Assembly: GCF_016902445.1 (NCBI RefSeq)
Contig: NZ_JACSNX010000013.1
Coordinates: forward strand, 1-64,000
Length of the DNA stretch: 64,000 nucleotides
Reading direction: 5' to 3'
Origin: Oscillibacter valericigenes
Lineage (GTDB): Bacteria; Bacillota; Clostridia; Oscillospirales; Oscillospiraceae
The first letter of the stretch is position 1. Each line of letters starts with the position of its first letter. The notes beneath the pieces were generated by a model. That model was given only the letters and a program-made list of their open reading frames with translations. It made no database searches and was not told the origin of the DNA. Shown here one piece after another: positions 1 through 64,000 of the stretch. The translations under genes were made by a program, and so were the position numbers.

Positions 1-125
1 ATGATCTCCTCCTCGTCCGTCAGGCTGGTGCGGTCATACACCGTCAGCTCGCCCAGCTTCTCCAGCTCGCCCCAGCTCAGGTCCCCGGGGTTCTCCGTAT
101 AGCCGTCCAAAATCACGATCTTCAT
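1..125 (-). CDS. D-2-hydroxyacid dehydrogenase, N-terminal fragment (cut by window edge)
   Basis: Only the first 41 or so codons are present and the gene runs off the left edge. The start MKIVILDGYTENPGDLSW followed by an LGELTVYDRT motif is typical of the N-terminus of glycerate dehydrogenase/hydroxypyruvate reductase-like proteins of the SerA superfamily. An AGGAGG ribosome site lies just upstream of the ATG. It is the last visible gene of the sigma-54 operon and follows the Ldh2-type gene after a 67-bp gap containing a GC-rich hairpin. A second hydroxyacid dehydrogenase heads the same operon, so the pathway probably handles both enantiomers of a 2-hydroxy acid or a 2-keto/2-hydroxy pair (inference). 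Confidence 0.75.
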   Translation of the reverse strand, partial: MKIVILDGYTENPGDLSWGELEKLGELTVYDRTSLTDEEEI

Positions 126-148
126 GGGTTGTTCCTCCTAACTTGGTT

Positions 149-176
149 GTCCCCCGGCCGTATAGGGCCGGGGGAC
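149..176. other. Intercistronic GC-rich hairpin
   Basis: An 11-bp perfect stem (149-159 with 166-176) and a 6-nt loop lie between the Ldh2-type gene and the last operon gene. No T-tract follows on either strand, so it looks like an mRNA-stabilising or processing hairpin and not a terminator. Confidence 0.5.
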
Positions 177-192
177 GGTGTGGGTCTCTGTC

Positions 193-1245
193 TCAGCACT
201 TCTGCAGCAGATCCATGGAGACGCCGTACTTTCCGGCCAGTTCCTGGAACTCCTTCTCGATGGCGGGGCTGATATCGATGCCCTCTGCCTCCGCCTTCTG
301 GGTAGAGCGGTACTCGATCTCGCCGGGGATCATGATCTCCTGGAACCCCGGGGCCGCCGGGGCGGCCTTCAGCTCATCGTACATGGCGTCAGTCCGGGCC
401 TTGAAGGTCTCCAGATCCACAAAGCGGCCGATGTCGATGGCGCCCATGAAGTAGCCCACGCCGGAGGGCTCCTTGGGGTCCTCGAACATCCGGGGGATCT
501 GCCGGCTGTTGTTGCCGCCGCAGAGGCAGCAGCAGATCACGTCGATGATCAGGGCCAGGGCGTAGCCCTTGGCGCCGCCCAGCGGGGTCAGGGCGCCCTT
601 GTTGGCCACGACGGGATCCGTGGTGGGGCTGCCGTCCGGGGCCAGGGCCCAGTTGTCCGGAATGGACTTGCCCTCTTTCATGGCCAGGGCGATCTTGCCC
701 TTGGCCACGGTGCTGGTGGCCATGTCCAGCACCAGATCCGGGTACTTGCCGGAGGGCACCGCCACCGTCATGGGGTTGGTGCCCAGCATGGCGGTGGCGC
801 CGCCGAAGGGGGCCACCAGGGCGGGCGAATTGCAGATATTGAAGCCGATCATGCCCTCCGCCGCGGCCTGCATGGCGTAGAAGCCGCCGAAGCCGTAGTG
901 GGAGGCGTGATTCACGGTGCAGAAGCTGACGCCGTACTCCTTGGCCCGCCGGATGCACTCCTGCATGGCGGCGGTGCCGATGGTGGAGCCCATGCCGTTG
1001 TTTCCATCCATAGAGAAGACCGCGCCGCTGTCCATGGTGATGGTGGGCTGGGCCGTGGCGGAAGTGCAGCCCCGCTCGATGCGGGTCACGTAGCCGCCCA
1101 GCCGGGTCATGCCGTGAGAGCGGACGCCCCGCATATCGCTGAGCAGCAGGTTTTTCAGCAGCGTCTCAGCATCCTGGTGGGACATGCCCACCTTTTCCGC
1201 CACCTGGATACCGAACTGCCGCAGGGATTCGACTGTGTATTTCAT
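193..1245 (-). CDS. Ldh2/malate-lactate dehydrogenase family oxidoreductase
   Basis: A 350-aa cytosolic NAD(P)-dependent dehydrogenase of the Ldh_2 family, which includes malate, L-lactate, ureidoglycolate and (R)-sulfolactate dehydrogenases. Visible signatures are RSHGMTRLGGY near residue 40, the VNHASHYGFGGFYAM stretch with the family catalytic histidine, GTNPMTVAVP, DMATSTVAKGKI and GGAKGYALALIID. The start is placed at MKYTVES, because AAGGAGG lies 8 nt before it; an in-frame ATG 18 nt upstream overlaps that ribosome site. It follows the RraA gene in the same operon. In sulfolactate-degrading bacteria an Ldh2 enzyme pairs with a SerA-type enzyme and a TTT transporter, so that pathway is one candidate, but no sulfo-lyase is visible here. 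Confidence 0.85.
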   Translation of the reverse strand: MKYTVESLRQFGIQVAEKVGMSHQDAETLLKNLLLSDMRGVRSHGMTRLGGYVTRIERGCTSATAQPTITMDSGAVFSMDGNNGMGSTIGTAAMQECIRRAKEYGVSFCTVNHASHYGFGGFYAMQAAAEGMIGFNICNSPALVAPFGGATAMLGTNPMTVAVPSGKYPDLVLDMATSTVAKGKIALAMKEGKSIPDNWALAPDGSPTTDPVVANKGALTPLGGAKGYALALIIDVICCCLCGGNNSRQIPRMFEDPKEPSGVGYFMGAIDIGRFVDLETFKARTDAMYDELKAAPAAPGFQEIMIPGEIEYRSTQKAEAEGIDISPAIEKEFQELAGKYGVSMDLLQKC

Positions 1246-1275
1246 GGGAAAGACCTCCTTCAATCTGCGTTTGGT

Positions 1276-2007
1276 TTATCTCTGGGGTGCGATGGCCGCC
1301 CGGCGGCGCTGCATCTCGCCCCGCCACTCCATGATCTGCTTGGCCGTGACCTTTTCCCCCCGGGCGATGGCGGCCTGGCAGGGCCCCTTCAGGGCCTCCT
1401 CGGCATCCATGGCCCGGACGCAGGCCTCCGCCAGCTGTCCGGCGATCTCCTGGGGGATGACGATGGCCCCATGGGCGTCCGCGTGGATCAGATCCCCGGG
1501 GCGGACGGTCATGCCGCAGATGTCCACCGCCGTGCCGGCCTCCACCATGTGGATGTAGGCGTGGGAGATCAGCACCTCTTTGGAGAACAGATAGAACCCG
1601 ACCTTCTTTACCTCTTCGATGTCCCGGACGCCGCCGTCGGTGATGACGCCGATGCAGCCCAGGGCCCGGTGGACCGTGGCCTGCACGTCGCCCCAGAAGG
1701 AGCCCACCGGCACCCGGTCCAGATCCTGGATGGCCGCCACCATGGGCAGGTCAAAGTCCTCATACTGGCGGTAATACGCCTCCATCACGGCGCTGTGGGC
1801 CGGCGTGGCCGGCTGCCGGGCGGAGATGACGCCGGTGCGGGCGTAGCCCACCATGGCCTTGTCGCTCATGGCGGCGCGCATCCGCAGCTCCGGCCGGGTG
1901 AAGCCCTCAGTCCGGCTCCGGACGCCGAAGCCCTCAATGGCGTTGCAGATAGTGGGGGTGTCGAACTGGGCCAGGGCGTCCAGCTGTTCCCGTGTCAGCA
2001 GCTCCAT
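1276..2007 (-). CDS. RraA-family aldolase/oxaloacetate decarboxylase-like protein
   Basis: A 243-aa protein of the RraA/HMG-aldolase fold. Seen motifs are DTPTICNAIEGFG at the N-terminus, GCIGVITDGGVRDIEEV in the middle and RPGDLIHADAHGAIVIP toward the end, which together form the metal-dependent active site of 4-hydroxy-4-methyl-2-oxoglutarate aldolases and related oxaloacetate decarboxylases. Its ATG lies one base after the stop of the upstream HpcH/HpaI aldolase gene, so the two are translationally coupled. In this operon it probably cleaves or decarboxylates a 2-keto acid made by the dehydrogenases. It lacks any regulator-of-RNase-E context. Confidence 0.85.
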   Translation of the reverse strand: MELLTREQLDALAQFDTPTICNAIEGFGVRSRTEGFTRPELRMRAAMSDKAMVGYARTGVISARQPATPAHSAVMEAYYRQYEDFDLPMVAAIQDLDRVPVGSFWGDVQATVHRALGCIGVITDGGVRDIEEVKKVGFYLFSKEVLISHAYIHMVEAGTAVDICGMTVRPGDLIHADAHGAIVIPQEIAGQLAEACVRAMDAEEALKGPCQAAIARGEKVTAKQIMEWRGEMQRRRAAIAPQR

Positions 2008-2008
2008 C

Positions 2009-2812
2009 TCAATACGCCCTCTCCAGCTGGTCCAGGATGGTGTGGGAGGTCTGCATCACGTTCTTGGCGCCGCTGACGATGTAGTTGAAGTCGAAGTTCA
2101 TGCACATGAAGTTGACGCCCCGGCGGGTCCAGTCCCGGATGAACTTCTCGCTGCAGGCGCCGGACACGCCGAAGAGCTTGCCGGTGCCGGCCAGGGCCTC
2201 GCCGATCTTGTCGAACTGCTCCAGCACCTCGGGGTCATTGACGGTGTAGGTCCGCTCCGGGGTGTTCATGCTCATGGTGAAGTCGTTGGGGCCCACCACG
2301 AAGCCGCTGATGCCAGGCAGCTTGGCGATCTCCGGCAGGTCCTTCACCACATCGATATGCTCGATCTGGACGATGGTGAGGATGTACTTGTCCGTGTCGG
2401 CCACGTACGCGTTCTTGTCCCAGATGCCGTAGTTGACCGCCCGGCGGGTGCCCATGCCCCGGATGCCGGCGGGGGGATAGTGGGTGGCGGCGGCAGCCTG
2501 CTTGGCCTCTTCCAGGGAACAGACCATAGGCACCACGATGCCGTCTGCGCCCATGTCCAGGATGGCCTTGATGATGACGGGGTCGTTCCAGGGCACCCGG
2601 ACGATACCGGCGGCACCGGCAGCCCGGCAGGCCATCAGGTGGTTCTGGATGTCCTTGCGGTCGATGGCGCTGTGCTCGCCGTCGATCCAGATAAAGTCAA
2701 AGCCGCAGCCGGCGATCATCTCCGTGACGAAGGGACTGTCGAAGCCCACATGGGAACCCAGCGCCAGCTTGCCGGCGGCTACCTTGTCAGTGATCTTGTG
2801 TGCGTTATACAT
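2009..2812 (-). CDS. HpcH/HpaI class II aldolase family protein
   Basis: A 267-aa pyruvate-dependent aldolase/lyase. Family motifs visible are GFDFIWIDGEHSAIDR near residue 40, VRVPWNDPVIIKAILDMGADGIVVPMV, the QIEH metal-ligand Glu and GFVVGPNDFTM with the second metal-binding Asp. Known relatives include 4-hydroxy-2-oxoheptanedioate and 2-keto-3-deoxyrhamnonate aldolases. AAGGAGG precedes the ATG. It sits directly downstream of the TctC gene and upstream of RraA, which suggests that carbon-carbon cleavage follows uptake and oxidation of the substrate (inference). The exact substrate cannot be read from the sequence. Confidence 0.85.
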   Translation of the reverse strand: MYNAHKITDKVAAGKLALGSHVGFDSPFVTEMIAGCGFDFIWIDGEHSAIDRKDIQNHLMACRAAGAAGIVRVPWNDPVIIKAILDMGADGIVVPMVCSLEEAKQAAAATHYPPAGIRGMGTRRAVNYGIWDKNAYVADTDKYILTIVQIEHIDVVKDLPEIAKLPGISGFVVGPNDFTMSMNTPERTYTVNDPEVLEQFDKIGEALAGTGKLFGVSGACSEKFIRDWTRRGVNFMCMNFDFNYIVSGAKNVMQTSHTILDQLERAY

Positions 2813-2852
2813 GGAAATTCCTCCTTGTTGAACGATATAGGGGTAGAAGAAC

Positions 2853-2885
2853 GGCAGGCCCGGCCGGTTTTCGGCCGGACCTGCC
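2853..2885. other. Hairpin between transporter and aldolase genes
   Basis: A strong GC-rich stem-loop with a GTTTT loop and no T-tract lies after the solute-binding-protein gene. Such hairpins commonly protect the 3' end of an abundantly needed binding-protein message within an operon. Confidence 0.5.
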
Positions 2886-2912
2886 GCCGAGGGGAAAGCT
2901 GGTCAGAGTGTC

Positions 2913-3920
2913 TTACTTGAAGTAGTCGGCGTAGGCCATCATCTTCTCGTTCTCTTCCTGGATGTAGGCGATGGACTCCTCGGTGTCCATGAAGAGCGGG
3001 GTCTGGTTGTAGGCGGTCTTGATGGCCTCTGCATATTCAGGCATCTCAGAAACCGTCTTGAAGGCTTCCGCAAACTTCTCAGTGATTGCAGGATCCACGC
3101 CCTTCGGGAACAGCACATAATAGGTCAGGTCATAGGACATATTCACGCCCTGCTCCAGGCAGGTAGGAACGTCGGGCAGATAGTCCAGCCGCTCGGAGGT
3201 GGTGACGCCCAGATACTTGAAGTCGCCGGAGGTCACATAGTCCTGAACGGTGCCGATGGGGTTGATGATAACATCCACATGGCCGCCCAGCAGAGAGGCG
3301 ACGCGCTCGGCGGAGGAAGAGGCGTTGACGATGTTCAGCTGGGCATCCTCCTCCACGTTCAGCACGACGGAGGCCCAGTGAGAGGTGGCGCCGGTGTTGG
3401 CGGCGATCTTCACGGTCTGCGGATGTGCCTGAGAATATTCAATCAACTCCTCCATGGTGTCATAGGGGGCGTCGGCGCGGACCACAACGGCCTCGCCGGA
3501 GCTCTCGCCAACGACAGCGACGACGTCGAATGCCTCGGAGCCGTAGTCGGCGATGCCGGTAGCCTGGTTGATATTCAGGCAGGTGTGATAGAACAGGCAG
3601 GTATAACCGTCGGGAGCGGCATTTTTCACTTCCTCGGAGCCCAGGGCGCCGCCGTTGCCGGTGATGTTGGTAACGGCCACGGTCTCTCCCAACACATCCT
3701 CCAGATACATTGCATACGTACGAGCATTAAAGTCCGTGTCGCCGCCGGCGCCCATGGGCACGATCATATTGATGGACTTGGTGGGCCAGTCGGTGCCGCC
3801 CTCGTCCGTGGAGGCACCGCCGTCATCCGTCGTGTCAGAGCCGCCATTGCAGCCCGCCAGGAGCGTGCACATCATTGCTATGGCAGAGAGAAGGGCAAAC
3901 AATTTCTTCCAGTTTTTCAT
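2913..3920 (-). CDS. tctC: Tripartite tricarboxylate transporter substrate-binding protein (TctC/Bug family)
   Basis: A 335-aa secreted lipoprotein that captures carboxylic acids for the TctAB permease. The N-terminus MKNWKKLFALLSAIAMMC leads into an LLAGC lipobox, so the mature protein is lipid-anchored at a cysteine near residue 25. The body has the Bug-family pattern (INMIVPMGAGGDTDFNAR, TGNGGALGSEEVKNAAPDGYT and VADAPYDTMEELIEY-like segments). The start is taken at MKNWKK because AAAGGAAG precedes it and the signal peptide begins there; an upstream in-frame ATG at 3971 would add an unlikely extension. It follows TctA by 52 bp. Confidence 0.92.
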   Translation of the reverse strand: MKNWKKLFALLSAIAMMCTLLAGCNGGSDTTDDGGASTDEGGTDWPTKSINMIVPMGAGGDTDFNARTYAMYLEDVLGETVAVTNITGNGGALGSEEVKNAAPDGYTCLFYHTCLNINQATGIADYGSEAFDVVAVVGESSGEAVVVRADAPYDTMEELIEYSQAHPQTVKIAANTGATSHWASVVLNVEEDAQLNIVNASSSAERVASLLGGHVDVIINPIGTVQDYVTSGDFKYLGVTTSERLDYLPDVPTCLEQGVNMSYDLTYYVLFPKGVDPAITEKFAEAFKTVSEMPEYAEAIKTAYNQTPLFMDTEESIAYIQEENEKMMAYADYFK

Positions 3921-3972
3921 TTCGAGACTTCCTTTCTTTTCATGTTTGAACAGCATCTGCCGTGTATCCAAA

Positions 3973-5475
3973 TCAGGAATTGGCGGCGGCCTTGCGATCC
4001 TTCAGCTGCTTGCGGACCGTCAGTACGATGGAGATGGCGGCCATCACCAGGAACACGCAGGAAATGGGGGACGTGATGAAGATGCTGGGATCGTTGTTGG
4101 AGTACATCAGAGCGCGGCGCAGATTGGTCTCCACTGTCTCGCCCAGCACGAAGCTCATGATCATGGGAGGCAGCGGGATATCCAGCTTGCCCATGGCATA
4201 GCCCACCAGGCCGAAGAAGATGATGGACCAGCAGTCGAACATCCGGTTGTTCAGAGCGAAAGCGCCGATGATGCACAGTACGATGATGATGGGCATCAGA
4301 TAGTACTTGGGCACCTTCAGGACCTTGGCAAACAGCCGCAGGCCGAACATCTGGATAACGATCATCATGACGGAGGCGACGCACATAGAGGCGAAGATAC
4401 TGTAGACCACGTCGGGGTGAGAAGTGAACAGCAGGGGTCCGGGCTGCACGCCGTGGACGATCAGGCCGCCCAGCAGCATGGCGGTGGCTGCGTCGCCGGG
4501 GATGCCCAGGGTCAGCAGGGGGACCATGGCGCCGCCGATGGTGGCGTTGTTGGCAGTCTCGGAGGCCACGACGCCGTCGATGATGCCGGTGCCGAACTTC
4601 TCGGGATACTTGGACTTGTTCTTGATGACAGAGTAGGCCAGGATGTTGGAGGTGGCGCCGCCGATGCCGGGCAGGATGCCGATGCCCACGCCGATCAGGG
4701 CCGCGATGAGGAAGTTGACCTTCTGGCTCAGGAATTCCTTCAGGGTGAAGCCGAAGCCCTTGCCCTTAAACTGCATCACCTGGCCGGAGCCGGCGATGAG
4801 CTGCTTCTTGTTGGCGGCGGTGCTGAGGATCTCTGAGATGGCGTACAGCCCCACCAGGACCGTCAGGATGTCGAAGCCGCCCCGCATGCCGGAGAAGCCG
4901 AAGGTATAGCGGTCCACCGCGTCGATGGGAGCCGCGCCCACAGTGACGAACACGATGCCCAGCGCCGCGGAGATCAGGCCCTTGACCAGGGACTTGCCGG
5001 ACAGGCTGGAGATCAGCGTCAGGGAGAAAATCGCCACGGCAAAATACTCCGCGGGGCCGAACTTCAGAGCGAAGTCCGCGATGATCGGAGAGACAAAGAC
5101 CAGCACCAGGATGCCGAAGATCGTGCCCAGGAAGGAGAACACCGTGCCGACGCCCAGCGCTTTATAGGCCTGACCTTTTCTGGCAAGGGGGCTTCCGTCG
5201 AAGCAGGTGGCCACCGAGGCCGGCGTGCCGGGGATGTTGATGAGGATCGCCGCGATCAGGCCGCCGGACACGGCGCCGATGTAGATGGCGATCAGCAGGG
5301 CCATGCCCTTGATGGGGCCCAGGCTGTAGGTCACCGGCAGGAACAGGGCGATGCCGGTCACTGCCGTCAGGCCGGGAACAGAGCCGAAGATGATGCCGAC
5401 AATCGTTCCCAAAATCATCAGCACCAGGGTTTCCGGCGATGCGATCGCCGCAAGACCGTCAATAAAAAGTTCCAT
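3973..5475 (-). CDS. tctA: Tripartite tricarboxylate transporter large membrane subunit TctA
   Basis: A 500-aa polytopic membrane protein with the TctA family signatures GSVPGLTAVTGIALFLPVTY near residue 30 and the invariant NIPGTPASVATCFDGSPLA near residue 80. A repeated version (GIGGATSNILAYSVIKN and GIPGDAATAMLLGGL) appears in the second half, as expected of the internally duplicated fold. It forms the ion-coupled channel with TctB and receives substrate from TctC. It lies 15 bp downstream of TctB in the same operon. Confidence 0.95.
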   Translation of the reverse strand: MELFIDGLAAIASPETLVLMILGTIVGIIFGSVPGLTAVTGIALFLPVTYSLGPIKGMALLIAIYIGAVSGGLIAAILINIPGTPASVATCFDGSPLARKGQAYKALGVGTVFSFLGTIFGILVLVFVSPIIADFALKFGPAEYFAVAIFSLTLISSLSGKSLVKGLISAALGIVFVTVGAAPIDAVDRYTFGFSGMRGGFDILTVLVGLYAISEILSTAANKKQLIAGSGQVMQFKGKGFGFTLKEFLSQKVNFLIAALIGVGIGILPGIGGATSNILAYSVIKNKSKYPEKFGTGIIDGVVASETANNATIGGAMVPLLTLGIPGDAATAMLLGGLIVHGVQPGPLLFTSHPDVVYSIFASMCVASVMMIVIQMFGLRLFAKVLKVPKYYLMPIIIVLCIIGAFALNNRMFDCWSIIFFGLVGYAMGKLDIPLPPMIMSFVLGETVETNLRRALMYSNNDPSIFITSPISCVFLVMAAISIVLTVRKQLKDRKAAANS

Positions 5476-5490
5476 TTATCACGCCCTCCT

Positions 5491-6048
5491 TTATCCGATG
5501 ATACCGGTCGGCAGGACCATATCCAGGCCGTACACGAACAGGTAATAGACGCCGACGGCCACCACAACAGAGAGAATGATGATGACCGGCAGCTTCCGCT
5601 TCTGCTTCGGCGTCAGCAGCATCATGGTGGCAAACAGGAACAGCGCCGAGGAGATCATGAAGCCCAAAACAGACATGAGCGCCATGTAGACGATCAGGAT
5701 CAGGAAGATCGCCACCAGGGCCTTGGTGTCGGCGTTCCGGTTGGCGGCATCGTCGTCCCAGTCCTCCACCTTGAATTCGCCGTTCTCATCAGCCGTCTCC
5801 GCGGGCGCGGCGGGGGCCTCTGCCGCAGGGGCGCTCTTGCTGGTTCTGGAAGCAAAGACCAGCTGCAAAACGCTCAGAAGGATCAGCAGCACACCCACTA
5901 CCTTGGGCAGGAACGAGGAGTCCACTACAGAGGACCCACCGTAAGCGTCATAGCTTGGGATCGTGAAAGCCAGCGCGAAATACGCGATGCCGACCACCAG
6001 GAAGATGACACCCACCAACATTTCTTTGTTTTGCATGAGTTTTTTCAT
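5491..6048 (-). CDS. tctB: Tripartite tricarboxylate transporter small membrane subunit TctB
   Basis: A 185-aa protein with four predicted hydrophobic helices (about residues 12-30, 48-66, 115-140 and 150-175) and the FLPKVVGVLLILLSVLQLV segment typical of TctB. Between helices 2 and 3 is a loop of about 45 residues rich in Ala, Pro, Glu and Asp (APAAEAPAAPAETADENGE), longer and more acidic than usual. GGAGGTGAGAACGG precedes the ATG. It is the second gene of the operon. Confidence 0.88.
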   Translation of the reverse strand: MKKLMQNKEMLVGVIFLVVGIAYFALAFTIPSYDAYGGSSVVDSSFLPKVVGVLLILLSVLQLVFASRTSKSAPAAEAPAAPAETADENGEFKVEDWDDDAANRNADTKALVAIFLILIVYMALMSVLGFMISSALFLFATMMLLTPKQKRKLPVIIILSVVVAVGVYYLFVYGLDMVLPTGIIG

Positions 6049-6071
6049 CCGTTCTCACCTCCGAAATCTGT

Positions 6072-7040
6072 TTACACCCTCGGTCCCTTGGGCACCACCA
6101 CCGGCCAGGTGGGCTGCTTGCCGGAGAGTACCTCGTCGATGCCCATGGCAGCGTGCAGGCCCATGCGGTCCGTGGTCTCAATGGTCAGCGCCGCGTTGTG
6201 AGGCGTCACCACCACGTTGGGCAGCTGGAACAGCGGGTCCTCCGGGCTGGGAGGCTCGGCGGGATACACGTCCAGCCCCGCGCCGGCGATGGCGTTGTTC
6301 TTCAGTGCCTCGATCAGGTCCTCCTCCCGGATCAGGTCGCCCCGGGCCGCATTGATGAGATAGGCCGTGGGCTTCATCATGCCGATCAGCCGAGCGTCCA
6401 CGCTGTTGCGGGTCTCCGGTGTGGAGGGCATGTGGATGGACACGATATCGCTGCCGGAGAAGATCTCCTCCATGGTCTCACAGCGCCGGACCTCCGGGTC
6501 CCACCGGTCCGCCGGCAGGAAGGGGTCATATCCCAGCACCTTCATGCCGAAGCCGTTGATGGCCTTCTTTGCCACCATGTGGCCGATCTTGCCCAGGCCC
6601 AGCAGGCCCAGGGTCTTGCCCTCCAGATCCATGCCCTTGACCCGGTTGCGGATCTCGTAATCCCCGTTCCGAATGGCCTTGTCAAAAAGGACCAGCTTTT
6701 TGGCGCAGGCCAGGATCAGCATCATGGTGTGCTCCGCCACCGCCACCGTATTGGACAGGGGGCCGTTGGTCACCCAGATGTTCAGGTCTCTCGCCGCGTC
6801 CAGATCGATCTTGTCCAGGCCGACGCCGTGCTTGCTGATGACCTTCAGATGAGGCGCCGCCTCCATGATCCCACGTGTGATATGCTCGTTCCGGGCCAGC
6901 AGCGCATCGCAGTCTGCAGCGTCTTCCATAATGGTCTGTTCATCGATCCCCCGGCCCATTTTGATGACGTACCCGCGTTCCCGCAGATAGTCCTTTCCCG
7001 GCTGGGAAATGTCCGAAGGGATCAGGACCTTCTGTTCCAT
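6072..7040 (-). CDS. SerA-type D-2-hydroxyacid dehydrogenase
   Basis: A 322-aa NAD-dependent dehydrogenase, first gene of the operon. Visible are the Rossmann motif GLLGLGKIGHMVAKK near residue 150, the catalytic Arg in INAARGDLI, the Glu in VYPAEPP and the His in VVTPHNAALT. The start is placed at MEQKVLIPS (7040): an ATG at 7094 lies upstream of the predicted sigma-54 transcription start at about 7067 and so cannot be used from that promoter. Relatives include phosphoglycerate, hydroxypyruvate and (S)-sulfolactate dehydrogenases. Its substrate is probably what the TTT transporter imports (inference). Confidence 0.88.
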   Translation of the reverse strand: MEQKVLIPSDISQPGKDYLRERGYVIKMGRGIDEQTIMEDAADCDALLARNEHITRGIMEAAPHLKVISKHGVGLDKIDLDAARDLNIWVTNGPLSNTVAVAEHTMMLILACAKKLVLFDKAIRNGDYEIRNRVKGMDLEGKTLGLLGLGKIGHMVAKKAINGFGMKVLGYDPFLPADRWDPEVRRCETMEEIFSGSDIVSIHMPSTPETRNSVDARLIGMMKPTAYLINAARGDLIREEDLIEALKNNAIAGAGLDVYPAEPPSPEDPLFQLPNVVVTPHNAALTIETTDRMGLHAAMGIDEVLSGKQPTWPVVVPKGPRV

Positions 7041-7077
7041 GTGGTCACATCCTCTCTGTCTGTTTGCCCGTCTATAG

Positions 7078-7094
7078 AGCAACTTTCGTGCCAA
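7078..7094 (-). promoter_or_regulatory. Sigma-54 (-24/-12) promoter of the TTT/hydroxyacid operon
   Basis: On the minus strand TTGGCACG, four bases (AAAG) and TTGC match the sigma-54 consensus TGGCACG-N4-TTGCW, with GG at -24 and GC at -12. Transcription should start near 7067, 27 bp before the first gene. The divergent sigma-54 activator supports the call. Confidence 0.88.
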
Positions 7095-7178
7095 TCCCGG
7101 CGATCCGGCATATTTTAAAATTCTTTTTTCATATTGCTTAAATTTGGGGAAAGTGTTTTTGAATGTTCGCCGAAAGTA

Positions 7179-7219
7179 TCGTCAAATTCCAGTCAATGTT
7201 TTTGGCGGTTTCGTCAAAT
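7179..7219. promoter_or_regulatory. Candidate upstream activator sites
   Basis: The 9-mer TCGTCAAAT occurs at 7179-7187 and 7211-7219, 32 bp (about three helical turns) apart, 85-125 bp upstream of the sigma-54 promoter. This is the usual range for enhancer binding by a Fis-type HTH activator. The call is positional and no known PrpR-family site was matched. Confidence 0.4.
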
Positions 7220-7288
7220 ATTGTTTCAAGTGTTTAAAATATCGTTTAACCCGTTTAATTTTGTTTTATACACAGCGATTTTTCCCTC

Positions 7289-7317
7289 TTGACGGCCAAA
7301 AATGTGTTTGCTATGAT
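7289..7317 (+). promoter_or_regulatory. Sigma-70-type promoter of the PrpR-like regulator
   Basis: TTGACG (7289-7294), a 17-bp spacer and TATGAT (7312-7317) lie 36 bp before the regulator's ATG. The perfect palindrome GTTCTATAGAAC at 7319-7330 overlaps the expected start of transcription and may be an autoregulatory operator. Its core TCTATAGA also appears at 7071-7078 beside the sigma-54 promoter. Confidence 0.7.
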
Positions 7318-7352
7318 CGTTCTATAGAACAGTCAGAAACAGGAGGGGTGTT

Positions 7353-9296
7353 ATGGTTCGGATCGCCATCGTCATTCCATATGCCAGCATGGCGTCGTTG
7401 GCACAGGAGGTGTTTCAGGAGCACACCGCTCAGATGCGGCTGCAGCAGCGGGACTCCACAGACTACTCTCTGGAGATCATCGTGGCGCCCACCACCCAGG
7501 AGCTGCTGCCTCAGATGCCGGACTGCGACGCCATGATCGTCCGGGGCGCCACCTATCTGGATCTGTGCCGGAACGCGCTCTCCGTCCCGGTGATCGAATT
7601 GATCATCAACGGCACGGACATCGTGAACATGCTGCTGCAGCTGCGGCAGAAATACGGCTCGGTGCCGGCGGCTGTCCTGGGCACCCAGAACATGATCCTG
7701 GGCGTGGAAAAGCTGGCCCGGCAGCTGAATGTGGATGTGACGCCCTACTGCTTCCCGGAAAACTCCGTGCCGGAGATCCGCAAATGCGTGGAGCAGGCCG
7801 CCCGGGACGGCAAGAAAGTCGTCATCGGCGGAAGCACCGGCTGCCGTCTGGCAGAGGAGATGGGCCTGACCTCCATGCTGATCTCCTCCGGGCGGGAGGC
7901 CTTCTGGAACGCCATCTCCGAGGCCAAACAGCAGGCCAAGATCAGCATCGTGGAGCGGGAGAAGGCCCTGAGCCTTCAGACCATGCTGGACAACGCCTAT
8001 GAGGGGCTGGTGGCCATCGACCGCAACCGGCAGATCTCCTTTTTGAATATGGCGGCCATCCAGATCCTCCAGCTCTCCCAGCGGGAGCAGTACCTGGGCA
8101 AGCCGGCCTCCACCGTGTTCTCCACACCCACGCTGAATCGGATCGTTTCTGCGGCGGAGAACACGGATGAGATCATCGAATACAAAAACACCCACCTGTC
8201 CGTCAAGACCCGCAGCCTGACCATGCACGGCGCTCCCGTGGGCCGGGTCGTCTCTCTGCTGAATGCCGCCCAGATCCAGACCACGGAGGATCAGCTGCGG
8301 AAGAAGCTCCACTACAAGGGGCATCAGGCAAAATACTCCTTTGACCACCTGATCACCCGCAGCCCCCGGATGCTGGAGTGTATTCAGGAGGCCAAGGCCT
8401 ACGCCCTGACGGATTCCAACATCGTGGTGGTGGGCGAGACGGGCACCGGCAAGGAGCTCATCAGCCAGAGCATCCATGCCTTCAGCCACCGGGCCGAGAA
8501 CAATTTCGTGGCTCTGAACTGCGCGGCCCTGCCGGAAAATCTGCTGGAGAGCGAGCTGTTCGGCTATGTGGAAGGTGCCTTCACCGGTGCCGCCAAGGGC
8601 GGAAAGCCCGGCCTGTTCGAGATCGCCCACAACGGCACCATCTTCCTGGACGAGATCTCGGAGATCCCCCTGGGCCTCCAGGGCCGCCTGCTGCGGGTCC
8701 TGCAGGAGCGGGAGATCATGCGCCTGGGCGACAACCGCATCATCCCCATCAACATCCGGGTCATCGCGGCCACCAACAAGAATCTGGAGGACCTGGTCCA
8801 TGCCGGAAAGTTCCGCAGCGATCTGTACTACCGCCTGTACGTGCTGCAGCTGAATCTCCCCGCCCTGCGGGAGCGGCGGGAGGACATCCCCCTGCTGGTG
8901 CAGGGCTTCATCCGCCAGTTCCAGGCCCGGGAGGGGCTCACCACGCCGCTGGAGCTGAGCGAGGCCGACTTCCGCCTGCTGCAGGACCGCCCATGGCGCG
9001 GCAACATCCGGGAGCTGCGGAACTTCTGTGAGCGGCTGGTGGTCCTCTATCAGCCCGGGACCTCCGTGTCCGACCTTCTGGCCCACCTGCTGGACACCTC
9101 CTGCTCTCCGGATCCGGAGCCTCAGGTGGCCATCCCTCTTCCCGGATCCTCCCACGCCAGGATCGACCTTCCCTATGAAACGCTGCGTGCGGTGCTGCAG
9201 GAGTGCCGCGGGAACCGGACCCAGGCGGCGGCAAAGCTGGGGATCAGCCGGGGAACGCTCTGGCGCATGCTGAAGAAGTATCAGTCCCAGGATTGA
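7353..9296 (+). CDS. PrpR-family sigma-54-dependent transcriptional activator
   Basis: A 647-aa enhancer-binding protein. Residues 1-200 form a PrpR_N-type ligand domain (VRIAIVIPYASMASLAQ, GGSTGCRLAEEMGL), followed by a PAS domain (about 210-310) and a sigma-54 AAA+ domain (about 330-560). The AAA+ domain has Walker A GETGTGKEL, the sigma-54-contacting GAFTGA loop and Walker B IFLDEIS. The C-terminus has a Fis-type HTH (NRTQAAAKLGISRGTLWRML). AGGAGGGG precedes the ATG. PrpR_N members bind propionate-derived or other small acid metabolites. This one sits divergent from a sigma-54-driven carboxylate uptake and oxidation operon and is its likely activator. Confidence 0.92.
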   Translation: MVRIAIVIPYASMASLAQEVFQEHTAQMRLQQRDSTDYSLEIIVAPTTQELLPQMPDCDAMIVRGATYLDLCRNALSVPVIELIINGTDIVNMLLQLRQKYGSVPAAVLGTQNMILGVEKLARQLNVDVTPYCFPENSVPEIRKCVEQAARDGKKVVIGGSTGCRLAEEMGLTSMLISSGREAFWNAISEAKQQAKISIVEREKALSLQTMLDNAYEGLVAIDRNRQISFLNMAAIQILQLSQREQYLGKPASTVFSTPTLNRIVSAAENTDEIIEYKNTHLSVKTRSLTMHGAPVGRVVSLLNAAQIQTTEDQLRKKLHYKGHQAKYSFDHLITRSPRMLECIQEAKAYALTDSNIVVVGETGTGKELISQSIHAFSHRAENNFVALNCAALPENLLESELFGYVEGAFTGAAKGGKPGLFEIAHNGTIFLDEISEIPLGLQGRLLRVLQEREIMRLGDNRIIPINIRVIAATNKNLEDLVHAGKFRSDLYYRLYVLQLNLPALRERREDIPLLVQGFIRQFQAREGLTTPLELSEADFRLLQDRPWRGNIRELRNFCERLVVLYQPGTSVSDLLAHLLDTSCSPDPEPQVAIPLPGSSHARIDLPYETLRAVLQECRGNRTQAAAKLGISRGTLWRMLKKYQSQD

Positions 9297-9488
9297 GGCA
9301 CTGTGCCCGCCGGCTCCGCAGCGGCTGTCCGGCCTCCGCAGCCGCAGGTCCCGCTCCGGGGATGCACTCTCCCGGCAGCTGTCCCCGCAGGCGGGGCGTC
9401 CTGATCCTGCGCCCGGGCGGCTCTGTCCGGCGCACATCTGCGGTCCCGGCGGCCGTCCGATTTTTTTCATTTTTTTAGAAAGAATCTC

Positions 9489-9518
9489 TTGACAATGGAG
9501 GCCCCGTTCTGGTATAGT
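9489..9518 (+). promoter_or_regulatory. Promoter of the tRNA cluster
   Basis: TTGACA (9489-9494), an 18-bp spacer and TATAGT (9513-9518) lie 28 bp upstream of the first tRNA. The 190 bp between the regulator's stop and this promoter hold no credible gene; there is a T-rich run near 9463-9476 that may end the regulator transcript. Confidence 0.75.
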
Positions 9519-9546
9519 AATTTGTGCCCGTTCGGGTTAGCTATTC

Positions 9547-9623
9547 GGCGGCATAGCTCAGTTGGCTAGAGCATGCGGTTCATACCCGCAGTGTCCCCGG
9601 TTCAAATCCAGGTGCCGCTACCA
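9547..9623 (+). tRNA. tRNA-Met (CAT), elongator type
   Basis: A 77-nt cloverleaf with encoded CCA. The acceptor stem GGCGGCA pairs with TGCCGCT (one G-T pair at the end), the anticodon stem TGCGG/CCGCA encloses TTCATAC, and the discriminator is A. The anticodon stem lacks the three G-C pairs of initiator tRNA, so this is elongator Met (tRNA-Ile2 with modified C cannot be excluded). The T-stem has one C-A mismatch (CCCGG against CCAGG). A long hairpin at 9624-9660 separates it from the next tRNA. Confidence 0.9.
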
Positions 9624-9667
9624 GAGAATCCCATGAAGCGCTTCGGCGCTTCGTGGTTTCTCCAACC

Positions 9668-9742
9668 GGCCCGTTGGTCAAGTGGTTAAGACACGGCCCT
9701 TTCACGGCTGTAACATGGGTTCGAATCCCGTACGGGTCACCA
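9668..9742 (+). tRNA. tRNA-Glu (TTC)
   Basis: A 75-nt cloverleaf with encoded CCA. The acceptor stem GGCCCGT pairs with ACGGGTC, and the anticodon loop CTTTCAC gives TTC. It is cotranscribed with its neighbours; a perfect-looking hairpin at about 9744-9778 follows and probably guides processing. Confidence 0.95.
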
Positions 9743-9800
9743 TCCCATAGGACGCCGTCGTGCGGCGTCTTATGGGACCTCAAAAATCACATATCCGTAT

Positions 9801-9877
9801 GGAGGCTTAGCTCAGCTGGTTAGAGCGCCTGCTTCACACGCAGGAGGTCACTGGTTCGAGTCCAGTAGTCTCCACCA
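9801..9877 (+). tRNA. tRNA-Val (CAC), prophage attachment gene
   Basis: A 77-nt cloverleaf with acceptor GGAGGCT/AGTCTCC, anticodon stem CCTGC/GCAGG, loop TTCACAC and encoded CCA. Its 3' half (from 9847) is the left copy of the prophage attachment core, so the integrated phage restores an intact tRNA gene. Confidence 0.95.
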
Positions 9878-9878
9878 T
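9847..9878 (+). repeat. attL core (32-bp direct repeat with 45828-45859)
   Basis: The 3' half of tRNA-Val, through the CCA end plus one base, is repeated exactly at 45828-45859. The repeat breaks off on both sides. Position in a tRNA 3' end next to a tyrosine integrase is the classical attachment arrangement. Confidence 0.93.
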
Positions 9879-9880
9879 CT

Positions 9881-9917
9881 GAACCCCCTGGAACCGTAAG
9901 GTTCCAGGGGGTTTCTC
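9881..9917. terminator. Hairpin terminator after tRNA-Val, phage side
   Basis: A 14-bp stem (9882-9895 with 9900-9913) with a GTAA loop and a short T-rich tail on the plus strand. A very similar stem occurs at 46036-46069 on the host side. Confidence 0.7.
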
Positions 9918-9938
9918 GTTCTTCTGATACACACCAAA

Positions 9939-9952
9939 GTACACACTTTTAT
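9939..9952 (+). repeat. Candidate integrase arm site, left
   Basis: GTACACACTTTTAT is repeated exactly at 45711-45724, so both copies flank the attachment core in the circular phage. A variant ATACACAC lies at 9927-9934 and another (TATACACAC) at 45722-45730. Tyrosine integrases bind such arm repeats. Confidence 0.5.
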
Positions 9953-11052
9953 TTTTTGGCGAGGATTGACTTGATGGCCTGTCCCGTGTAATCTGCGGCT
10001 TTCTGCAGGTCACCGGCCATGACATGGCCATAAGTACCCTCGGTATCCATGTCCCGGCTGTGGCCAATGACCATTTTCTTCAGGCCCTCCGGCATCTCCT
10101 TGTTGATAGAGACATAGGTATGCCGGAGTTCATACAGGGTGGTCTCCGGAATCCCGTTCGCCCGGCAATACCGCTTCCAGGCTCGGATGAAGTTCTTGTT
10201 CACCAACGGACCGCCGTCTGGGCCGGGAAACAGATAGGGGGAGATCATGCCTGCTTCCTTCAGCATGGCCCGCTGCGCCTTGACCTCTTCCATGCCGATC
10301 TCCGGAAGCTGGAAGGTCCGCTGGGCGTTGTGGTTCTTGCCTTGGGTGATCTCCCTGCGGACATTGATGGAGCGCCGCACAATGACCTTGCTGCCCTTGA
10401 TATCGGACTTGTCCTCCAGGCCGGTCAGCTCCCCGGGGCGGAGGCCCGTGATGACCGCGAACCGATAGGCATGGATATACCAGTCCTGCACCGGCTTGCC
10501 GCGCCAGGTGGTCATATCAGAGCGGAAGAGTGTTATGATGCCGTCCGGTGAGACGATCCGCTTTTCTGGCCGTTTGGCGCCAGCAGGAATCGCCAGCGTC
10601 TCCGGGTACAGTCTGGTTTTGCCATGCTGCCGGCACCACTTCAGCCAGCCCATCATGCAGCCCCGGATATCCCGCAGCGTTTTGGCTGAGAGCTTCCTGC
10701 TGGCGTATGCCCGGTCGATCACGTCCTGCAAGTCTCCTTCGGTCAGGCGGTTAATCCGGATCAAGCCAATTACAGGCCGGATGTACAGCCGGATGAAGCC
10801 GCAATACTGGGAGGCATGGCCGGCTGATTTTGTTCCCTTCAAATACTCTTCATACTGATCCAGCAGTCGGCCAACTTGAACCGTCTCCGCTGAGGTGGGA
10901 TCTTCCAGCCAGCGGTCGGCCTTGCGCTCCGCCTCCAGCTTCCCTTTTCGGCCGGTGAGCGTGCTCGTGAAGGTCTTTCGCTTTCCGTCTCTCTGGACAT
11001 TGACCTGCCAGCGGTGATACCGATCCACCCAGTATGCCTCGCTGATACGCAT
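9949..11052 (-). CDS. int: Tyrosine-type phage integrase (tRNA-proximal)
   Basis: A 367-aa recombinase. The N-terminus has an AP2-like/arm-binding segment (MRISEAYWVDRYHRWQVNVQ), then a SAM-like core-binding domain (about 70-170) and the catalytic domain. Catalytic residues seen are Arg in TGLRPGEL, the LYELRHTY box (Tyr in place of the first His), His in VIGHSRDMD and the nucleophile in TEGTYGHV. The start is placed at MRISEAYW, one base after the stop of the upstream recombinase gene, giving a TAATATG junction. It ends 71 bp from attL, which marks it as the likely integrase. Confidence 0.9.
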   Translation of the reverse strand: MRISEAYWVDRYHRWQVNVQRDGKRKTFTSTLTGRKGKLEAERKADRWLEDPTSAETVQVGRLLDQYEEYLKGTKSAGHASQYCGFIRLYIRPVIGLIRINRLTEGDLQDVIDRAYASRKLSAKTLRDIRGCMMGWLKWCRQHGKTRLYPETLAIPAGAKRPEKRIVSPDGIITLFRSDMTTWRGKPVQDWYIHAYRFAVITGLRPGELTGLEDKSDIKGSKVIVRRSINVRREITQGKNHNAQRTFQLPEIGMEEVKAQRAMLKEAGMISPYLFPGPDGGPLVNKNFIRAWKRYCRANGIPETTLYELRHTYVSINKEMPEGLKKMVIGHSRDMDTEGTYGHVMAGDLQKAADYTGQAIKSILAKK

Positions 11053-11053
11053 A

Positions 11054-12001
11054 TTACCGTCCCCCCTCCTGTCCGTCCATCTTAAAGGGGGCGGCAGCGC
11101 CGGACAAGGGTGCCGCTGTACGAGGCTCCTGGAGGGAAGCAAGATAGATCCTCGTCACATCGTCCCGGCCGTGGCCCAAAAGCTGGGAAACCGCCTTCCT
11201 GGCCTCGTAGGGCGTGGCGCCGGCGGCGATCCGCTCCTGGTACCACTCGGCCGCGCAGGTGTGCCGGAGGCCGTGGAAGGTCATGGGCCGGGCTGACCCA
11301 GTGTCCTGCGCACCGGGACGATGTGTACGAATAAATGATTGCAGCTGCTGGATGGCTGTATGAGTTTGGACGCCATCCGGGACAAAGAGCTTGTGCCCGC
11401 GGGGCGTGGCCTGCAGGGCCAGCTCCAGCCGGCTCACCAGGATAGGATGCAGCGGAACCGTCCGGACAAGGCCGCCCTTGCCCTTGATGGTGATGGCCCC
11501 TTCCCGGATGGCTTGCTCCGCCGTGGCGGTGTCAATCCGGAAGCACTCATGGATGCGCAAGCCCGCATACCGGGCCAGATAGAGGATCGTCACGTAGTCC
11601 TCCCTGCCCAGGCGCAGTGCCTCCGCCAGCATCCGCTGGAACTCCTCCCGGCTCCAGGTGCGGTCCACGCCGCCGAAGGTGCGCCGCTGCAGCAGAAGAT
11701 CTCCATTGTCCGGCAGCTGGTGCCGGGGCGCCGCCATCAGGTCATGGAAGAAGCGGATGGCGGCCAGGTCCGTCTTGATGGTGGAGGGGGACTTGCCGCT
11801 CTCCTGAAGGAAGGCCACATACGCCACGAGGTGCTTCGGTCCGATATTGGCCAGGCGCTCCAGATGATACCGTTCTGCCAGGAAGCGGCAGAACCGCTGC
11901 ATGGCCTCATAGTAGCGGGCGCGGGTGCGGTAGCTGCCCGCCCGGTTATGCCGGTACAGGCGGTTCAGCTGGTTGATCAGGTTCAGATAATACTTCGACA
12001 T
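11054..12001 (-). CDS. Second tyrosine recombinase (XerC/D-like)
   Basis: A 315-aa protein with an N-terminal SAM-like domain (ARYYEAMQRFCRFLAERYH near residue 30) and a catalytic domain carrying YAGLRIHECFRID, the GLRHTCAAEW box, LLGHGRDDVTRIYLAS with the Tyr nucleophile. It lies directly upstream of, and is translationally coupled to, the tRNA-proximal integrase. AAAGGACGG precedes the ATG. Two coupled recombinases are unusual for a phage integration module. The second may act in excision or as a heteromeric partner (inference). Confidence 0.85.
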   Translation of the reverse strand: MSKYYLNLINQLNRLYRHNRAGSYRTRARYYEAMQRFCRFLAERYHLERLANIGPKHLVAYVAFLQESGKSPSTIKTDLAAIRFFHDLMAAPRHQLPDNGDLLLQRRTFGGVDRTWSREEFQRMLAEALRLGREDYVTILYLARYAGLRIHECFRIDTATAEQAIREGAITIKGKGGLVRTVPLHPILVSRLELALQATPRGHKLFVPDGVQTHTAIQQLQSFIRTHRPGAQDTGSARPMTFHGLRHTCAAEWYQERIAAGATPYEARKAVSQLLGHGRDDVTRIYLASLQEPRTAAPLSGAAAPFKMDGQEGGR

Positions 12002-12552
12002 ACTGCCGTCCTTTCTTCATAAAGGGCGCAGCTCACCCAATGGCGCTGTGGGGCTGTTTCCGGCGAATTTCTGAAAAATCCTCCGGCCGCACAGTGCATC
12101 AGGAACCGTCAAAGCCCTGATACAGCTATGTTTTCCCGGCCGAGAGCCGCCAGATCAACAAGCCTGTCTCTGATTGTAATACGTGTTGAGCACGAATGCC
12201 GCAGCCCCGCTGGAAGCGGGTGGGAGACGATCTCCCGCGGCGGGCGCGCGCCCTGGGGTGAGGTGCAGATCGCTCTGCCGGCGCCCGGATGTCCGCCCCC
12301 GGCAGCGGGGCAGGAATGATGCGGATGGTGGCTGCGGCTCTGCCGAGCGCCGCGCCGGCCGGAAGACTCCCCGGCCCGGAGATGCGATAAAAACTTGTGG
12401 TCATGTCTCGGTGTTTCATCATGTTCTCCTTTTGGCGCCTCCAGCGGGAAGATCCCCCTGGACCATGGCGCATACTGGTCTCTTCGGTTTTGGCGCTGCG
12501 AGGACGTCACAGGCGGCCTCTCCTTTGTCGGTCATGTTGGTGTGATCAATAC

Positions 12553-12586
12553 AAAAAGGCCCGAAAACTTCTCTCGTTTTCGGACC
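12553..12586 (-). terminator. Rho-independent terminator, leftward
   Basis: On the minus strand the stem GGTCCGAAAAC/GTTTTCGGGCC is followed by TTTTT. It should end the leftward lysogenic transcript (repressor and DUF3800 gene) before it reaches the recombinase genes. Confidence 0.85.
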
Positions 12587-12666
12587 TTATGATCTATTCA
12601 GTTGTCCGTTTGGGGTTTCTGATCTGGCAGGTCTCCGGGCGGCGGGCATACTGCTCCCTCCGGGTG

Positions 12667-12694
12667 CAAAATCTGACCTACAAAATCTGACCTA
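12667..12694. repeat. Tandem 14-bp repeat
   Basis: CAAAATCTGACCTA occurs twice head to tail (12667-12680 and 12681-12694). It lies upstream of the recombinase genes and could bind an excisionase-like or regulatory protein. No further copies were noticed. Confidence 0.6.
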
Positions 12695-13288
12695 ACATCG
12701 ATCTTATCGTAGCACGGCACGGACACGGCGTCCAGTTGCGCTTTTGGCTACACTTCGGCACTCTCCCAATCAACATCCCCCAATGGGGGAAATTTCAAAC
12801 AGGGACAGGGCAGAATATTCCCCCTGCTCATACGTACAAACCTAACAACGTGTGCAATGCGTCAACCGCGAACGGATCGGCTTCCCATTCCGCCCCCCGC
12901 ATTTCAGCAGAGTACGCACAAAAATCAATCTACCTCTTTTTTACCAAATTTTCCGGAGTTTTGCAAGCGCAAAACAGTGTCAATTCCATGTCAAAACACT
13001 GCCAATTTTTATCAGGCTGTCCGGAGCTGGCAAGGCCAGTGGCGCACTTGTCCCTTGTCTCGTGCCAGTCCTCCCTAACTTACTCCGCCCTAATCGCCCT
13101 TCGGCGAGATAAAACAATGATACGCAGATACTATGCCTGCTATACGCAGTGCTCAGATACTTCCTCAATCCGTAAATATTGTACCATGTATTCAGATTGA
13201 TGTCAAAGTTTGAAATTTTCCACCTGTGTATCAAAATTTTTGTTTGTTTTTTTGAAAATCAGTTGCTCTAATTTGTGCAACTTCTGCA

Positions 13289-13318
13289 TTGAATTCCCGT
13301 GTTTATGTATGGTATATT
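13289..13318 (+). promoter_or_regulatory. Promoter of the structured RNA candidate
   Basis: TTGAAT (13289-13294), an 18-bp spacer and TATATT (13313-13318) on the plus strand predict a start near 13325, which is 17 bp before the first base of the long stem. Confidence 0.55.
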
Positions 13319-13324
13319 TCCTGT

Positions 13325-13431
13325 AGGGAAACATATCATTTAACAGAGCTGGAACGTTCCGCAATCGGGGCAGGGTGTAAAATGCCGCAAGGCACACCTG
13401 GGAGGAAAGGTTCCAGCTCTGTTATTTTTTT
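13325..13431 (+). ncRNA. Candidate structured RNA convergent with the DUF3800 gene
   Basis: A perfect 14-bp outer stem (13342-13355 with 13410-13423) closes a 54-nt interior and is followed by seven T residues. The interior contains a small CCG-CAAT-CGG hairpin (13359-13368) and a longer bulged hairpin capped by a GCAA tetraloop (TGCC-GCAA-GGCA at 13383-13394 over a lower CAGG(G)TG/CACCTG stem). A promoter lies just upstream. The foot of the outer stem overlaps the stop codon of the DUF3800 gene on the other strand. Structured RNA motifs near DUF3800 genes have been described by comparative genomics ('DUF3800 motif' RNAs); membership of this one is untested. The simplest alternative is an unusually elaborate terminator, but no plus-strand gene needs one here. 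Confidence 0.6.
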
Positions 13432-14276
13432 CTCTCGCAAGTCATGTATACGTGCCTGTAAACCATCTTAACCGGCTCCATTGTAAGATACTCCCGCAAC
13501 TCGCTTTCTGTGTGGATTGGAAACAGGGGAAGAATGTATTTCAGGCTTTTTGATGCAAGAACACTTAAGGCCCTGCGTTTTCCATTTTTGCAGAGTGGCT
13601 GTATCCTTTTATGAGCCAGAGCAGCCTTAACACAAAGAGGGCAGAGAGTTTTAAAATAGAGCATATCTTCGAGAGTTTCATATTGTTCAAAATGTTCTCT
13701 TATTGCACCGCACAGAAGATCTGCAATTTGAATCAACAGAAAATTTGCATCTTTTGAGTCACGAAAGACAATCTGCTCGGTATAGTGCCTTTTTCTCTGG
13801 CTTTTTATGTGGTCAAAGACATCTGCTAATGGGACTTCTTCTGTGTTCTTCATTCGGTCGATTGCAATTAGAATCTTTGAGTCTTCTTCCAGGCAATATT
13901 TATCCAGAGACCGAAGGGCCATCAAATGACAGAGAATCGAAAGATGTTTATTCCCTTGATACTTCGCCTGGTCAACTTCCTTTTTGAACACAATCTGACA
14001 GGACAACTGTCCTTTTGCATCTCTCAGCAGTCCGAGGGCCTCAGCCCCTCTGCGGTGCCGCCTGATCCTTGAATATTTCACTTCGTCTTTTTCATTGCAA
14101 CCGACAATCGCCTTAATCTGCTTCAGAATTTCAAGATTGTGGGCGATATCTTCTTTCTTCACCAAAAAGGCAGCGGCGGCATAGCAAATCGTCGCTCCCC
14201 GCTCAAAGGCAAAGCCATCATCTCCAGAGGCGTCTACATACATTACGTAATCAAATTGATTAGGATCAACTTTCAC
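13422..14276 (-). CDS. DUF3800 protein (RNase H-like fold), probable defence/moron gene
   Basis: A 284-aa protein with the DUF3800 pattern: YVDASGDDGF near residue 14, an IAIDRMKN segment near residue 167 and LLIQIADLLCGAI near residue 205, giving three acidic residues placed as in RNase H-like nucleases. A CPLC motif near residue 235 hints at metal binding. It starts with GTG, 14 bp after the repressor's stop, and is thus in the lysogenic operon. Its base composition is clearly AT-richer than its neighbours, a sign of recent transfer. DUF3800 members occur in abortive-infection and toxin-like settings, so superinfection defence is likely, though the molecular target is unknown. Confidence 0.8.
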   Translation of the reverse strand: MKVDPNQFDYVMYVDASGDDGFAFERGATICYAAAAFLVKKEDIAHNLEILKQIKAIVGCNEKDEVKYSRIRRHRRGAEALGLLRDAKGQLSCQIVFKKEVDQAKYQGNKHLSILCHLMALRSLDKYCLEEDSKILIAIDRMKNTEEVPLADVFDHIKSQRKRHYTEQIVFRDSKDANFLLIQIADLLCGAIREHFEQYETLEDMLYFKTLCPLCVKAALAHKRIQPLCKNGKRRALSVLASKSLKYILPLFPIHTESELREYLTMEPVKMVYRHVYMTCERKK

Positions 14277-14290
14277 AATAAGCCACCCGC

Positions 14291-14650
14291 TTATTTATTT
14301 CCTTTTGTGTCCGAATCGGACACATTTTTTTTACTCTCTTCTGCCACCAAGTACTCCAGGAAGGTCATGATCTTGTCCTGGCTCTCCGGGGATAGGCCGT
14401 TGAACCGCATCACCAGGTAACGTTGCGGCGGGCCTCCCAGGCCGGGATCGGCCTCACCAAGCAATTCACTGACGGTTGTTCCGAGATAACTTGCCAATCG
14501 CTCGAATTTGTCAATAGATGGCTGTCGGCCGCGCTTAACATCCGGTAAAAAACTAGTACCAACGCCACTCTCTTTACAAGCAGCTGTCGGGCTTACGCCT
14601 TTTAACGTCGCAAAGTGTTTTACATTTTGCACAAATATTTCAACATTCAT
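14291..14650 (-). CDS. XRE-family phage repressor (CI-like)
   Basis: A 119-aa protein with an N-terminal HTH (FATLKGVSPTAACKESGVG ... FERLASYLGTTVSELLGE) and a short C-terminal oligomerisation segment. It is transcribed leftward, away from the rightward early promoter, with repeated operator-like sequences between, which is the immunity arrangement of temperate phages. The C-terminal residues VSDSDT are encoded by the reverse strand of the 17-bp prophage palindrome. Start chosen at MNVEIFVQN. No peptidase domain is seen, so RecA-driven self-cleavage is unlikely. Confidence 0.85.
   Translation of the reverse strand: MNVEIFVQNVKHFATLKGVSPTAACKESGVGTSFLPDVKRGRQPSIDKFERLASYLGTTVSELLGEADPGLGGPPQRYLVMRFNGLSPESQDKIMTFLEYLVAEESKKNVSDSDTKGNK
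14307..14323 (+). repeat. 17-bp prophage palindrome, copy 1
   Basis: GTGTCCGAATCGGACAC, inside the 3' end of the repressor gene. Identical to five other copies. Confidence 0.95.
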
Positions 14651-14691
14651 GGGCGACCACACCTATTCTGAATTTGGGCAGTTTATGCAAA

Positions 14692-14739
14692 AATGCGCAA
14701 TATCGAGTTTTTATATTGACAATGCGCAATATCGAGTTT
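14692..14739. promoter_or_regulatory. Operator direct repeats in the immunity region
   Basis: AATGCGCAATATCGAGTTT occurs at 14692-14710 and 14721-14739 (29-bp period). The second copy fills the spacer of the rightward promoter. They are the best candidates for repressor/Cro binding sites. Confidence 0.75.
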
Positions 14740-14744
14740 ATTAT
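14716..14744 (+). promoter_or_regulatory. Rightward early promoter (PR-like)
   Basis: A consensus TTGACA (14716-14721), 17-bp spacer and TATTAT (14739-14744) overlap the operator repeat and read toward the early genes. Confidence 0.85.
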
Positions 14745-14897
14745 TTACCCATAGGCAAGAAACCGCAGGGCAACAGAGGTCCCCAAATATAACGGGAGCC
14801 AAACCCCTGTCGGCCTCCGTGGAAAAACAAATAAACTACAAGGCAATTTTATCACGGAGAGGTGTATGTTTCAAGCATTTCAGGAAGGAGGTTTCTA

Positions 14898-15098
14898 ATG
14901 GCAAACAACATCAAGCAGCTGCGGGAGGCCGCCGGCATGACCCAGGCGGAACTGGCCGCCAAAATGCAGCTCACCACGCCCTCGGTCACCAAGTGGGAGC
15001 TGGGCCGGGCCAATCCCACTTACGACAATCTCATCCAGCTGGCGGAGATCTTCGGAGTCTCCCTGGATGAGGTGGCCGGGCGCCAGACCAGCGCTTGA
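14898..15098 (+). CDS. Small XRE-family DNA-binding protein (Cro-like)
   Basis: A 66-aa protein consisting almost only of an HTH_3 domain (QLREAAGMTQAELAAKMQLT ... WELGRANPTYDNLIQLAEIF). AAGGAGG lies 7 nt before MANNIKQL. As the first rightward gene after the early promoter it occupies the Cro position and probably competes with the repressor for the repeats upstream. Confidence 0.8.
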   Translation: MANNIKQLREAAGMTQAELAAKMQLTTPSVTKWELGRANPTYDNLIQLAEIFGVSLDEVAGRQTSA

Positions 15099-15136
15099 AT
15101 CTATTTGTACCATATCGCAAAAAGGAGGAAAACACC

Positions 15137-15673
15137 ATGCCGGAGGACTACAGCAATATCTATAAAATCGCTCGTCGAGCGGCTGGTTTTACCCAAGAAT
15201 CAGCCGCCGAGCAACTGGAAATCTCTGTTGACAGTGTGCGGGCATATGAGACTTCCCAGCGTCTGCCGCCCAGTGAGATTGTAGAGCGGATGGTCGTCTG
15301 CTTTCACGCTCCCCAACTCGCCTACCAACATTTGCACGAGACGAACGCCCTCATATCACGGGTGATCCCACAGTTGGAGCAGCGAAGCATCCTGGAGGTT
15401 GCCATCCGGATCTACAACCGGATGCGGTATTTTTCCCAAAATGCCTGCTTGGAGCGCCTGTTGACTATTGCGGAAGATGGGCGGATCGATGACACTGAAC
15501 GGCCGGAGTTCGATGAGATCATCGAGGAGCTGCGGAGCATCATCCAGTCTGGCCTGGAGCTGGAAATCTTCTGCTCGCCTGATCCAGCCACGAAAAAAGA
15601 CCGCCCCACGGGTGGAGCCGTGAGACGGTCTGGGTTCCGGGCTTGCGCCGAGAACGATTGCAAATTTATTTAG
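15137..15673 (+). CDS. XRE-family regulator with repeat-derived C-terminus
   Basis: A 178-aa protein. Residues 5-60 form an HTH (IARRAAGFTQESAAEQLEIS, SVRAYETSQRLPPSEIVERM), followed by a helical region. The last 26 or so residues (starting KKDRPTGGAVRRSGF) are encoded by a 77-bp structured repeat that recurs at 15941-16017, so the original C-terminus was probably replaced by insertion of that element. AAAGGAGG precedes the ATG. Role: early regulatory protein, target unknown. Confidence 0.7.
   Translation: MPEDYSNIYKIARRAAGFTQESAAEQLEISVDSVRAYETSQRLPPSEIVERMVVCFHAPQLAYQHLHETNALISRVIPQLEQRSILEVAIRIYNRMRYFSQNACLERLLTIAEDGRIDDTERPEFDEIIEELRSIIQSGLELEIFCSPDPATKKDRPTGGAVRRSGFRACAENDCKFI
15594..15670. 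repeat. 77-bp structured repeat, copy A
   Basis: Nearly identical to 15941-16017. It contains a compound stem (GACCG ... CGGTC enclosing CACGG ... CCGTG, 15599-15630), preceded by six A residues, so on the minus strand it resembles a T-tailed terminator. It supplies the end of the 15137 coding region. Confidence 0.8.
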
Positions 15674-15694
15674 CCACGCCGAAAGGAGGAAACC

Positions 15695-15928
15695 ATGTAT
15701 CGGTACTTATCAGGAAGACTGCGGCAGCTGGGGCTGAAGCAGAGTGACCTGGGCTATGCCCTGGGAATCGGTGCGACCGCTGTCAGCCATCGCATGACTG
15801 GCCGCACACCATGGGGCATTGACGAGATGTATAAGGTCTTGGAGTTGTGCCAGGCCCAGCCGGAAGAGCTACATATCTACTTCCCTCCCCCGACTTCGCA
15901 GCGCCCGTACAGGAGGGCTGCGTCATGA
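15695..15928 (+). CDS. Small XRE-like regulator
   Basis: A 77-aa protein with the pattern RLRQLGLKQSDLGYALGIGATAVSHRMTGRTPW, a compact HTH. GAAAGGAGGAAACC precedes the ATG. It is similar in size and style to phage Cro/CII-type regulators, and lies between the two 77-bp repeats. Confidence 0.65.
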   Translation: MYRYLSGRLRQLGLKQSDLGYALGIGATAVSHRMTGRTPWGIDEMYKVLELCQAQPEELHIYFPPPTSQRPYRRAAS

Positions 15929-15940
15929 GGCAGTGTACAA

Positions 15941-16017
15941 AAGAAGACCGCCCCGCGGGTGGAGCCGCGAGACGGTCGGGGTTCTGGGCTTGCGCCGAGA
16001 ACGATTGCAAATCTATT
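15941..16017. repeat. 77-bp structured repeat, copy B
   Basis: Second copy of the 15594-15670 element. In its inner stem an A-T pair of copy A has become G-C (CGCGG/CCGCG at 15946-15977), a compensatory change that keeps pairing. Confidence 0.8.
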
Positions 16018-16076
16018 ATAGCAAATTCCTGCCGGATTGCAAGCCCCAGTTTCTCCAGGAAAGGGGTGACTCTCCC

Positions 16077-16166
16077 ATGATCATCTGGGGACTTGTGCTG
16101 ATCGGCATTTGCACGCTCACCAGCGGGCTGTTCCGGCTGGTGGACAAGATCGAGGGGAGGCGGTAA
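16077..16166 (+). CDS. 29-aa single-helix membrane peptide
   Basis: MIIWGLVLIGICTLTSGLF is a single hydrophobic segment followed by a charged tail (RLVDKIEGRR). GGAAAGGGG lies upstream. The next gene's GTG starts 3 bp after its stop. Function unknown. Confidence 0.5.
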   Translation: MIIWGLVLIGICTLTSGLFRLVDKIEGRR

Positions 16167-16168
16167 AC

Positions 16169-16414
16169 GTGGCCACATGGAAAGTGCTGGATCTGCGGCA
16201 GCGAAAGACCTACGGCCCCCATGACGGGGAACTGATCGTGCTGCACATGATCCCGAAGAGCGCCTGGGGACGGTCCGAGCGGTATCTCACCGGCCGCCTC
16301 CGGACTGAGGCAGGCAGGACCTGGATGCTCAGCGGTGGGAGCGTGGCCTCCCCCGCTGAGCTGCGGAAACACTATGACCTCCGGTGGCTCCGGCTGCCGG
16401 AGGACACCATCTGA
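16169..16414 (+). CDS. Hypothetical early phage protein
   Basis: 81 aa, GTG start after GAGGGGAGGCGGTAAAC. The sequence begins MATWKVLDLRQRKTYGPHDG and has no family I recognise. Its place in the tight early operon just before the replication gene is the only functional hint. Confidence 0.55.
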   Translation: MATWKVLDLRQRKTYGPHDGELIVLHMIPKSAWGRSERYLTGRLRTEAGRTWMLSGGSVASPAELRKHYDLRWLRLPEDTI

Positions 16415-16427
16415 GAGGAGGACAGCT

Positions 16428-17168
16428 ATGCGGAGGCATCCCAAGAAGGGTGGACAGTTCGCCATCATTTGGGTGGATCTGCTGTATGAGGACGCGGTAC
16501 CGGCCACCGGGAAACTGCTCTTCGGCGAGATATACCGGCTCTCCGGGCCGGACGGCTGGTGCGATGCCAGCAATCAAGACTTCATGGATCTTCTGGGGTG
16601 CAGCGAGACGACTGTCCGCAATCTGCTCAAGGCCCTGGAGGACGTGGGGCAGATCCGGGTGGTCACCCGGCCCCGCCGGGAAGGCTCCGGCGGCACGGAG
16701 CGGTGGATCTTCTGCGGTCGGAAACTGGCCCCTCCGGAGGCCCAGGAGGTACCCGCAAAAAATTGCGGGTACCCCGGGGAGGGTACCCGCAGAAATTTGA
16801 GGGGGGTACCCGCAGAAACTTGCGGGTCCACATCTATAAGTAATTATAATAATACCCCCTATAGTCCCCCAAAGGGGGATGACCCTGACCTTTCGAGGTC
16901 ATTTGACCTGTTTTGGGACAAGTACCCCAAGAAGGTCAAAAAGAAAAAGGCGCGGGAGCTCTGGCAGAAACTGCGGCCAGATGCCGGCCTGGTGTCCGTG
17001 ATCCTGGACGCCTTGGAGAAGCAGAAACGCAGTGACCGCTGGCAGCGGGATGGAGGCCAGTACATACCGGACCCCACCACCTGGCTCAACGGCCGCCGGT
17101 GGGAGGACGAACTGCCGCCAGGGCCTGATTCCCGGCCGCCCAGAAGGGAGGCATATGGATGGGAGTGA
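16428..17168 (+). CDS. Phage replication initiator-like protein containing the origin
   Basis: A 246-aa protein. Residues 1-100 form a winged-helix/HTH_36-type domain (ASNQDFMDLLGCSETTVRNLLKAL region). Residues 110-150 are a low-complexity linker encoded by iteron repeats. The C-terminal part (FDLFWDKYPKKVKKKKARELW ... PDPTTWLNGRRWEDE) is the conserved tail of phage O/DnaD-type primosome proteins. Iterons inside the initiator gene followed by an AT-rich stretch match the lambda O arrangement. It overlaps the DnaB-type helicase gene, which it probably loads. Confidence 0.82.
   Translation: MRRHPKKGGQFAIIWVDLLYEDAVPATGKLLFGEIYRLSGPDGWCDASNQDFMDLLGCSETTVRNLLKALEDVGQIRVVTRPRREGSGGTERWIFCGRKLAPPEAQEVPAKNCGYPGEGTRRNLRGVPAETCGSTSISNYNNTPYSPPKGDDPDLSRSFDLFWDKYPKKVKKKKARELWQKLRPDAGLVSVILDALEKQKRSDRWQRDGGQYIPDPTTWLNGRRWEDELPPGPDSRPPRREAYGWE
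16748..16858. other. Probable phage replication origin (iterons plus AT-rich region)
   Basis: Three related iterons start at 16748, 16782 and 16805. The first and third are near-perfect palindromes with arms GGTACCCGCA and TGCGGGTACC; the second keeps only the left arm. A strongly AT-rich 29-bp segment (16830-16858) follows, suitable for unwinding. They lie inside the initiator gene. Confidence 0.75.
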
Positions 17169-18559
17169 ACAGGGACAATGCAGCACGTCGAGAGCATGCA
17201 TTGGATGCGGAGCAAGCGGTGCTGGGTTCGTTCCTGATCGACACCGGCATCCAACAGCAGCTGTTTGCGCGGGTGCGGCCGGAGGATTTTTTGAGCCCGG
17301 CCAATCGGAAGATCTACACCACGGCTCGGGCGCTGTTCAGGGCCGGGGAGCCGGTGGACGGCGTCACGGTCCGGGATAAACTGGGCCAGGATTATACGCG
17401 CCCGCTGATGGAGCTGATGGAGATCACCCCCACCAGCGCCAATTGGGAGGTCTACGCCGCCAAGATGCGGGACCAGGCGGATCACCAGCGGCTGCGGGAC
17501 CTTGCAGAGCATGTGCTGGAGCAGCCGAATCTGGAGAGCTGCCGCCCTTATGTGGCGGACATGAGCCAAGTCCTGTCCGCAGGACCGGAGGCAGACAGCT
17601 GGACCATGCGGCAGATGGCAGACGATTTTTTCAACAGCCAGGACCCGAACGTGCCGAAGCCGAAGTACATCACCTATGGCCTGGACGTACTGGACAATGG
17701 CAGCTACACGGAGCTGGGAGATGTGGTCATCATCGGCGGGTACCCGTCGGACGGCAAAACAGCCCTGGCGTTGTCCTTGGCCTATCACATGGCGGCAGAA
17801 TACAAGGTCGGTTTTTTTAGCCTGGAGACGGACAAGCGCAAGATCCGGGACCGGCTGATGGCCCATATCGGGCAGATATCCTTGGGGGACATCAAGCGGC
17901 GCCGCCTGACGGACCCAGACTGGGTGGCTCTGGCGGCCAAGGGCACCGAGATGGCCAAGCGGGATCTGATTGTGGTCCAGGCCGCCGGTATGACGGCCCC
18001 GGAGATCCAGAGTGTGGCGCAGGCCTATGGCTTCCAGGTCATCCTGATCGACTACATCCAGCTGGTGACACCGGAGACAGACCGGCGGGCGCCCCGCAGT
18101 GAGCAGGTGGCGGAGGTGTCTCGGAGCTTTCATACATTCGCCCAGCGGACAGGTACCCTGGTGGTGGAGCTGGCACAACTCACCCGGCCAGAAAAAGGGG
18201 CATGGCGGCCGCCCACCATGCAGGACCTGAAGGAGAGCGGGCAGCTGGAGCAGGATGCGGATATGATCGTGCTGCTCTACCGGCCTGACCCAGAGGACAA
18301 AACACTGGACCAGAACGAAACCCGGAGCCTTAAAATCGGAAAGAACAAGGAGGGACGCCGGGGCACCTGGCTCCTGGCCTTTGACGGAGACCGGCAGACA
18401 TTTGAACTTTTGGGTGCTGACGGCAAACCCCGCCGGCGTCCCAGCGACCGGAAACGTCGGAAGCGGGACGAGGGGCCGGTTGGGCAGGTGGACTTCTGGG
18501 CCGATGGCGGAGAATTCAGGGACACGCCGTGGGGCCAGGAGGAGGCGAATGCAAAATGA
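17159..18559 (+). CDS. dnaB: Replicative DNA helicase (DnaB-like)
   Basis: A 466-aa hexameric helicase. The N-terminal domain (DAEQAVLGSFLID near residue 16) is followed by the RecA-like domain with Walker A GGYPSDGKTALALSLA, FFSLETDK, Walker B VILIDYIQLV and the QLTRPEKG ... LKESGQLEQDADMIVLLYR motif of DnaB. It overlaps the initiator gene by 10 bp and the next gene by an ATGA junction. It would unwind phage DNA at the origin upstream. Confidence 0.92.
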   Translation: MGVNRDNAARREHALDAEQAVLGSFLIDTGIQQQLFARVRPEDFLSPANRKIYTTARALFRAGEPVDGVTVRDKLGQDYTRPLMELMEITPTSANWEVYAAKMRDQADHQRLRDLAEHVLEQPNLESCRPYVADMSQVLSAGPEADSWTMRQMADDFFNSQDPNVPKPKYITYGLDVLDNGSYTELGDVVIIGGYPSDGKTALALSLAYHMAAEYKVGFFSLETDKRKIRDRLMAHIGQISLGDIKRRRLTDPDWVALAAKGTEMAKRDLIVVQAAGMTAPEIQSVAQAYGFQVILIDYIQLVTPETDRRAPRSEQVAEVSRSFHTFAQRTGTLVVELAQLTRPEKGAWRPPTMQDLKESGQLEQDADMIVLLYRPDPEDKTLDQNETRSLKIGKNKEGRRGTWLLAFDGDRQTFELLGADGKPRRRPSDRKRRKRDEGPVGQVDFWADGGEFRDTPWGQEEANAK

Positions 18560-18798
18560 GAGTCGGAGACGTGCTATATATCAGGCCGAATTTTTACACG
18601 GAATACATGGGCGGAAATGATGGCCCCCGGCCGGCCCGGGTGGTCTACATCCACCCGCTGGTGCGGTTTTACGTGGCGGAGTTCCGGAGCGATCTGGGGC
18701 TCCCCTGGCGGGAGACATTTTACCCATACACACGGCGGATCGCGGACATCGTGGACCGGTCCGCGCCGTATCTGCCGCATGAAAAGGAGCTGTTTTGA
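18556..18798 (+). CDS. Hypothetical early protein
   Basis: 80 aa, overlapping the helicase stop in an ATGA junction and abutting the ParA gene. The sequence MRVGDVLYIRPNFYTEYMGG followed by VYIHPLVRFYVAEF is beta-rich, but I recognise no family. Confidence 0.6.
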   Translation: MRVGDVLYIRPNFYTEYMGGNDGPRPARVVYIHPLVRFYVAEFRSDLGLPWRETFYPYTRRIADIVDRSAPYLPHEKELF

Positions 18799-19599
18799 GT
18801 GAGGACGATTGCAATCATGAACAACAAGGGCGGCGTCGGCAAGACCGTCACCGCCATCAACCTAGCGGATATCCTGGTGCGGGACTACCGCCAGCGGGTG
18901 ATCCTGGTGGACTGCGACGGGCAGATGAACCTGACCAGGTTTTTTGTCCCGGACTTTGACCCGGATGCGGAGTACACCATGGTGTCCCTGCTGGAGGGGG
19001 ACGGGGAGGCGCTGTGGAGCGACAACCTGCTGCAGGTGAGCAAGGATCTGTGGCTGATTCCCGGTAGCCCGGAGCTGTACACGGAGGATCTGGAGGCCGT
19101 CATGGAGGGCCAGGATCAGGTCAAGACCCGCCGGGTAGCGAACTTCGTGGACTGCGCCCGGAAAGACGACGGGGCGGACTTCATCATCTTCGACTGCCCG
19201 CCGGGCTTCACGGCGGCCAGCCTGGCGGCTCTGCTGGCCAGCGACGAGGTGGTCATCCCCATGGAGCTGGATGGATTTTCGGTCACCGGCATGGTGACCA
19301 TGCGGCAGCAGCTGGCGCTGCTGAAGCGCAGCGGCCTGCGGGTTCCCAGGGCCTTCGTGCTGATCAACCGATGGCGGGCCACGGAGTTTGTCAGCGAAGT
19401 GGAGACTCAGCTGCGGGAGATGTCCGAGCACGTCAAGATCCCCGTCTATCAGCAGGTGATCCGCAAGAGCGAAAAGGTGCCGGAGAGCACGGTGACCGGG
19501 TCCCCGCTGTCTGTGTACAGCCCCCGGAGCGCCGCCGGCGTGGACTTCCGGCGCTGGGTCCGGGAGCTGTGGGGAGGTATGGGCCATGAGCAAGTTTGA
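18799..19599 (+). CDS. parA: ParA/Soj-family partition ATPase
   Basis: A 266-aa ATPase with the deviant Walker A MNNKGGVGKTVTAINLA at the N-terminus, LVDCDGQMNLTRFF and FIIFDCPPGFTAASLAAL (Walker B). It has no N-terminal HTH, so it belongs to the short ParA class. GTG start immediately after the previous stop. With ParB downstream it would segregate DNA carrying parS-like sites, a function expected of a plasmid-state phage. Confidence 0.9.
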   Translation: MRTIAIMNNKGGVGKTVTAINLADILVRDYRQRVILVDCDGQMNLTRFFVPDFDPDAEYTMVSLLEGDGEALWSDNLLQVSKDLWLIPGSPELYTEDLEAVMEGQDQVKTRRVANFVDCARKDDGADFIIFDCPPGFTAASLAALLASDEVVIPMELDGFSVTGMVTMRQQLALLKRSGLRVPRAFVLINRWRATEFVSEVETQLREMSEHVKIPVYQQVIRKSEKVPESTVTGSPLSVYSPRSAAGVDFRRWVRELWGGMGHEQV

Positions 19600-21001
19600 C
19601 CTGAGCCGGATCGTGGGGGCCGCCGATGTGTCCGAATCGGACACGGAGCTGCGGGAGATCTTCCTGGACAAGATCCGGGAGAACCCGGAGAACTTCTACC
19701 CGCCCCTGCCGGAGGACGAGGCGGAGGCCCTGCGGGAGTCCATCCAGGCCAACGGTCTGCTGGAGCCCCTGCTGGTGGTGCCGGACGGCGCTATATACCG
19801 CCTGGTGTCCGGCCACAACCGGCTCCGGGCTCTGCGGGACCTCCGGGCCAACGCCTTTGGCATGGACTACAAGACGGCCCTGTGCCGGGTGCTGCAGCCC
19901 ATGGACGCGGACCACGAGATCACCGCTATCATCGAGGCCAACCGGCAGCGGAGAAAGACTCCGGCGGTGCTGCAGCAGGAGGCGGAGGCTCTCACGGAGG
20001 TCTACGTCCGGCGGAAGCAGGCCGGAGAAGATCTCCCAGGCCGTATCCGGGATCGGGTGGCGGAGGCCATGCAGGTGAGCGCCACGAAACTGGCCAACCT
20101 CAACGCCATCAAAAACGGCATCCGGGAGCCTGTATTTGCATCGGCATGGGCAAGCGGGAACATTTCAGAGGCCTGCGCCCTGGAAATTGCTCGGATGGAT
20201 GCAGAAAGCCAGCACCAGCTGGCAGTCTGGCTGGAAGATGAGCGGGAGCCGTGTGCGCTGAGCCTGGTGCGGGAGTTTAACGCAATCTCCCACAAACTGG
20301 ACCATGACTGCAAGCTGGCCGGGATGCCTTGCCCCAATGCGCGGGCCATGTATAAGGCGTTTGTACGGCATGGCACCTGGGAAGGTTGTTGCGGTTGCTG
20401 CTCCTGTTGCCTACGGCGGGATACCTGCTCCATCTGCTGCCAGTATGTGGAGCGGAAGGCCCAGGCGCCGGTGGACGAGCCGACGCCGGAGCCCGCGCCG
20501 CCCATCAGTGAGCCTAAGCCCGGCATCGACTGGCAGCGGGAGCGTGAGGCGTTCGGAGCCCGCCTGCGGAAGGCTCGGGAGGAAACCGGCCTGGACCGGG
20601 CGGCATTTGCGGAAAGGATCGGAGCCTACAAGGCTACATACTCCGCCTGGGAAAATGGCTCTCTGCCCGGAAGTAGCCAGTTCCCAGACCTGGCCCGGGC
20701 GCTGGGGGTCAGCACGGACTATCTGTACGGCCTGACGGACGATCCCACACCGCCAGGCGAACGGGCGCCCCAGCCAGAGGGTCAGTTGACCATTGCCGGG
20801 TGGATGCCGGGCAGCTGCAGCCCGTCAGAGCCGGGGGAGTTTGCAGTGCTGGTAGACCTGGGGGCTGATGGATATTATCGGGCGTTCATGGCCTGGGATG
20901 GTGCCGATTGGGAGATGCTGCCGTCCCGTCAAAAGCCGGAGCTGCCCATCGGCTGGTGGCTCCGTTTACCACCGGAGCCGGAGAAAGGAGAAACAGTATG
21001 A
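19586..21001 (+). CDS. parB: ParB-like protein fused to a Cys cluster, XRE domain and C-terminal domain
   Basis: A 471-aa multidomain protein. Residues 24-130 are a ParB/Srx domain (ALRESIQANGLLEPLLVV, LVSGHNRLRALRDL), 150-200 a ParB-type HTH (VAEAMQVSATKLANLNAIK), 268-286 a cluster of nine cysteines (CCGCCSCCLRRDTCSICC), 321-383 an XRE HTH (RLRKAREETGLDRAAFAERI ... LARALGVSTDYLYGL) and 400-465 a DUF551-like tail. The added XRE domain and Cys cluster are not part of ordinary ParB. Codons 15-20 are formed by one of the six 17-bp palindromes. It overlaps parA by 14 bp. Confidence 0.85.
   Translation: MSKFDLSRIVGAADVSESDTELREIFLDKIRENPENFYPPLPEDEAEALRESIQANGLLEPLLVVPDGAIYRLVSGHNRLRALRDLRANAFGMDYKTALCRVLQPMDADHEITAIIEANRQRRKTPAVLQQEAEALTEVYVRRKQAGEDLPGRIRDRVAEAMQVSATKLANLNAIKNGIREPVFASAWASGNISEACALEIARMDAESQHQLAVWLEDEREPCALSLVREFNAISHKLDHDCKLAGMPCPNARAMYKAFVRHGTWEGCCGCCSCCLRRDTCSICCQYVERKAQAPVDEPTPEPAPPISEPKPGIDWQREREAFGARLRKAREETGLDRAAFAERIGAYKATYSAWENGSLPGSSQFPDLARALGVSTDYLYGLTDDPTPPGERAPQPEGQLTIAGWMPGSCSPSEPGEFAVLVDLGADGYYRAFMAWDGADWEMLPSRQKPELPIGWWLRLPPEPEKGETV
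19628..19644 (+). repeat. 17-bp prophage palindrome, copy 2 (inside parB)
   Basis: GTGTCCGAATCGGACAC at codons 15-20 of parB, immediately downstream of parA. The proximity to parAB fits a centromere-like site. Confidence 0.95.
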
Positions 21002-21276
21002 TCAATTTTGTCAACGACCCTGAACATGATCGATTTACAGCTGCGGCATCCGGAAGTCTGGGCGAGATCGTGTCAGAAATCGGACTCTGTATAAACATCG
21101 CCTATAATCTGATCCGGTCCAGAAACCCCGCTGCGGGACAACATTTTCAGGGCGCTTTGCGCTTTATGCTCCGCCCTGAAAGCCCTGTATGGGAAAAGGA
21201 GGACGTGCAAGACCATCAAGAAGGGGGCAAGTTCGTGCACGTGGTGGATTTGGACAAGGAGGTTCCCCATGAGTGA
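20998..21276 (+). CDS. Hypothetical early protein
   Basis: 92 aa, starting in an ATGA overlap with parB after GGAGAAACAGT. Begins MINFVNDPEHDRFTAAASG and has no recognised motif. Confidence 0.6.
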   Translation: MINFVNDPEHDRFTAAASGSLGEIVSEIGLCINIAYNLIRSRNPAAGQHFQGALRFMLRPESPVWEKEDVQDHQEGGKFVHVVDLDKEVPHE

Positions 21277-21511
21277 GCAGGCATTTGAGCGGAAAAAGGA
21301 CTTTGTCAACCATGCTCTGAGCCGCTGCGTGGCGGCCATGTACCCCAACGTGTGCCGGGTGGCCTACCACATCCGGGACACCGACGAGGGCCTGCGGGAG
21401 ACCGCCATGATCCACCTGGCCGGGGGCTATTCCCGGCGGGTGGATGTGACGGGGCTGGACCTGCCGGCCACGCTGGACGCCGTGCTGGCGGTGTTCCGGG
21501 AGGCGGCGTAA
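21269..21511 (+). CDS. Hypothetical early protein
   Basis: 80 aa; AAGGAGG lies before the ATG. MSEQAFERKKDFVNHALSRC leads into a helical N-terminus and a beta-rich region. Unknown family. Confidence 0.6.
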   Translation: MSEQAFERKKDFVNHALSRCVAAMYPNVCRVAYHIRDTDEGLRETAMIHLAGGYSRRVDVTGLDLPATLDAVLAVFREAA

Positions 21512-21621
21512 TGGCCCGCTACACTGGCCGCGAAAAGCGGCAGAAGCTCCTGCTGCGCCTGGCAATGGCGGCATGGGTGATCGTTCTGTGCATGGTCCTA
21601 TGCCTCTGGGTGAGGGGGTGA
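21511..21621 (+). CDS. 36-aa membrane peptide
   Basis: MARYTGREKRQKLLL is basic, followed by a hydrophobic segment (LAMAAWVIVLCMVLCLWV). The start overlaps the previous stop by one base. A single-helix peptide of unknown function. Confidence 0.5.
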   Translation: MARYTGREKRQKLLLRLAMAAWVIVLCMVLCLWVRG

Positions 21622-21625
21622 TCCT

Positions 21626-22159
21626 GTGCACATGACGGACGACGAGATCCGCAGCTCCATGCGCAAGGCCAAAAATCCCACAGAGCAGGTCAAGGTCCTG
21701 GCGGAGCTGAACGCCTGCAGCGAGGCGGAGGTCCGCGCCAAACTGGAGGAGCTGGGCATTGCGGTCCCTGCCAAAAAGCCCAAGGTCTGGAAATTCGACA
21801 CAGGCCGGGCCCGCCAGCTGCTGGCGGAAGGCAGGACAGACCTTGAGGCCGCAGAGATGCTGGGGATCAGCAAGCAGACCTTTGGGGACTGGCGCCGGTC
21901 CATGAAGCTCCGGGTGAATCCGGAGCCCCGCCGCCCGGCGAAGGTAAAGCAGGCCGCGCCGGGCCCGGCCCCGGCTGTGCCGGCCTCCGGGGAGCCCGGC
22001 ACAATGACCGCTGCACGCATGGCGCAGATCTTCACCCAACTGGCCAAATGGCATCCCGACGCCGCCGTGTCCTTCAGCGGGCAGGACATCCGGCGGGTGG
22101 AGCTTGTGAGTACCTACGAGGGCGCCGGCGAGCCGGTGCTCTGCGTACGGATCGAGTGA
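21626..22159 (+). CDS. Hypothetical protein with HTH-like segment
   Basis: 177 aa. Residues 60-95 (ARQLLAEGRTDLEAAEMLGI, KQTFGDWRRS) look like a homeodomain-type HTH, flanked by a Pro/Ala-rich linker and a short beta-rich C-terminus. GTG start after GAGGGGG; the ATG two codons later is possible. Probably an early DNA-binding protein. Confidence 0.65.
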   Translation: MHMTDDEIRSSMRKAKNPTEQVKVLAELNACSEAEVRAKLEELGIAVPAKKPKVWKFDTGRARQLLAEGRTDLEAAEMLGISKQTFGDWRRSMKLRVNPEPRRPAKVKQAAPGPAPAVPASGEPGTMTAARMAQIFTQLAKWHPDAAVSFSGQDIRRVELVSTYEGAGEPVLCVRIE

Positions 22160-22168
22160 GGTGACAAC

Positions 22169-22666
22169 ATGACAACCATGGATTTTAGTACCACGCTGAA
22201 CGCTCTCCGGAAACTGCGCGTTGAGACTGGAAGTCTTGCCTGCCTAGGATGCGGGTACGAGCACAACTGCTCCACACATGGGTGTGCCATCCTGCGTAAT
22301 GCCATAGAGCACATGGAGGCGGCTCTTTCGAACTATGATAGCCTCTCTGCTCTGGTGGACCATCTGGAGACGGAGCTGAAAAGTGAGATCCTATCAGCGG
22401 CCGAACTCCGGGCCAGGCTGGCGAACGAGTGGGTGAGCGTGGAGGAGAGGTTGCCAACGGACGAGCGTCCGGTTTTGGTATTCGTCGGTTATGCAGACAC
22501 CATGACGGGATTTATTACCACTTCGTCCTATTTTTGCTTTGACGTAAATCCGCATTGGCAGTGGGATGGATTGGTCCGGGATGAGCAGCGGACTCTTTTC
22601 TGGATGTCCCTTCCCGCACCGCCTGACCGCCGCCCGCCGGAGGGGGAGGAGGACCATCATGACTGA
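22169..22666 (+). CDS. DUF551 domain protein
   Basis: 165 aa. The N-terminal half has CLGCGYEHNCSTHGC (possible metal site) and a coiled-coil-like helix. The C-terminal half has the DUF551 pattern: WVSVEERLPTDERPVLVFVG ... FWMSLPAPP. Such proteins are frequent in phage early regions and have no assigned function. Confidence 0.75.
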   Translation: MTTMDFSTTLNALRKLRVETGSLACLGCGYEHNCSTHGCAILRNAIEHMEAALSNYDSLSALVDHLETELKSEILSAAELRARLANEWVSVEERLPTDERPVLVFVGYADTMTGFITTSSYFCFDVNPHWQWDGLVRDEQRTLFWMSLPAPPDRRPPEGEEDHHD

Positions 22667-22901
22667 CCTGATTTGTTCCATGGCCTGCACGCACCGCACA
22701 AAGCGCCCCCTGCGGAAGCGGCGGAAGAAGGACGGAAGCCCGTGCTATGGGTGCACTCTGAAATATGTAACGATTTCCAGGGCGTTTGATATTGACGGCG
22801 ACATTTGCGCCGTAGCTGGGGAAGAAAACATGGAACACTGCAATTTCTATGATCCAACAGATGAGAGTGAAGGAGATGGCACACCACATGACGTATTATA
22901 A
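22659..22901 (+). CDS. Cys-rich hypothetical protein
   Basis: 80 aa, start after AGGGGGAGGAGG. Five cysteines (CSMACTH, GSPCYGC, HCNF) suggest a small zinc-binding protein. Unknown family. Confidence 0.55.
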   Translation: MTDLICSMACTHRTKRPLRKRRKKDGSPCYGCTLKYVTISRAFDIDGDICAVAGEENMEHCNFYDPTDESEGDGTPHDVL

Positions 22902-23079
22902 AGCTTTCCGCACGCTTCCGCCGGAGCAGCTGGCCCGCCTGCTCCTCTGTCCAAACCAGACCGCCCGCCGGCTTAATCCAATCCCTTGTACCCAGGGTAA
23001 ACCGGAGCACACCTCATGCGATCAGTGTATCGCGGCATTTTTGCTGACGGAGGTCGACCCTCGTGATGCTGCTCAGTGA
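22888..23079 (+). CDS. Small hypothetical protein
   Basis: 63 aa from MTYYKAFRTLPPEQLARLL; AAGGAG lies 12 nt upstream. An earlier in-frame ATG at 22876 abuts the ribosome site and is less likely. It carries four cysteines. Unknown. Confidence 0.5.
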   Translation: MTYYKAFRTLPPEQLARLLLCPNQTARRLNPIPCTQGKPEHTSCDQCIAAFLLTEVDPRDAAQ

Positions 23080-23332
23080 TAATGACCTCGCCACCATCCA
23101 GACTGCCCTGGACTCCCGGCTGGAGATCGAGATGACCCGGTCCCTCGGGGATCTCCGCATCAAAGTCTCCACGTCCAGGGCTCCGCCTGTTTGGCGTCCC
23201 TGGATTATGCTGGCCAGAGTGGAGATCTGGACCGGCCATACTTACAGCACCCAGTGGTGTGTGTCATGTGAGGAGGTACGGATGGCGTGCAAGAGTGGAT
23301 CTGCGTCCGCCAGCGGGCAGGGCCGCTGGTGA
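23063..23332 (+). CDS. Small hypothetical protein
   Basis: 89 aa from a GTG (GGAGG 9 nt upstream). MMLLSDNDLATIQTALDSRL is helical, then beta-rich. No family recognised. Confidence 0.5.
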   Translation: MMLLSDNDLATIQTALDSRLEIEMTRSLGDLRIKVSTSRAPPVWRPWIMLARVEIWTGHTYSTQWCVSCEEVRMACKSGSASASGQGRW

Positions 23333-24021
23333 AGGAGTGCCGGGCGCTGCGGCCGCGGCTCCTGCGGACAGACAGTCCCGAGGATCGGCGGGACAAAAAC
23401 GAGATCGTCCGGTCAAAGCATACAGCGGTTTGCAGGACCCAGGTGGATCGCCTGGAACTGCGACTGGCGACTTTTGGCTTCCATGGAAGCCACTACACGC
23501 TGACCTGTGACGACTTCCACTTGCCGGACAGATATGACGGGATGCGAAAAATGTTCCGGGCGGCCAGGTCGCGGATGCAGCGATGGCACGGTGGGACCTT
23601 TGACTGGATCGGCTGCATTGAGGGCAAGCACGGGGATCATCGGCTCCACGTGCACCTGGTGCTGCGGGATGAGGACTTCTCCCCGGCAGAGGTTCGGCAC
23701 CTGTGGACGGCCGGCGACGTGGATGACGAGCCGGTCCTGTTGCGGGAGGGCGGATACCGGCGGCTGGCCAAGTACTTCAACAAGGAGCGGCCGGACGGGT
23801 TCGTGATCCCGCTGGGCAAGCACCCGTGGAGCTGCAGCCGGGGGCTGAAGGCCCGGATCCCTGAGCCGGAGCGGTGGCGGGATGACAGCGGGCTGATCGA
23901 GGTTCCGGACAACGTGATCTGGTGCCGGAAGGGATCCCACGAGAATGACTTCGGAGCCTACTACTATGCGAGCTATATCCTGCCGGATGGGCCGCAGTTT
24001 GGCGGCCGGTTTTTTGTTTAG
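23287..24021 (+). CDS. HUH endonuclease-like rolling-circle Rep-type protein
   Basis: 244 aa from GTG with GAGGAGG 10 nt upstream. The HUH motif is seen in CIEGKHGDHRLHVHLVL near residue 105, and a Tyr-containing helix YRRLAKYFNKERP near residue 155 matches the third Rep motif. An aromatic YYYASYIL segment is near the C-terminus. Such Rep-like proteins occur in clostridial prophages alongside DnaB systems. Possible roles are nicking at an origin or mobilisation; none can be assigned from the sequence. Confidence 0.65.
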   Translation: MQEWICVRQRAGPLVKECRALRPRLLRTDSPEDRRDKNEIVRSKHTAVCRTQVDRLELRLATFGFHGSHYTLTCDDFHLPDRYDGMRKMFRAARSRMQRWHGGTFDWIGCIEGKHGDHRLHVHLVLRDEDFSPAEVRHLWTAGDVDDEPVLLREGGYRRLAKYFNKERPDGFVIPLGKHPWSCSRGLKARIPEPERWRDDSGLIEVPDNVIWCRKGSHENDFGAYYYASYILPDGPQFGGRFFV

Positions 24022-24102
24022 AATCTGTCGCGCGCGTGCGCGCGTCTATCTTGAAATCTAGTGGAACGATAGGCACACATTGGAGAAAGTGAGGAAAAGC
24101 CG

Positions 24103-24300
24103 TTGCAAACCAGCAGCGAACGTGTTAAACTAAGCGCAAAGGATGGATGGCTGCTCTGCCCTCGGTGCGGTCGCGGAAAGGTCCTGCGGCTCAATCCAGA
24201 GACCAGAGCCAGGAGCTTGACGGTGTACTGCAAGCTCTGCGGGAAAGAGTCCATCGTAAATATCGACGAGTGCCTGTGCCATAGAGCCTGTGCCACATGA
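24103..24300 (+). CDS. Cysteine-rich KTR-type zinc-ribbon protein
   Basis: 65 aa from TTG. LLCPRCGRGKVLRLN and YCKLCGKESIVNID form a two-CxxC zinc ribbon typical of the cysteine-rich KTR family found in mobile elements. Function unknown. Confidence 0.65.
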   Translation: MQTSSERVKLSAKDGWLLCPRCGRGKVLRLNPETRARSLTVYCKLCGKESIVNIDECLCHRACAT

Positions 24301-24358
24301 TCCGCAAAGGGCGGACGTGTTGGCGCAGGCTTTTTGTTTTGCCCGGAGGTGATAGCCC

Positions 24359-24739
24359 ATGGCACAAAAGCCGCTGCGCCCATGCCGGCATCCTGGGTGT
24401 ACGGCCCTGGTCCCCGACGGCTACTGCGACCGCCACCGGCCAAAGGATAACCGCAGCAACGAAGCCAAGTCCTGGCACTGGATGTACCTGACACCAGAGT
24501 GGACGGAAGACCTGCGGCCCGGCCAGCTCCTTCGTGAGCCGTTTTGCCGGGAGTGTGCTCGGCACGGAGACCGGACACCGGCCACGGAAGTGGATCACAT
24601 CCAACCGCACCGTGGAGACTGGGCAGTGTTCATGGATCGTGGCAATCTTCAGAGCCTTTGCCATTCCTGCCACAGTCGCAAGACGATGGCTGAAATGCGG
24701 CAAAAGCGAGATGCTTTGTGTGCCCGCTGGCGGCGATGA
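24359..24739 (+). CDS. HNH endonuclease next to terminase
   Basis: 126 aa. The HNH core is EVDHIQPHRGDW ... NLQSLCHSCHSRKT, with two CxxC-type pairs forming the zinc site. HNH proteins directly upstream of TerS/TerL assist DNA packaging and cos cleavage in many HK97-like phages, and this one is in that position. Confidence 0.9.
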   Translation: MAQKPLRPCRHPGCTALVPDGYCDRHRPKDNRSNEAKSWHWMYLTPEWTEDLRPGQLLREPFCRECARHGDRTPATEVDHIQPHRGDWAVFMDRGNLQSLCHSCHSRKTMAEMRQKRDALCARWRR

Positions 24740-24900
24740 CCGGCAGAACGCTTGGGCGCACGGGCGGGACGGGCGTGCGGGCGCGGCGCTTCCTTGCAAC
24801 CCTCCCCCGGTCAAAAAAAGTTCGGGCGGAGTGGCGTAAGACCGCAGGCCGCCCTTCACGCGAGAATTTTTCCCCACCGGGATTTTCGGGGGTTTCGGGC

Positions 24901-24917
24901 GTGTCCGAATCGGACAC
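24901..24917 (+). repeat. 17-bp prophage palindrome, copy 3
   Basis: GTGTCCGAATCGGACAC in the gap between the HNH gene and the terminase genes. Confidence 0.95.
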
Positions 24918-24941
24918 GCACCACAGAGAGCGAGGGAGTAT

Positions 24942-25217
24942 ATGGTTCGGCTGGAATGCGGCCTGCGGGGTGCCCGCAAGTATTGCACCTCATACCCAGG
25001 CTGGTGCTGCAGGGAGTGCCCGCTGTGGGCATCCTGCGACCGAGCCTGCTGGAATTCCCCGGAGTCTTGCGGTTACTCCGCGCCCCACGACACTTGTCAG
25101 TATCACGCACCAACCAAGATTGTCTTGAAGGAGGGACCTATCCATGGCGGGCAGACGGCAGCCCACGGCTCTTTTGGAGGCCAACGGGCGAAAACATCTG
25201 ACGGAGGCGGAGGCTGA
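24942..25217 (+). CDS. Possible Cys-rich small protein overlapping terS
   Basis: 91 aa with GAGGGAG before the ATG. The first 55 residues hold ten cysteines, including CCRECPLWASCDRACWNSPE, a pattern seen in small phage zinc proteins. The 74-bp overlap with terS and the Gly-rich end argue against, so the call is tentative. Confidence 0.4.
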   Translation: MVRLECGLRGARKYCTSYPGWCCRECPLWASCDRACWNSPESCGYSAPHDTCQYHAPTKIVLKEGPIHGGQTAAHGSFGGQRAKTSDGGGG

Positions 25218-25662
25218 CGCCCGGCGGGATCAGGAGGTCTATGTGGCGTCCCCGGAGGCGGCAGTCCCTCCCCGCTGGCTACCGAAGAAACTGCACAAGG
25301 AGTTCCGGGAGATCGGGGAGATCCTGCTGGCGGCGGGCCTGTACTCCGAGCTGGATCGGGACGTGCTGGGGCAGTACTTCCTGGCCCGGGAGCGGTGGCT
25401 CCGGGCGGACAAGCTGGCATCCCAAGCCATCCGGGACAAGGACGAGACCTTGGCCCAGAAGTGGGCCAGCACCCAGAATACCTACTTTCGTCAGGCCCGC
25501 CAGTGTGCGGAGTCCATGGGGCTCTCCGTTACGGCCCGGTGCCGGATCGTGGTACCCCAGGCCCTTCAGAACGCCGGGAGGGCCGGCCCGGAGGACGGTG
25601 CCGATGAGTTCACGCGGAAGCTCCGGGCCCGGCAGGCGGCGGCGCTGGAAGCGGCGGAATGA
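25144..25662 (+). CDS. terS: Terminase small subunit (P27 family)
   Basis: 172 aa. The pattern PPRWLPKKLHKEFREIGEIL followed by DRDVLGQYFLARERWLRADK matches P27-type small terminases. AAGGAGGGACC precedes the ATG. It overlaps terL by an ATGA junction and would recognise phage DNA for packaging. Confidence 0.88.
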   Translation: MAGRRQPTALLEANGRKHLTEAEADARRDQEVYVASPEAAVPPRWLPKKLHKEFREIGEILLAAGLYSELDRDVLGQYFLARERWLRADKLASQAIRDKDETLAQKWASTQNTYFRQARQCAESMGLSVTARCRIVVPQALQNAGRAGPEDGADEFTRKLRARQAAALEAAE

Positions 25663-27464
25663 CCGCCGTGACAGCGGCTGCGGAAATCATCCGGGACAAA
25701 GCAGCCGGTCAGTTTGCCTGTGACTTCGTTTCCCGCCTCCCCACCACTGACAGCGGCAAGCCCTTCCAGCTTTATGCCTGGCAGCGGGATGCCATCATGG
25801 ACTTCTACGGCACCATGGAGAATGACCCGGACACCGGGGAACGGCTGCGGAAGTACTGGTATCTCTACCTGGAGATCCCCAAGAAAAACGGCAAGAGCGA
25901 GCTGGCGGCGGCCCTTGGCCTCTACCACCTGTTTGCGGATGGAGAGCTCAATGCGGAAGTTTATGTGTGCGCTGCCGATAAAGAGAACGCCAGCATCGTG
26001 TACAACGCTGCGGTGTTTATGCTCACCACCGCTCCCTGGACCGCCAAGATGGTGGCCCGGGGAGAGCTGAAGATCATCGAGAGCCGCAAGCGCATCGAAT
26101 ACCGCCAGCGGGTCCGCACCGGCAACGGGGGCTACAAGTGGATCGTGGTGGGCGTGATGGCAGTGTTGTCCGCCGAGGCATACAGCAAGCACGGCTACAA
26201 GCCCAGCTGCGTGATCTTCGACGAGCTCCACGCCCAGCCCAACCGGGATCTGTGGGACGTCATGACCGCCGGCGCCGGCTCTGGCCGGAAGCAGCCGGTG
26301 TGGATCGTGCTGACCACGGCAGGCGATGACCCGGACCGAACCTCCATTGGCTGGGAGATCCACCAGAAGGCCGTGGCCATCCGGGACGCCCGGCGGCTTC
26401 GCAGCATCCTGGCCGAGGGCGGAGATCCCCGGCAGGTGCTGTCCCTGCGCCACGTGGACGAGGAAGATCTCCTGCAGGCCGAGGACGATCTGCTGGCCCA
26501 GGATATGCCCAACTGGCTGCCCATCCTCTACGGCCTGACCGCCCTGTACGGCGACGACCCGGACGACCTGGCGGCCGTGGATATCTGGGACGAAAAGCTC
26601 TGGTTCCTGTGCAACCCCTCCCTGGGCAAGCACCTGAGCCTGCGGAACATCCGGCTGGAGGCCATGGAGGCCCGCCGCAGCGAGGCCGGCGAGAAGCTCT
26701 TCCGCTGGCTCCGCCTGAACCAGTGGATCAGTGTCAAGGCGGTCAGCTGGATCTCCCTGACATTGTACGACAAGACCCAGTGGGGCCCCAGCAAACGGGC
26801 GGAACGGGCCGCCTGGCTGGAACGGCTGAAAGGGAAGCTCTGTTACGGTGGCGTGGATCTGTCCACCAGCAAGGACCTGACGGCCTTCGTGCTGCTGTTC
26901 CCGCCCCAGCCCGGGTTGGAGACGGCCGTGCTGCTCCCCTACATCTGGCGCCCCGGCGGGACGGTGGAGGAGGCGGAGCGGCGGGACCACGTGCCCTATC
27001 GGGACTGGGCCCGTGCCGGTTTTCTGCAGCTGTGCGATGGCGACATCATCAACTACAGCGACGTGGAGGAGGCCATCCGGCAGGCCCGGGAGGACTATGA
27101 CCTGCGGATGGTAGGATTTGACCCCTATTTGAGCCGGACGATCACCCAGCGGCTGGAACCCATCGTCTCGGTCATGGAGATTCCGCAGGACTTGCGGAAT
27201 ATGTCTCCGGCCATGAAGGAGATGGACGATCTGATGACCCGGCACCAGCTGCTGCACGTGCACAACACGTGCTTCCGGTGGACGTTTGGCAATGTCCGGT
27301 GCTATGTGGACGGGAACGCGAACGTAAAGCCGCTGAAGAACAAATCCGCCGGCCGCATTGACCCTACCGTGGCGTCGATCATTGCAGTGGCCGTGTGGAT
27401 GATCATGCGGAACCAGAAGCCGGATCTGGCGGAGGCCATGGCCCGGCCTGGGTACAGCTTATAA
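25659..27464 (+). CDS. terL: Terminase large subunit
   Basis: 601 aa. The ATPase has the Walker A-like IPKKNGKSELAAAL near residue 75 and Walker B CVIFDELHAQPN near residue 186. The nuclease domain follows, with YGGVDLSTSKDLTAF and DYDLRMVGFDPYLS carrying the expected acidic residues. It drives DNA into the prohead and cuts it. Confidence 0.95.
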   Translation: MTAVTAAAEIIRDKAAGQFACDFVSRLPTTDSGKPFQLYAWQRDAIMDFYGTMENDPDTGERLRKYWYLYLEIPKKNGKSELAAALGLYHLFADGELNAEVYVCAADKENASIVYNAAVFMLTTAPWTAKMVARGELKIIESRKRIEYRQRVRTGNGGYKWIVVGVMAVLSAEAYSKHGYKPSCVIFDELHAQPNRDLWDVMTAGAGSGRKQPVWIVLTTAGDDPDRTSIGWEIHQKAVAIRDARRLRSILAEGGDPRQVLSLRHVDEEDLLQAEDDLLAQDMPNWLPILYGLTALYGDDPDDLAAVDIWDEKLWFLCNPSLGKHLSLRNIRLEAMEARRSEAGEKLFRWLRLNQWISVKAVSWISLTLYDKTQWGPSKRAERAAWLERLKGKLCYGGVDLSTSKDLTAFVLLFPPQPGLETAVLLPYIWRPGGTVEEAERRDHVPYRDWARAGFLQLCDGDIINYSDVEEAIRQAREDYDLRMVGFDPYLSRTITQRLEPIVSVMEIPQDLRNMSPAMKEMDDLMTRHQLLHVHNTCFRWTFGNVRCYVDGNANVKPLKNKSAGRIDPTVASIIAVAVWMIMRNQKPDLAEAMARPGYSL

Positions 27465-27466
27465 GC

Positions 27467-27483
27467 GTGTCCGAATCGGACAC
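27467..27483 (+). repeat. 17-bp prophage palindrome, copy 4
   Basis: GTGTCCGAATCGGACAC, starting three bases after the terL stop and just before the ribosome site of the next small gene. Confidence 0.95.
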
Positions 27484-27498
27484 AGGAAGGAGAAGCCT

Positions 27499-27678
27499 GT
27501 GGAAAAACTGCGGAAGGGATTGGCCAGATACGCCGGTGACCTGGTGCTGGTGGCCGGTGCGGCCGCCATCACCGTGGGCGCCGGGATGATCTATCTGCCG
27601 GCGGGCCTGATCGCCGGCGGGGTCCTGGCCATTGCCGGCGTGATCCTCAACAGCCTGGGCGGAGGTGATGAACCGTGA
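27499..27678 (+). CDS. 59-aa two-helix membrane protein
   Basis: GTG start with AGGAAGGAG upstream. After MEKLRKGLARYAGD come two hydrophobic segments (LVLVAGAAAITVGAGMIYLP and GLIAGGVLAIAGVILNSL). Its end overlaps the portal start as GTGA. Small membrane proteins at this place occur in several clostridial phages; function unknown. Confidence 0.65.
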   Translation: MEKLRKGLARYAGDLVLVAGAAAITVGAGMIYLPAGLIAGGVLAIAGVILNSLGGGDEP

Positions 27679-28958
27679 GTATGTGCAAGGGGCTGCGGGC
27701 GGCAGTCCGGTCCCCCACCAGGCGGAAAGCCCTGACGGCGGCGGACCTGGTCTCCTGGGGGTACAGCGAAGGAGCGGAGGCCCCGGAGACCTATGCCAGG
27801 AAACTGAGTGCCGTGGACCGGTGCATGAGCATCCTGGCCGGGTCCATGGCCAAGCTGCCCAACTACATCTTCGACGCAAAGACCCGGGAGCGGGTGGACC
27901 ATCCCCTCCTGCACCTGTTGAACGTCCGGCCCAATGAGGCCATGACCCCCAGCATCCGCAAAGAGGTGCTTGAAAACAGCCGGAACGAGGGCGGAAACGG
28001 CTACGATTGGATCCTGCGAGACCCCAGGACCGGACGGATCACAGAGCTGATCCCCGTCCCCTGGTATTTGGTGGAGCCCTGGAGGGATCTGTCCGGCCGC
28101 ATCTGGTACACGGTGACTCATCCAGTCACCGGAGAGCCCATGGTGCTCCCCCAGGAGGATATCTGCCACTACAAGGGCGCCACCCGGGATGGACTCAAGG
28201 GCATCTCCGCGCTGCGGCGGGCTGCCGATACGCTGGCATCCGCCAGAGCATCCCAGCAGTACGAGCGCAGCTACTACGAGAGCGGCGGTCAGCCCTCCGG
28301 CATCCTGCGGACGGAGTCGGACCTGGGTGGCTATGCCAAGGGCGCTGACGGCAAGGTCCTCACCCGCTCGGATGGCTCCGCCGTGAGCCTGAAGGACCAA
28401 CTGCGCAGCGAGTGGGAAAAGATCCACGCAGGGCCCAAAAACGGCCACCGGGTGGCCATCCTGGACCTGGGCCTGGACTACAAGCCCATCGCCGCCAGTA
28501 ACCAGGAGGCTCAGTTTGTGGAGAGCAAGGAGGTGTCCATCCGAGACATCGCCCGGTACTTCGGTATCCCCCTCTACAAGCTGGGGGAGGGCAAAGAGGC
28601 ATACAGCTCCAACGAGCAGAACGCCATCGAGTATGTCACGGGGACGCTCCACCCCATCGTCACCCAGTACGAAGAGGAGCAGACCTGGAAGCTGCTCACT
28701 GACCGGGAGATCGGCCGGGGACTGGAAATCCGGATCAACCTGATGGCGGAGCTGCGGGGCGACACCGCGGCCCGGGGGAATTGGTACCAGACCATGCTGC
28801 AAAACGGCCCGTTCAGCGTCAACGATGTGCGGGCCCTGGAGGATCTGCCGGACATCCCTGGCGGGGACGAGCACCGGGCCAGCCTAAACTATGTGCCCCT
28901 GTCCATGTGGGCGGAGCTGAGCCGGCTGCGGGCGGAGACCCGACCGCCGGCGGAGTAA
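27675..28958 (+). CDS. Phage portal protein (HK97 family)
   Basis: 427 aa. Portal motifs include YARKLSAVDRCMSILAGSMA near residue 40, GNGYDWILRD, ISALRRAADTLASARASQQY and EVSIRDIARYFGIPLYKLGE. It forms the dodecameric DNA entry ring at the capsid vertex. GTG start. Confidence 0.95.
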   Translation: MSMCKGLRAAVRSPTRRKALTAADLVSWGYSEGAEAPETYARKLSAVDRCMSILAGSMAKLPNYIFDAKTRERVDHPLLHLLNVRPNEAMTPSIRKEVLENSRNEGGNGYDWILRDPRTGRITELIPVPWYLVEPWRDLSGRIWYTVTHPVTGEPMVLPQEDICHYKGATRDGLKGISALRRAADTLASARASQQYERSYYESGGQPSGILRTESDLGGYAKGADGKVLTRSDGSAVSLKDQLRSEWEKIHAGPKNGHRVAILDLGLDYKPIAASNQEAQFVESKEVSIRDIARYFGIPLYKLGEGKEAYSSNEQNAIEYVTGTLHPIVTQYEEEQTWKLLTDREIGRGLEIRINLMAELRGDTAARGNWYQTMLQNGPFSVNDVRALEDLPDIPGGDEHRASLNYVPLSMWAELSRLRAETRPPAE

Positions 28959-28968
28959 GGAGGAAATC

Positions 28969-29667
28969 GTGGAGCAGATTTTGAAGGCAGCCCGCCTGGA
29001 AAAGGCGGAACTGAACGATGAGGACCTGGCGCTGATCAACCGGCAGACGCTACGGCCACTGACCGCCGGGGAAGTGTTTACCTTCCGCCTGGCGGCCTGC
29101 GACAACCAGGTGGACCGGGACTTTGAGCGGTTCACCGAGGCCACCCTGGCAGAGATGGCGGAGCGGTTTGTGGGCCTGCCGGTCCTGCGGGATCATCGGT
29201 GGAGCTCCGAGACGCAAACCGCACGGGTCTACGCCGGCAGCGTGGAATCGTCTGGAGACGGCACGCAGCGGCTGGTCCTGCGGTGCTATATGCCCCGGAC
29301 GGAGCAGACGGCGCCCATCATCGCGGCTATTGAGAGCGGCATTCTGCGGGAGTGCAGCGTGGGACTGGCAGTAAAGCGGGCGCTGTGCTCCATCTGCGGA
29401 GCTAATCAGCGGGAGACTCTTTGCAAGCACATCCAGGGCCTGGAGTACGATGGCCAGGTGTGCCACATGGACCTGGATGGCGTGGCGGACGCCTATGAGA
29501 TCTCCCTGGTGGCCGTTCCGGCCCAGCCGGAGGCCGGCGTCATCAAGAGCAAACGCTACGGCGGCCAGGAGCCGCCCCCGGAAAGTCATCCCTCGGGCGG
29601 GGCGCCCGGAGAAGATACGGCCTGGCAGGACGAAGCCCTGCTGGAGCTGGAAAAAAATCGTTTCTGA
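28969..29667 (+). CDS. Prohead protease (HK97-like serine protease)
   Basis: 232 aa, GTG start after AAGGAGGAAATC. The catalytic His lies in LRDHRWSSETQTARV and the Ser in RECSVGLAV; ADAYEISLVAVPAQPEA ends the fold as in HK97 U35 proteases. Its position between portal and capsid is the rule. It would cleave scaffold or capsid delta sequences. Confidence 0.85.
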   Translation: MEQILKAARLEKAELNDEDLALINRQTLRPLTAGEVFTFRLAACDNQVDRDFERFTEATLAEMAERFVGLPVLRDHRWSSETQTARVYAGSVESSGDGTQRLVLRCYMPRTEQTAPIIAAIESGILRECSVGLAVKRALCSICGANQRETLCKHIQGLEYDGQVCHMDLDGVADAYEISLVAVPAQPEAGVIKSKRYGGQEPPPESHPSGGAPGEDTAWQDEALLELEKNRF

Positions 29668-29685
29668 CATAGGAGGACTAGAGAC

Positions 29686-30942
29686 ATGAGCATGAGACGG
29701 AAGCTGACCGAAAAGCTCCAGGAGCGCACCGCCCTGCTGGAGAAGGCCGAGGGCCTGCTGAAAGAGGGCAAGCGGGAGGACTACCGGGCCGAGATGGAAA
29801 AGGTCCGGAACATGAACGCCGATATCGACGACCTGAAGGGCCTGATCGCCGAGCAGGACCGGAAGTTTATGGAGAAGGCCCCGGACCTGGCCGAGGAGAA
29901 GGACAAGGCGGAGGAGCGGGGCAATGCCCTGATGAAGGGCCAGGAGGTGAAGTTCACCGCCCTGGAAGTGAGCAAGGCCCTGTTCCTGCCCCGGGCTGCG
30001 GCGGAGAAGTCCGTGACGCTGGCCACCGGCACCCTGGCCCAGCCCACCGGGGCCGGCACCAACATCCGGGACCCCCTGGGCAACGGCGTGGGGGCCATCA
30101 TCGACCAGGTGTATGTCCAGGATCTGACAGGCATGTCCAGCTATCTGGAGCCCTATGTGATCTCTGAATTTGACGCCACCGGCGGCGACGTGGCCACCAA
30201 TGCCGGCAAGGCCCGGACGGCCTCTGGCGATCCCACCTTCGGCGTGGCCAAGATCGCCCCCTATGAGCTGACCACCACCAGCTACGTGGACAAGAACATC
30301 TCCCGCCTGACTCCCGGCAACTACTATGCAAAAGTATTTGCCATGGCTATGCGGGCCATGCGCCGGGACACCGTGAAGATGATCTTCAACGGAGACGGCC
30401 AGGCCAGCAACAACGATATGTATGGCATCAAGACAGCCACCAACATGGCGGGCAGCGCCATCTACGCCACGCTGAATGTGGATGCGGTGGACGCAGATCT
30501 GCTGACCGATCTGATGTTTGCCTACGGCGGCGATGAGGAGTTGGGCGGCAACTGCCGGCTGTATCTGAACAAGAAGGACCTGCAGGCCCTGGGCAAGCTC
30601 CGGGGCACCAATGAGAAGCGTCGGCTGTTTGACATCGTGCCCGATGCCGGCAACCCCAACACCGGCATCATCCGGGACGGCGGCGTCATCGTCCCCTACT
30701 CCATCTCCAGCAGCCTGACGGCTCTGTCCACCGCCGATGCCTCCAGTGCCGCCGTGCCGACGATGGTGTACGGAGATCCCACGAACTATGAGCTGGGTCT
30801 GTTCGGGGAATACACGGTCCGGGTGGACGAGAGCGTGAAGGCCGTGGAGCGGATGCTGACCATCCTGGGCGACGCCATGGTAGGCGGCAATCTGATCGTG
30901 GACAAGGGCTTCGTGGTGGCCACGGTGCCCCAGAGCACCTAA
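29686..30942 (+). CDS. Major capsid protein (HK97 fold)
   Basis: 418 aa. The first 85 or so residues are a charged coiled-coil delta domain (KLTEKLQERTALLEKAEGLL), likely removed by the protease. The shell domain starts near the KALFLPRAAAEKSVTL region and contains typical strands such as ATGTLAQPTGAGTNIRDPLG. Assembly of the icosahedral head. Confidence 0.93.
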   Translation: MSMRRKLTEKLQERTALLEKAEGLLKEGKREDYRAEMEKVRNMNADIDDLKGLIAEQDRKFMEKAPDLAEEKDKAEERGNALMKGQEVKFTALEVSKALFLPRAAAEKSVTLATGTLAQPTGAGTNIRDPLGNGVGAIIDQVYVQDLTGMSSYLEPYVISEFDATGGDVATNAGKARTASGDPTFGVAKIAPYELTTTSYVDKNISRLTPGNYYAKVFAMAMRAMRRDTVKMIFNGDGQASNNDMYGIKTATNMAGSAIYATLNVDAVDADLLTDLMFAYGGDEELGGNCRLYLNKKDLQALGKLRGTNEKRRLFDIVPDAGNPNTGIIRDGGVIVPYSISSSLTALSTADASSAAVPTMVYGDPTNYELGLFGEYTVRVDESVKAVERMLTILGDAMVGGNLIVDKGFVVATVPQST

Positions 30943-30947
30943 GCCCC

Positions 30948-31265
30948 ATGGCCTTGGATGAGACCGTCAAGGCCAGGTTGATGGCCTACTGCCGGATCGA
31001 CGCCCTGGAAGAGGGGGAAGACACCCTCCTGGAGGGATTGTATCAAGCAGCTGTCAACTACATGGCCGATGCCGGCATCGGGGAGCCCCAGGAGGGGACT
31101 CCCCGCCGGGCCCAGTATGACCTATGCGTCAACCACTTGGTCCTGGACGGCTATGACCGGCGGGGTGCCACGGTCAGCGGGTCAGCCTTGGAGGACAATC
31201 CCGTCTTCCGGCGGATGATCGTGCAGCTGAAACTGACGGAGCCGGTGTCCGAATCGGACACATAA
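30948..31265 (+). CDS. Head-tail connector (gp6-like)
   Basis: 105 aa. LMAYCRIDALEEGEDTLLEG, YQAAVNYMADAGI and VNHLVLDGYDRRGA match the small gp6/YqbG-type connector. Its last seven residues, PVSESDT, come from the 17-bp palindrome, which thus overlaps the stop region. Confidence 0.85.
   Translation: MALDETVKARLMAYCRIDALEEGEDTLLEGLYQAAVNYMADAGIGEPQEGTPRRAQYDLCVNHLVLDGYDRRGATVSGSALEDNPVFRRMIVQLKLTEPVSESDT
31245..31261 (+). repeat. 17-bp prophage palindrome, copy 5
   Basis: GTGTCCGAATCGGACAC at the 3' end of the connector gene; the stop codon follows at once. Confidence 0.95.
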
Positions 31266-31310
31266 GAGGCCGCCCCGGCCGAGACGGGACGGCGAGGAAG
31301 GAGGTTCGCT

Positions 31311-31928
31311 ATGACAAGGGCTGCGGCGGGTGATCTGCGGGAGCGGGTGGCCGTGCTGGAGCTGACCAGCACAGCCGATAAAAGCGCATATACCTGGTCG
31401 GAGGTCCGGCGGATCTGGGCAGATGCCGTCCTGGACACCCGCAGCAATCTCTTTTCCTCCGTTGGGATCGGCGCCCGGGGCGTGACCTTCACCGTGCGGG
31501 CCTCCTCCCTTCTCAGCCTTGCCAATGCTTTTCTGTGGCGCGGCCATCACTGCTTTTTGACGTCCATAATCCCTCTGGAGGGCCAGCGGGGTTATATGGA
31601 GGTCAAGGCAGCCCTCTGTGAGCCGGTGACCCTGACGGCAAAGCCCCAGGCCCGGACCGGGCGGGACGCGCTGAACCGCCCCACGGCGGTGGAGATCCCG
31701 TTCTTTACCTTTCCGGGTGTCCTGACCGAGAAGTACCGGGCAAACGAGGCGGAGGACGTCTATCGGGTCACGACACTGCGGCGGGTTCTGGTGACGCCGA
31801 AGGCCATCCAGCTCCGGCCCAGCGACCTGGTGGAGGCGGAGGGAGAGACGCCCTATATCATCCGCCAGGCGCTGGACCTGGACCCCTGGAAAAACGAGTA
31901 TGAGCTCGAACGGATGGAGGATGCGTGA
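31311..31928 (+). CDS. Head closure/head-tail adaptor protein
   Basis: 205 aa, longer than the usual 110-aa adaptor. The first half (GDLRERVAVLELTSTADKSA, VRRIWADAVLDTR) resembles head-closure proteins; the second half seems to be a further beta-rich domain of the same type (VYRVTTLRRVLVTPKAIQL). AAGGAGGTTCGCT precedes the ATG. Confidence 0.7.
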   Translation: MTRAAAGDLRERVAVLELTSTADKSAYTWSEVRRIWADAVLDTRSNLFSSVGIGARGVTFTVRASSLLSLANAFLWRGHHCFLTSIIPLEGQRGYMEVKAALCEPVTLTAKPQARTGRDALNRPTAVEIPFFTFPGVLTEKYRANEAEDVYRVTTLRRVLVTPKAIQLRPSDLVEAEGETPYIIRQALDLDPWKNEYELERMEDA

Positions 31929-32392
31929 TGATCAATGTCCAAATGAGCGGTCTGGATGAGATCATCGACCGGCTCCAGGAATCCCCCGAGGTGTTTCGGG
32001 ACGCTAGGTCCCGGGAGCTGGAGGACATCGGGCAGCAGCTGCTGCCCAGAGTCCGGGCTGGGATCGGCGGCACCGGCCGCATCCAGAACCTGCAGGACGT
32101 TTACATGGGCAGCGGCAAGGGCTATGTGGCTGTCCGTCCGAAAGCCGGCGTCTTTTTGACAACCCCCGGTGGAAAACAGTACGCAGCCGGCGCCGTGACC
32201 AACGCCATCGAGGTCGGCCATGCGACACGTACACCTTCCGGGCGTTCTGCTCGATATCGACCTCGAATCAGCGTTGCCCGAGTGCCCGGGAAATATATGT
32301 ACCAGGACACAGATCCGGACGCCGAGCGCCTGGCCCAGGATGCCGGTGAACGTGTCACCCGGGAGATCGTACAGAGACTGGAGGGCGAATGA
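31928..32392 (+). CDS. HK97 gp10-family tail completion protein
   Basis: 154 aa. LDEIIDRLQESPEVFRDARS and the GNTG-type glycine-rich core (GIGGTGRIQNLQDVYMGSG) fit gp10. The ATG at 31928 is spaced correctly from GGAGG. It overlaps its neighbour on both sides. Confidence 0.8.
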   Translation: MINVQMSGLDEIIDRLQESPEVFRDARSRELEDIGQQLLPRVRAGIGGTGRIQNLQDVYMGSGKGYVAVRPKAGVFLTTPGGKQYAAGAVTNAIEVGHATRTPSGRSARYRPRISVARVPGKYMYQDTDPDAERLAQDAGERVTREIVQRLEGE

Positions 32393-32847
32393 TGGAGCTG
32401 CAGGACATCCTGGATGCCATCAACAAAAAACTCGTAGAAAAATGGCCAAAGCGGACCGTCTACATCGATGTCTGCCCGGTGGATTTTGCTCGCCCGTCCT
32501 TCTGGCTGACAGTGGAGCAGTACACCCAGACAGACGCAAACCGATACCTCGTGAAGCGGGAAGCCCGGCTGAAGCTCACCATCTACGACGAGAAGGATGA
32601 GCACTACGAGAGCAGCTGGCAGAGGCTGTTCAAGGACGCCGCAGATGCGACGGTCTTGCTGACCCCGCCGCTGAAGGCAGCCGGGCGGACCGTGTCGCTG
32701 CAGATCAAGGCCCTGCCCCGGGACCCGGACGCCGCGTATCTGCAGCTGACCACATCGTGGCTGGACAACCGGCCGGCGGCAGACACCGGAACGGAGCCGC
32801 CGACCGCAAAGACCGCGCAGGTGCGCGTGGAAATGACAAATCGTTGA
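32389..32847 (+). CDS. Tail terminator-like protein (DUF6838-type)
   Basis: 152 aa. LQDILDAINKKLVEKWPKRT and YIDVCPVDFARPSFWL are typical of small tail-completion proteins preceding the sheath in PBSX-like phages. Overlaps the gp10 gene by 4 bp. Confidence 0.75.
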   Translation: MMELQDILDAINKKLVEKWPKRTVYIDVCPVDFARPSFWLTVEQYTQTDANRYLVKREARLKLTIYDEKDEHYESSWQRLFKDAADATVLLTPPLKAAGRTVSLQIKALPRDPDAAYLQLTTSWLDNRPAADTGTEPPTAKTAQVRVEMTNR

Positions 32848-32860
32848 TAGGAGTGATTTT

Positions 32861-33964
32861 ATGGGACTTCCCCAGCTGACCTTTGAGCTGAAAAAGGCCG
32901 CGGACACCGTGATGGCCCGCACCACCCAGGGGATCATCGGCATGATCCTCAAGGACACCAAGGCCCTCGGCGTCCATGTGATCTACCAGGAAAGCGACAT
33001 CCCAACGGACTTGGGGGCCGACAACATCGCCTACATCAAGCGGGCGCTGACCGGGTACATCAACCGGCCCAGCTGTATCTATCTGGCGGTGGTGGACTCC
33101 ACCAGCGGCACCGTGTCCGGCGGCTTTGCGGACCTGGGCCAGTACAGCTATGACTATCTGGTGGGACCGCCGGACATCGCCTCTCCGGACACCACATCCC
33201 TGGCCACCCTGGTGACAAATCAGCGGAAGAACCGCTATATCGGCAAGCTGGTGCTGCCCAGTACCGCCAGCGACAATGAAGGGATTATCAACTTCACCTC
33301 CACCAACATCAAGGTTGGCAGCACCACCTATGACGCGGGAGACTACGCCTCCCGGATCGCCGGCGTGCTGGCCGGAACGCCCGTTTCCTGCAGCGCCACC
33401 AACGCGCCGCTGCCGGAGGTGACCGGCGTGGACGCCGTGGAGGACCCGGACGACGCCATCGACGGCGGCGAGCTGATCCTTGTCAACGACGGCCGGCAGG
33501 TCAAGCTGAGCCGGGCGGTGACGAGCCTCGTCACCCTGGGGGACAAGCCGGCGGCTCTGAAGAAGATCAAGATGGTGGCGGCGGTGGACCTGATCCGCTA
33601 CTACGCCCTCACCACCATCGAGGACAACTATCTGGGCAAGTGCGCCAATACCTACGACAACAAGTGCATCCTGCTGACCGCTCTGCGGGGCTATCTGCAG
33701 ACCCTGGAAAATGGTGACGTGCTGCTGGAGAAGAGCAGCGGCGCGGAGCTGGACGCCACGGCCATCCGGGAATTCCTGATCAACCAGGCCACGGAGGCAG
33801 GCGATACGGACGAGGTCAACCGGATCAAGGCCCTGGACGACGCCGCTGTCATCAAGGAGGACACCGGCAGCTATGTGTTCATCAAGATCTATGGCTATGT
33901 CCTGGATGCCATGGAGGACTTTGCGGTGGTGCTGGAGGTCTCCAACGGCCTCATGGCTGCGTGA
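32861..33964 (+). CDS. Contractile tail sheath protein (XkdK-like)
   Basis: 367 aa. TTQGIIGMILKDTK near the start, SYDYLVGPPDIASPDTTSL in the middle and the C-terminal DFAVVLEVSN strand mark a sheath subunit. The protein is shorter than B. subtilis XkdK (466 aa). Presence of a sheath makes the phage a myovirus morphotype. Confidence 0.9.
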   Translation: MGLPQLTFELKKAADTVMARTTQGIIGMILKDTKALGVHVIYQESDIPTDLGADNIAYIKRALTGYINRPSCIYLAVVDSTSGTVSGGFADLGQYSYDYLVGPPDIASPDTTSLATLVTNQRKNRYIGKLVLPSTASDNEGIINFTSTNIKVGSTTYDAGDYASRIAGVLAGTPVSCSATNAPLPEVTGVDAVEDPDDAIDGGELILVNDGRQVKLSRAVTSLVTLGDKPAALKKIKMVAAVDLIRYYALTTIEDNYLGKCANTYDNKCILLTALRGYLQTLENGDVLLEKSSGAELDATAIREFLINQATEAGDTDEVNRIKALDDAAVIKEDTGSYVFIKIYGYVLDAMEDFAVVLEVSNGLMAA

Positions 33965-33981
33965 TTTAAGGAGGAAACGAT

Positions 33982-34410
33982 ATGGCTGAAGTTTTGGACG
34001 CCGCTCTGGTACGGAGCGGTACCTGGGGCCAGCTGTGGCTGGACGGGGAGCTGGTGGCTGAGTGCTACGGCTGCCAGATCAAGCTGAACAAGACCAAGGA
34101 GGATGTGGCCCGCTGCCGCACTCTGGTTGCCGGCAAGAAGATGACCGCGATTGCCGGCACCGGAACGGTCCGGATCTACAACGCCACCTCGCGCCTAATC
34201 CGGGCGGAGGGCCAGGCGCTGAAGAACGGCCAGGACCTGCGGCATACACTGATCTCCAACCTGGAAGACCCCGACAACCCCAACAACCAGCGGATCTCCG
34301 TCACCGGTGTGTCGTTCGATGACCTGACGCTGGCGGACTGGGAGGCCGCCCGACTGGGACAGATCGAGGCACCGTTTACTTTTGAGGACTTTGACATCCT
34401 CGACAGCTGA
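33982..34410 (+). CDS. Tail tube protein (XkdM-like)
   Basis: 142 aa. GTWGQLWLDGELVAECYGCQ and ATSRLIRAEGQALKNGQDLR are XkdM signatures. AAGGAGGAAACGAT precedes the ATG. Forms the inner tube through which DNA passes. Confidence 0.92.
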   Translation: MAEVLDAALVRSGTWGQLWLDGELVAECYGCQIKLNKTKEDVARCRTLVAGKKMTAIAGTGTVRIYNATSRLIRAEGQALKNGQDLRHTLISNLEDPDNPNNQRISVTGVSFDDLTLADWEAARLGQIEAPFTFEDFDILDS

Positions 34411-34421
34411 CAGGAGGACGC

Positions 34422-34835
34422 ATGGAAAAGGAACTGATCAATCAGGAGGAAGCGGTGGATCCCACTATCCTGGACCTGCTGTTGGGCAAGAACGTCGTCG
34501 CAGTGAACAAGCAGCTGCCCACCGCCCAGTATGAGGTGCCCCGCCTGAGCGCAGCCGCCGGGAAGCCGGTGTTGTTTACGCTCCGGGCGCTGCCCTACGG
34601 CCAGGTGCAGGAAATGAAGCGCCTGACCGACGAGTCCGACATCCAGATCCTGCTGGCCGGCTGTGTAGAGCCGGATCTGAAGGCCCCGGCCCTGCAGGAG
34701 AAATTCAAGGGCGTGACGCCGGCGGAGACCATCAAGGCCCTGCTGCTTCCCGGTGAGATTGCGGATCTGTCCGCGGCGGTGGAGCAGCTGACCGGGTACC
34801 GCCGCAACACCATCCGCGAAGTAAAAAACGGCTGA
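34422..34835 (+). CDS. Tail assembly chaperone, short form (XkdN/gpG-like)
   Basis: 137 aa. PTILDLLLGKNVVAVNKQL and LRALPYGQVQEMKRLTD fit XkdN-type chaperones. The gene ends with a canonical A AAA AAC slippery heptamer five codons from the stop, so a fraction of ribosomes should continue in the -1 frame. Confidence 0.88.
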   Translation: MEKELINQEEAVDPTILDLLLGKNVVAVNKQLPTAQYEVPRLSAAAGKPVLFTLRALPYGQVQEMKRLTDESDIQILLAGCVEPDLKAPALQEKFKGVTPAETIKALLLPGEIADLSAAVEQLTGYRRNTIREVKNG

Positions 34836-35038
34836 GGGAGGCATCGGACCCGGAGCTGGGTCTCGTGTACTATCTGTACGCCGTCCACGGCATCCTCCCG
34901 GGGGATTACTACCGGCGGAGCCAGGGCGAGCGGGACCTGATCTGGGCCTTTGCCTCCTACGAGGCCAACCAGCGGCAAGGGCCGAAAGGCCCGAAGCCGA
35001 AAACCATTCGAATTCCCAGCCGGGCCAAAAGGAAGTGA
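34422..35038 (+). CDS. Tail assembly chaperone, -1 frameshift product (gpGT-like)
   Basis: The slippery sequence A AAA AAC lies at 34823-34829, aligned in the zero frame exactly as required for -1 frameshifting. Reading on in the -1 frame gives about 70 more residues (LREASDPELGLVYYLYAVHG, then ERDLIWAFASYEANQ) up to a stop at 35036-35038, seven bases before the tape measure start. A GACCC/GGGTC stem-loop at 34847-34862 could stimulate the shift. This G/GT arrangement upstream of the tape measure is conserved in long-tailed phages. Confidence 0.85.
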
Positions 35039-35044
35039 GAGCGT

Positions 35045-37162
35045 ATGCCGGAAGCCTCCATCGTCGTATCGTTCCGAGATCAGTACACCGCTGGCGTCCG
35101 GAATATGGCCAACAACACCCGGGCCTTTTCCCAGGAGGCGCAGCAGATGATCAACCGCCTCCGGGATCTGGGTACCCGGCAGGATGAACTGGTCCGGAAG
35201 CAGGCGCAGCTGCGCACCAGCACAGACGCCGCCCGGCGGGCCATGCAGCAGGCCCAGCGGGCCTATGCGGAAAATGCCAGTGAGATCAACCGCACCAATC
35301 TGGAGCAGGCGACGGAGCAGTACCAAAACCTGCAGGAGCAGCTGCGGATGTTCGGGGATGAAAGCCGCCGGGTCCGCCGGGAGGCCTCCCAGCTGCAAGG
35401 GGATCTCTCCCGTCTGCAGAACCGGGCGGGGAGCGGCGGAAACGGAGGATCTGGCGGTCTTGCTGGCGCCAGATCGATGCTGACACAGCTGGGGAAATCC
35501 GGGATGATCAATATGGCCGGCCAGGCGGTCAGCCAGTGGGCAAATACCCTGGTCGGTTCTGCGTTGGGGTCCACCGCCGGGTCGGTGTTCTCCAGCGCAT
35601 TGTCCGGAGCCGCCAGCGGCGCCGCCATGGGGTCCCTGATCGCACCCGGTGTCGGTACAGCTGTGGGCGCGGCCATCGGCGGCGGCATCGGCCTGCTGAC
35701 CGGCGGCGCGCAGGTCTATGAGAAGCAGGATGACGCCTACAAGAGCTGGTATGCCGGACTTTACGAAAACGCCAGCGGCGTCACGGACACCAGCCTTTCC
35801 TCCGGTACCACCGTGGCCGGCAGCCGGGAGCAGACCCAGATGGCCTTTGCCCAGCGCCTGGGCGGTGACGAGGCCGCCACGGCGTATCTGGAGCAGGTGA
35901 AGGAGATGGCCAAGTCCACCAACTACACCTACGACGAGATCACCGGGTACTCCAAGCTGCTGCTGAACAGCTACGGAGCCGATGAGACGCTGGGCGTGCT
36001 CATGTCCCTGTCTGACGCCACGGCCGGTCTGAACCTCAATAGCTCCGACATCAATATGTTTATCAGCGGCTTGTCCCGGATGCGGACCACCGGGAAAGCC
36101 ACGCAGGAATACCTCAACTATTTCAGCGAGCGGGGCGTGGACGTCTACCAGGCTCTGGCGGACGCCACCGGCGCCAGCAAGAGCAGCATCGGGGACATGG
36201 TGACCAACGGGGATATCTCCGGCGGCACCGCGGCACAGGCCATCCTGGACTACATCGACAAGACCTATGGCGGGCTGTCTGAAAAGCTGGCCACCACATA
36301 CGACGCCATGGTAGACAACCTGGGCGACGTGATGACCGACATCGACGCCTCCATGGGCGAAGCCTACAACGAAGAGCGCGGCAAGAGCATCGCCCAGCAG
36401 ATCGAGACCTATGGCGGCGAGCTGGGAACGGCGCTGCAGGAGGCCAACCAGGCCATCGGAGCCGGCCGGGCCGCCCTGGAGAACCTGGCGGACAGCTACA
36501 CTGAGGAGGCCCTGGGCGCCGTCCTGACGGGCAAGGAGACCACCCTGCAGTGGTCCGATGAGAATACCCAGCGGCTGAAGGAACTGAGTTCCCTGTATCA
36601 GTCCGCCATGGAGGACTATAAGGACGGGAATACCCAGGCAGGTGCCCTGGTGGAATCCTACCTGGAGGAAGCCCGAGCGCTGGCGGAGGCACAGTACGAC
36701 TCCAGCGAGGCTGCCATGAGTGTAGCCGACACGGAGAAGGACCTGATTACCGCCATCAATGAGAATACCTCCGCCCTGCGGGGCTGGCGCGGCGGCTATG
36801 ACACCAGCCAGGCGTTGACCAAAGGCCGGGCCGCCGGCGCTATCGCCGGGGACCCACAGGCGATGGGGGATGTCAGCTACAACGCGGAGCTGGGGACCGG
36901 ATCGGCGTCGACCATCGTCCGGCAGAAGGCCGGCCGGGCCGGCAAGTTCGCCACCGGCATCGACTATGTACCATACGACAACTTCCCCGCTCTGCTCCAC
37001 CAGGGAGAGCGGGTGCAGACGGCGGAGGAAGCCCGGAGTGACCGAGGGAATCGGCCCATCGTGATCTCCGGCAACAGCTTCACCGTCCGGGAAGAGGCGG
37101 ACATTGACCGGGTGGCCTCCGCCCTCCTGGAGAAGATCGAACTGGCGGAAAGGCGGGGGTGA
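35045..37162 (+). CDS. Tape measure protein
   Basis: 705 aa. The N-terminal 110 residues are coiled coil (NRLRDLGTRQDELVRKQAQL, SRRVRREASQLQGDLSRLQN), followed by Gly/Ala-rich hydrophobic segments (about 145-220) and helical repeats. C-terminal NFPALLHQGERVQTAEEARS is a recurrent tape-measure ending. At roughly 0.15 nm per residue the tail would be about 100 nm long. Confidence 0.92.
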   Translation: MPEASIVVSFRDQYTAGVRNMANNTRAFSQEAQQMINRLRDLGTRQDELVRKQAQLRTSTDAARRAMQQAQRAYAENASEINRTNLEQATEQYQNLQEQLRMFGDESRRVRREASQLQGDLSRLQNRAGSGGNGGSGGLAGARSMLTQLGKSGMINMAGQAVSQWANTLVGSALGSTAGSVFSSALSGAASGAAMGSLIAPGVGTAVGAAIGGGIGLLTGGAQVYEKQDDAYKSWYAGLYENASGVTDTSLSSGTTVAGSREQTQMAFAQRLGGDEAATAYLEQVKEMAKSTNYTYDEITGYSKLLLNSYGADETLGVLMSLSDATAGLNLNSSDINMFISGLSRMRTTGKATQEYLNYFSERGVDVYQALADATGASKSSIGDMVTNGDISGGTAAQAILDYIDKTYGGLSEKLATTYDAMVDNLGDVMTDIDASMGEAYNEERGKSIAQQIETYGGELGTALQEANQAIGAGRAALENLADSYTEEALGAVLTGKETTLQWSDENTQRLKELSSLYQSAMEDYKDGNTQAGALVESYLEEARALAEAQYDSSEAAMSVADTEKDLITAINENTSALRGWRGGYDTSQALTKGRAAGAIAGDPQAMGDVSYNAELGTGSASTIVRQKAGRAGKFATGIDYVPYDNFPALLHQGERVQTAEEARSDRGNRPIVISGNSFTVREEADIDRVASALLEKIELAERRG

Positions 37163-37165
37163 GCG

Positions 37166-37825
37166 GTGCAGATCTGCTTTATCAAGGACGGAACCTCTCT
37201 CACCCTGCCGGTGACGCCAGCGGGCTATACCTGGGCGGTGGGACGGAACATCGAGACCATCAACATCTCCCAGCTGGGGGACGTGTACCGGCCCGGAGGC
37301 CGGAGCCGGTTTGCGGGTGATCCCCTGGAATGCCTGCTGCCGGCCCAGGAATATCCCTGGATGGAGGCCGGCGCCGTGGCGGACCCCCAGTACTACCTGG
37401 ATATCCTGACAGCCTGGGCGGCTGCTGATGAGCCGGTGCGCTACATCGTCTCCGGTACGGAGATCAATACCCTGGTGTACATCGAGAGCGTGGAGTACCG
37501 GGAGCAGGACGGCACCGGGGACGTGTACGCCTCCATCCGGCTCCGGGAGTACACGGACCTGGAGGCCCGGGAAGTGGAGCTGGCCGGCGTCCCGGAGACC
37601 AATACGGGTAACGCCTCCCGGCCCGCAGAGAGCGCCGGCGAGAGTCAGTCCTACACCATCGTCCGGGGAGACACCCTGTCGGCCATCTGCCGGCGGTACT
37701 ACGGCAAGTACTCGGCCACCTACTACAACGCCCTGGCCAAGTTCAACGGGATCAAAAATCCCCATCTGATCTACCCCGGCACCACCATCACCATCCCGCC
37801 GGAGTCTGTGCTGCTGGGAGGCTGA
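37166..37825 (+). CDS. LysM-domain tail protein (XkdP-like)
   Basis: 219 aa, GTG start. The N-terminal domain resembles XkdP (VGRNIETINISQLGDVYRPG). Residues 167-214 are a LysM motif (YTIVRGDTLSAICRRYYG ... YPGTTITIP), which binds peptidoglycan. It bridges tail tube and baseplate hub. Confidence 0.9.
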   Translation: MQICFIKDGTSLTLPVTPAGYTWAVGRNIETINISQLGDVYRPGGRSRFAGDPLECLLPAQEYPWMEAGAVADPQYYLDILTAWAAADEPVRYIVSGTEINTLVYIESVEYREQDGTGDVYASIRLREYTDLEAREVELAGVPETNTGNASRPAESAGESQSYTIVRGDTLSAICRRYYGKYSATYYNALAKFNGIKNPHLIYPGTTITIPPESVLLGG

Positions 37826-37826
37826 T

Positions 37827-38801
37827 ATGAAACTGTATCTGACCAAGCACAAGGGCGGCCAGAGCCGGGATATCACCTCTCTGGCCGTCAGCTGGACGTG
37901 GAGCGGGGACAAGGCCTCCATCACCCGGCAGCTGGAGCTGGAGGTCGCCTTCGTGGCCGACAGTGACCTGCCGGTGCCGGAGATCGGAGACCTGGTGACC
38001 ATGGAGGACACGGAGCGGCTGTTTGTGGGCGTCGTCCTCAAGCGCAGCTTGGGCAGCGAGGACCACACCATGTCGGCCACCGCCTTTGACTATGGCATCT
38101 ATCTGCAGAAGAATGACTGCACCGCCAAGTTCACGGGCGCCACGCCGGAGGAGATCACCCGTTCCCTATGCGCGGAGAAGGGCATCCCCGTGGCCTCCCT
38201 ACCCACCACCGGCATCCAGCTCCGGCGGAAGTTCGCCGGGGTGAAGATCAACCAGGCTGTCACCACCGTGTGGTCCCTGGCTGCGGAGAAAAACGGGAAG
38301 CGGTATGCCATCCGCTACACCCCCTCCGGCCTGCTGGTCAAGGAGCGGACGGTCAGTGGAGAGAGCCTGGTGCTGAAGGCGGCGGGCAACCTGATGGACG
38401 CCACCACCACGGAGGATGCCAGCAACGTGGTCAACTCCGTGGCCATCTACGACAAAAACGGCAATTTCCTGCAGCGGCTGGGGGACACGGAGTCCCAGGG
38501 CCTGATCGGTGTCATGGAGGCCCATATCACCCAGCGGGACGGCGCCGACGCGGTGAGCGAGGCCAACCATCAGCTGGAGGACGGGAAGCAGACACGCACT
38601 GTCACGGCCAACGTGCTGGGAGACCTCTCCCTGATCACCGGGGAGACCGTGGTGGCCCGGGAGGCCCGGACTGGGCTGGAGGGCATCTTCTGGATCGATG
38701 CCGACGTCCACACCTGGAAGAACAATAATTACTACGCAAAGCTGACCTTGAACTGCCGGAATGTGGCGGCCACGGCCAGCGCGGGGAGTGAGATCGAATG
38801 A
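37827..38801 (+). CDS. Baseplate hub protein (XkdQ/gpD-like)
   Basis: 324 aa. SLAVSWTWSGDKASITRQLE at the N-terminus and KNDCTAKFTGATPEEITRSL in the middle are XkdQ hub signatures. It follows the LysM gene after one base. Confidence 0.88.
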   Translation: MKLYLTKHKGGQSRDITSLAVSWTWSGDKASITRQLELEVAFVADSDLPVPEIGDLVTMEDTERLFVGVVLKRSLGSEDHTMSATAFDYGIYLQKNDCTAKFTGATPEEITRSLCAEKGIPVASLPTTGIQLRRKFAGVKINQAVTTVWSLAAEKNGKRYAIRYTPSGLLVKERTVSGESLVLKAAGNLMDATTTEDASNVVNSVAIYDKNGNFLQRLGDTESQGLIGVMEAHITQRDGADAVSEANHQLEDGKQTRTVTANVLGDLSLITGETVVAREARTGLEGIFWIDADVHTWKNNNYYAKLTLNCRNVAATASAGSEIE

Positions 38802-39265
38802 ACGACGATGCCAGAGACCCCTATGTGGGGCTGAATGACTATTTCGGCCGGAAAGCCGCCGGCGCGGTGCCGGCCTGGTACGCGGTGGGCAGGGTCATCA
38901 GCACCACCCCGCTGAAGATCCGGGCGGACGGCCTGGATCTGGACATCGAGGACCTGTACATCGCCCAGCACCTGACCGCCGGCTGGGTCGAGCAGCTGAC
39001 GGAGCTGGCCTGGCCGGTGACTTCCACGCTGCCCCAGAAGATTTTTTCCGGGCAATGTAAATGCGGCCTGTCTTCCGGCGACGCCTGGGTTACCCGGCCA
39101 GAGGAAGAGGTGGAGGGAGAGACCGCCGAGGCCGCGCCGGTGACCCATGGCGCGCTGCTGAAGGCCGGGGATCTGGTGCTGCTTCTGCGCTCCATGGACG
39201 GGCAGACCTACTACCTGATTGAGAGGCTGGTGAAAGCGTACTATGAGCCTGTTCCCGCTGATTGA
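38798..39265 (+). CDS. DUF2577-type baseplate protein (XkdR-like)
   Basis: 155 aa. GRVISTTPLKIRADGLDLDI and LLKAGDLVLLLRSMDGQTYY form the OB-like fold of DUF2577. It overlaps both neighbouring genes, as in PBSX. Confidence 0.8.
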   Translation: MNDDARDPYVGLNDYFGRKAAGAVPAWYAVGRVISTTPLKIRADGLDLDIEDLYIAQHLTAGWVEQLTELAWPVTSTLPQKIFSGQCKCGLSSGDAWVTRPEEEVEGETAEAAPVTHGALLKAGDLVLLLRSMDGQTYYLIERLVKAYYEPVPAD

Positions 39266-39680
39266 TGCCCCTGACACCGGAACGGCGGCCTCGGGAACCC
39301 TGCCCCTGGCCCGGGAGGTGGCCTGGGACTTTGCCCGGGATCAGCCCATCTGGCGATCCGGCAAGCCCCTCTATGTCACCGGCGCCGACGCCGTCCTGGT
39401 GTGGGCCTGGAACTGCATCCACACGGAGCGGTTTACCCACGACGTGTTTACCAGCGACTACGGCCAGGACCTGGCCGGGCTGATCGGCAAGCCCTACGGC
39501 GATGAGGTGCGGCAGTCCGAGGCCGTCCGGAAGCTCCGGGAGGCCTTATTGATCAACCCCTACATCACCAGTGTGGACCAGGTGAGCGCCACATTCGAGG
39601 GGAGCTGGCTCCATGTCAACTTTTCCCTCCATACCATCTACGGGGAGGTGAGCGTCCGTGACGCAGCCATCGGTATTTGA
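39243..39680 (+). CDS. DUF2634 baseplate wedge protein (XkdS/gp25-like)
   Basis: 145 aa. ALLINPYITSVDQVSATFEG and WKSGKPLYVTGADAVLVW-like segments match DUF2634/gpW-gp25. Overlaps the upstream gene by 23 bp. Confidence 0.85.
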   Translation: MSLFPLIDAPDTGTAASGTLPLAREVAWDFARDQPIWRSGKPLYVTGADAVLVWAWNCIHTERFTHDVFTSDYGQDLAGLIGKPYGDEVRQSEAVRKLREALLINPYITSVDQVSATFEGSWLHVNFSLHTIYGEVSVRDAAIGI

Positions 39681-40743
39681 GGACCGCACGCCCGAGGTCA
39701 TCAAGGCGGAGATCCTGACGGCTCTGACAGAGAGCGGCGTGGAGATCGACACCCGGGAGGGCAGCTATACCAACATCCTGCTCAGTCAGGTGGCTTACGC
39801 CCTGTGGCAGCACTCCCAGCTCCTGGCGGGCCTGCTGCCCATCGTGTTTCCCGGCCCGGACAGCGGGGAGTACCTGGACAAGCACGCCGCCCAGCTGGGC
39901 ATGGTTCGCCAGCCCGGCACCAAGGCCCGGGCGGAAGTGACCTTTGTGGGTACCGACGGCACTGTGATCGCCGCGGGGACCGCGGTGTATGCCCCGGACA
40001 GCGGCCTGCGGTACCTGACCCTGGAGGCGGCCACCATCGCCGACGAGACGGCGGTGGCCACGGTGGAGGCGGAGAGCATCGGCGCGGACTACAACGTCCC
40101 CGCAGGCTCCATCACCTCCATGGCGGTCAATGTTCCCGGCGTGGATGACCTGGCCAACCTGGAGGCGGCTGCCGGCGGCTCCGACCCGGAGAGCGATGTG
40201 GATCTCTATACCCGCATCCATGACCGGCTGAGCCTGCCTATCACCTCCGGCAACCCCAACCATTACATCCAGTGGGCCAAGGAAGTGGCCGGCGTCAGCT
40301 ATGCCAGCTGCATCCCGCTCTGGGCCGGGAACGGCACCGTCAAGGTGGTCATCGCCGGGGCAGACAAGGGGCCGGTGGATGAGGACATCCGGGCGGCCTG
40401 CGCCGCCCACATCGAGGAGGAGCGCCCCATCGGCGCCACGGTGACGGTGGTCAGCGTGACGGAGAGCGAGATCGCCCTGACGGCGGCGGTGACGCTGGTG
40501 GAGGGCAGCTCCACCACGGACGTGACCAACCAGCTGACGGCGGCCGTGTCGGCGCTCCTGACGGGACAGACTTTCGGCCAGGCGGTCACCATTCCCTACA
40601 GCCGCTTCCTGGCCTGCCTGCTGCAGTGCGAGGGTGTGGCGGACTACAGCACGTTCACGGTGTCCGGCGGGACGGCGGCGGTGCAGATCGCGGCCGAGAC
40701 AGTCCCGGTGGTGGGCAGCGTGTCCGTCACCGAGACAGCATAA
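39658..40743 (+). CDS. Baseplate J-like protein (XkdT)
   Basis: 361 aa, GTG start. SVFEDRTPEVIKAEILTALT, GEYLDKHAAQLGMVRQPGTK and ANLEAAAGGSDPESDVDLYT are typical of gpJ/XkdT baseplate wedges. Confidence 0.93.
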   Translation: MTQPSVFEDRTPEVIKAEILTALTESGVEIDTREGSYTNILLSQVAYALWQHSQLLAGLLPIVFPGPDSGEYLDKHAAQLGMVRQPGTKARAEVTFVGTDGTVIAAGTAVYAPDSGLRYLTLEAATIADETAVATVEAESIGADYNVPAGSITSMAVNVPGVDDLANLEAAAGGSDPESDVDLYTRIHDRLSLPITSGNPNHYIQWAKEVAGVSYASCIPLWAGNGTVKVVIAGADKGPVDEDIRAACAAHIEEERPIGATVTVVSVTESEIALTAAVTLVEGSSTTDVTNQLTAAVSALLTGQTFGQAVTIPYSRFLACLLQCEGVADYSTFTVSGGTAAVQIAAETVPVVGSVSVTETA

Positions 40744-40755
40744 GGAGGTGGCCAC

Positions 40756-41325
40756 ATGAGCAGCTTGCCGCCCCGGCAGCGGGTACCGGATCGGTATTAC
40801 CGGCATCCCCAGACGGCGGCCATCCTGGAAGCCCTGGAGGACGAAAGCGACCTGTCCGCGGGGCAGGTGGACGACCTGCTGGATCAGTTTTTCGTGGAGA
40901 CCGCCACCTGGTCCCTGTACCTTTGGGAGGAAAAGTACGGGATCACCGTGGATGAGAGCAAACCGCTGGCGGACCGTCGGGCGGCGGTGCGGGACAAGAT
41001 GACCGCCGCCGGCAATACCACGGCGGAGATGGTGCGCCAGCTGGCCATGGCCATGACCGGGTACGAGGCCCGGGTGGTAGTCAACTCGGCGGATTACAGC
41101 TTTTCGCTGGAGTTTCTGGGGGAGTCCAACACTCTGGCGGATATCGACGTCAGCCAGGTGCAGAACATGGTGGAGCAGATCAAGCCGGCTCATCTGCGGT
41201 TTATCATCAGCGGCCTGACCTGGGCGGATGTGGAGAGCGTGCTGCTCACCTGGCAGTGGTTTGAGGACAACCCCACCACCTGGGAGCAGTTCGAGAGCAA
41301 GTTCTGCGTCCACGCCAAGGAATGA
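40756..41325 (+). CDS. DUF2313/YmfQ-like tail protein
   Basis: 189 aa. LYLWEEKYGITVDESKPLAD and RRAAVRDKMTAAGNTTAEM are diagnostic of YmfQ. The last gene of the baseplate series. Confidence 0.92.
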   Translation: MSSLPPRQRVPDRYYRHPQTAAILEALEDESDLSAGQVDDLLDQFFVETATWSLYLWEEKYGITVDESKPLADRRAAVRDKMTAAGNTTAEMVRQLAMAMTGYEARVVVNSADYSFSLEFLGESNTLADIDVSQVQNMVEQIKPAHLRFIISGLTWADVESVLLTWQWFEDNPTTWEQFESKFCVHAKE

Positions 41326-41517
41326 CCCTCTGCCCCGGGTCAGCGCCGACCACCCAATCCCCAGCCCCGTACCTTATGCCCATGCAGGGAGCGCCAAACG
41401 GCCGTCTTCCGGTTGCCCTACGGACAACCATCCGGGCTGGGACACCCCTGCACAGCAGGGCCGAGAGGGGTATCCCCTTTTTGGCCGGCGCTGACCTGGG
41501 ACAGAGGAGTCATCACA
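41326..41517 (+). other. Structured gap with terminator-like stem
   Basis: A 192-bp gap in an otherwise packed operon. It has three short hairpins: a GGTTG/CAACC stem near 41411-41430, CCCTGC-ACA-GCAGGG near 41447-41461, and AGGGG-TAT-CCCCT followed by a T-run at 41466-41482. It could be an attenuator or leader controlling the regulator gene that follows. Confidence 0.5.
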
Positions 41518-42690
41518 ATGGATTACGCAGCATACGAGGCGGACCGCAAAAAGCTGGCCGCCAGGATCGTGGCCGTCCGGCAGATCATCCAAGACACCAC
41601 GGACCCCCAGGAGCGCATCCGCCAGACGGAGCGGCTGCGCATCCTCCAGGGGATGTATAGGGACACTCTGGACAACCTGGAGCGGCTGCGGCCGCCCCAG
41701 GAGAAACACCGGAAGGAGCGGCACCGAAAGATCTCTTTGGACGCCTTCTCCTGGGACTTCCTGGAGCGGACCAAAACCACCTTTGCCGACCTGGAGGGGA
41801 CCACCTGGCAGGCGGCGGAAGCGGGCGGCCTGACGGCCAAGCAGGCTGCCGCCCTGCAGAAAGTCCTCCAGCGGGCGGTGGAGAAGCTCAGTGACCGGCA
41901 GCATACCTATTTCTTCGCCCACATGGAGGGGCAGACTATCGCCCAGATCGCTGAAAGTCACGGCGTCAATCCCAGTACGGTCAGCCGGACGGTCGCCCGG
42001 GCGGAGAAGATCTTGTTCCACACCATCTGTGCTCACGCTTTCGTGGGAGAGTGCATTTCCCAGGACGGTGTGGACCTGCTGCGGCTGGCCACCCGGGCCA
42101 ATCTGCTCACCCTCCGCCAGCGGGAAATGCTGTACTTCCTGCTGACCGACGGGGTCAGCATCCGGGAGATCAGTGAGATCGTCCACCGTGACCGGAGCAC
42201 CGTCTGCCGGAGCAACGCCGCGGTCCTGCGAGGCTTTGCAGGCGTCTGCCTGGACATGGCGGAGGCCGTCCCCCGGAAGATCGCCCGGGCGGACTGGCCC
42301 GGCGGCTCCGAGGCAGAGATCGCCGCCATGCTGGGCCTGCCCAAGGGGTTTTACTATCGGTTCGTCTGTAGGGATGAGCGGGTGGGCCCCTACACCCGGT
42401 ATGAGTATGAGATTTTGGCCCGCCGGGGCATGACGGTGCGGGAGGCCGCGGCAGACCTGGGGATCTCCCCCGGGACCGTCAAGCGATATTGGCAGCGGTA
42501 CCCGGACGCGGATCTCTCCCAGTTGCACAGACCCGTGCCCTATTCGCCGTCTGCGCCACGATATGTAGAGGGGACACCCTCTATCCGAAAGGCGCTGTCC
42601 ACACTGTCGAGCAACGGGAACACCATCGGGGACGCCGTGTCGGCGGAAACGTATCGCAAGATGCTGCGGATCAGCGGGGGTGAGGCGTGA
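41518..42690 (+). CDS. Sigma-like regulator with three HTH segments
   Basis: 390 aa; GAGGAG precedes the ATG. Three HTH-like segments are seen: TIAQIAESHGVNPSTVSRTV near residue 145, VSIREISEIVHRDRSTVCRS near 220 and MTVREAAADLGISPGTVKRY near 305. The first two resemble sigma-70 region 4. The N-terminus is helical (ADRKKLAARIVAVRQIIQDT). No region 2 is visible, so it is not a complete sigma factor. Its place between baseplate and tail-tip genes is unusual for a regulator; late-gene activation is possible. Confidence 0.65.
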   Translation: MDYAAYEADRKKLAARIVAVRQIIQDTTDPQERIRQTERLRILQGMYRDTLDNLERLRPPQEKHRKERHRKISLDAFSWDFLERTKTTFADLEGTTWQAAEAGGLTAKQAAALQKVLQRAVEKLSDRQHTYFFAHMEGQTIAQIAESHGVNPSTVSRTVARAEKILFHTICAHAFVGECISQDGVDLLRLATRANLLTLRQREMLYFLLTDGVSIREISEIVHRDRSTVCRSNAAVLRGFAGVCLDMAEAVPRKIARADWPGGSEAEIAAMLGLPKGFYYRFVCRDERVGPYTRYEYEILARRGMTVREAAADLGISPGTVKRYWQRYPDADLSQLHRPVPYSPSAPRYVEGTPSIRKALSTLSSNGNTIGDAVSAETYRKMLRISGGEA

Positions 42691-42986
42691 TGCTGTATGT
42701 CCATAAGGAGAGCCGCGGAGTGCTGCAGGCAGCCAACCGGCCGCCGGGCCTCTCCCCTGTGGAGTGGTGGGAGGTGCGGGAGCGCACCGCCCTGGGGCGG
42801 AAGATCCTAAAATACTACCCCTGCTTTGACGCCGTGACAAACGAGGACGGAGCCCTGCTGGATATCACCCGCTGGGGCAAGCGTCGGATCAAGCGCCTGG
42901 ATCGGGGCGGGCCTGCGGATCCCAAGCGGGACTGGCGGCACCGCCACGATAAAACATCCAGATATTACAGGAGGAAATGCGAATGA
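42690..42986 (+). CDS. Hypothetical tail-region protein
   Basis: 98 aa, ATG overlapping the previous stop. Contains LSPVEWWEVRERTALGRKIL and a basic C-terminus (RHRHDKTSRYYRRKCE). Unknown family. Confidence 0.55.
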   Translation: MLYVHKESRGVLQAANRPPGLSPVEWWEVRERTALGRKILKYYPCFDAVTNEDGALLDITRWGKRRIKRLDRGGPADPKRDWRHRHDKTSRYYRRKCE

Positions 42987-43447
42987 GTTTTTTCACAAAG
43001 AGCTGGAAATTTGACGGGGTCCAGGCGGCCTTTGTCATGCGGGGCAGCCAGAACGGCCGGTACCTGGTGAAATTTGAGCGGGAGTTTGCTTCATTGGAGG
43101 ACATCGAGGGGATCAACTGGACAAAGCCCGCCATTGAGCACACCAATCCCCAGTGTCCGGACGAGTTCGGCTTGCCGGTGGGCTATGGGTTTACCGTTGC
43201 AGGGATCACCTACGACAGCAAGACCAAGAGCTACACCGTGGAGCTGCAGGTGGCGGATCAGTTCCTGGGGGACGTGACTCCCTACCAGGAGCAGATCGCA
43301 CAGCTGGAGAGCGAGGCGGCCGAGAAGGATGCTGCCATCGCTGAGAAGGAAGCTGCCATCAAGGCCCTGGAGGCTGGCGGTACCGCCGAGGCCGTGAAGG
43401 CCGATCTGCAGGCCGCTTATACGGAGGGGGTGGAGAGCAATGGCTGA
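42983..43447 (+). CDS. Tail-region protein with C-terminal coiled coil
   Basis: 154 aa from MSFFTKSWKFDGVQ (AGGAGG 8 nt upstream). The first 105 residues are beta-rich; residues 110-140 form a heptad-like Glu/Ala coiled coil (QLESEAAEKDAAIAEKEAAI). Such coiled coils often trimerise tail-fibre components. Confidence 0.65.
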   Translation: MSFFTKSWKFDGVQAAFVMRGSQNGRYLVKFEREFASLEDIEGINWTKPAIEHTNPQCPDEFGLPVGYGFTVAGITYDSKTKSYTVELQVADQFLGDVTPYQEQIAQLESEAAEKDAAIAEKEAAIKALEAGGTAEAVKADLQAAYTEGVESNG

Positions 43448-43928
43448 TATCGTCACCATGGCCAAAGACGAGTTGCGGGCCAAGGGCAAGGCAGACGCCG
43501 CGGCGCTGGCCGCCCGGGCCGCGTCCGGCGAGGCAAATGACCAGGAGCTGTTGGACAATCAGTCTATGATCCCCACCTGGCGCTCCAGGGACTTCTCCCA
43601 GGTACCTGTTGGAACGCCTTACCAGTGGGAGGGCGTGATTTACAAACTGCTACAGCAGCACGATGCCACTGGAAATGAGAGCTGGACCCCGGACACGGTG
43701 CCGGCCCTGTGGGCGGCAGTCTCCAAGCCCGGCGAGACCGGCACTGCGGACAATCCCATCACGGCCGCCCGGGGGATGGAATACCAGTATGGCCTCTACT
43801 ACCTCGACCCGGAGGACAGTCAGCTCTATCTCTGCACCAGGACCGGTGAGGCGGAGGGCGGCAAGGTCATCCTCCAGTACCTGCCCCATGAGCTGATCGG
43901 GCAGTATTTTGAGGAGGCGGGCCAGTGA
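43440..43928 (+). CDS. Carbohydrate-binding tail-tip protein (XkdW-like)
   Basis: 162 aa. An N-terminal helix is followed by a CBM5/12-like module: GTPYQWEGVIYKLLQQHDAT, NESWTPDTVPALW. Chitin-binding-type modules on phage tails bind host glycans. It overlaps the upstream gene by 8 bp. Confidence 0.7.
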   Translation: MADIVTMAKDELRAKGKADAAALAARAASGEANDQELLDNQSMIPTWRSRDFSQVPVGTPYQWEGVIYKLLQQHDATGNESWTPDTVPALWAAVSKPGETGTADNPITAARGMEYQYGLYYLDPEDSQLYLCTRTGEAEGGKVILQYLPHELIGQYFEEAGQ

Positions 43929-44233
43929 CATCGGAGGTCATCTGTGCGCTGATCGCCGCGGTGGCCACCGTGGTAGCAGCCCTGGCGGAGCACCGGAGCC
44001 GGCAGAGCGCCAAACGGTCGGAGATCCGGGCGGCCCGGCGGGAGAAGGAGAGCCGGCTGGCCATGGATCTGATGTACGCCAACTGCTCCTTGTCCCTGAC
44101 CACCGCCAAGAAGCTGGCGGGAATGCACACCAACGGCGACGTGGAAGAGGCCATGGAGGCCGCCAGAGCCGCCCAGGAGGCATATCAGGACTTCGCCCGG
44201 GACGAGGCGGCTCACCAATTTTCTAAGGTTTAA
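43925..44233 (+). CDS. Small membrane protein of the lysis region
   Basis: 102 aa. One N-terminal hydrophobic helix (VICALIAAVATVVAALA) is followed by a long charged helix. Topology is like XhlA-type proteins that accompany holins, but the sequence is not diagnostic. Confidence 0.55.
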   Translation: MTSEVICALIAAVATVVAALAEHRSRQSAKRSEIRAARREKESRLAMDLMYANCSLSLTTAKKLAGMHTNGDVEEAMEAARAAQEAYQDFARDEAAHQFSKV

Positions 44234-44276
44234 TACCCGGCCGATGGCCGGCATTTTGAAAGGAGTACATAAAACA

Positions 44277-44612
44277 ATGAAGGATCTGGAAAAAACTCTG
44301 CTTGACTACACCAAAGGCGAGAAGACCCTGGAGGAGACCAACGAGGCCCTGAAGGAGATGGGCAGCAACCTGACGCTGAACCCCGCCCGGAACCTCTTCT
44401 CCGCGCAGGAGCTGATGGAGACCCATGTGGGCGAGACGCCGGACGAAGCCAACGGCTGGGGCATCATGGACCACGGCGTTGGCTGCCTGGAGAAAGTCCA
44501 TGTAGTGGACGGGCGCACCGTGGATGTGAACATGGGCGATGAGATCGCCTTCGTCTACATGGCGGGCAAGCGCTACCGCCTGCGGGGCGACGTGCTGATC
44601 GAGGAGGACTGA
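44277..44612 (+). CDS. Hypothetical lysis-region protein
   Basis: 111 aa, AAAGGAG upstream. Begins MKDLEKTLLDYTKGEKTLEE; helical start and beta-rich end (VDVNMGDEIAFVYMAGKRYR). Soluble, unknown function. Confidence 0.6.
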   Translation: MKDLEKTLLDYTKGEKTLEETNEALKEMGSNLTLNPARNLFSAQELMETHVGETPDEANGWGIMDHGVGCLEKVHVVDGRTVDVNMGDEIAFVYMAGKRYRLRGDVLIEED

Positions 44613-44613
44613 G

Positions 44614-44844
44614 ATGGAACTGCTGAAAAAGCGGCTGGCGAACCTGCTGGCTGTTAAGAGCATCGTGACGATTGTACTCACCTGCGTCTTTGCCTATCTG
44701 ACCTGTACCGGCGGTGTGACCGCCGAACAGTTCCTGACGGTGTTCACCGTGGTGATCGCCTTCTACTTCGGCACTCAGGCGGAGAAGCGGCAGCAGGCCG
44801 CTGTGTCCGAATCGGACACGCAGCAGACGGATCAGGCGGCGTGA
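44614..44844 (+). CDS. Phage holin
   Basis: 76 aa. Two hydrophobic helices (IVTIVLTCVFAYLTCTGGV and FLTVFTVVIAFYFGT) fit the phage_holin_1/phiLC3-like type. It sits directly before the amidase. Its C-terminal VSESDT is encoded by the 17-bp palindrome. Confidence 0.88.
   Translation: MELLKKRLANLLAVKSIVTIVLTCVFAYLTCTGGVTAEQFLTVFTVVIAFYFGTQAEKRQQAAVSESDTQQTDQAA
44803..44819 (+). repeat. 17-bp prophage palindrome, copy 6
   Basis: GTGTCCGAATCGGACAC near the 3' end of the holin gene. Confidence 0.95.
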
Positions 44845-44845
44845 C

Positions 44846-45700
44846 ATGAGGTATATCGTAACAGCCCAGAGCGGCCTCAACATCCGGACGGGGCCGGGCA
44901 CGAACTACGACAAGACCGGCGGGTACTCCTACGGCGCTGTGGTGGCCGTGGAGGCCACCCGGAATGGCTGGGGACAGACAGATCGGGGCTGGGTGTCCAT
45001 GGACTACCTGCGGCCTGTGGAGGCCGCCGACGAGGGCCTGGTGACCGACACGGGGCTGCGGATCATCCAGGACATCCTGCCCTCCGGCGCCAAAAACCGG
45101 CCGGGCGGCAGCAATCCGGACACCTATATCACCATCCATGAGACCGGCAACTTTGCCAAAGGCGCCGACGCTGCGGCCCACGCGGCATATCTGCGGGGCA
45201 GCTCCGCCCAGGCGGCTCCGGTGAGCTGGCACTACACGGTGGACGACCACAGCATCTACCAGCACCTGCCGGATGACGAGCGGGCCTACCACGCCGGGGA
45301 CGGCGGCAGCGGCCCGGGCAACGCCTCTTCCATTGGCATCGAGATCTGCGTGGACGCCGGCGGGAATTTTGAGCAGGCTAAGGCCAACGCGGCGGCGCTG
45401 GTGCGGCTGCTGATGGCCAGGCACGGCATCCAGCTGGACCACGTGGTCCAGCACAACCGCTGGACCGGCAAGGACTGCCCCAAGACGATCCGGGCCACAG
45501 CGGGCGCCTGGGAGGCCTTCCTGGCCCTCTGCGGCGGTCAGGGGTCCCAGGGCTCGGACCCGGAGCTGGAGGCCGCTGTGGACGCGCTGGCGGGCGCAGA
45601 GATCATCAATAGCCCGGCGCGATGGAAGGCACTGGACTACACGGCTAACACGGTGCGGCTGCTGCTGATCAAGATGGGGAAGTATGTCCAAGGCGATTGA
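44846..45700 (+). CDS. Endolysin: SH3-domain N-acetylmuramoyl-L-alanine amidase
   Basis: 284 aa. Residues 1-58 are a bacterial SH3 domain (LNIRTGPGTNYDKTGGYSYG), then an amidase_2 domain with zinc ligands in YITIHETGNF, SWHYTVDD and VQHNRWTGKDCP. The C-terminal 50 residues form a helical tail. It degrades the peptidoglycan stem link at lysis, released by the holin. Confidence 0.93.
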   Translation: MRYIVTAQSGLNIRTGPGTNYDKTGGYSYGAVVAVEATRNGWGQTDRGWVSMDYLRPVEAADEGLVTDTGLRIIQDILPSGAKNRPGGSNPDTYITIHETGNFAKGADAAAHAAYLRGSSAQAAPVSWHYTVDDHSIYQHLPDDERAYHAGDGGSGPGNASSIGIEICVDAGGNFEQAKANAAALVRLLMARHGIQLDHVVQHNRWTGKDCPKTIRATAGAWEAFLALCGGQGSQGSDPELEAAVDALAGAEIINSPARWKALDYTANTVRLLLIKMGKYVQGD

Positions 45701-45710
45701 CGGCAGCTGT

Positions 45711-45724
45711 TGTACACACTTTTA
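45711..45724 (+). repeat. Candidate integrase arm site, right
   Basis: GTACACACTTTTAT, identical to 9939-9952, 104 bp inside attR. Confidence 0.5.
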
Positions 45725-45827
45725 TACACACTTCGAGTTGACGACATGTAAATTCAAGTCACAAAACGTGTTCAATAATTTCTAAAGTCACAATAAGTAC
45801 AAACAAATTTACCTGCAAAAAAATAAT

Positions 45828-45859
45828 GTCACTGGTTCGAGTCCAGTAGTCTCCACCAT
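45828..45859 (+). repeat. attR core
   Basis: Exact 32-bp copy of the tRNA-Val 3' half at 9847-9878. It is not a functional tRNA. Confidence 0.93.
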
Positions 45860-45860
45860 A

Positions 45861-45892
45861 AAAAGGCCACACCTGATGGGTGTGGCCTTTTT
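45861..45892 (+). terminator. Terminator, original tRNA operon end
   Basis: A 13-bp stem (45861-45873 with 45879-45891) with T-rich end just after attR, presumably the terminator of the tRNA operon before phage integration. Confidence 0.85.
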
Positions 45893-46171
45893 ATGGTATC
45901 CGTGGAAATTTGAAATGCTCGGCGGAAGTGAATTCCGCCTCCGCCAAGGTTTTGCCTGCGGCGAAACGCTTGTACGGCGCAAACGCGCCGCCCTGCCATA
46001 CGGCCTCCGTCTCTTTCGTGAGCACAAGGCATCCATCCCCCTGGAACCGCAAGATTCCAGGGGGTTTTTGTTCCCGGCACACGCCGCGCTCCCCTTCCCA
46101 TACCGGCGAGGGGAGCTCTCTGTCCTCCGGCCGGGCCGGACGGAACGCGTTTCCGCCACGCCTTCAGGGAA
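45893..46171. other. Gap without a gene
   Basis: No credible coding region. It contains a second hairpin terminator (46036-46069). Open frames on both strands lack ribosome sites and some are tRNA-antisense artefacts. Confidence 0.6.
46036..46069 (+). terminator. Hairpin terminator
   Basis: A CCCCCTGGAA-type stem with a TTTTTG tail. The stem sequence is nearly the same as the phage-side terminator at 9881-9917. Confidence 0.8.
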
Positions 46172-46189
46172 CTTTACAATTGTGTAAGG
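46172..46189. promoter_or_regulatory. Operator of the first ABC importer operon
   Basis: CTTTACAATTGTGTAAGG, a near-perfect inverted repeat, matches the site at 57831-57848 (reversed) at 17 of 18 positions. A TAAGAT box follows 26 bp downstream (46216-46221), and the same box lies 27 bp from the other operator on the minus strand. Confidence 0.75.
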
Positions 46190-46311
46190 TTCGCTGTTTT
46201 GGCCGTTTCTATCGGTAAGATGATATCAGCGGGCGCACAGGCGGCTGCCGGCGCTCCCCGGCACACGAGAAGCGGACGTCCGGGGTCCGGGCGGATGGAA
46301 ACGGAGGAAGT

Positions 46312-47124
46312 ATGCGCAGAAGGAAACGGGTCATATGCTGGCTGCTCTGTCTGCTGGCAGCGGCCAGCGTGCTCATCGGCTGCGACGGCAGAGGAGCCGA
46401 TACGGAACTCGACATCAGCGACTGGCAGTCGTGGCGGATCGGCACGCCGCTGGCCTGGAGTTCGGACTACTATCTGTCCGAGCAGGTCCGCATCCCCCAC
46501 CTTTATCTTTACGACAGCATCGGCGACTGCATCATGGCTCTGCGGTTTGGATATGTGGACGCCATTGCCGTGGATGCCCTGTACGCCTACAGCATGGTGG
46601 CGGAGTATTCCGATCTGGTGATCCAGAACGAGCCCATCGGAGAGGACTCCCTGGTGGCCTACATCACCAACGCCCGCCGGGACATTCTGGAACAGATGAA
46701 CGCATACATCCCCAAGCTGAAGGCCAGCGAGACCTACGCGGACATGGTGGAGCGGGCCAACGCCGAGGAGTTCGTCCCCAACACGGATATCCCCCAGGCG
46801 GAGGACGGGGAGGTGCTGCGGGTGGCCATCAACACCGGCGGCAGCGGCTATCCCTATACCTACTACGACTTTGTCACAGAGGAGCCCCAGGGCGTGGACA
46901 TCGAGTTCATCAAGCACTTTGCCGCAGAATACGGCTACACCATCGAATGGTTCGACAGCAGCTGGGACGCCTGTTCCCTGGCCATCGCCAATGGGGAGGT
47001 AGACGTCTTTGTGTACGCCATCTCCAGCTACTATGCCGGAGAGGTGGAGGCCATGGGGACCTGTCTGCACTCAGATTCCTATTTTGATCTGGACCTGGTG
47101 CTGGTGACCCAGGAAGAAACATGA
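46312..47124 (+). CDS. Amino-acid ABC transporter substrate-binding lipoprotein
   Basis: 270 aa. Signal MRRRKRVICWLLCLLAAA with lipobox LIGC. Residues 40-150 look like the second half of an SBP_bac_3 domain; residues 165-270 start another (EVLRVAINTGGSGYPYTYYD, DIEFIKHFAAEYGYTIEWFD). The same split layout occurs in the fused importer at 58028. GGAGGAAGT precedes the ATG. It captures a polar amino acid or related ligand outside the membrane. Confidence 0.82.
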   Translation: MRRRKRVICWLLCLLAAASVLIGCDGRGADTELDISDWQSWRIGTPLAWSSDYYLSEQVRIPHLYLYDSIGDCIMALRFGYVDAIAVDALYAYSMVAEYSDLVIQNEPIGEDSLVAYITNARRDILEQMNAYIPKLKASETYADMVERANAEEFVPNTDIPQAEDGEVLRVAINTGGSGYPYTYYDFVTEEPQGVDIEFIKHFAAEYGYTIEWFDSSWDACSLAIANGEVDVFVYAISSYYAGEVEAMGTCLHSDSYFDLDLVLVTQEET

Positions 47125-47142
47125 AACAGGAGGGAACACGCC

Positions 47143-47835
47143 ATGGCACTGATCGAATACTTGCAGAAATCCATTTACATGAACCTGATCTATGAGGACC
47201 GGTATCAGCTGATCCTGTCCGGTCTGTGGGTCACGCTGCTGCTGACTGTCGTCTCCTTTGTCCTGGGCACCGTGCTGGGCATGGCCTTCTGCGCCGGCAA
47301 GGGGAGCCGGAACCGGGTGATCCGGGGATTCAGCAACGGCATCACCGCCCTGATGGTGAAGCTGCCGCCTCTGGTGCTGCTGATGATCTTCGCCTACCTG
47401 ATCCTGGCGGACACCAGCTTCAGCGCCGAGGTGATCTCCATCATCACCTTCACCCTCAAATGCGCTTCCCACTTGTCAGAGATGTTCCGCTCCGCAGTGG
47501 ACTCTGTGGCTGTCGGGGAGATCGAGGCGGCGCGGACCCTGGGCTATTCCAGATGGCAGGCCTTCTTTCAGGTCGTGTTTCCCCAGGCCCGCCACCAGGT
47601 GATGCCCCTGTACAAGACCCAGTTCGTGCTGACCATGCAGGACACCTCCGTGGTGAGCCTTCTTGCGGTGCAGGACATGACCCGGGCAGTCACCGTCATC
47701 ACCTCCCGCACCATGGATCCCATCATCTCCCTGGTGATCACCTCTGTGGTCTATCTTCTGCTGGGCTTTGTCGCCAACCGCATGCTGAGCCTGACGGACC
47801 GGAACAAACACCTGGAATGCAAGGAGGTGGTCTGA
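47143..47835 (+). CDS. Amino-acid ABC transporter permease
   Basis: 230 aa, HisM/GlnP type. About five hydrophobic helices and the EAA loop (EIEAARTLGYSRWQAFFQVV) that contacts the ATPase. Ends in an ATGA-like junction with the ATPase gene. Confidence 0.9.
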   Translation: MALIEYLQKSIYMNLIYEDRYQLILSGLWVTLLLTVVSFVLGTVLGMAFCAGKGSRNRVIRGFSNGITALMVKLPPLVLLMIFAYLILADTSFSAEVISIITFTLKCASHLSEMFRSAVDSVAVGEIEAARTLGYSRWQAFFQVVFPQARHQVMPLYKTQFVLTMQDTSVVSLLAVQDMTRAVTVITSRTMDPIISLVITSVVYLLLGFVANRMLSLTDRNKHLECKEVV

Positions 47836-48911
47836 TGTCCGTGATCCATATCGAGGGCCTTTCCAAAAGCTTCGGCAGCAACCTGGTCTTTCAGGATATC
47901 CATGTGGACATTGAACAGGGCGACTGCATCTCGGTGATCGGCCCCTCCGGCTGCGGGAAGAGCACGTTCCTGCGCTGCATCAATCTGCTGGAGCGGCCCA
48001 CCGCGGGAAGCGTGTACATCGACGGGCAGGAGATCACCGCAAAAGGCGCCCCCCTGGACCAGATCCGCCGGAAGATGGGCATGGTGTACCAGACCTTCAA
48101 CCTGTTTTCCCACAAGACGGTGCTGGAGAATGTGATGATGGCCCCCATGCAGCTCCAGGGCCTTTCCAAAAAGGAAGCCTTTGATCTGGCCATGGAATGC
48201 CTCACCCAGGTGGGCATGGCGGAGCGGGCAGACTACATGCCCTCGCAGCTCTCCGGCGGGCAGAAGCAGCGCGCCGCCATTGCCCGCTGCGTCGCCATGA
48301 AGCCGGAGATCATCCTCTTTGACGAGCCCACCTCCGCCCTGGACCCCACCATGGTGGACGAAGTGCTGGCGGTCATCCGCCGCCTGGTGAATCGGGGGAT
48401 GACCTGCGTCATCGTCACCCACGAGATGAATTTCGCCAAGGCCATCAGCTCCCAGGTAATCTACATGGACGAGAAGGGGATCTACGAGATGGGGCCCCCG
48501 GCCCAGATCTTCGACGCCCCGAAGCGGGAGCGGACAAAGGCCTTCATCAACCGGCTGAAGACCTTCCAGCAGACCATCACCGACCGGAAGTTCGACATCT
48601 ACGGTCTCAACGGCGCCGTCGTGGAGTTCTGCAGAAGGCAGTTCGCCACGGAAAAGCAGATCTACCGGGTGCAGCTGGTGTTGGAGGAGCTGCTGATCAA
48701 CATCATGCTCCCCCAGATGAAGGGGGAGCGGATCGCCATCGACGTGACTGTGGAATACAGCATGAAGGACAGCGTCCTGTCGGTCTTCGCCGCCGCAGAT
48801 CAGGAGTTCTCTCTGGAGGAGCAGGGCGGAGACGACCTCTCCCTGTCCATGCTCAAGGCCGTCAGCACCGACATCGTCCGCGAGGCAAACGGCGTCAGGC
48901 TGTTCCTGTAA
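47835..48911 (+). CDS. Amino-acid ABC ATPase with C-terminal RsbW-like domain
   Basis: 358 aa. Residues 1-240 are a GlnQ-type ATPase: Walker A GPSGCGKST, Q-loop YQTFNLF, signature LSGGQKQR, Walker [13 protein letters not shown] and switch His VTHEMNF. Residues 245-358 are an extra domain that aligns with RsbW/HATPase_c_2 (QLVLEELLINI resembling the N-box), but the DxGxG and GxGL ATP-binding motifs are degraded. A typical GlnQ ends at about 245 residues, so this is a fusion. The domain may bind a STAS protein and gate transport (inference). Confidence 0.88.
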   Translation: MSVIHIEGLSKSFGSNLVFQDIHVDIEQGDCISVIGPSGCGKSTFLRCINLLERPTAGSVYIDGQEITAKGAPLDQIRRKMGMVYQTFNLFSHKTVLENVMMAPMQLQGLSKKEAFDLAMECLTQVGMAERADYMPSQLSGGQKQRAAIARCVAMKPEIILFDEPTSALDPTMVDEVLAVIRRLVNRGMTCVIVTHEMNFAKAISSQVIYMDEKGIYEMGPPAQIFDAPKRERTKAFINRLKTFQQTITDRKFDIYGLNGAVVEFCRRQFATEKQIYRVQLVLEELLINIMLPQMKGERIAIDVTVEYSMKDSVLSVFAAADQEFSLEEQGGDDLSLSMLKAVSTDIVREANGVRLFL

Positions 48912-48945
48912 ACGGTCCGTCCCTCCCTCCTGCGGGGCTCCGCAG

Positions 48946-48974
48946 TTGAAAAGGCCGGGGCGAACAGATATAAT
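48946..48974 (+). promoter_or_regulatory. Sigma-70 promoter of the kinase/regulator pair
   Basis: TTGAAA (48946-48951), 17-bp spacer, TATAAT (48969-48974). Start near 48981. Confidence 0.85.
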
Positions 48975-49066
48975 GGTGAAAAATGCCGGAGCCGCGCTTC
49001 CTCCGGGACGTCTCCGGTCCGGGGAAGCGCATTCCGGAGAGGCAGGCGGAAAGGAGGCAGGGCAGG

Positions 49067-51022
49067 ATGCTGGCAGAAAAGAGCCGCGGCCGCAATCTGC
49101 AGCGGCTGCTCCCGGCGGCAGCCGTGCTGCTGGTCATACTGGCCGTGCATCTGTTTCTCGAACGGGGGCCGGACCATGTCGTTGAGATCCGCCCGGTGGA
49201 CGGTATGCTGGATATCACCGGAGTCGACTTGTCCCACGAGGTCGCCAACGTGGACAACAGCTGGGACTTTTACCCCAACGCCCTGTACACCTCTGCAGAC
49301 TTTGCCGCCGGCGTCGGCAGGCCGGTCCCTGAGGCGGGCGATCCCGATGCGGGCAGTGAGCCCCGGTACGGTACGTACCGCCTCATCATCAAAGCCCGGC
49401 CGGAGCAGTACTACGCCATCTGCTCCTATTCCATCGACTACAGCACCCGGGTCTTCGTCAACGGCACAGAGGTGGCCAGCTTCGGCACCGTGGCGGACAA
49501 TGCCGCCGCGCACGTGCCCCAGGTGGGCTCCATGACCATCCCCCTATACTCCGGGGCGTCCGGAGAGGTCGAGGTCATCTATCAGTTTTCCAACTTCGTC
49601 CACCGGGACGGCGGCTTCATCCAGCCCACCTATCTGTCCACGCCCCAGAACATCGAGGCCTTCAAGGCAGACAACGACCTGGCTTCCCTGAGTCTCAGCA
49701 GCGGGCTGCTGGTGCTGTTTCTGTACTTTCTTCTGTGCGCCGCGCTGCAGCGGCGGGGCACTTTTCTGCTGCTGGCCGTCTGCTGTCTGATGATGGCTCT
49801 CCGGGACCAGAACTTTCTGGTGGTCCATGCGCTGCCGCCCGGCACCTCCTGGTATCTGACTTACCGGATCTTCATGACCGTGACCGCTCTGCTGCCGGGA
49901 ATGGTGCTCCTGCTGCTGGGGAGCCTGTATCCCGGCACCGTGAAAAAGCGCCTCACCATTCTGCACGCAGCCGCTATGGGGATCGCTGCGGCGCTCACCG
50001 TCGTTCTGCCCACCTTCTGGCTGGTGACGGTGTGCACGGCGGCCTGGATCTGCGCGATCCCGTATCTGTTCTGTCTGATCTGGGGCATCACGCGGCATTA
50101 TCTGCGGCGGAAGTCGTTCCAGCTCGTGGATGCGCTTGCGGCGGGCGGCGCGGCCATGCTCATCCTCTCCATCCTGATGGAGGCGGCCTATGTCAACAAC
50201 AGCTCGGCGGTCAGCCACTATGGGATCATGCCCAGGGGGATGCTGATCTTCGACCTGCTCATTGCGGCTTCCATCAGCCTGCGGGCCAGGGAGCAGGAGG
50301 CGGCCCTGTCCGAGAGCCGCAGCCGCAGCGAGCTGCTGGAGCGGATGAACGCCATGAACCTGGACTTCCTGCACCAGGTCGCGCACGAGCTGAAAACGCC
50401 CCTGACCGTCATCTCCGGCTACGCCCAGCTGACCGGCCTGCAGATGTCCACCGGCCATATCAGCAGCGAGACGCCGGAAAACCTGAAGGTCATCCGCAGC
50501 GAGGCCCTGCGGCTGGCAGATATGGTGACCAAGCTGCTGGAGTATTCCTACGGCAAAACCAGTGAGGCCCAATTCGCCACGGTCGAGGTGGGCCCGCTTC
50601 TGGAGAGCGTCCGGGCCATCTGCACCCCCATGTGCCTGAAAAACAGCAACCGTCTGGACCTCTCCGGCGGGACCTGCGCAGATGTATGCGGCAGCTGGGA
50701 GCTGCTGCTGCAGGTCTTTATCAATCTGGTGATCAATGCCAACCGCCACACCCAGGACGGCGTCATCACCATCAGCGCGTCGGACCGGGAGCGCCGGGAA
50801 CACGTGGTGTTCCGGGTGGAGGATACCGGGAGCGGGATCGACAGCGCGCAGCTGCCCCACATCTTCGAAAAGGGCTACAGCGGCGACGGGGGGAGCGGCC
50901 TGGGCCTGTCCATCTGCCGGGAGGCGGTGGAAGCCCACGGCGGGATCCTGGAAGTGGAGCGCACCGGTCCCGATGGGACCGTCTTCATGTTCACCGTTCG
51001 GAAAAAGGAGGCAGCGCCATGA
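49067..51022 (+). CDS. Sensor histidine kinase with 7TMR-DISM-like sensor
   Basis: 651 aa. After one N-terminal helix, about 190 extracytoplasmic residues form a beta-sandwich like 7TMR-DISMED2 (YRLIIKARPEQYYAICSYSI, RVFVNGTEVASFG). About seven membrane helices (residues 205-415) follow, then HisKA with HELKTPLTVISGYAQLTGL (phospho-acceptor His) and HATPase with NLVINANRHT, VEDTGSGID and GGSGLGLSI. The start at 49067 is set by AGGAGG 9 nt upstream; the in-frame ATG at 48983 sits at the transcription start. Pairs with the response regulator, which overlaps its end. Confidence 0.92.
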   Translation: MLAEKSRGRNLQRLLPAAAVLLVILAVHLFLERGPDHVVEIRPVDGMLDITGVDLSHEVANVDNSWDFYPNALYTSADFAAGVGRPVPEAGDPDAGSEPRYGTYRLIIKARPEQYYAICSYSIDYSTRVFVNGTEVASFGTVADNAAAHVPQVGSMTIPLYSGASGEVEVIYQFSNFVHRDGGFIQPTYLSTPQNIEAFKADNDLASLSLSSGLLVLFLYFLLCAALQRRGTFLLLAVCCLMMALRDQNFLVVHALPPGTSWYLTYRIFMTVTALLPGMVLLLLGSLYPGTVKKRLTILHAAAMGIAAALTVVLPTFWLVTVCTAAWICAIPYLFCLIWGITRHYLRRKSFQLVDALAAGGAAMLILSILMEAAYVNNSSAVSHYGIMPRGMLIFDLLIAASISLRAREQEAALSESRSRSELLERMNAMNLDFLHQVAHELKTPLTVISGYAQLTGLQMSTGHISSETPENLKVIRSEALRLADMVTKLLEYSYGKTSEAQFATVEVGPLLESVRAICTPMCLKNSNRLDLSGGTCADVCGSWELLLQVFINLVINANRHTQDGVITISASDRERREHVVFRVEDTGSGIDSAQLPHIFEKGYSGDGGSGLGLSICREAVEAHGGILEVERTGPDGTVFMFTVRKKEAAP

Positions 51023-51687
51023 GCACGATTCTCCTGGTGGAAGACAACCCCCACATCATGAAGATCAACGCCGAGGCACTGAGCATGTACGGCTATGAGA
51101 TCCTGCAGGCCGCCACTGCCCGGGAATGCCGCCAGGCCCTGCGCTGGCATCCGGTGGATCTGGTGGTGCTGGACATCATGCTGCCCGACGGCGACGGCGT
51201 GGAGCTGTGCCGGGAGCTGAAGGAGCAGTATCACACACCCATTCTGTTCCTCAGCGCCCTGGGAGAGAGCCGGGACGTGGTGGAGGGCCTGCGGGCCGGG
51301 GGCGACGACTATCTGGCCAAGCCCTATGACCTGGAGGTGCTGGCAGCCCGGATCGAGGCGCGGCTGCGGCAGGAGCGGGCCAAGAGCCGCCACATCAGCT
51401 ACGGCAGCCTGCGGCTGGACATCTTTGCCGGCTGCGCGTATCTGGGAAGCGCCAATCTGCAGCTGACCCAGAAGGAGTTCGCCGTGCTGCTCCTTCTGGT
51501 CCGCAACGCGGGGCGCACCGTCTCCAAGCAGGAGGTCCTGATGGAGGCCTGGAACACCACCGCGGAAGACGACAGCCGGGCCCTCTGGACACTGATCTCC
51601 CGGCTGCGCCGGAAGCTCAACAGCCAGGAGTCCCGGATCGAGATCTCCTCCAAGCGGGGAGACGGCTATACGCTGGAGCAGATCTGA
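51019..51687 (+). CDS. OmpR-family response regulator
   Basis: 222 aa. The receiver domain has acidic pocket VEDN, phospho-acceptor Asp in VVLDIMLPDGDG and the conserved Lys in DYLAKPYD. The C-terminal winged helix (about 125-222) has LQLTQKEFAVLLLLV and ALWTLISRLRRKLN. ATGA overlap with the kinase gene. Best local candidate for binding the 18-bp operators upstream of both importers (inference). Confidence 0.93.
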   Translation: MSTILLVEDNPHIMKINAEALSMYGYEILQAATARECRQALRWHPVDLVVLDIMLPDGDGVELCRELKEQYHTPILFLSALGESRDVVEGLRAGGDDYLAKPYDLEVLAARIEARLRQERAKSRHISYGSLRLDIFAGCAYLGSANLQLTQKEFAVLLLLVRNAGRTVSKQEVLMEAWNTTAEDDSRALWTLISRLRRKLNSQESRIEISSKRGDGYTLEQI

Positions 51688-51770
51688 CTCCCGGACGGCC
51701 AGCATCCCATTTCTGCGGGAGCTGCCGGCGGCGGATACGCGGCCTGCCGGTGCGGACGGCCAAAAAAGCA

Positions 51771-51808
51771 AGCGGGCGCTTTCTCAAGAGAAAGCGCCCG
51801 CTCTTTTT
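51771..51808. terminator. Bidirectional terminator
   Basis: A 15-bp stem (51771-51785 with 51788-51802) with TCTTTTT on the plus strand and six T on the minus strand, between the convergent regulator and RsbW-like genes. Confidence 0.92.
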
Positions 51809-51844
51809 CCGGTGGTTCAGCTGCAGAGGGCTCGCCGGCGGAGC

Positions 51845-52252
51845 CTATCCGTTTTTCCGCAGGGTGAGGATGTTCTGCCCGTCCCGGTATTCGTATTGGA
51901 TGTCGTCCATCAGCCGCTTCGCCATCAGGATGCCCAGGCCGCCGATCTGCCGCCGCTCCGCATCCAGCGTCACATCCGGGTCCGGCCGGTCCAGGGGGTT
52001 GAAGGGCCGCCCCCGGTCGGCAAAGCCCACGACGATCCGGAAGGGGTCACCGCCCGCCTCGCAGCGGATGCTGGCCTCCCCCGCCTCCGGGTGGTAGGCA
52101 TAGCGGGCGATGTTGACAAAGATCTCCTCCACCGCCATGTCCACCTGGGTCATCAGCTTCAGGGGGCAGCCGGCCTGTTCCATCTGTCCGTCCACAAAGC
52201 GCAGGACGGTGTCCAGGCTGTCCAGGGCCGCCGCGACAGTGATCTCAGCCAT
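51845..52252 (-). CDS. RsbW-like anti-sigma/serine kinase (stand-alone)
   Basis: 135 aa. HATPase_c_2 domain with N-box DMAVEEIFVNIARYAY, G1 box FADRGRPFNPLD and G2 box GGLGILMAKRLMDDIQY. Start at MAEITV with GGAGGG spaced 6 nt; the gene overlaps the phosphatase gene by 8 bp. RsbW proteins bind a partner and phosphorylate a STAS antagonist. The STAS protein is the first gene of this operon, but no sigma factor lies near. Confidence 0.9.
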   Translation of the reverse strand: MAEITVAAALDSLDTVLRFVDGQMEQAGCPLKLMTQVDMAVEEIFVNIARYAYHPEAGEASIRCEAGGDPFRIVVGFADRGRPFNPLDRPDPDVTLDAERRQIGGLGILMAKRLMDDIQYEYRDGQNILTLRKNG

Positions 52253-53879
52253 GTTCATCCCTCCCGGTGGTTTTGTTGATCCGCAGCAGCAGCATGGTGA
52301 TGTCGTCCGCCTGTTCCGCTCCGGCGGCAAAGGCGGCAATGTCCCGGCGCAGCAGATCCAGCTGCTCTGCCAGGGGACGGCCCTCCAGATCCCTCCCGCG
52401 GAAGAAGGCCCGGAGCCGTGCCTCAGAGTACAGGGCGTCCGCCGGGTCCAGCGCCTCGGTGACGCCGTCGGTGTAGCAGAAGATGCTGTCCCCGGGGCAG
52501 AGGACGATCTCCTGCTGCTGGTAGCGCACACCCTCCAGCCCCGCCAGAACGAAGCCGCGTTTGCTGGGCAGCCAGTCATACGGCCGTCCCCCCAGGGCGG
52601 CCAGGGGCGGGTTATGTCCGGCGTTGACATAGGTGAATCGCCCGGTGGAGATCTCCAGAACGCCGAGGAACGCGGTGACGAACATCCCCGCCTCGTTATT
52701 CTCGCACAGCTGGCGATTCACCGTCTCGAAGACCTGGTCAGGCGCCATGCCGGTCTGCGTGTGGTTCTTGATGAGGGTCTTGACGATCACCATGAACAGC
52801 GCCGCCGGCACGCCCTTCCCCGACACATCGGCGATGACCACCGCCAGATGGTCCTGGTCCACCAGGAAGAAGTCGTAGAAGTCGCCGCCCACCTCTCTGG
52901 CGGGGGTCATGGTGGCGTAGATGTCGAACTCGTCCCGCTCCGGGAAGGGCGGAAAGATCCGGGGCAGCATGTCCGCCTGGATCTGCGTGGCCACGTTCAG
53001 CTCTGTGCCGATGCGCTCCTTCTCCGCGGTGACGGCAGTGAGGTTTTCCACGTACTGCACGATGTCCGTCTCCATCCTGCCGATGGCGCGGGCCAGCGTG
53101 CCGATCTCGTCCTTCTTCCGGATCTGCTCCAGCAGGTCCAGCCGGGCCACATTGTCCTCGGCAAAGCGCCGGGCCTCTCCGGCGATGGTGAGGATGGGCG
53201 AGACCACCTCCCGGCGGAGGAAGCCGATATAGACCACCAGGAACAGGACTACTGCCAGCACCGTGATCCCCATGACATTCCACACGTAGGTCTGCCGGGC
53301 GTTTTCCAGGGCCGTCATGGCCTTTTCCACCCCCAGGAAAGCCACGATCTCCCCGGCGGAGTCCTTCACCGGGATCCCCGCGGTGGTGTGGGCGCCGGAG
53401 GCCTGGGTGTAGGAGTAGAAGTAGACCGCGCTGCGCTCTCCGGTGGTCATGATCTGCTCCACCTCGTCCTGGTAGGCCGGGTCCATATCCTGAGCGGTGT
53501 AGCCCAGCGCATAGCGGGTGAAGCCGCTGTCCGGGTGCACGGCATCAAAGATATAGGTGCTGGTGGTGTAGTCGTTGGAGAGGCGAGTCACATAGATGAG
53601 GTAGCTGTTGGTGGAGACTACCAGGGCGTCCAGCCGGTCCTGGATCTCCAGATAGGCCGCATCGATCTCTCCGGTCTCCAGATAGTGCTCCAGCCGGTCC
53701 GGATCCAGGTAGCTTTTGGCGGTCTCCGCGATCTCATAGGCGGAGCGGTTGTACTCATCCTCCAGCACAGTAGTAAACTCTCGGTAGCCCATGTAGCTGA
53801 TGGCGGCGCACAGCAGCACGCTCAGCAGCAGCACGCTGGTGATGAGCTTTATGGAGAGTCCGGAGATCTTCTCTTTCAT
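52245..53879 (-). CDS. Membrane-bound SpoIIE/RsbU-type PP2C phosphatase with HAMP
   Basis: 544 aa. An N-terminal helix (LITSVLLLSVLLCAAISYMG), about 155-residue extracytoplasmic sensor, second helix (VMGITVLAVVLFLVVYIGFL), HAMP linker, coiled coil and SpoIIE domain with REVGGDFYDFF and VIADVSGKGVPAALFM metal-binding Asp, plus DGVTEAL and DDITMLLLRI. It would dephosphorylate the STAS protein on an extracellular cue. ATGA overlap with the GH3 gene. Confidence 0.92.
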   Translation of the reverse strand: MKEKISGLSIKLITSVLLLSVLLCAAISYMGYREFTTVLEDEYNRSAYEIAETAKSYLDPDRLEHYLETGEIDAAYLEIQDRLDALVVSTNSYLIYVTRLSNDYTTSTYIFDAVHPDSGFTRYALGYTAQDMDPAYQDEVEQIMTTGERSAVYFYSYTQASGAHTTAGIPVKDSAGEIVAFLGVEKAMTALENARQTYVWNVMGITVLAVVLFLVVYIGFLRREVVSPILTIAGEARRFAEDNVARLDLLEQIRKKDEIGTLARAIGRMETDIVQYVENLTAVTAEKERIGTELNVATQIQADMLPRIFPPFPERDEFDIYATMTPAREVGGDFYDFFLVDQDHLAVVIADVSGKGVPAALFMVIVKTLIKNHTQTGMAPDQVFETVNRQLCENNEAGMFVTAFLGVLEISTGRFTYVNAGHNPPLAALGGRPYDWLPSKRGFVLAGLEGVRYQQQEIVLCPGDSIFCYTDGVTEALDPADALYSEARLRAFFRGRDLEGRPLAEQLDLLRRDIAAFAAGAEQADDITMLLLRINKTTGRDEHG

Positions 53880-55546
53880 GCTTCCCCCATCTTCTCAGAT
53901 CCATCCGCAGCCGCGGCAAAAAAGCGCCGGCTCTCCGCATCCCGCAGGATCTGCACAGGCTTGTACTGGGCCATGGTCCGGCCGCAGCTGGCCAAGACCT
54001 CCTCATAACGCCGGAAGCTGCCGGGCGGCAGGAATCGGACGCAGGCCGGAGCGATGTCCCCCATGGCACGGCATCCCCGATAACCCAGGCTCGCCTCCTG
54101 CAGGCACCGGTCCAGCAGCGCCCCGGCGTTCTCCAGCCGGGGGCTCTCCAGATAGAACAGATATCTGCCCGGCCGGAGGGAATAGTCCTCCTGGGCACAG
54201 AAAGCGGCAATGGGGAGGCCTGTACGTGCACGGAACCGCTCCATGGCGTCCCGCAGCTGCTCGGTGTTCAGCTTCTCATCCGCCACATTCAGAGCCTGGT
54301 TGAGCCGGTAGCAAAAGCGGACCACCGGGGCCTGCCCGAAAAAGCCCACCACCTCCAGCACGTCCTGCATCCGGTAGCGGTAGAGACCGGAGTGGTTGGT
54401 AAAGACCAGCTCGTATCGCCTCCCCACCTCCACCTGTTCGATGGTCCGGGGCGGCCCCGTCTCCGCCGGAACAGGCAGAAACTCAAAGAATCCCGCCTCC
54501 GGCAGCAGGATGTAGGCATCCGGGACGCCCACCCCCGCCGCGATGCTGAGGAAGCCCTCCGATGCGCCGTAGATGAAGTGGTGGATGGGCACGGAACCGG
54601 CATATCGCTCCATGGCCCGGGTGTAAACGGGAAAGCTTTCCCCGCCGATCCCCAGGATGTACCGGATATCCGGCCAGATCCGCCGCACCATGCCATCCGG
54701 GCAGAGATCCGCCCGGATGAGCCGCAGTTCTTCCGCCCGCAGGGGGTCCGGGGGCAGCCAGCGGCGGAGCTTTTCCCGCCAGGTCGCGTCCAGGGGGATC
54801 CTGTCATCCACGGTGCCTGCCGCCATGTCCCGCAGCAGCAGATCCCAGTGCTCCCGGATATAGTCCAGAACGCCCACCGCCCGGTGGAGAAAGACGCTGT
54901 GGATGGCGGTGAGCCCCCGCTCCGCCAGGGCGAAGCGGACCTTCATATATGTCAGGTCCTCCACCCGCTCCGGGAAGAGGACCTCCTTGGGCACGCAGTA
55001 GTCTGAGGCGTCGAAGCCCCCCTCCCTGTCCAGCCACTGGTACAGGGAGGCAGACCGGACGCCGCACATCCGGCCTCCCGGCAGGTGGGTCCTGGCGAAT
55101 TCCCCCACCTGGAAGATCTTCCCGAAGAGCGCCTCCGGCGGCATCTGCGGGAAGTGCTCCCGCACCATGCCGTAGACGCCCCAGTGGATGCAGTCGCGGT
55201 GGATGCACATGTCCGTCTCAGTCACCGGAACGTACTTGGGGGTGCCAGTGCTGCCGGAGGTGATGGCAAAGTAGACCGGCTCCTCCGCTGTCAGCTGCCG
55301 GGTGCCGCCGGAGAGGAGCGTCTGGATGTAGGGCTCATAGTCCCGGTGGCAGGAGAGCGGGACCCGGCTCTGAAAATCTGCCAGGGAGCGGATGCCGGAA
55401 AAGCCGTGGCGCAGGCCATATGCCGCTGCGGCATTCTGCTGCAGGATGGTCTGCAGCTGCTCTCTCTGGATCTGCCGGGCGGCGGCGGCAGTCTGTCTCA
55501 GTCTGGCCATGGCCGCCGCTCCCTGCGAAATGTAGTCCGTCTTCAT
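53876..55546 (-). CDS. GH3-family acyl-acid amido synthetase
   Basis: 556 aa. All three AMP/ATP motifs of the GH3 family are seen: FAITSGSTGTPKYVPVTE near residue 110, YGASEGFLSIA near residue 325 and LVFTNHSGLYRYRMQDVLEV near 395. Plant GH3 enzymes join amino acids to carboxylic acids through acyl-adenylates; bacterial members are common but mostly uncharacterised. It lies between an exporter and a partner-switching phosphatase, near two amino-acid importers, which suggests synthesis of an exported acyl-amino acid (inference). Confidence 0.92.
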   Translation of the reverse strand: MKTDYISQGAAAMARLRQTAAAARQIQREQLQTILQQNAAAAYGLRHGFSGIRSLADFQSRVPLSCHRDYEPYIQTLLSGGTRQLTAEEPVYFAITSGSTGTPKYVPVTETDMCIHRDCIHWGVYGMVREHFPQMPPEALFGKIFQVGEFARTHLPGGRMCGVRSASLYQWLDREGGFDASDYCVPKEVLFPERVEDLTYMKVRFALAERGLTAIHSVFLHRAVGVLDYIREHWDLLLRDMAAGTVDDRIPLDATWREKLRRWLPPDPLRAEELRLIRADLCPDGMVRRIWPDIRYILGIGGESFPVYTRAMERYAGSVPIHHFIYGASEGFLSIAAGVGVPDAYILLPEAGFFEFLPVPAETGPPRTIEQVEVGRRYELVFTNHSGLYRYRMQDVLEVVGFFGQAPVVRFCYRLNQALNVADEKLNTEQLRDAMERFRARTGLPIAAFCAQEDYSLRPGRYLFYLESPRLENAGALLDRCLQEASLGYRGCRAMGDIAPACVRFLPPGSFRRYEEVLASCGRTMAQYKPVQILRDAESRRFFAAAADGSEKMGEA

Positions 55547-55564
55547 GCTTGCCTCTCCTGTCGC

Positions 55565-57319
55565 TCAGAGCAAAAGCTGCACCGTGTTCACGCCGAAGGT
55601 CCTCTGATAGACCACCTGCTCCATCATGCCGGCGATGAGCTGGATGCCCAGGTACGCATCACCGGAAGTCCGCCGCGGGTCAAAGGGGTCATAGGCCCGC
55701 CCGTCATAGCGGATGCGGATGCCCATGGTCCCCTGCACAGAGAAGACCCGCACATCAAAGTGGACGGCCGTGTCCGGGTTCTCCTGTACGATCCTGGTCA
55801 TGACCTCCTCAATGGCCAGGCTGAAGCGCATGACCTGCCGGGGCTCCATGCGGTTCTCCCGGCAGAAGCCGGCGATCTTGCCGCTGGCCTCGCAGATATG
55901 CGCTGTGTCTCCGGCCACGGAGAAGTTCGCCACCTGTCCGCCCTCCTCCAGGGACCGGTCCATCAGCAGGTACCGGGTCCGTTCCGGATGCCGCCTGCGG
56001 AAGAGGGAGACGGCGAGGGCCCACAGGGCCAGGGTGACGGTCTCGCTGAGGATCAGGAACCACCAGGGACTCAGGCCGAGTGCCAGCGCGGCGCAGAGGC
56101 TCACAGCGGCCGCCAGGAACACCCGGCAGGTGATGATGGCATTGGCCCAGCCCACGTGGCCGGAGATGTTATAGTATCCGGAGAGGATGCTGCACCCCAG
56201 GGCCGGGAACATGCCGGCGGAGAGGCACACCATGGCAGGGCGCAGAGATCCGCCGGGCAGGCCGTAGGCCAGGGCGATGGCATCGGCGCCGAGGATCGCC
56301 GCAGCGGCAAATATCCCGCAGCAGAACAGGCCGGTGCGCAGCTCCCGCCGGATCAGCAGAGCGGCGCTGTCGTTGTCCCGCTCACCGCTGTAGATGCCCA
56401 GCATGGCCGAGGCGGCCTGCGGCACCCCGTCCACCACTGCCAGGGAAAAGGCGCTGATACAGTTGACCGCAGTAAAGACTGCCACCAGCTCGCTGCCCCC
56501 CGCTCCCATCAGCAGGGCATTCACCGTCAGCATGCGCAGGGTCTGGAGCAGATTGTTCAACGCGGACGGGCTCCCTGTCGCGGCGATCTCCCGCCAGTCC
56601 TCCCGGGCGGTGAGCCCGGACCACCCCAGATGGAAGCTGCTGTCCCGGCCGCATAGCCAGCAGAAGCCCATGGCACAGGCCGCCGCCGTGGCGATGACGC
56701 TGGCCCAGGCAGCTCCGCCGATCCCCATGTCCAGGGGATAGAGGAAGAGCAGGTCCAGTGCTGCGTTCCCTCCCCCCATCACCAGCATCATCCGGGCCAC
56801 CAGCTTTGTCCGCCCGTCTATGCGGAGGAACCAGAAGGGGATATAGATCAGGATCTTCGGCAGCGCGCCCAGCAGCGTGATGGTGGTATACTCCCGCACC
56901 AGAGGCCGGATGGCCGGATCCGCGCACAGCAGGGCGGAGAGCGGACCGCCGAGGGCGAGGCCAGCCGCAGTCATCAGGCCGGACACAGCCAGGCAGGCCC
57001 AGACCGCCGTGTGATAGAGTCTCTGGCTCCGCTCCTGCTGCTGGCGCCCGATGGCCTTGGCTGCCTGGATAGCAGTGCCGGAGACCAAAAAAGATCCCGC
57101 CACGCACAGCACCAGGTACACCGGGACACACAGGCTGATGGCGGACAGGCCGTCTGTCCCGATCCGCTGCCCCACCAGGATCCCATCCACCAAAATATTG
57201 ATGTTCTCGCTGAGGATCGACAGGACACAGGGCAGAAGGGCCCGATGAAAGGCTCTGCGCAGGAATGCCTCATCCTGTCTCAGATCGCTGCCCCGGTCCT
57301 GTGCCGCTGTATCAGCCAT
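55565..57319 (-). CDS. MATE exporter with C-terminal RsbW-like domain
   Basis: 584 aa. Residues 1-450 are a MATE-type transporter with two sets of six helices (GILVGQRIGTDGLSAISLCV, GSFLVSGTAIQAAKAIGRQ). Residues 455-584 are an added cytosolic domain: AIEEVMTRIVQ resembles the N-box, RYDGRAYDPFDP the G1 box and AYLGIQLIAGMMEQVVYQ the G2 region of RsbW. MATE proteins are normally about 450 aa. Third transporter of this locus with the same kind of tail. Confidence 0.88.
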   Translation of the reverse strand: MADTAAQDRGSDLRQDEAFLRRAFHRALLPCVLSILSENINILVDGILVGQRIGTDGLSAISLCVPVYLVLCVAGSFLVSGTAIQAAKAIGRQQQERSQRLYHTAVWACLAVSGLMTAAGLALGGPLSALLCADPAIRPLVREYTTITLLGALPKILIYIPFWFLRIDGRTKLVARMMLVMGGGNAALDLLFLYPLDMGIGGAAWASVIATAAACAMGFCWLCGRDSSFHLGWSGLTAREDWREIAATGSPSALNNLLQTLRMLTVNALLMGAGGSELVAVFTAVNCISAFSLAVVDGVPQAASAMLGIYSGERDNDSAALLIRRELRTGLFCCGIFAAAAILGADAIALAYGLPGGSLRPAMVCLSAGMFPALGCSILSGYYNISGHVGWANAIITCRVFLAAAVSLCAALALGLSPWWFLILSETVTLALWALAVSLFRRRHPERTRYLLMDRSLEEGGQVANFSVAGDTAHICEASGKIAGFCRENRMEPRQVMRFSLAIEEVMTRIVQENPDTAVHFDVRVFSVQGTMGIRIRYDGRAYDPFDPRRTSGDAYLGIQLIAGMMEQVVYQRTFGVNTVQLLL

Positions 57320-57339
57320 GGGACGTCTCCTCCTCCACG

Positions 57340-57636
57340 TCAGACGATGGTGAGGATCTCCACAAAGCCAGTGATCTCAAAGACCTCCATGATGGTCTCA
57401 TTGACGTTTCGGATGGTCATCTTCCCCTGCCTGCTCATCGTCTTCTGGGCGGCCAGCAGCACCCGCAGCCCCGCGGACGAGATGTACTCCAGGCCGGAAA
57501 AGTCCAGCTCCAGCTCCGAGATGCCGGAGAGCGAGGTCTTGAGCTCCGTCTCCAGCTGCGGCGCCGTGTTGGTGTCCAGGCGGCCCTCCAAGGCAATGCG
57601 CAGCGTGCCGTTTTCCGCAGTTTTTGTAATGGTCAT
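57340..57636 (-). CDS. STAS-domain anti-sigma factor antagonist (RsbV-like)
   Basis: 98 aa. ITKTAENGTLRIALEGRLD and the phospho-acceptor region LDFSGLEYISSAGLRVLLAA are typical of RsbV/SpoIIAA. GGAGGAG lies 8 nt before MTITKTA; an upstream ATG at 57651 is possible. First gene of the five-gene operon and likely the common partner of all RsbW-like domains encoded here (inference). Confidence 0.92.
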   Translation of the reverse strand: MTITKTAENGTLRIALEGRLDTNTAPQLETELKTSLSGISELELDFSGLEYISSAGLRVLLAAQKTMSRQGKMTIRNVNETIMEVFEITGFVEILTIV

Positions 57637-57797
57637 GGCGATCTCCTCCATATGGTTCACTCCTCCCGCCGGTGCAGAAGGGCGGCTTGTACGCAGGCCC
57701 GATGCCGGCGTTCCGATCCTGTGCAGGGCGCTCCCCGGCATTTCCGGCGCCGCCGGTGCAAGACGCCCTCCGCCGCGGACATACAATTTCCCTTTTT

Positions 57798-57803
57798 ATC
57801 TTA
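57798..57803 (-). promoter_or_regulatory. Candidate -10 of the STAS-MATE-GH3-phosphatase-RsbW operon
   Basis: TAAGAT on the minus strand, 27 bp from the operator, the same spacing and orientation as at the first importer operon. No good -35 is seen, in keeping with activator dependence. Confidence 0.45.
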
Positions 57804-57830
57804 TCACCAGAGGGCAAGCAGGGGAATGAA

Positions 57831-57848
57831 CCTTACAAAATTGTAAAG
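57831..57848. promoter_or_regulatory. Operator between divergent STAS operon and fused importer
   Basis: CCTTACAAAATTGTAAAG, inverted repeat, 17 of 18 matches to the reverse complement of 46172-46189. Its centre is about 42 bp upstream of the start predicted from TATGAT at 57870-57875, a class-II activator position. Confidence 0.75.
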
Positions 57849-57869
57849 TAAGCGCCGCTTTCCAGCTGG

Positions 57870-57875
57870 TATGAT
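57870..57875 (+). promoter_or_regulatory. Candidate -10 of the fused importer gene
   Basis: TATGAT with no consensus -35; the operator covers the -35 area. Confidence 0.5.
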
Positions 57876-58027
57876 ATATTTTTTTCAACGGTGTCGTTTG
57901 CTCTCAGGGCGTGGAACGGCAGCGGTCCGCCGCAGCTGCTCCGCGGCCAAGTGACGGCCCGGCCTCGATATCATCGCGGCAGAGAGCGCGTCCCTTTTCA
58001 TTGAAGATCCGGAGAGGAGTGAACGGC

Positions 58028-60709
58028 ATGAGAACAGACAGGATCTGGAAAAAAAGTGCCGTCGTCTGGCTGCTGTGCGCAGTGTGCCTGATGACAGCTG
58101 CCTGCAGCAGTGCCGGCAGCAGCGCCGGCACTGACAGCGGCGAGGCCATCGATCTGAACGCACCGGACGCCGTGATCGCCGCCGAGGTGGGGACGACCAC
58201 CGAAAGCGACGCCCGCAGCGCCTATCCAAACGCCCAGATCGTCTATGTGAACAGTGCCACTGACGGCCTGCTGGCCGTCACCTCCGGTAAGGTGGACGCA
58301 TATGCCATGAACCTGACGGCCTATGAGAGCAGCGTGGAGTCCCAGCGCAGCGATGTGACCCTCCATCCTGACGGCGTCGTGGGAACGGGCGGTGACGTGG
58401 CGGTGGGCATCAGCCCGGTGACGGAGCTTTCCAATGCGGCGGAGCTCATCAACGGCTTCATCGCCGAGATCAAGGCCGACGGCACCCTGGATGACATGAA
58501 CCGCCGCTGGGAGACGGAGCACGACTATACGATGCCGGAGATCCCCGTGCCGGAGAATCCGGACTTCACCATCCGGGTCGGCACCACCGGCGCCGCAGAG
58601 CCCTATTCCTTCTATCAGGACAACGAGCTGGTGGGCTTTGACCTGGAGCTGATGTACCGCTTCGCCCTCTGGTGCAACGCGGAATTGATCATCGACGTGT
58701 ACGACTGGTACGGCATCATGCCCGCCTGCACCTCCGGCAAGGTGGACTACATCATGTCCAACCTCTTTGCCACAGAGGAGCGGCGGGAGGCCATGGACTT
58801 TTCCGACCCCTACAAGATCGTCCGGACTGTCATGGTCGTGGCCAACGCGGAGGCTCCTGCGGAGGAGGGCTTCCTGGACAGCATCCGATCCAGCTTTGAA
58901 AAGACGTTCATCCGGGAAAACCGCTGGCAAATGATCCTCAGCGGCCTGCTGGTGACGCTGGAGATCTCCCTGCTCTCAGGGATCCTGGGCACGGCGCTCG
59001 GCTTTGGCCTGTGCCTGCTGCTGCGCAGCCGGCGCCGTGCGGTGTCCGGTGCGGCCAGAGTCTTCTGCCGGATCATGGAGGGCGTGCCCAACCTGGTCGT
59101 GCTCCTCATCGTGAACTTCGTCATCTTTGCCTCCTCCGACATCGAGCCCATCGCCGTGGCAGTGATCTCCTTCTCCGTGATCTTCGCCGTAGCCGTGGCC
59201 GGGACCCTGAACACCGGCATCAACGCGGTGGACAGCGGCCAGTGGGAGGCGGCGTCCGCCCTGGGCTTCGGCAGGGCTGCCAGCTTCCTCCATGTGGTCC
59301 TGCCCCAGGCCGTCCGCCATGTGCTGCCGATCTACAAGAGCGAAGTGGTGTCCATGATCAAGATGACCTCCATCGTGGGCTACATCTCCATCCAGGACCT
59401 GGCCCGGGCAGGGGATCTGATCCGCAGCCGCACCTTCGAGGCCTTCTTCCCCCTGATCGCCACAGCCGTCATCTACTTCGCCATCTCCTCCGCCGTGGCG
59501 GGAGCCATCGGCAGGATCGAGCTGAACATCGACCCCCGCCGCCGTCCCCGGCGGCTTCCCAAGGGTGTAGTCGCGGCTGACCGCCCGGCCGCTCCGGCCG
59601 CCCCATCCCAGGTGTTTGAGGAGGGCGAGCTCATCCGGATCGAGCACCTCAAAAAGGCCTTCCCCAACGTCACCCCTCTCACGGATGTGAACACCTCCAT
59701 CCATCGGGGAGAGGTCATCACCATCATCGGCCCCTCCGGCACCGGAAAATCCACCCTCCTGCGGTGCGTCAACCGGCTGGAGACGCCCACATCCGGCGCC
59801 ATCCTGGTCCACGGAGAGAACATCTGCGACAAGAAGGCGGATCTCAACGCCCTTCGCCGCCGCATGGGAATGGTGTTTCAGCAGTTCAATCTTTTTGACC
59901 ACCTGACCATCATCGAAAACATCATGCTGGCGCCCACTCTGATCCGGAAGATGCCCCGGCAGGAGGCCTACGAAAAGGCCATGGGACTTCTGAAAGCCGT
60001 TGGCATGACGGAGAAGGCGCTCAGCTACCCGGACGAGCTCTCCGGCGGTCAGAAGCAGCGGGCGGCCATCGCCAGGACCCTGGCCATGGAGCCGGAGATC
60101 GTCCTCTTTGACGAGCCCACCAGCGCCCTGGACCCCACCATGGTGGGTGAGGTCCTCACGGTCATCCGGCAGCTGGCGGCCCGGGGCCTCACCATGATGA
60201 TCGTCACCCACGAGATGAAATTCGCGCGGGACGTGTCCACCCGGGTGTTCTACATGGATCAGGGCGTGATCTACGAGGACGGCGCTCCAGAGGAGATCTT
60301 CGAGCACCCGGAGCGGGATCTGACCCGGGCGTTCGTCAAGCGTCTGAAGGTCCTCTCGATCACCATCACCAGCCCGGACTACGATTTCATCGCCGTCACA
60401 GAGCAGCTCCAGCAGTTCGGCGAGAAGCAGCTCATGCCCCGCCGCCAGCTGGACAACATGCGCCGGGCCTTTGAAGAGATCTGCGCCACCAACGTGATCC
60501 CCAACAGCGCCGGCGACTATGAGCTGCACATCACCGCCGAGTACTCCGAGGAGACCGGGAAGGCACAGATGCGCTTCACCTGGGGCGGAGCGCCCTTCAA
60601 CCCCCTGGAGGAAGGCGACGAGCTCTCCGTAAAACTCCTGCAGGGCTACTTCTCCGAGTCCCAGTACCGGTATGGGGATAACGAGAACGATCTGACCGTG
60701 TTCCTGTAA
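58028..60709 (+). CDS. Single-chain amino-acid ABC importer (SBP-permease-ATPase) with RsbW-like tail
   Basis: 893 aa. Signal and lipobox [11 protein letters not shown]_bac_3-like region to about 285 ([38 protein letters not shown]); permease about 295-515 with EAA loop [20 protein letters not shown]; ATPase about 530-775 with [17 protein letters not shown] and [12 protein letters not shown]; then a 115-residue RsbW-like domain ([32 protein letters not shown]). The order SBP, permease, ATPase, RsbW-like matches the three genes at 46312-48911, so this is their fused paralogue. GGAGAGGAG precedes the ATG. Confidence 0.9.
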
Positions 60710-60815
60710 GGCAGCACCGCTTTCTCAAAAATGCAGATCCCTGCCGGCTCAGGCCCGGCCGGGCGTTCTTCACAAAGATAATCTCCGGCCCCTCCGGTGG
60801 TCTCTTCCGGCGGAA

Positions 60816-60848
60816 GGCCCTGGGACCGTAATGGTCCCAGGGCCTTTT
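60816..60848 (+). terminator. Terminator after the fused importer
   Basis: A 12-bp stem GGCCCTGGGACC/GGTCCCAGGGCC with GTAAT loop and TTTT tail. Confidence 0.88.
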
Positions 60849-60931
60849 CCCATCTCAACGGATGGGGTCTCCTCTGGTCATCCATTCAAAAGATCCCGGG
60901 ATGCCGCTCCTTATCCGCCGGCCTCCCAGGC

Positions 60932-62080
60932 TCAGCTTCCGAACACCTCTGCGGCCCGGCGCATATTCTCCATCACCGGGACGCCGAAGGGGCACCGCTT
61001 CTCACACGCCCCGCAGGAGATGCACTCCCCGCCGTGGTGGGGCAGCACGGCGTAGTGCTCCCGGACCGTCTCCGGCAGCTCCCCCTGGGCCCGGGCCAGA
61101 TTCAGGAACTTTGTGACGCCGGCCACGTCGATGCCCACAGGGCAGGGGGCGCAGTGTCCGCAGTACATGCAGTGGCCCACCCAGCTGATCTTGGGCAGGG
61201 CGGCAAACGCGGCGGCATAGTCCCGCTCCTCCTCCGTCGCCGTCTCATAGGCGATGCTGGTCTTCAGCTCCTCCAGATTCCGGGCGCCGGACATGACGGA
61301 GGCCACGCCGGGCCGGGTCAGGGCGTAGTGGAGGCACTGACAGAGCGTCAGGGCCTTTCCCGCCGGGGAGAGCTCCGCGCTGAGCAGGTTCCCGCCGCCG
61401 AAGGCCTTCATCACCGTGATGCCCACCCCCAGCCGCTGGCAGGTCTCGTACAGCGCCTGCCGCTGGGGGGCCATGTTCACCAGGGGCTGCTCATAGTTCT
61501 TCTCGTTCCACAGCTGCTCCACGTCCTCCCCCGCGGGCTGGAGGTCGTAGCAGGGGTTGATGCTGAACATCAGCACCTCGATGGCACCGCTGTTCACCGC
61601 CGCCAGGGCCACCTCCGGGTTGTGGCTGGAGAGGCCGATGGCCCGGATCACGCCCTGGGCCTTCAGCTCTCTGGCGTAGTCCAGGACGCCGCCGGTGCGC
61701 ACCGTCTCCCAGTCGGCCAGGGAGTCCACATAGTGGATCATGCCGATCTCCGCATGGTCCGTCTCCAGCCGCCGGAGCTGGTCGCTGAAGCCCTCCTTCA
61801 CCTCCGCCAGATCCCGGGTGCGCTTGTACTGCCCGTCCTTCCAGATGGTGCACAGGTGGGCCTGGAGGACGAACTTCTCCCGCCGCCCCCGCAGGGCCCG
61901 GCCCAGGTTGGAACGGAACTCCGGATTGGGGGTGTACAGGTCGATGCAGTTGACCCCGCCCGCCTCCATGGCGTCCACCAGCTTCTCCACCTGCGCATAG
62001 GGCTTGTCCACAAAGCCCTCACAGCCCATGCCGATCTCGCTGACCAGCAGGCCGGTCTTTCCAAGCTGACGATATTCCAT
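60932..62080 (-). CDS. Aldo/keto reductase with C-terminal 4Fe-4S ferredoxin domain
   Basis: 382 aa. The AKR barrel has EYRQLGKTGLLVSEIGMG at the start, NCIDLYTPNPE and IGLSSHNPEVALAAV. Residues 295-375 carry CMYCGHCAPCPVGIDVAGV and CISCGACEKRCPFGVPV, two 4Fe-4S binding motifs. Start MEYRQLG with GGAGGCGG upstream. Such enzymes are frequent in anaerobes; substrate unknown. Confidence 0.92.
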   Translation of the reverse strand: MEYRQLGKTGLLVSEIGMGCEGFVDKPYAQVEKLVDAMEAGGVNCIDLYTPNPEFRSNLGRALRGRREKFVLQAHLCTIWKDGQYKRTRDLAEVKEGFSDQLRRLETDHAEIGMIHYVDSLADWETVRTGGVLDYARELKAQGVIRAIGLSSHNPEVALAAVNSGAIEVLMFSINPCYDLQPAGEDVEQLWNEKNYEQPLVNMAPQRQALYETCQRLGVGITVMKAFGGGNLLSAELSPAGKALTLCQCLHYALTRPGVASVMSGARNLEELKTSIAYETATEEERDYAAAFAALPKISWVGHCMYCGHCAPCPVGIDVAGVTKFLNLARAQGELPETVREHYAVLPHHGGECISCGACEKRCPFGVPVMENMRRAAEVFGS

Positions 62081-62386
62081 TTTACCGCCTCCATGTCTGT
62101 TTTCTGATACTTTATCGCATTCCGGCCGGTTTTGCAACCGCCCGGCGGTCTCCGCCGCTTTCGTTCTGCGCAGGCAGCACGAGCGCCGGGCCGGAGTGTC
62201 CTCCTTGCCCCGGCGTGATGGAAGGATCTCCATCCGGGACTCGCTGCGCTGCCGGCGGGCGGGTCCTTCGGCGTGCCATGCGGTCTGCCGCACGCCAAAA
62301 ACGTGCCGGAGGATGTGCTGCGGTTTTTGGATCTGGTCCGAACGCAGCTGGCAGAGGCCCCTGACCGGTGCTGTCTTCCATACAAT
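62081..62386. other. Gap without a convincing gene
   Basis: Plus-strand open frames cross this stretch but lack ribosome sites. One begins MPCGLPHAKNVPEDVLRFLD at 62273 and then runs over the terminator. Confidence 0.5.
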
Positions 62387-62430
62387 GACCGCCGCCGGAC
62401 CCGGCCGGGTCCGGCGGCGGTCAGTTTTTT
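62387..62430 (+). terminator. Strong hairpin with T-run
   Basis: Perfect 16-bp stem (62387-62402 with 62407-62422) and GGCC loop, then six T on the plus strand. On the minus strand no T-run follows, yet it sits right after the stop of the 62434 gene, so it may still protect that mRNA end. Confidence 0.75.
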
Positions 62431-62433
62431 CAG

Positions 62434-63726
62434 TTACTGGAAGGTGGCCTGGGAGAGGTCCAAAGGCTGGCCGCAGGGGTTATCGATGTCCGTGCCGTTG
62501 CCCACAAACCGGCAGCCGGACAGTTCCAGAATGTCCTCCGTGGGCTCCCCCTCGATGAGGATGGCCGTGCCGTTGTGGAGGAAGGTGTTGTCCGGGGAGA
62601 CGCCGTTGAAGAAGCTTACCTGGTTGGTGTTGTAGTGGACGGCCATGTCGTTGCCCTCAAAGAAGCAGTTGGTGTAGGCGATGCCGCCGGGGTACCCAGA
62701 GCCATGACTCAGGATGGCAGTCTGCCACCCGGTAAAACGGCAGCCAATGGTCCAGGTCCGCCGGGCGGTAGTCAGAGCCATCCCGTCGCCGCTGCCCGCG
62801 AAGTCGATGTCATAGAGATAGGTGATCCAGTTGACGCCCCCCGGGTTCACCTGGACGGTGCCGGTAAAGGTGGTGCGGCCCTCTCCATCCGTATTGCCGT
62901 ACAGGTTCACCGGCCGTTCGGTGATGGACAGAGTCCCCTCATAGGTGACGGCAGGCAGGTGGATGTTCACCACGTCGTATTCTCCCACCCGGTCCCCTAT
63001 GGAGTCCACCAGAACCTGAAGGTCCTCTGTGGTGTCCATGGGCACGTCCTCCGGATAGATGTCCACGGTCTCGATCAGGTCCACATTGAGTGTCTGATGG
63101 AGCAGGATCACGTCCCCGTTGTCCATGGTGATGGTCCAGGTGCCCTGGGCGGAGTTCTCCCGGCCCAGAAAGTGGGTAAAGCTGGTGAGGGCGGCGTCGG
63201 GGGCATAATCGTCGTAGGCTGGCGGGTCGTAGGTGATGTAGCCGGAGGGATCGTCCGGCGTGTCAAACTCTGCCGTGACCGACGCCACCTTCCGCAGAAA
63301 AATCTCCCCGGCATTGGTGCCGGTGTCCTTGTGGTGGATGAAAAGGCAGACGGGGAAAGTGTACTCATCGTCTTTTTCCGCTTGCTGGGTGATGACGGGG
63401 GCGGGGTCATAGGGAGTATCCAGCCAGCTCAGGAGGAGCTGATAGGTGCCGTCCTCGTCGGTGTAGATCACCTCTCCCGTGCCGCCGTCGTCGTAGACCT
63501 GGGGCCGGGTGGAGAGGTACCAGCCCGCTCCCGCCGCCCCCAGCGCCAGGGCCAGGAGCAAGATGGGGAAGGCCCTGCGCAGGGCCTTCCGCCATCGGTA
63601 CGATGGCGGCGAAACCTTCTGCCGCTGGTTGACGCTCCGGGCGCAGAAGGGGCAGAAGGAGGCCTCCTCCGGCAGCTCCGCGCCGCAGTAGGGGCATGTG
63701 CGCCTGGTCGTTCGATCCTGTTGCAT
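62434..63726 (-). CDS. Zinc-ribbon membrane protein with beta-helix ectodomain
   Basis: 430 aa. An N-terminal zinc ribbon (CPYCGAELPEEASFCPFC) is followed by a membrane helix (AFPILLLALALGAAGAGWYL, about 50-70). The outside part begins with a beta-rich region and ends in a right-handed beta-helix-like series (LYGNTDGEGRTTFTGTVQVN, CRFTGWQTAILSHGSG, CFFEGNDMAVHYN). It starts one base after the stop of a Ser/Thr kinase gene and could be its substrate or partner. Confidence 0.75.
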   Translation of the reverse strand: MQQDRTTRRTCPYCGAELPEEASFCPFCARSVNQRQKVSPPSYRWRKALRRAFPILLLALALGAAGAGWYLSTRPQVYDDGGTGEVIYTDEDGTYQLLLSWLDTPYDPAPVITQQAEKDDEYTFPVCLFIHHKDTGTNAGEIFLRKVASVTAEFDTPDDPSGYITYDPPAYDDYAPDAALTSFTHFLGRENSAQGTWTITMDNGDVILLHQTLNVDLIETVDIYPEDVPMDTTEDLQVLVDSIGDRVGEYDVVNIHLPAVTYEGTLSITERPVNLYGNTDGEGRTTFTGTVQVNPGGVNWITYLYDIDFAGSGDGMALTTARRTWTIGCRFTGWQTAILSHGSGYPGGIAYTNCFFEGNDMAVHYNTNQVSFFNGVSPDNTFLHNGTAILIEGEPTEDILELSGCRFVGNGTDIDNPCGQPLDLSQATFQ

Positions 63727-63727
63727 A

Positions 63728-64000
63728 TCAGAGAGCCTCCATCAGCTGCAGCACGCTCTGGTACCGCTTTTTGGGGTTCACCTGGGTGCACCGGGTGACG
63801 ATCCGCCCCATCCGGCCCTCCGCCAGCTTTTTGGAGGGGTGCTCCCCGGTGAGCATCACGTTGATGAGGATGCCGGTGGCGTAAATATCCGTCCGGGTGT
63901 CCGACTGGGACAGGCCGTACTGCTCCGGGGCGGCGAAGCCGGCGGTGCCCAGCACCTGGGTGTCGGTGTCCTCCTCCGGCTTGTAGAGCCGGGCGGCGTC
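63728..64000 (-). CDS. Ser/Thr protein kinase, C-terminal part (cut by window edge)
   Basis: 91 codons to the stop, open to the right edge. VLGTAGFAAPEQYGLSQSDT and TDIYATGILINVMLTGEHPS are the activation segment and helix F of Hanks-type kinases, followed by RIVTRCTQVNPKKRYQSV. No extra C-terminal domain, so it is a short cytosolic form. Operon with the zinc-ribbon protein. Confidence 0.88.
   Translation of the reverse strand, partial: DAARLYKPEEDTDTQVLGTAGFAAPEQYGLSQSDTRTDIYATGILINVMLTGEHPSKKLAEGRMGRIVTRCTQVNPKKRYQSVLQLMEAL

Follow-up and report, generated by a model that had tools for sequence, protein, structure and literature searches.

A prophage-encoded ParB-like protein of Oscillibacter valericigenes with a cysteine-rich region, an XRE domain and a DUF551-like tail, and its candidate parS palindrome

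A gene in an integrated prophage of Oscillibacter valericigenes very probably specifies the centromere binder of a parABS system carried by that prophage and, judged from sequence comparison, a 17-bp palindrome, GTGTCCGAATCGGACAC, is the candidate parS. The protein has a ParB-fold core, its gene lies beside a ParA gene in the prophage, and six copies of the palindrome are confined there. The following features were located in the window, i.e., the whole 64,000-nucleotide stretch of DNA that was analyzed.

9847–9878, no strand: attL core, one copy of a 32-bp direct repeat, lying at the tRNA-Val 3' end
9949–11142, minus strand: tyrosine integrase (PF00589, 8.9e-9)
14307–14323, no strand: candidate parS 1, in the 3'-terminal part of an XRE-like gene (14291–14662, minus strand)
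16422–17168, plus strand: phage replication initiation protein (phrog_270, 1.7e-45)
17159–18559, plus strand: DnaB-like replicative helicase
18799–19599, plus strand: ParA ATPase, the partner gene (overlaps parB)
19586–21001, plus strand: gene for the ParB-Cys-XRE-DUF551-like protein (471 aa, stop-free frame)
19628–19644, no strand: candidate parS 2, in frame, parB codons 15–20
19643–20293, plus strand: ParB core, residues 20–236, CTPase-type fold and DNA-binding helices (AF2 model, mean pLDDT 86.6; structure matches)
20309–20440, plus strand: conserved eight-Cys region, residues 242–285 (C242, C249, C268, C271, C272, C275, C281, C285)
20537–20740, plus strand: XRE-type helix-turn-helix, residues 318–385 (HTH_19; XRE chain matches)
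20795–20989, plus strand: C-terminal DUF551-like domain, residues 404–468 (AF2 model, profile-profile match)
22169–22666, plus strand: stand-alone DUF551 protein (score of 32.7 bits against a cut-off of 22)
24901–24917, no strand: candidate parS 3, between ORFs 24359–24739 and 25144–25662 (HNH and terS by position)
27467–27483, no strand: candidate parS 4, directly past the terL stop at 27464
31245–31261, no strand: candidate parS 5, at the 3' end of ORF 30948–31265
44803–44819, no strand: candidate parS 6, directly ahead of the amidase gene 44846–45700
45828–45859, no strand: attR core, identical 32-bp repeat

The prophage spans 9847–45859 (~36 kb), and an integrase was also present in 11 of 18 relatives' records searched. 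The preliminary description of this DNA had been silent on the prophage setting, as it was on the palindrome and the eight-cysteine pattern. All six exact copies of GTGTCCGAATCGGACAC lie inside the prophage; none was found elsewhere in the 2.84-Mb draft genome, where the nearest sequence has one mismatch. When up to three mismatches were allowed, the window contained 14 strand-counted matches versus 0.13 expected. This was the sole palindrome class with 6-bp arms and at least three prophage copies, and none occurred outside the prophage in the window. Variant forms of the palindrome were GTGTCCAA...TTGGACAC and GTGCCCGA...TCGGGCAC.

The relatedness to ParB and the partition role proposed in the preliminary description are well supported by the ParB fold, the ParA partner and the candidate parS. 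In a Pfam protein scan ParB_N matched residues 21–86 with 25.3 bits, slightly below the cut-off of 26.3, whereas the genome search gave 28.7 bits, above cut-off, and the domain was found (E 0.01) in 62 of 65 alignment rows. In the AF2 model, residues 20–236 matched ParB, Noc and KorB chains with Z scores of 11–15.8. For example, KorB (8qa9_B) aligned with residues 17–250 (Z 14.1, rmsd 3.7 over 200 residues), a match that covered the central HTH DNA-binding domain, and ParB chains containing the central HTH also matched the model. Residues G76, H77 and R79 of the GxxR motif, which we take to be the nucleotide-pocket motif of the ParB superfamily, are at least 90% conserved among relatives. The start of parB overlaps the end of the ParA gene by 14 bases. 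Of 80 IMG/VR loci, 74 extended at least 900 bp upstream of parB, and 66 of these had a ParA Walker ORF there. No canonical C-terminal dimerization domain was detected in the 471-aa protein by Pfam at E 1, the region being taken by other domains, and the consensus ParA-binding motif (L/F/I)G(K/R)G(L/F/I), as defined in PMC12704722, was absent from all 92 family sequences.

We found the palindrome inside parB of many relatives as well. Of the 92 distinct family sequences, 45 had GTGTCCRANTYGGACAC or a near form of it at the same place of parB, and 45 (the 471-aa ParB among them) had VSxxDT ahead of the ParB box. The in-gene DNA site, observed 45 times, always lay in a single frame, 21–29 codons upstream of the ParB box. 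Its codons were locked (GTG in 45/45, TCC in 43/45 and GAC in 45/45), while the third base of the Thr codon just beyond the site varied (ACA 20, ACC 15, ACG 10). This codon comparison demonstrates that, in relatives, the palindrome within parB is conserved as a DNA sequence. GTGTC-N7-GACAC was missing from 44 of 92 family ORFs. Of the IMG/VR loci retrieved through the protein (80 in all), 34 had the exact consensus site; within the stretch examined it was missing in the other 46. These 46 gave 70 matches with at most two mismatches, spread over 32 loci, whereas the reversed pattern gave 0, and a match with at most three mismatches was located directly before the ParB box in 29 of 45 of them versus 0 of 45. 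The figure of 34/80 is unselected; a figure of 21/22 for viral records is biased, the 22 having been chosen after 19 were known to hold sites.

A DNA search of IMG/VR with the palindrome only returned at least 120 loci versus 3 for a control palindrome. Among the 120 site-found loci listed, not all from different contigs, 34 encoded this ParB core (0 of 3 for controls) and no ParB was present in the stretch examined in 86; in 24 of these 34, among the matches listed, the site was within the ParB gene or no more than 200 bp away. Among 300 family genomes, 18 (the prophage's own genome among them) had a strong ParB match, and 15 of these contained the site, versus 23 of the 282 others (Fisher p 1.3e-12). 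In all 15 a site lay on a parB-carrying contig, and the remaining three lacked an exact site. Since the site occurred without a strong ParB-core match in 23 of the 300 genomes, and one of them (G128) encodes ParA followed by a DUF3102 protein in place of ParB, the site may serve other proteins too. In addition, 26 viral records longer than 20 kb had the palindrome but no ParB in the stretch first examined. Nine of these matched the core at E 0.001 (8 strongly, 1 weakly), and two or more sites were present in 6 of the 8 strong-core records versus 4 of the other 18, suggesting that many single-site records may be due to chance. No site was found in an Acetoanaerobium ParB neighborhood, and the palindrome motif strings did not occur in the PMC full texts searched.

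With regard to the long protein itself, the ORF at 19586–21001 is genuine and intact, with 471 residues and the domains listed in the preliminary description. Structure prediction, a check proposed there, resolved the ParB-fold core, the XRE domain and the C-terminal domain. We looked through relatives for a frameshift or misassembly at the cysteine region, an event that would make the joining of parB and XRE an artifact, and found colinear homologs instead. It is true that the gene is broken at this region in two other draft genomes (contig ends in L005/L007; divergence from residue 232 in L006). However, a sequence from an independent MAG (L004) is colinear with residues 4–471 at 66%, IMG/VR records L159–L163 are colinear at 45–48%, and the ParB of phage Cormatin, judged by eye, has an identical layout. 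Because these colinear relatives come from independent assemblies and a sequenced phage, we regard the artifact explanation as refuted and give it hardly any credence; by homology, the long ParB is a real, widely shared type.

Nine clustered cysteines, as first described, are present between residues 268 and 285. In the 65-row alignment (non-gap rows, 471-aa ParB included, unselected), six of them are conserved: C268 (56/57), C271 (60/61), C272 (60/61), C275 (61/61), C281 (45/59) and C285 (58/59). The other three, C269 (3/26), C274 (3/61) and C284 (4/59), are private, and two further conserved cysteines, missed in the preliminary description, lie upstream (C242, 59/63; C249, 60/63). A separate Cys-domain alignment (A6) has a conservation that is biased, as it was built from 54 of the 58 rows having six or more cysteines. 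The proposal that this region senses metal or redox state and thereby switches the activity of ParB or XRE gained nothing positive beyond the cysteines themselves, and we consider it very unlikely. The eight conserved residues do include a CC pair, and redox cues may be usable in anaerobic gut hosts. On the other hand, their number and spacing would suit structural Cys4 zinc, the extra cysteines of the 471-aa copy are not conserved, and no fold match backs a sensor. In a moderately confident separate model (pLDDT 75.5), the region matched none of the small number of PDB chains compared at E 0.001 or Z 2, an absence on which we place no weight. That six of the nine clustered cysteines fit a conserved eight-Cys pattern and three are private suggests structural zinc over redox sensing. 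The eight residues could form two Cys4 sites, possibly purely structural, and most likely bind two zinc ions in a structural role. In a tree of 114 ParB cores the Cys label was clustered, yet required 9 changes, a count that is unreliable because the regex used mislabeled three sequences whose first Cys is replaced (L004, L159 and L160) and three truncated ones (L005, L006 and L177).

The second DNA-binding domain is a real XRE domain in the 471-aa ParB: HTH_19 matched residues 324–382 (7.2e-12, above cut-off), and XRE chains gave Z scores of about 9–11 (e.g., 7t8i_A, Z 10.7, rmsd 1.3 over 64 residues). However, a Pfam HTH (E 0.01) was recognized in only 8 of 65 alignment rows, suggesting that elsewhere the domain has degenerated or been replaced and that its DNA binding may not be family-wide; in this clade alone, it probably provides a second contact with DNA or a repressor. 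Similarly, the claimed resemblance of the tail to the DUF551 protein held as a remote likeness. Profile-profile comparison with DUF551 gave a probability of 93.8 (E 1.8e-7) versus 0.04 and 0.05 for two Cys-region-profile controls. In contrast, BLASTP against the window's DUF551 protein was not significant (E 0.17), the tail alone matched no Pfam family at E 0.1, and a DUF551 Pfam match was obtained for 1 of 32 tails tested and not for that of the 471-aa ParB. On profile evidence the tail is remotely related to DUF551. The Cys region, XRE domain and DUF551-like tail most likely occupy the place of the dimerization domain of an ordinary ParB.

The XRE domain also raises the alternative that the palindrome is a phage-repressor operator, bound by this domain or by a separate XRE protein, and that the ParB-like protein is mainly a regulator of the KorB/Noc kind whose linkage to ParA is a relic. 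Consistent with it, the prophage is integrated and has an integrase, sites lie near gene ends and starts, and in other genomes some adjoin small XRE- or integrase-looking genes (by eye). Nevertheless, we consider it unlikely. Two ParBs without Cys and XRE regions (L164 and L231, by eye) come from records with two exact sites each, and four short ParBs of 308–360 aa without XRE by eye (L108, L083, L059 and L130) have the site at the gene start; these four were retrieved through the site, so that only its position counts as evidence. The site thus goes with the ParB core. The rarity of a recognizable HTH, the retention of ParA in 66 of 74 loci and the location of several sites at 3' ends or between late genes likewise argue against an operator.

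If the parABS assignment is correct, dimers of the ParB core would recognize GTGTCCRANTYGGACAC as parS and load there, and, depending on CTP, would then spread or slide over the neighboring DNA, as known for ParB, Noc and KorB. The six candidate sites along the 36-kb prophage could let ParB cover it, ParA would move the complex while the phage exists as free circular DNA (between infection and integration, or following excision), and the in-gene candidate parS may provide feedback on parAB. Partition is not needed while the prophage is integrated, a point that we counted against this assignment.

Chromosomal ParB/Spo0J, Noc and KorB share with this protein the ParB N-terminal fold, central DNA-binding helices and a palindromic site and, for ParB, the ParA partner. 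They differ in that the Cys region, XRE domain and DUF551-like tail are found here, with no Pfam match to a canonical dimerization domain and no ParA-binding consensus. The prophage palindrome also differs from TGTTTCACGTGAAACA, the chromosomal consensus quoted in a passage of PMC10197239. According to passages of PMC7157519, cluster A mycobacteriophages encode parA, parB and centromere sites, as here, with parABS in place of the integrase, and RedRock has two parS loci, each with eight direct copies of an 8-bp motif; in contrast, integrase and att sites coexist with the system here, and each site consists of one 17-bp palindrome. It has been reported that fusions of ParB-CTPase folds to extra domains are common in prophages, a DUF3850 fusion being named as the only one consistently beside parA (passages of PMC12704722); the main text of this survey does not mention DUF551, and its passages on phage fusions contain no parS. 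Close counterparts are A0A8S5UT85 from Siphoviridae sp. ct4fm14 (Foldseek match over 472 columns, 34% identity) and WAK79880.1 from Flavonifractor phage Cormatin (same domain order by eye, four sites), which are annotated merely as chromosome partitioning protein or hypothetical protein.

A broader reading, tentative and rather doubtful at present, is that a large family of integrating gut phages has its own centromere code. A ParB whose dimerization domain was replaced by a zinc/XRE/DUF551-like module would start from several parS sites, including the one in frame in parB, to coat the entire integrated prophage; it would silence or organize the prophage on the chromosome as well as partition the free circle, and other mobile elements with the palindrome but no recognizable ParB would use that system or another binder. 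The findings raise the question of why a phage that integrates should retain a partition system. They also provide a directly testable candidate protein-site pair for a common uncharacterized phage ParB type, which, if confirmed, would be a new ParB/parS labeling pair, and the palindrome is usable as a metagenome marker for such phages. If the assignment is true, "hypothetical protein" genes of gut phages would become parABS systems.

The peptide VSESDT or VSDSDT recurs among the ORFs of the window in unrelated frames and on both strands, and its source was found to be GTGTCCGAATCGGACAC, a perfect 8+1+8 palindrome considered here as a candidate parS. All six exact copies are located within the prophage and have A as the central base on the + strand; elsewhere in the 2.84-Mb draft genome no exact copy occurs, and besides the six there were four listed genome matches with at most two mismatches. 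When up to three mismatches were allowed, the window contained 14 matches (strand-counted) versus 0.13 expected. No other palindrome class with 6-bp arms and a gap of at most 9 reached three copies in the prophage, and this one had no member in the window outside the prophage. The integrated prophage is bounded by a perfect 32-bp repeat (9847-9878 and 45828-45859) and encodes an integrase, initiator, DnaB helicase, terminase, portal and amidase, and genes for a TctA transporter and a solute-binding protein are found outside these bounds.

Features of the window:
9801-9877, tRNA-Val, its 3' end being the first copy of the 32-bp repeat
13422-14276 (-), weak PADLOC match (9.9e-5) to PDC-M04A, a candidate defence model
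14307, 19628, 24901, 27467, 31245 and 44803, the six copies of GTGTCCGAATCGGACAC
15590-15670 and 15937-16017, an 81-nt copy pair, 91% identical and 347 bp apart
16744-16823, three imperfect repeats of GGTACCCGCAGAAA...TTG that have inverted arms and lie within the replication initiator gene, perhaps phage origin iterons
18799-19599, ParA gene, its final 14 bases overlapped by the start of parB
19586-21001 (+), parB, 471 residues without interruption
23287-24021, REP_ORF2-G2P type replication protein gene within the prophage, of a family shared with small site-bearing elements

The second copy corresponds to parB codons 15-20, and relatives carry VSxxDT at the same place, mostly encoded by GTGTCCRANTYGGACAC. 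This peptide preceded the ParB box in 45 of 92 distinct sequences (including that of O. valericigenes) and was absent there from 47; the 45 DNA sites were in a single frame, 21-29 codons upstream. Val was encoded by GTG in 45/45, Ser by TCC in 43/45 and Asp by GAC in 45/45. These sequences are related and hence not independent draws, but the third base of the Thr codon, directly outside the palindrome, serves as an internal control: it varied (A 20, C 15, G 10) next to locked codons, so selection on the site inside parB acts at the DNA level. The pattern GTGTC-N7-GACAC was found once in 42 of the 92 ORFs, twice in 6 and not at all in 44. Protein-based retrieval from IMG/VR gave 80 loci, and the exact consensus site was present in 34 of these. 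The other 46 had 30 matches with at most one mismatch (18 loci) and 70 with at most two (32 loci), versus none for the reversed pattern, and 103 versus 15 with at most three. Directly before the ParB box in loci without the exact site, matches with at most three mismatches, often GTGCCCRANTYGGGCAC, were seen in 29/45 versus 0/45 for the control. A further VSxxDT-like peptide was present in the parB linker or C-terminal end of six relatives (L193, L210, L221, L207, L208 and L189), with an exact DNA site there in the first three.

We also used the palindrome as a DNA query in IMG/VR, which returned at least 120 loci versus 3 for a control palindrome. A ParB core was encoded in 34 of the 120 listed loci (site inside the open frame in 16, within 200 bp in 24) and in 0/3 control loci; for the other 86, no ParB occurred in the stretch examined. 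From these 86, 26 records over 20 kb were drawn, leaving out those that shared a contig with a known ParB locus, and among these listed matches a strong ParB core was found elsewhere in 8 and a weak one in 1; two or more sites were present in 6/8 records with a strong core versus 4/18 others. Of records chosen for their ParB, 21/22 were site-bearing, with as many as 8 sites, a figure biased by the 19/22 already known to have a site when picked. In 300 family genomes, 118 sites were detected in 38 genomes, versus 4 for the reversed control. Of the 18 genomes in which ParB was matched strongly, that of O. valericigenes among them, 15 had sites, versus 23/282 others (p 1.3e-12), and in all 15 a parB-carrying contig had a site. 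Exact sites were also present in Flavonifractor phage Cormatin (four) and gut phage record MT835558 (three), as the sole recurring palindrome class there, and the neighbourhood of an Acetoanaerobium ParB had no site. Two relatives with no Cys or XRE regions by eye (L164 and L231) had two exact sites each in their records, and short ParBs retrieved via the site (L108, L083, L059, L130, L145 and L076) had it where the gene starts or slightly upstream. Thus, the site seems to track the ParB core rather than the Cys, XRE or tail modules. Around another relative, L166, a search for palindromes of any sequence revealed GTCCGA-N-TCGGAC four times, one copy being inside parB. A PMC full-text literature search for motif strings of the palindrome found no paper; an F. 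plautii Hi-C study, in the portion of its text consulted, sought parS with the chromosomal consensus TGTTTCACGTGAAACA (PMC10197239).

In the 23 site-bearing genomes without strong ParB, the best core matches were only 38.7 to 61.1 bits. In one of these, G295, the site was within a more distant parB-like gene adjoining parA (L270:1792-2940, +), where it lies mid-gene and not at the 5' end. A prophage of G128 had two copies and the order initiator-DnaB-ParA, followed by a DUF3102 protein (L271:4660-5634, -) where ParB would be. In G202, G066 and G182 the sites adjoined small integrase-like and XRE-like genes (by eye) and Rep (Pfam; G202 and G182), and in G053 and G004 a gene judged by eye to be terL-like preceded the site, an arrangement also present at 27467 in the O. 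valericigenes prophage. Other proteins may share the site, or these elements may rely on a partner system. Gene groups of L258, L259 and L263 (small integrase-like, XRE-like and REP_ORF2-G2P type Rep genes with two or three palindromes), in which no ParA was seen in the stretches taken, are possibly satellites.

The parB product is no artefact. A frameshift or misassembly at the Cys region had been considered in the preliminary description, but the ORF is open and colinear relatives occur in other records: L004, from another MAG (residues 4-471, 66%), IMG/VR relatives L159-L163 with the same layout (45-48% identity), and a 516-aa protein of Cormatin, annotated as hypothetical, with the same region order by eye. 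Two drafts are interrupted close to the Cys region: in L005 and L007 the contigs end, residues 246-278 being common to both, and L006 ceases to align at residue 232. The latter gene (L006:5920-7062) is 90% identical up to this residue and unrelated thereafter, representing either a recombination joint or a chimeric assembly where the Cys region begins. By eye, C-terminal modules appear swapped in L164, L165, L166, L188, L231 and L234, where another module replaces the Cys-XRE part before the tail.

ParB_N matched residues 21-86 with 25.3 bits in the Pfam protein scan (slightly below cut-off) and 28.7 bits in the genome search (above it). An AlphaFold2 model from 65 sequences had a mean pLDDT of 86.6 but a pTM of 0.57, so individual domains are better supported than their mutual placement. 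Structures of ParB, Noc and KorB aligned to residues 20-236 at Z 11 to 15.8 (KorB 8qa9_B scored Z 14.1, with an rmsd of 3.7 across 200 residues), and the top match in a viral structure library was A0A8S5UT85 (34% identity, 472 columns, TM-score 0.53-0.55). The second DNA-binding domain noticed earlier was confirmed as an XRE-type HTH at residues 324-382 (Pfam, 7.2e-12), residues 318-385 aligning with XRE structures at Z about 9-11. Pfam recognised the HTH in 8/65 alignment rows, although the DYLLGxTD-like string ending this region is kept in many rows. The proposed resemblance of the tail to DUF551 holds at a remote level: the tail alone matched no Pfam family at E 0.1 and 1/32 family tails matched DUF551 (6.4e-12), but with that tail excluded the profiles matched at 93.8% probability versus 0.04 and 0.05 for controls. 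A 2025 survey of ParB-fold fusions has no DUF551 in its main text and, in the part consulted, reports the DUF3850 fusion alone as consistently beside parA (PMC12704722).

Cysteines were counted in the 65-row alignment, whose rows were not chosen for Cys, with non-gap rows as denominators. Eight are conserved (C242 59/63, C249 60/63, C268 56/57, C271 60/61, C272 60/61, C275 61/61, C281 45/59 and C285 58/59), but C269 (3/26), C274 (3/61) and C284 (4/59) are rare; the nine-cysteine run originally described therefore comprises six family positions and three private ones. The eight conserved residues suggest two Cys4 zinc sites. The Cys region modelled alone (pLDDT 75.5) had no PDB match at E 0.001, or at Z 2 among the few chains compared.

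ParA was encoded directly upstream of parB in 66/74 relatives with enough DNA, making partition the best-supported role on genomic context. The consensus ParA-binding motif was found in 0/92 sequences, and the contact with ParA must therefore differ. In mycobacteriophages, according to the part of the report consulted, parABS takes the place of the integrase (PMC7157519), whereas integrase genes were present in 11/18 relative records searched here. Both could be reconciled if parABS acts on phage DNA that is free and circular, whether not yet integrated or already excised, or alternatively if it regulates the whole prophage. ParB, Noc and KorB are established to work as dimers that load at parS and then slide in a CTP-dependent way. 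By analogy, dimers of the phage protein would load at the candidate parS and slide likewise, and from six sites over 36 kb the protein could cover the whole prophage.
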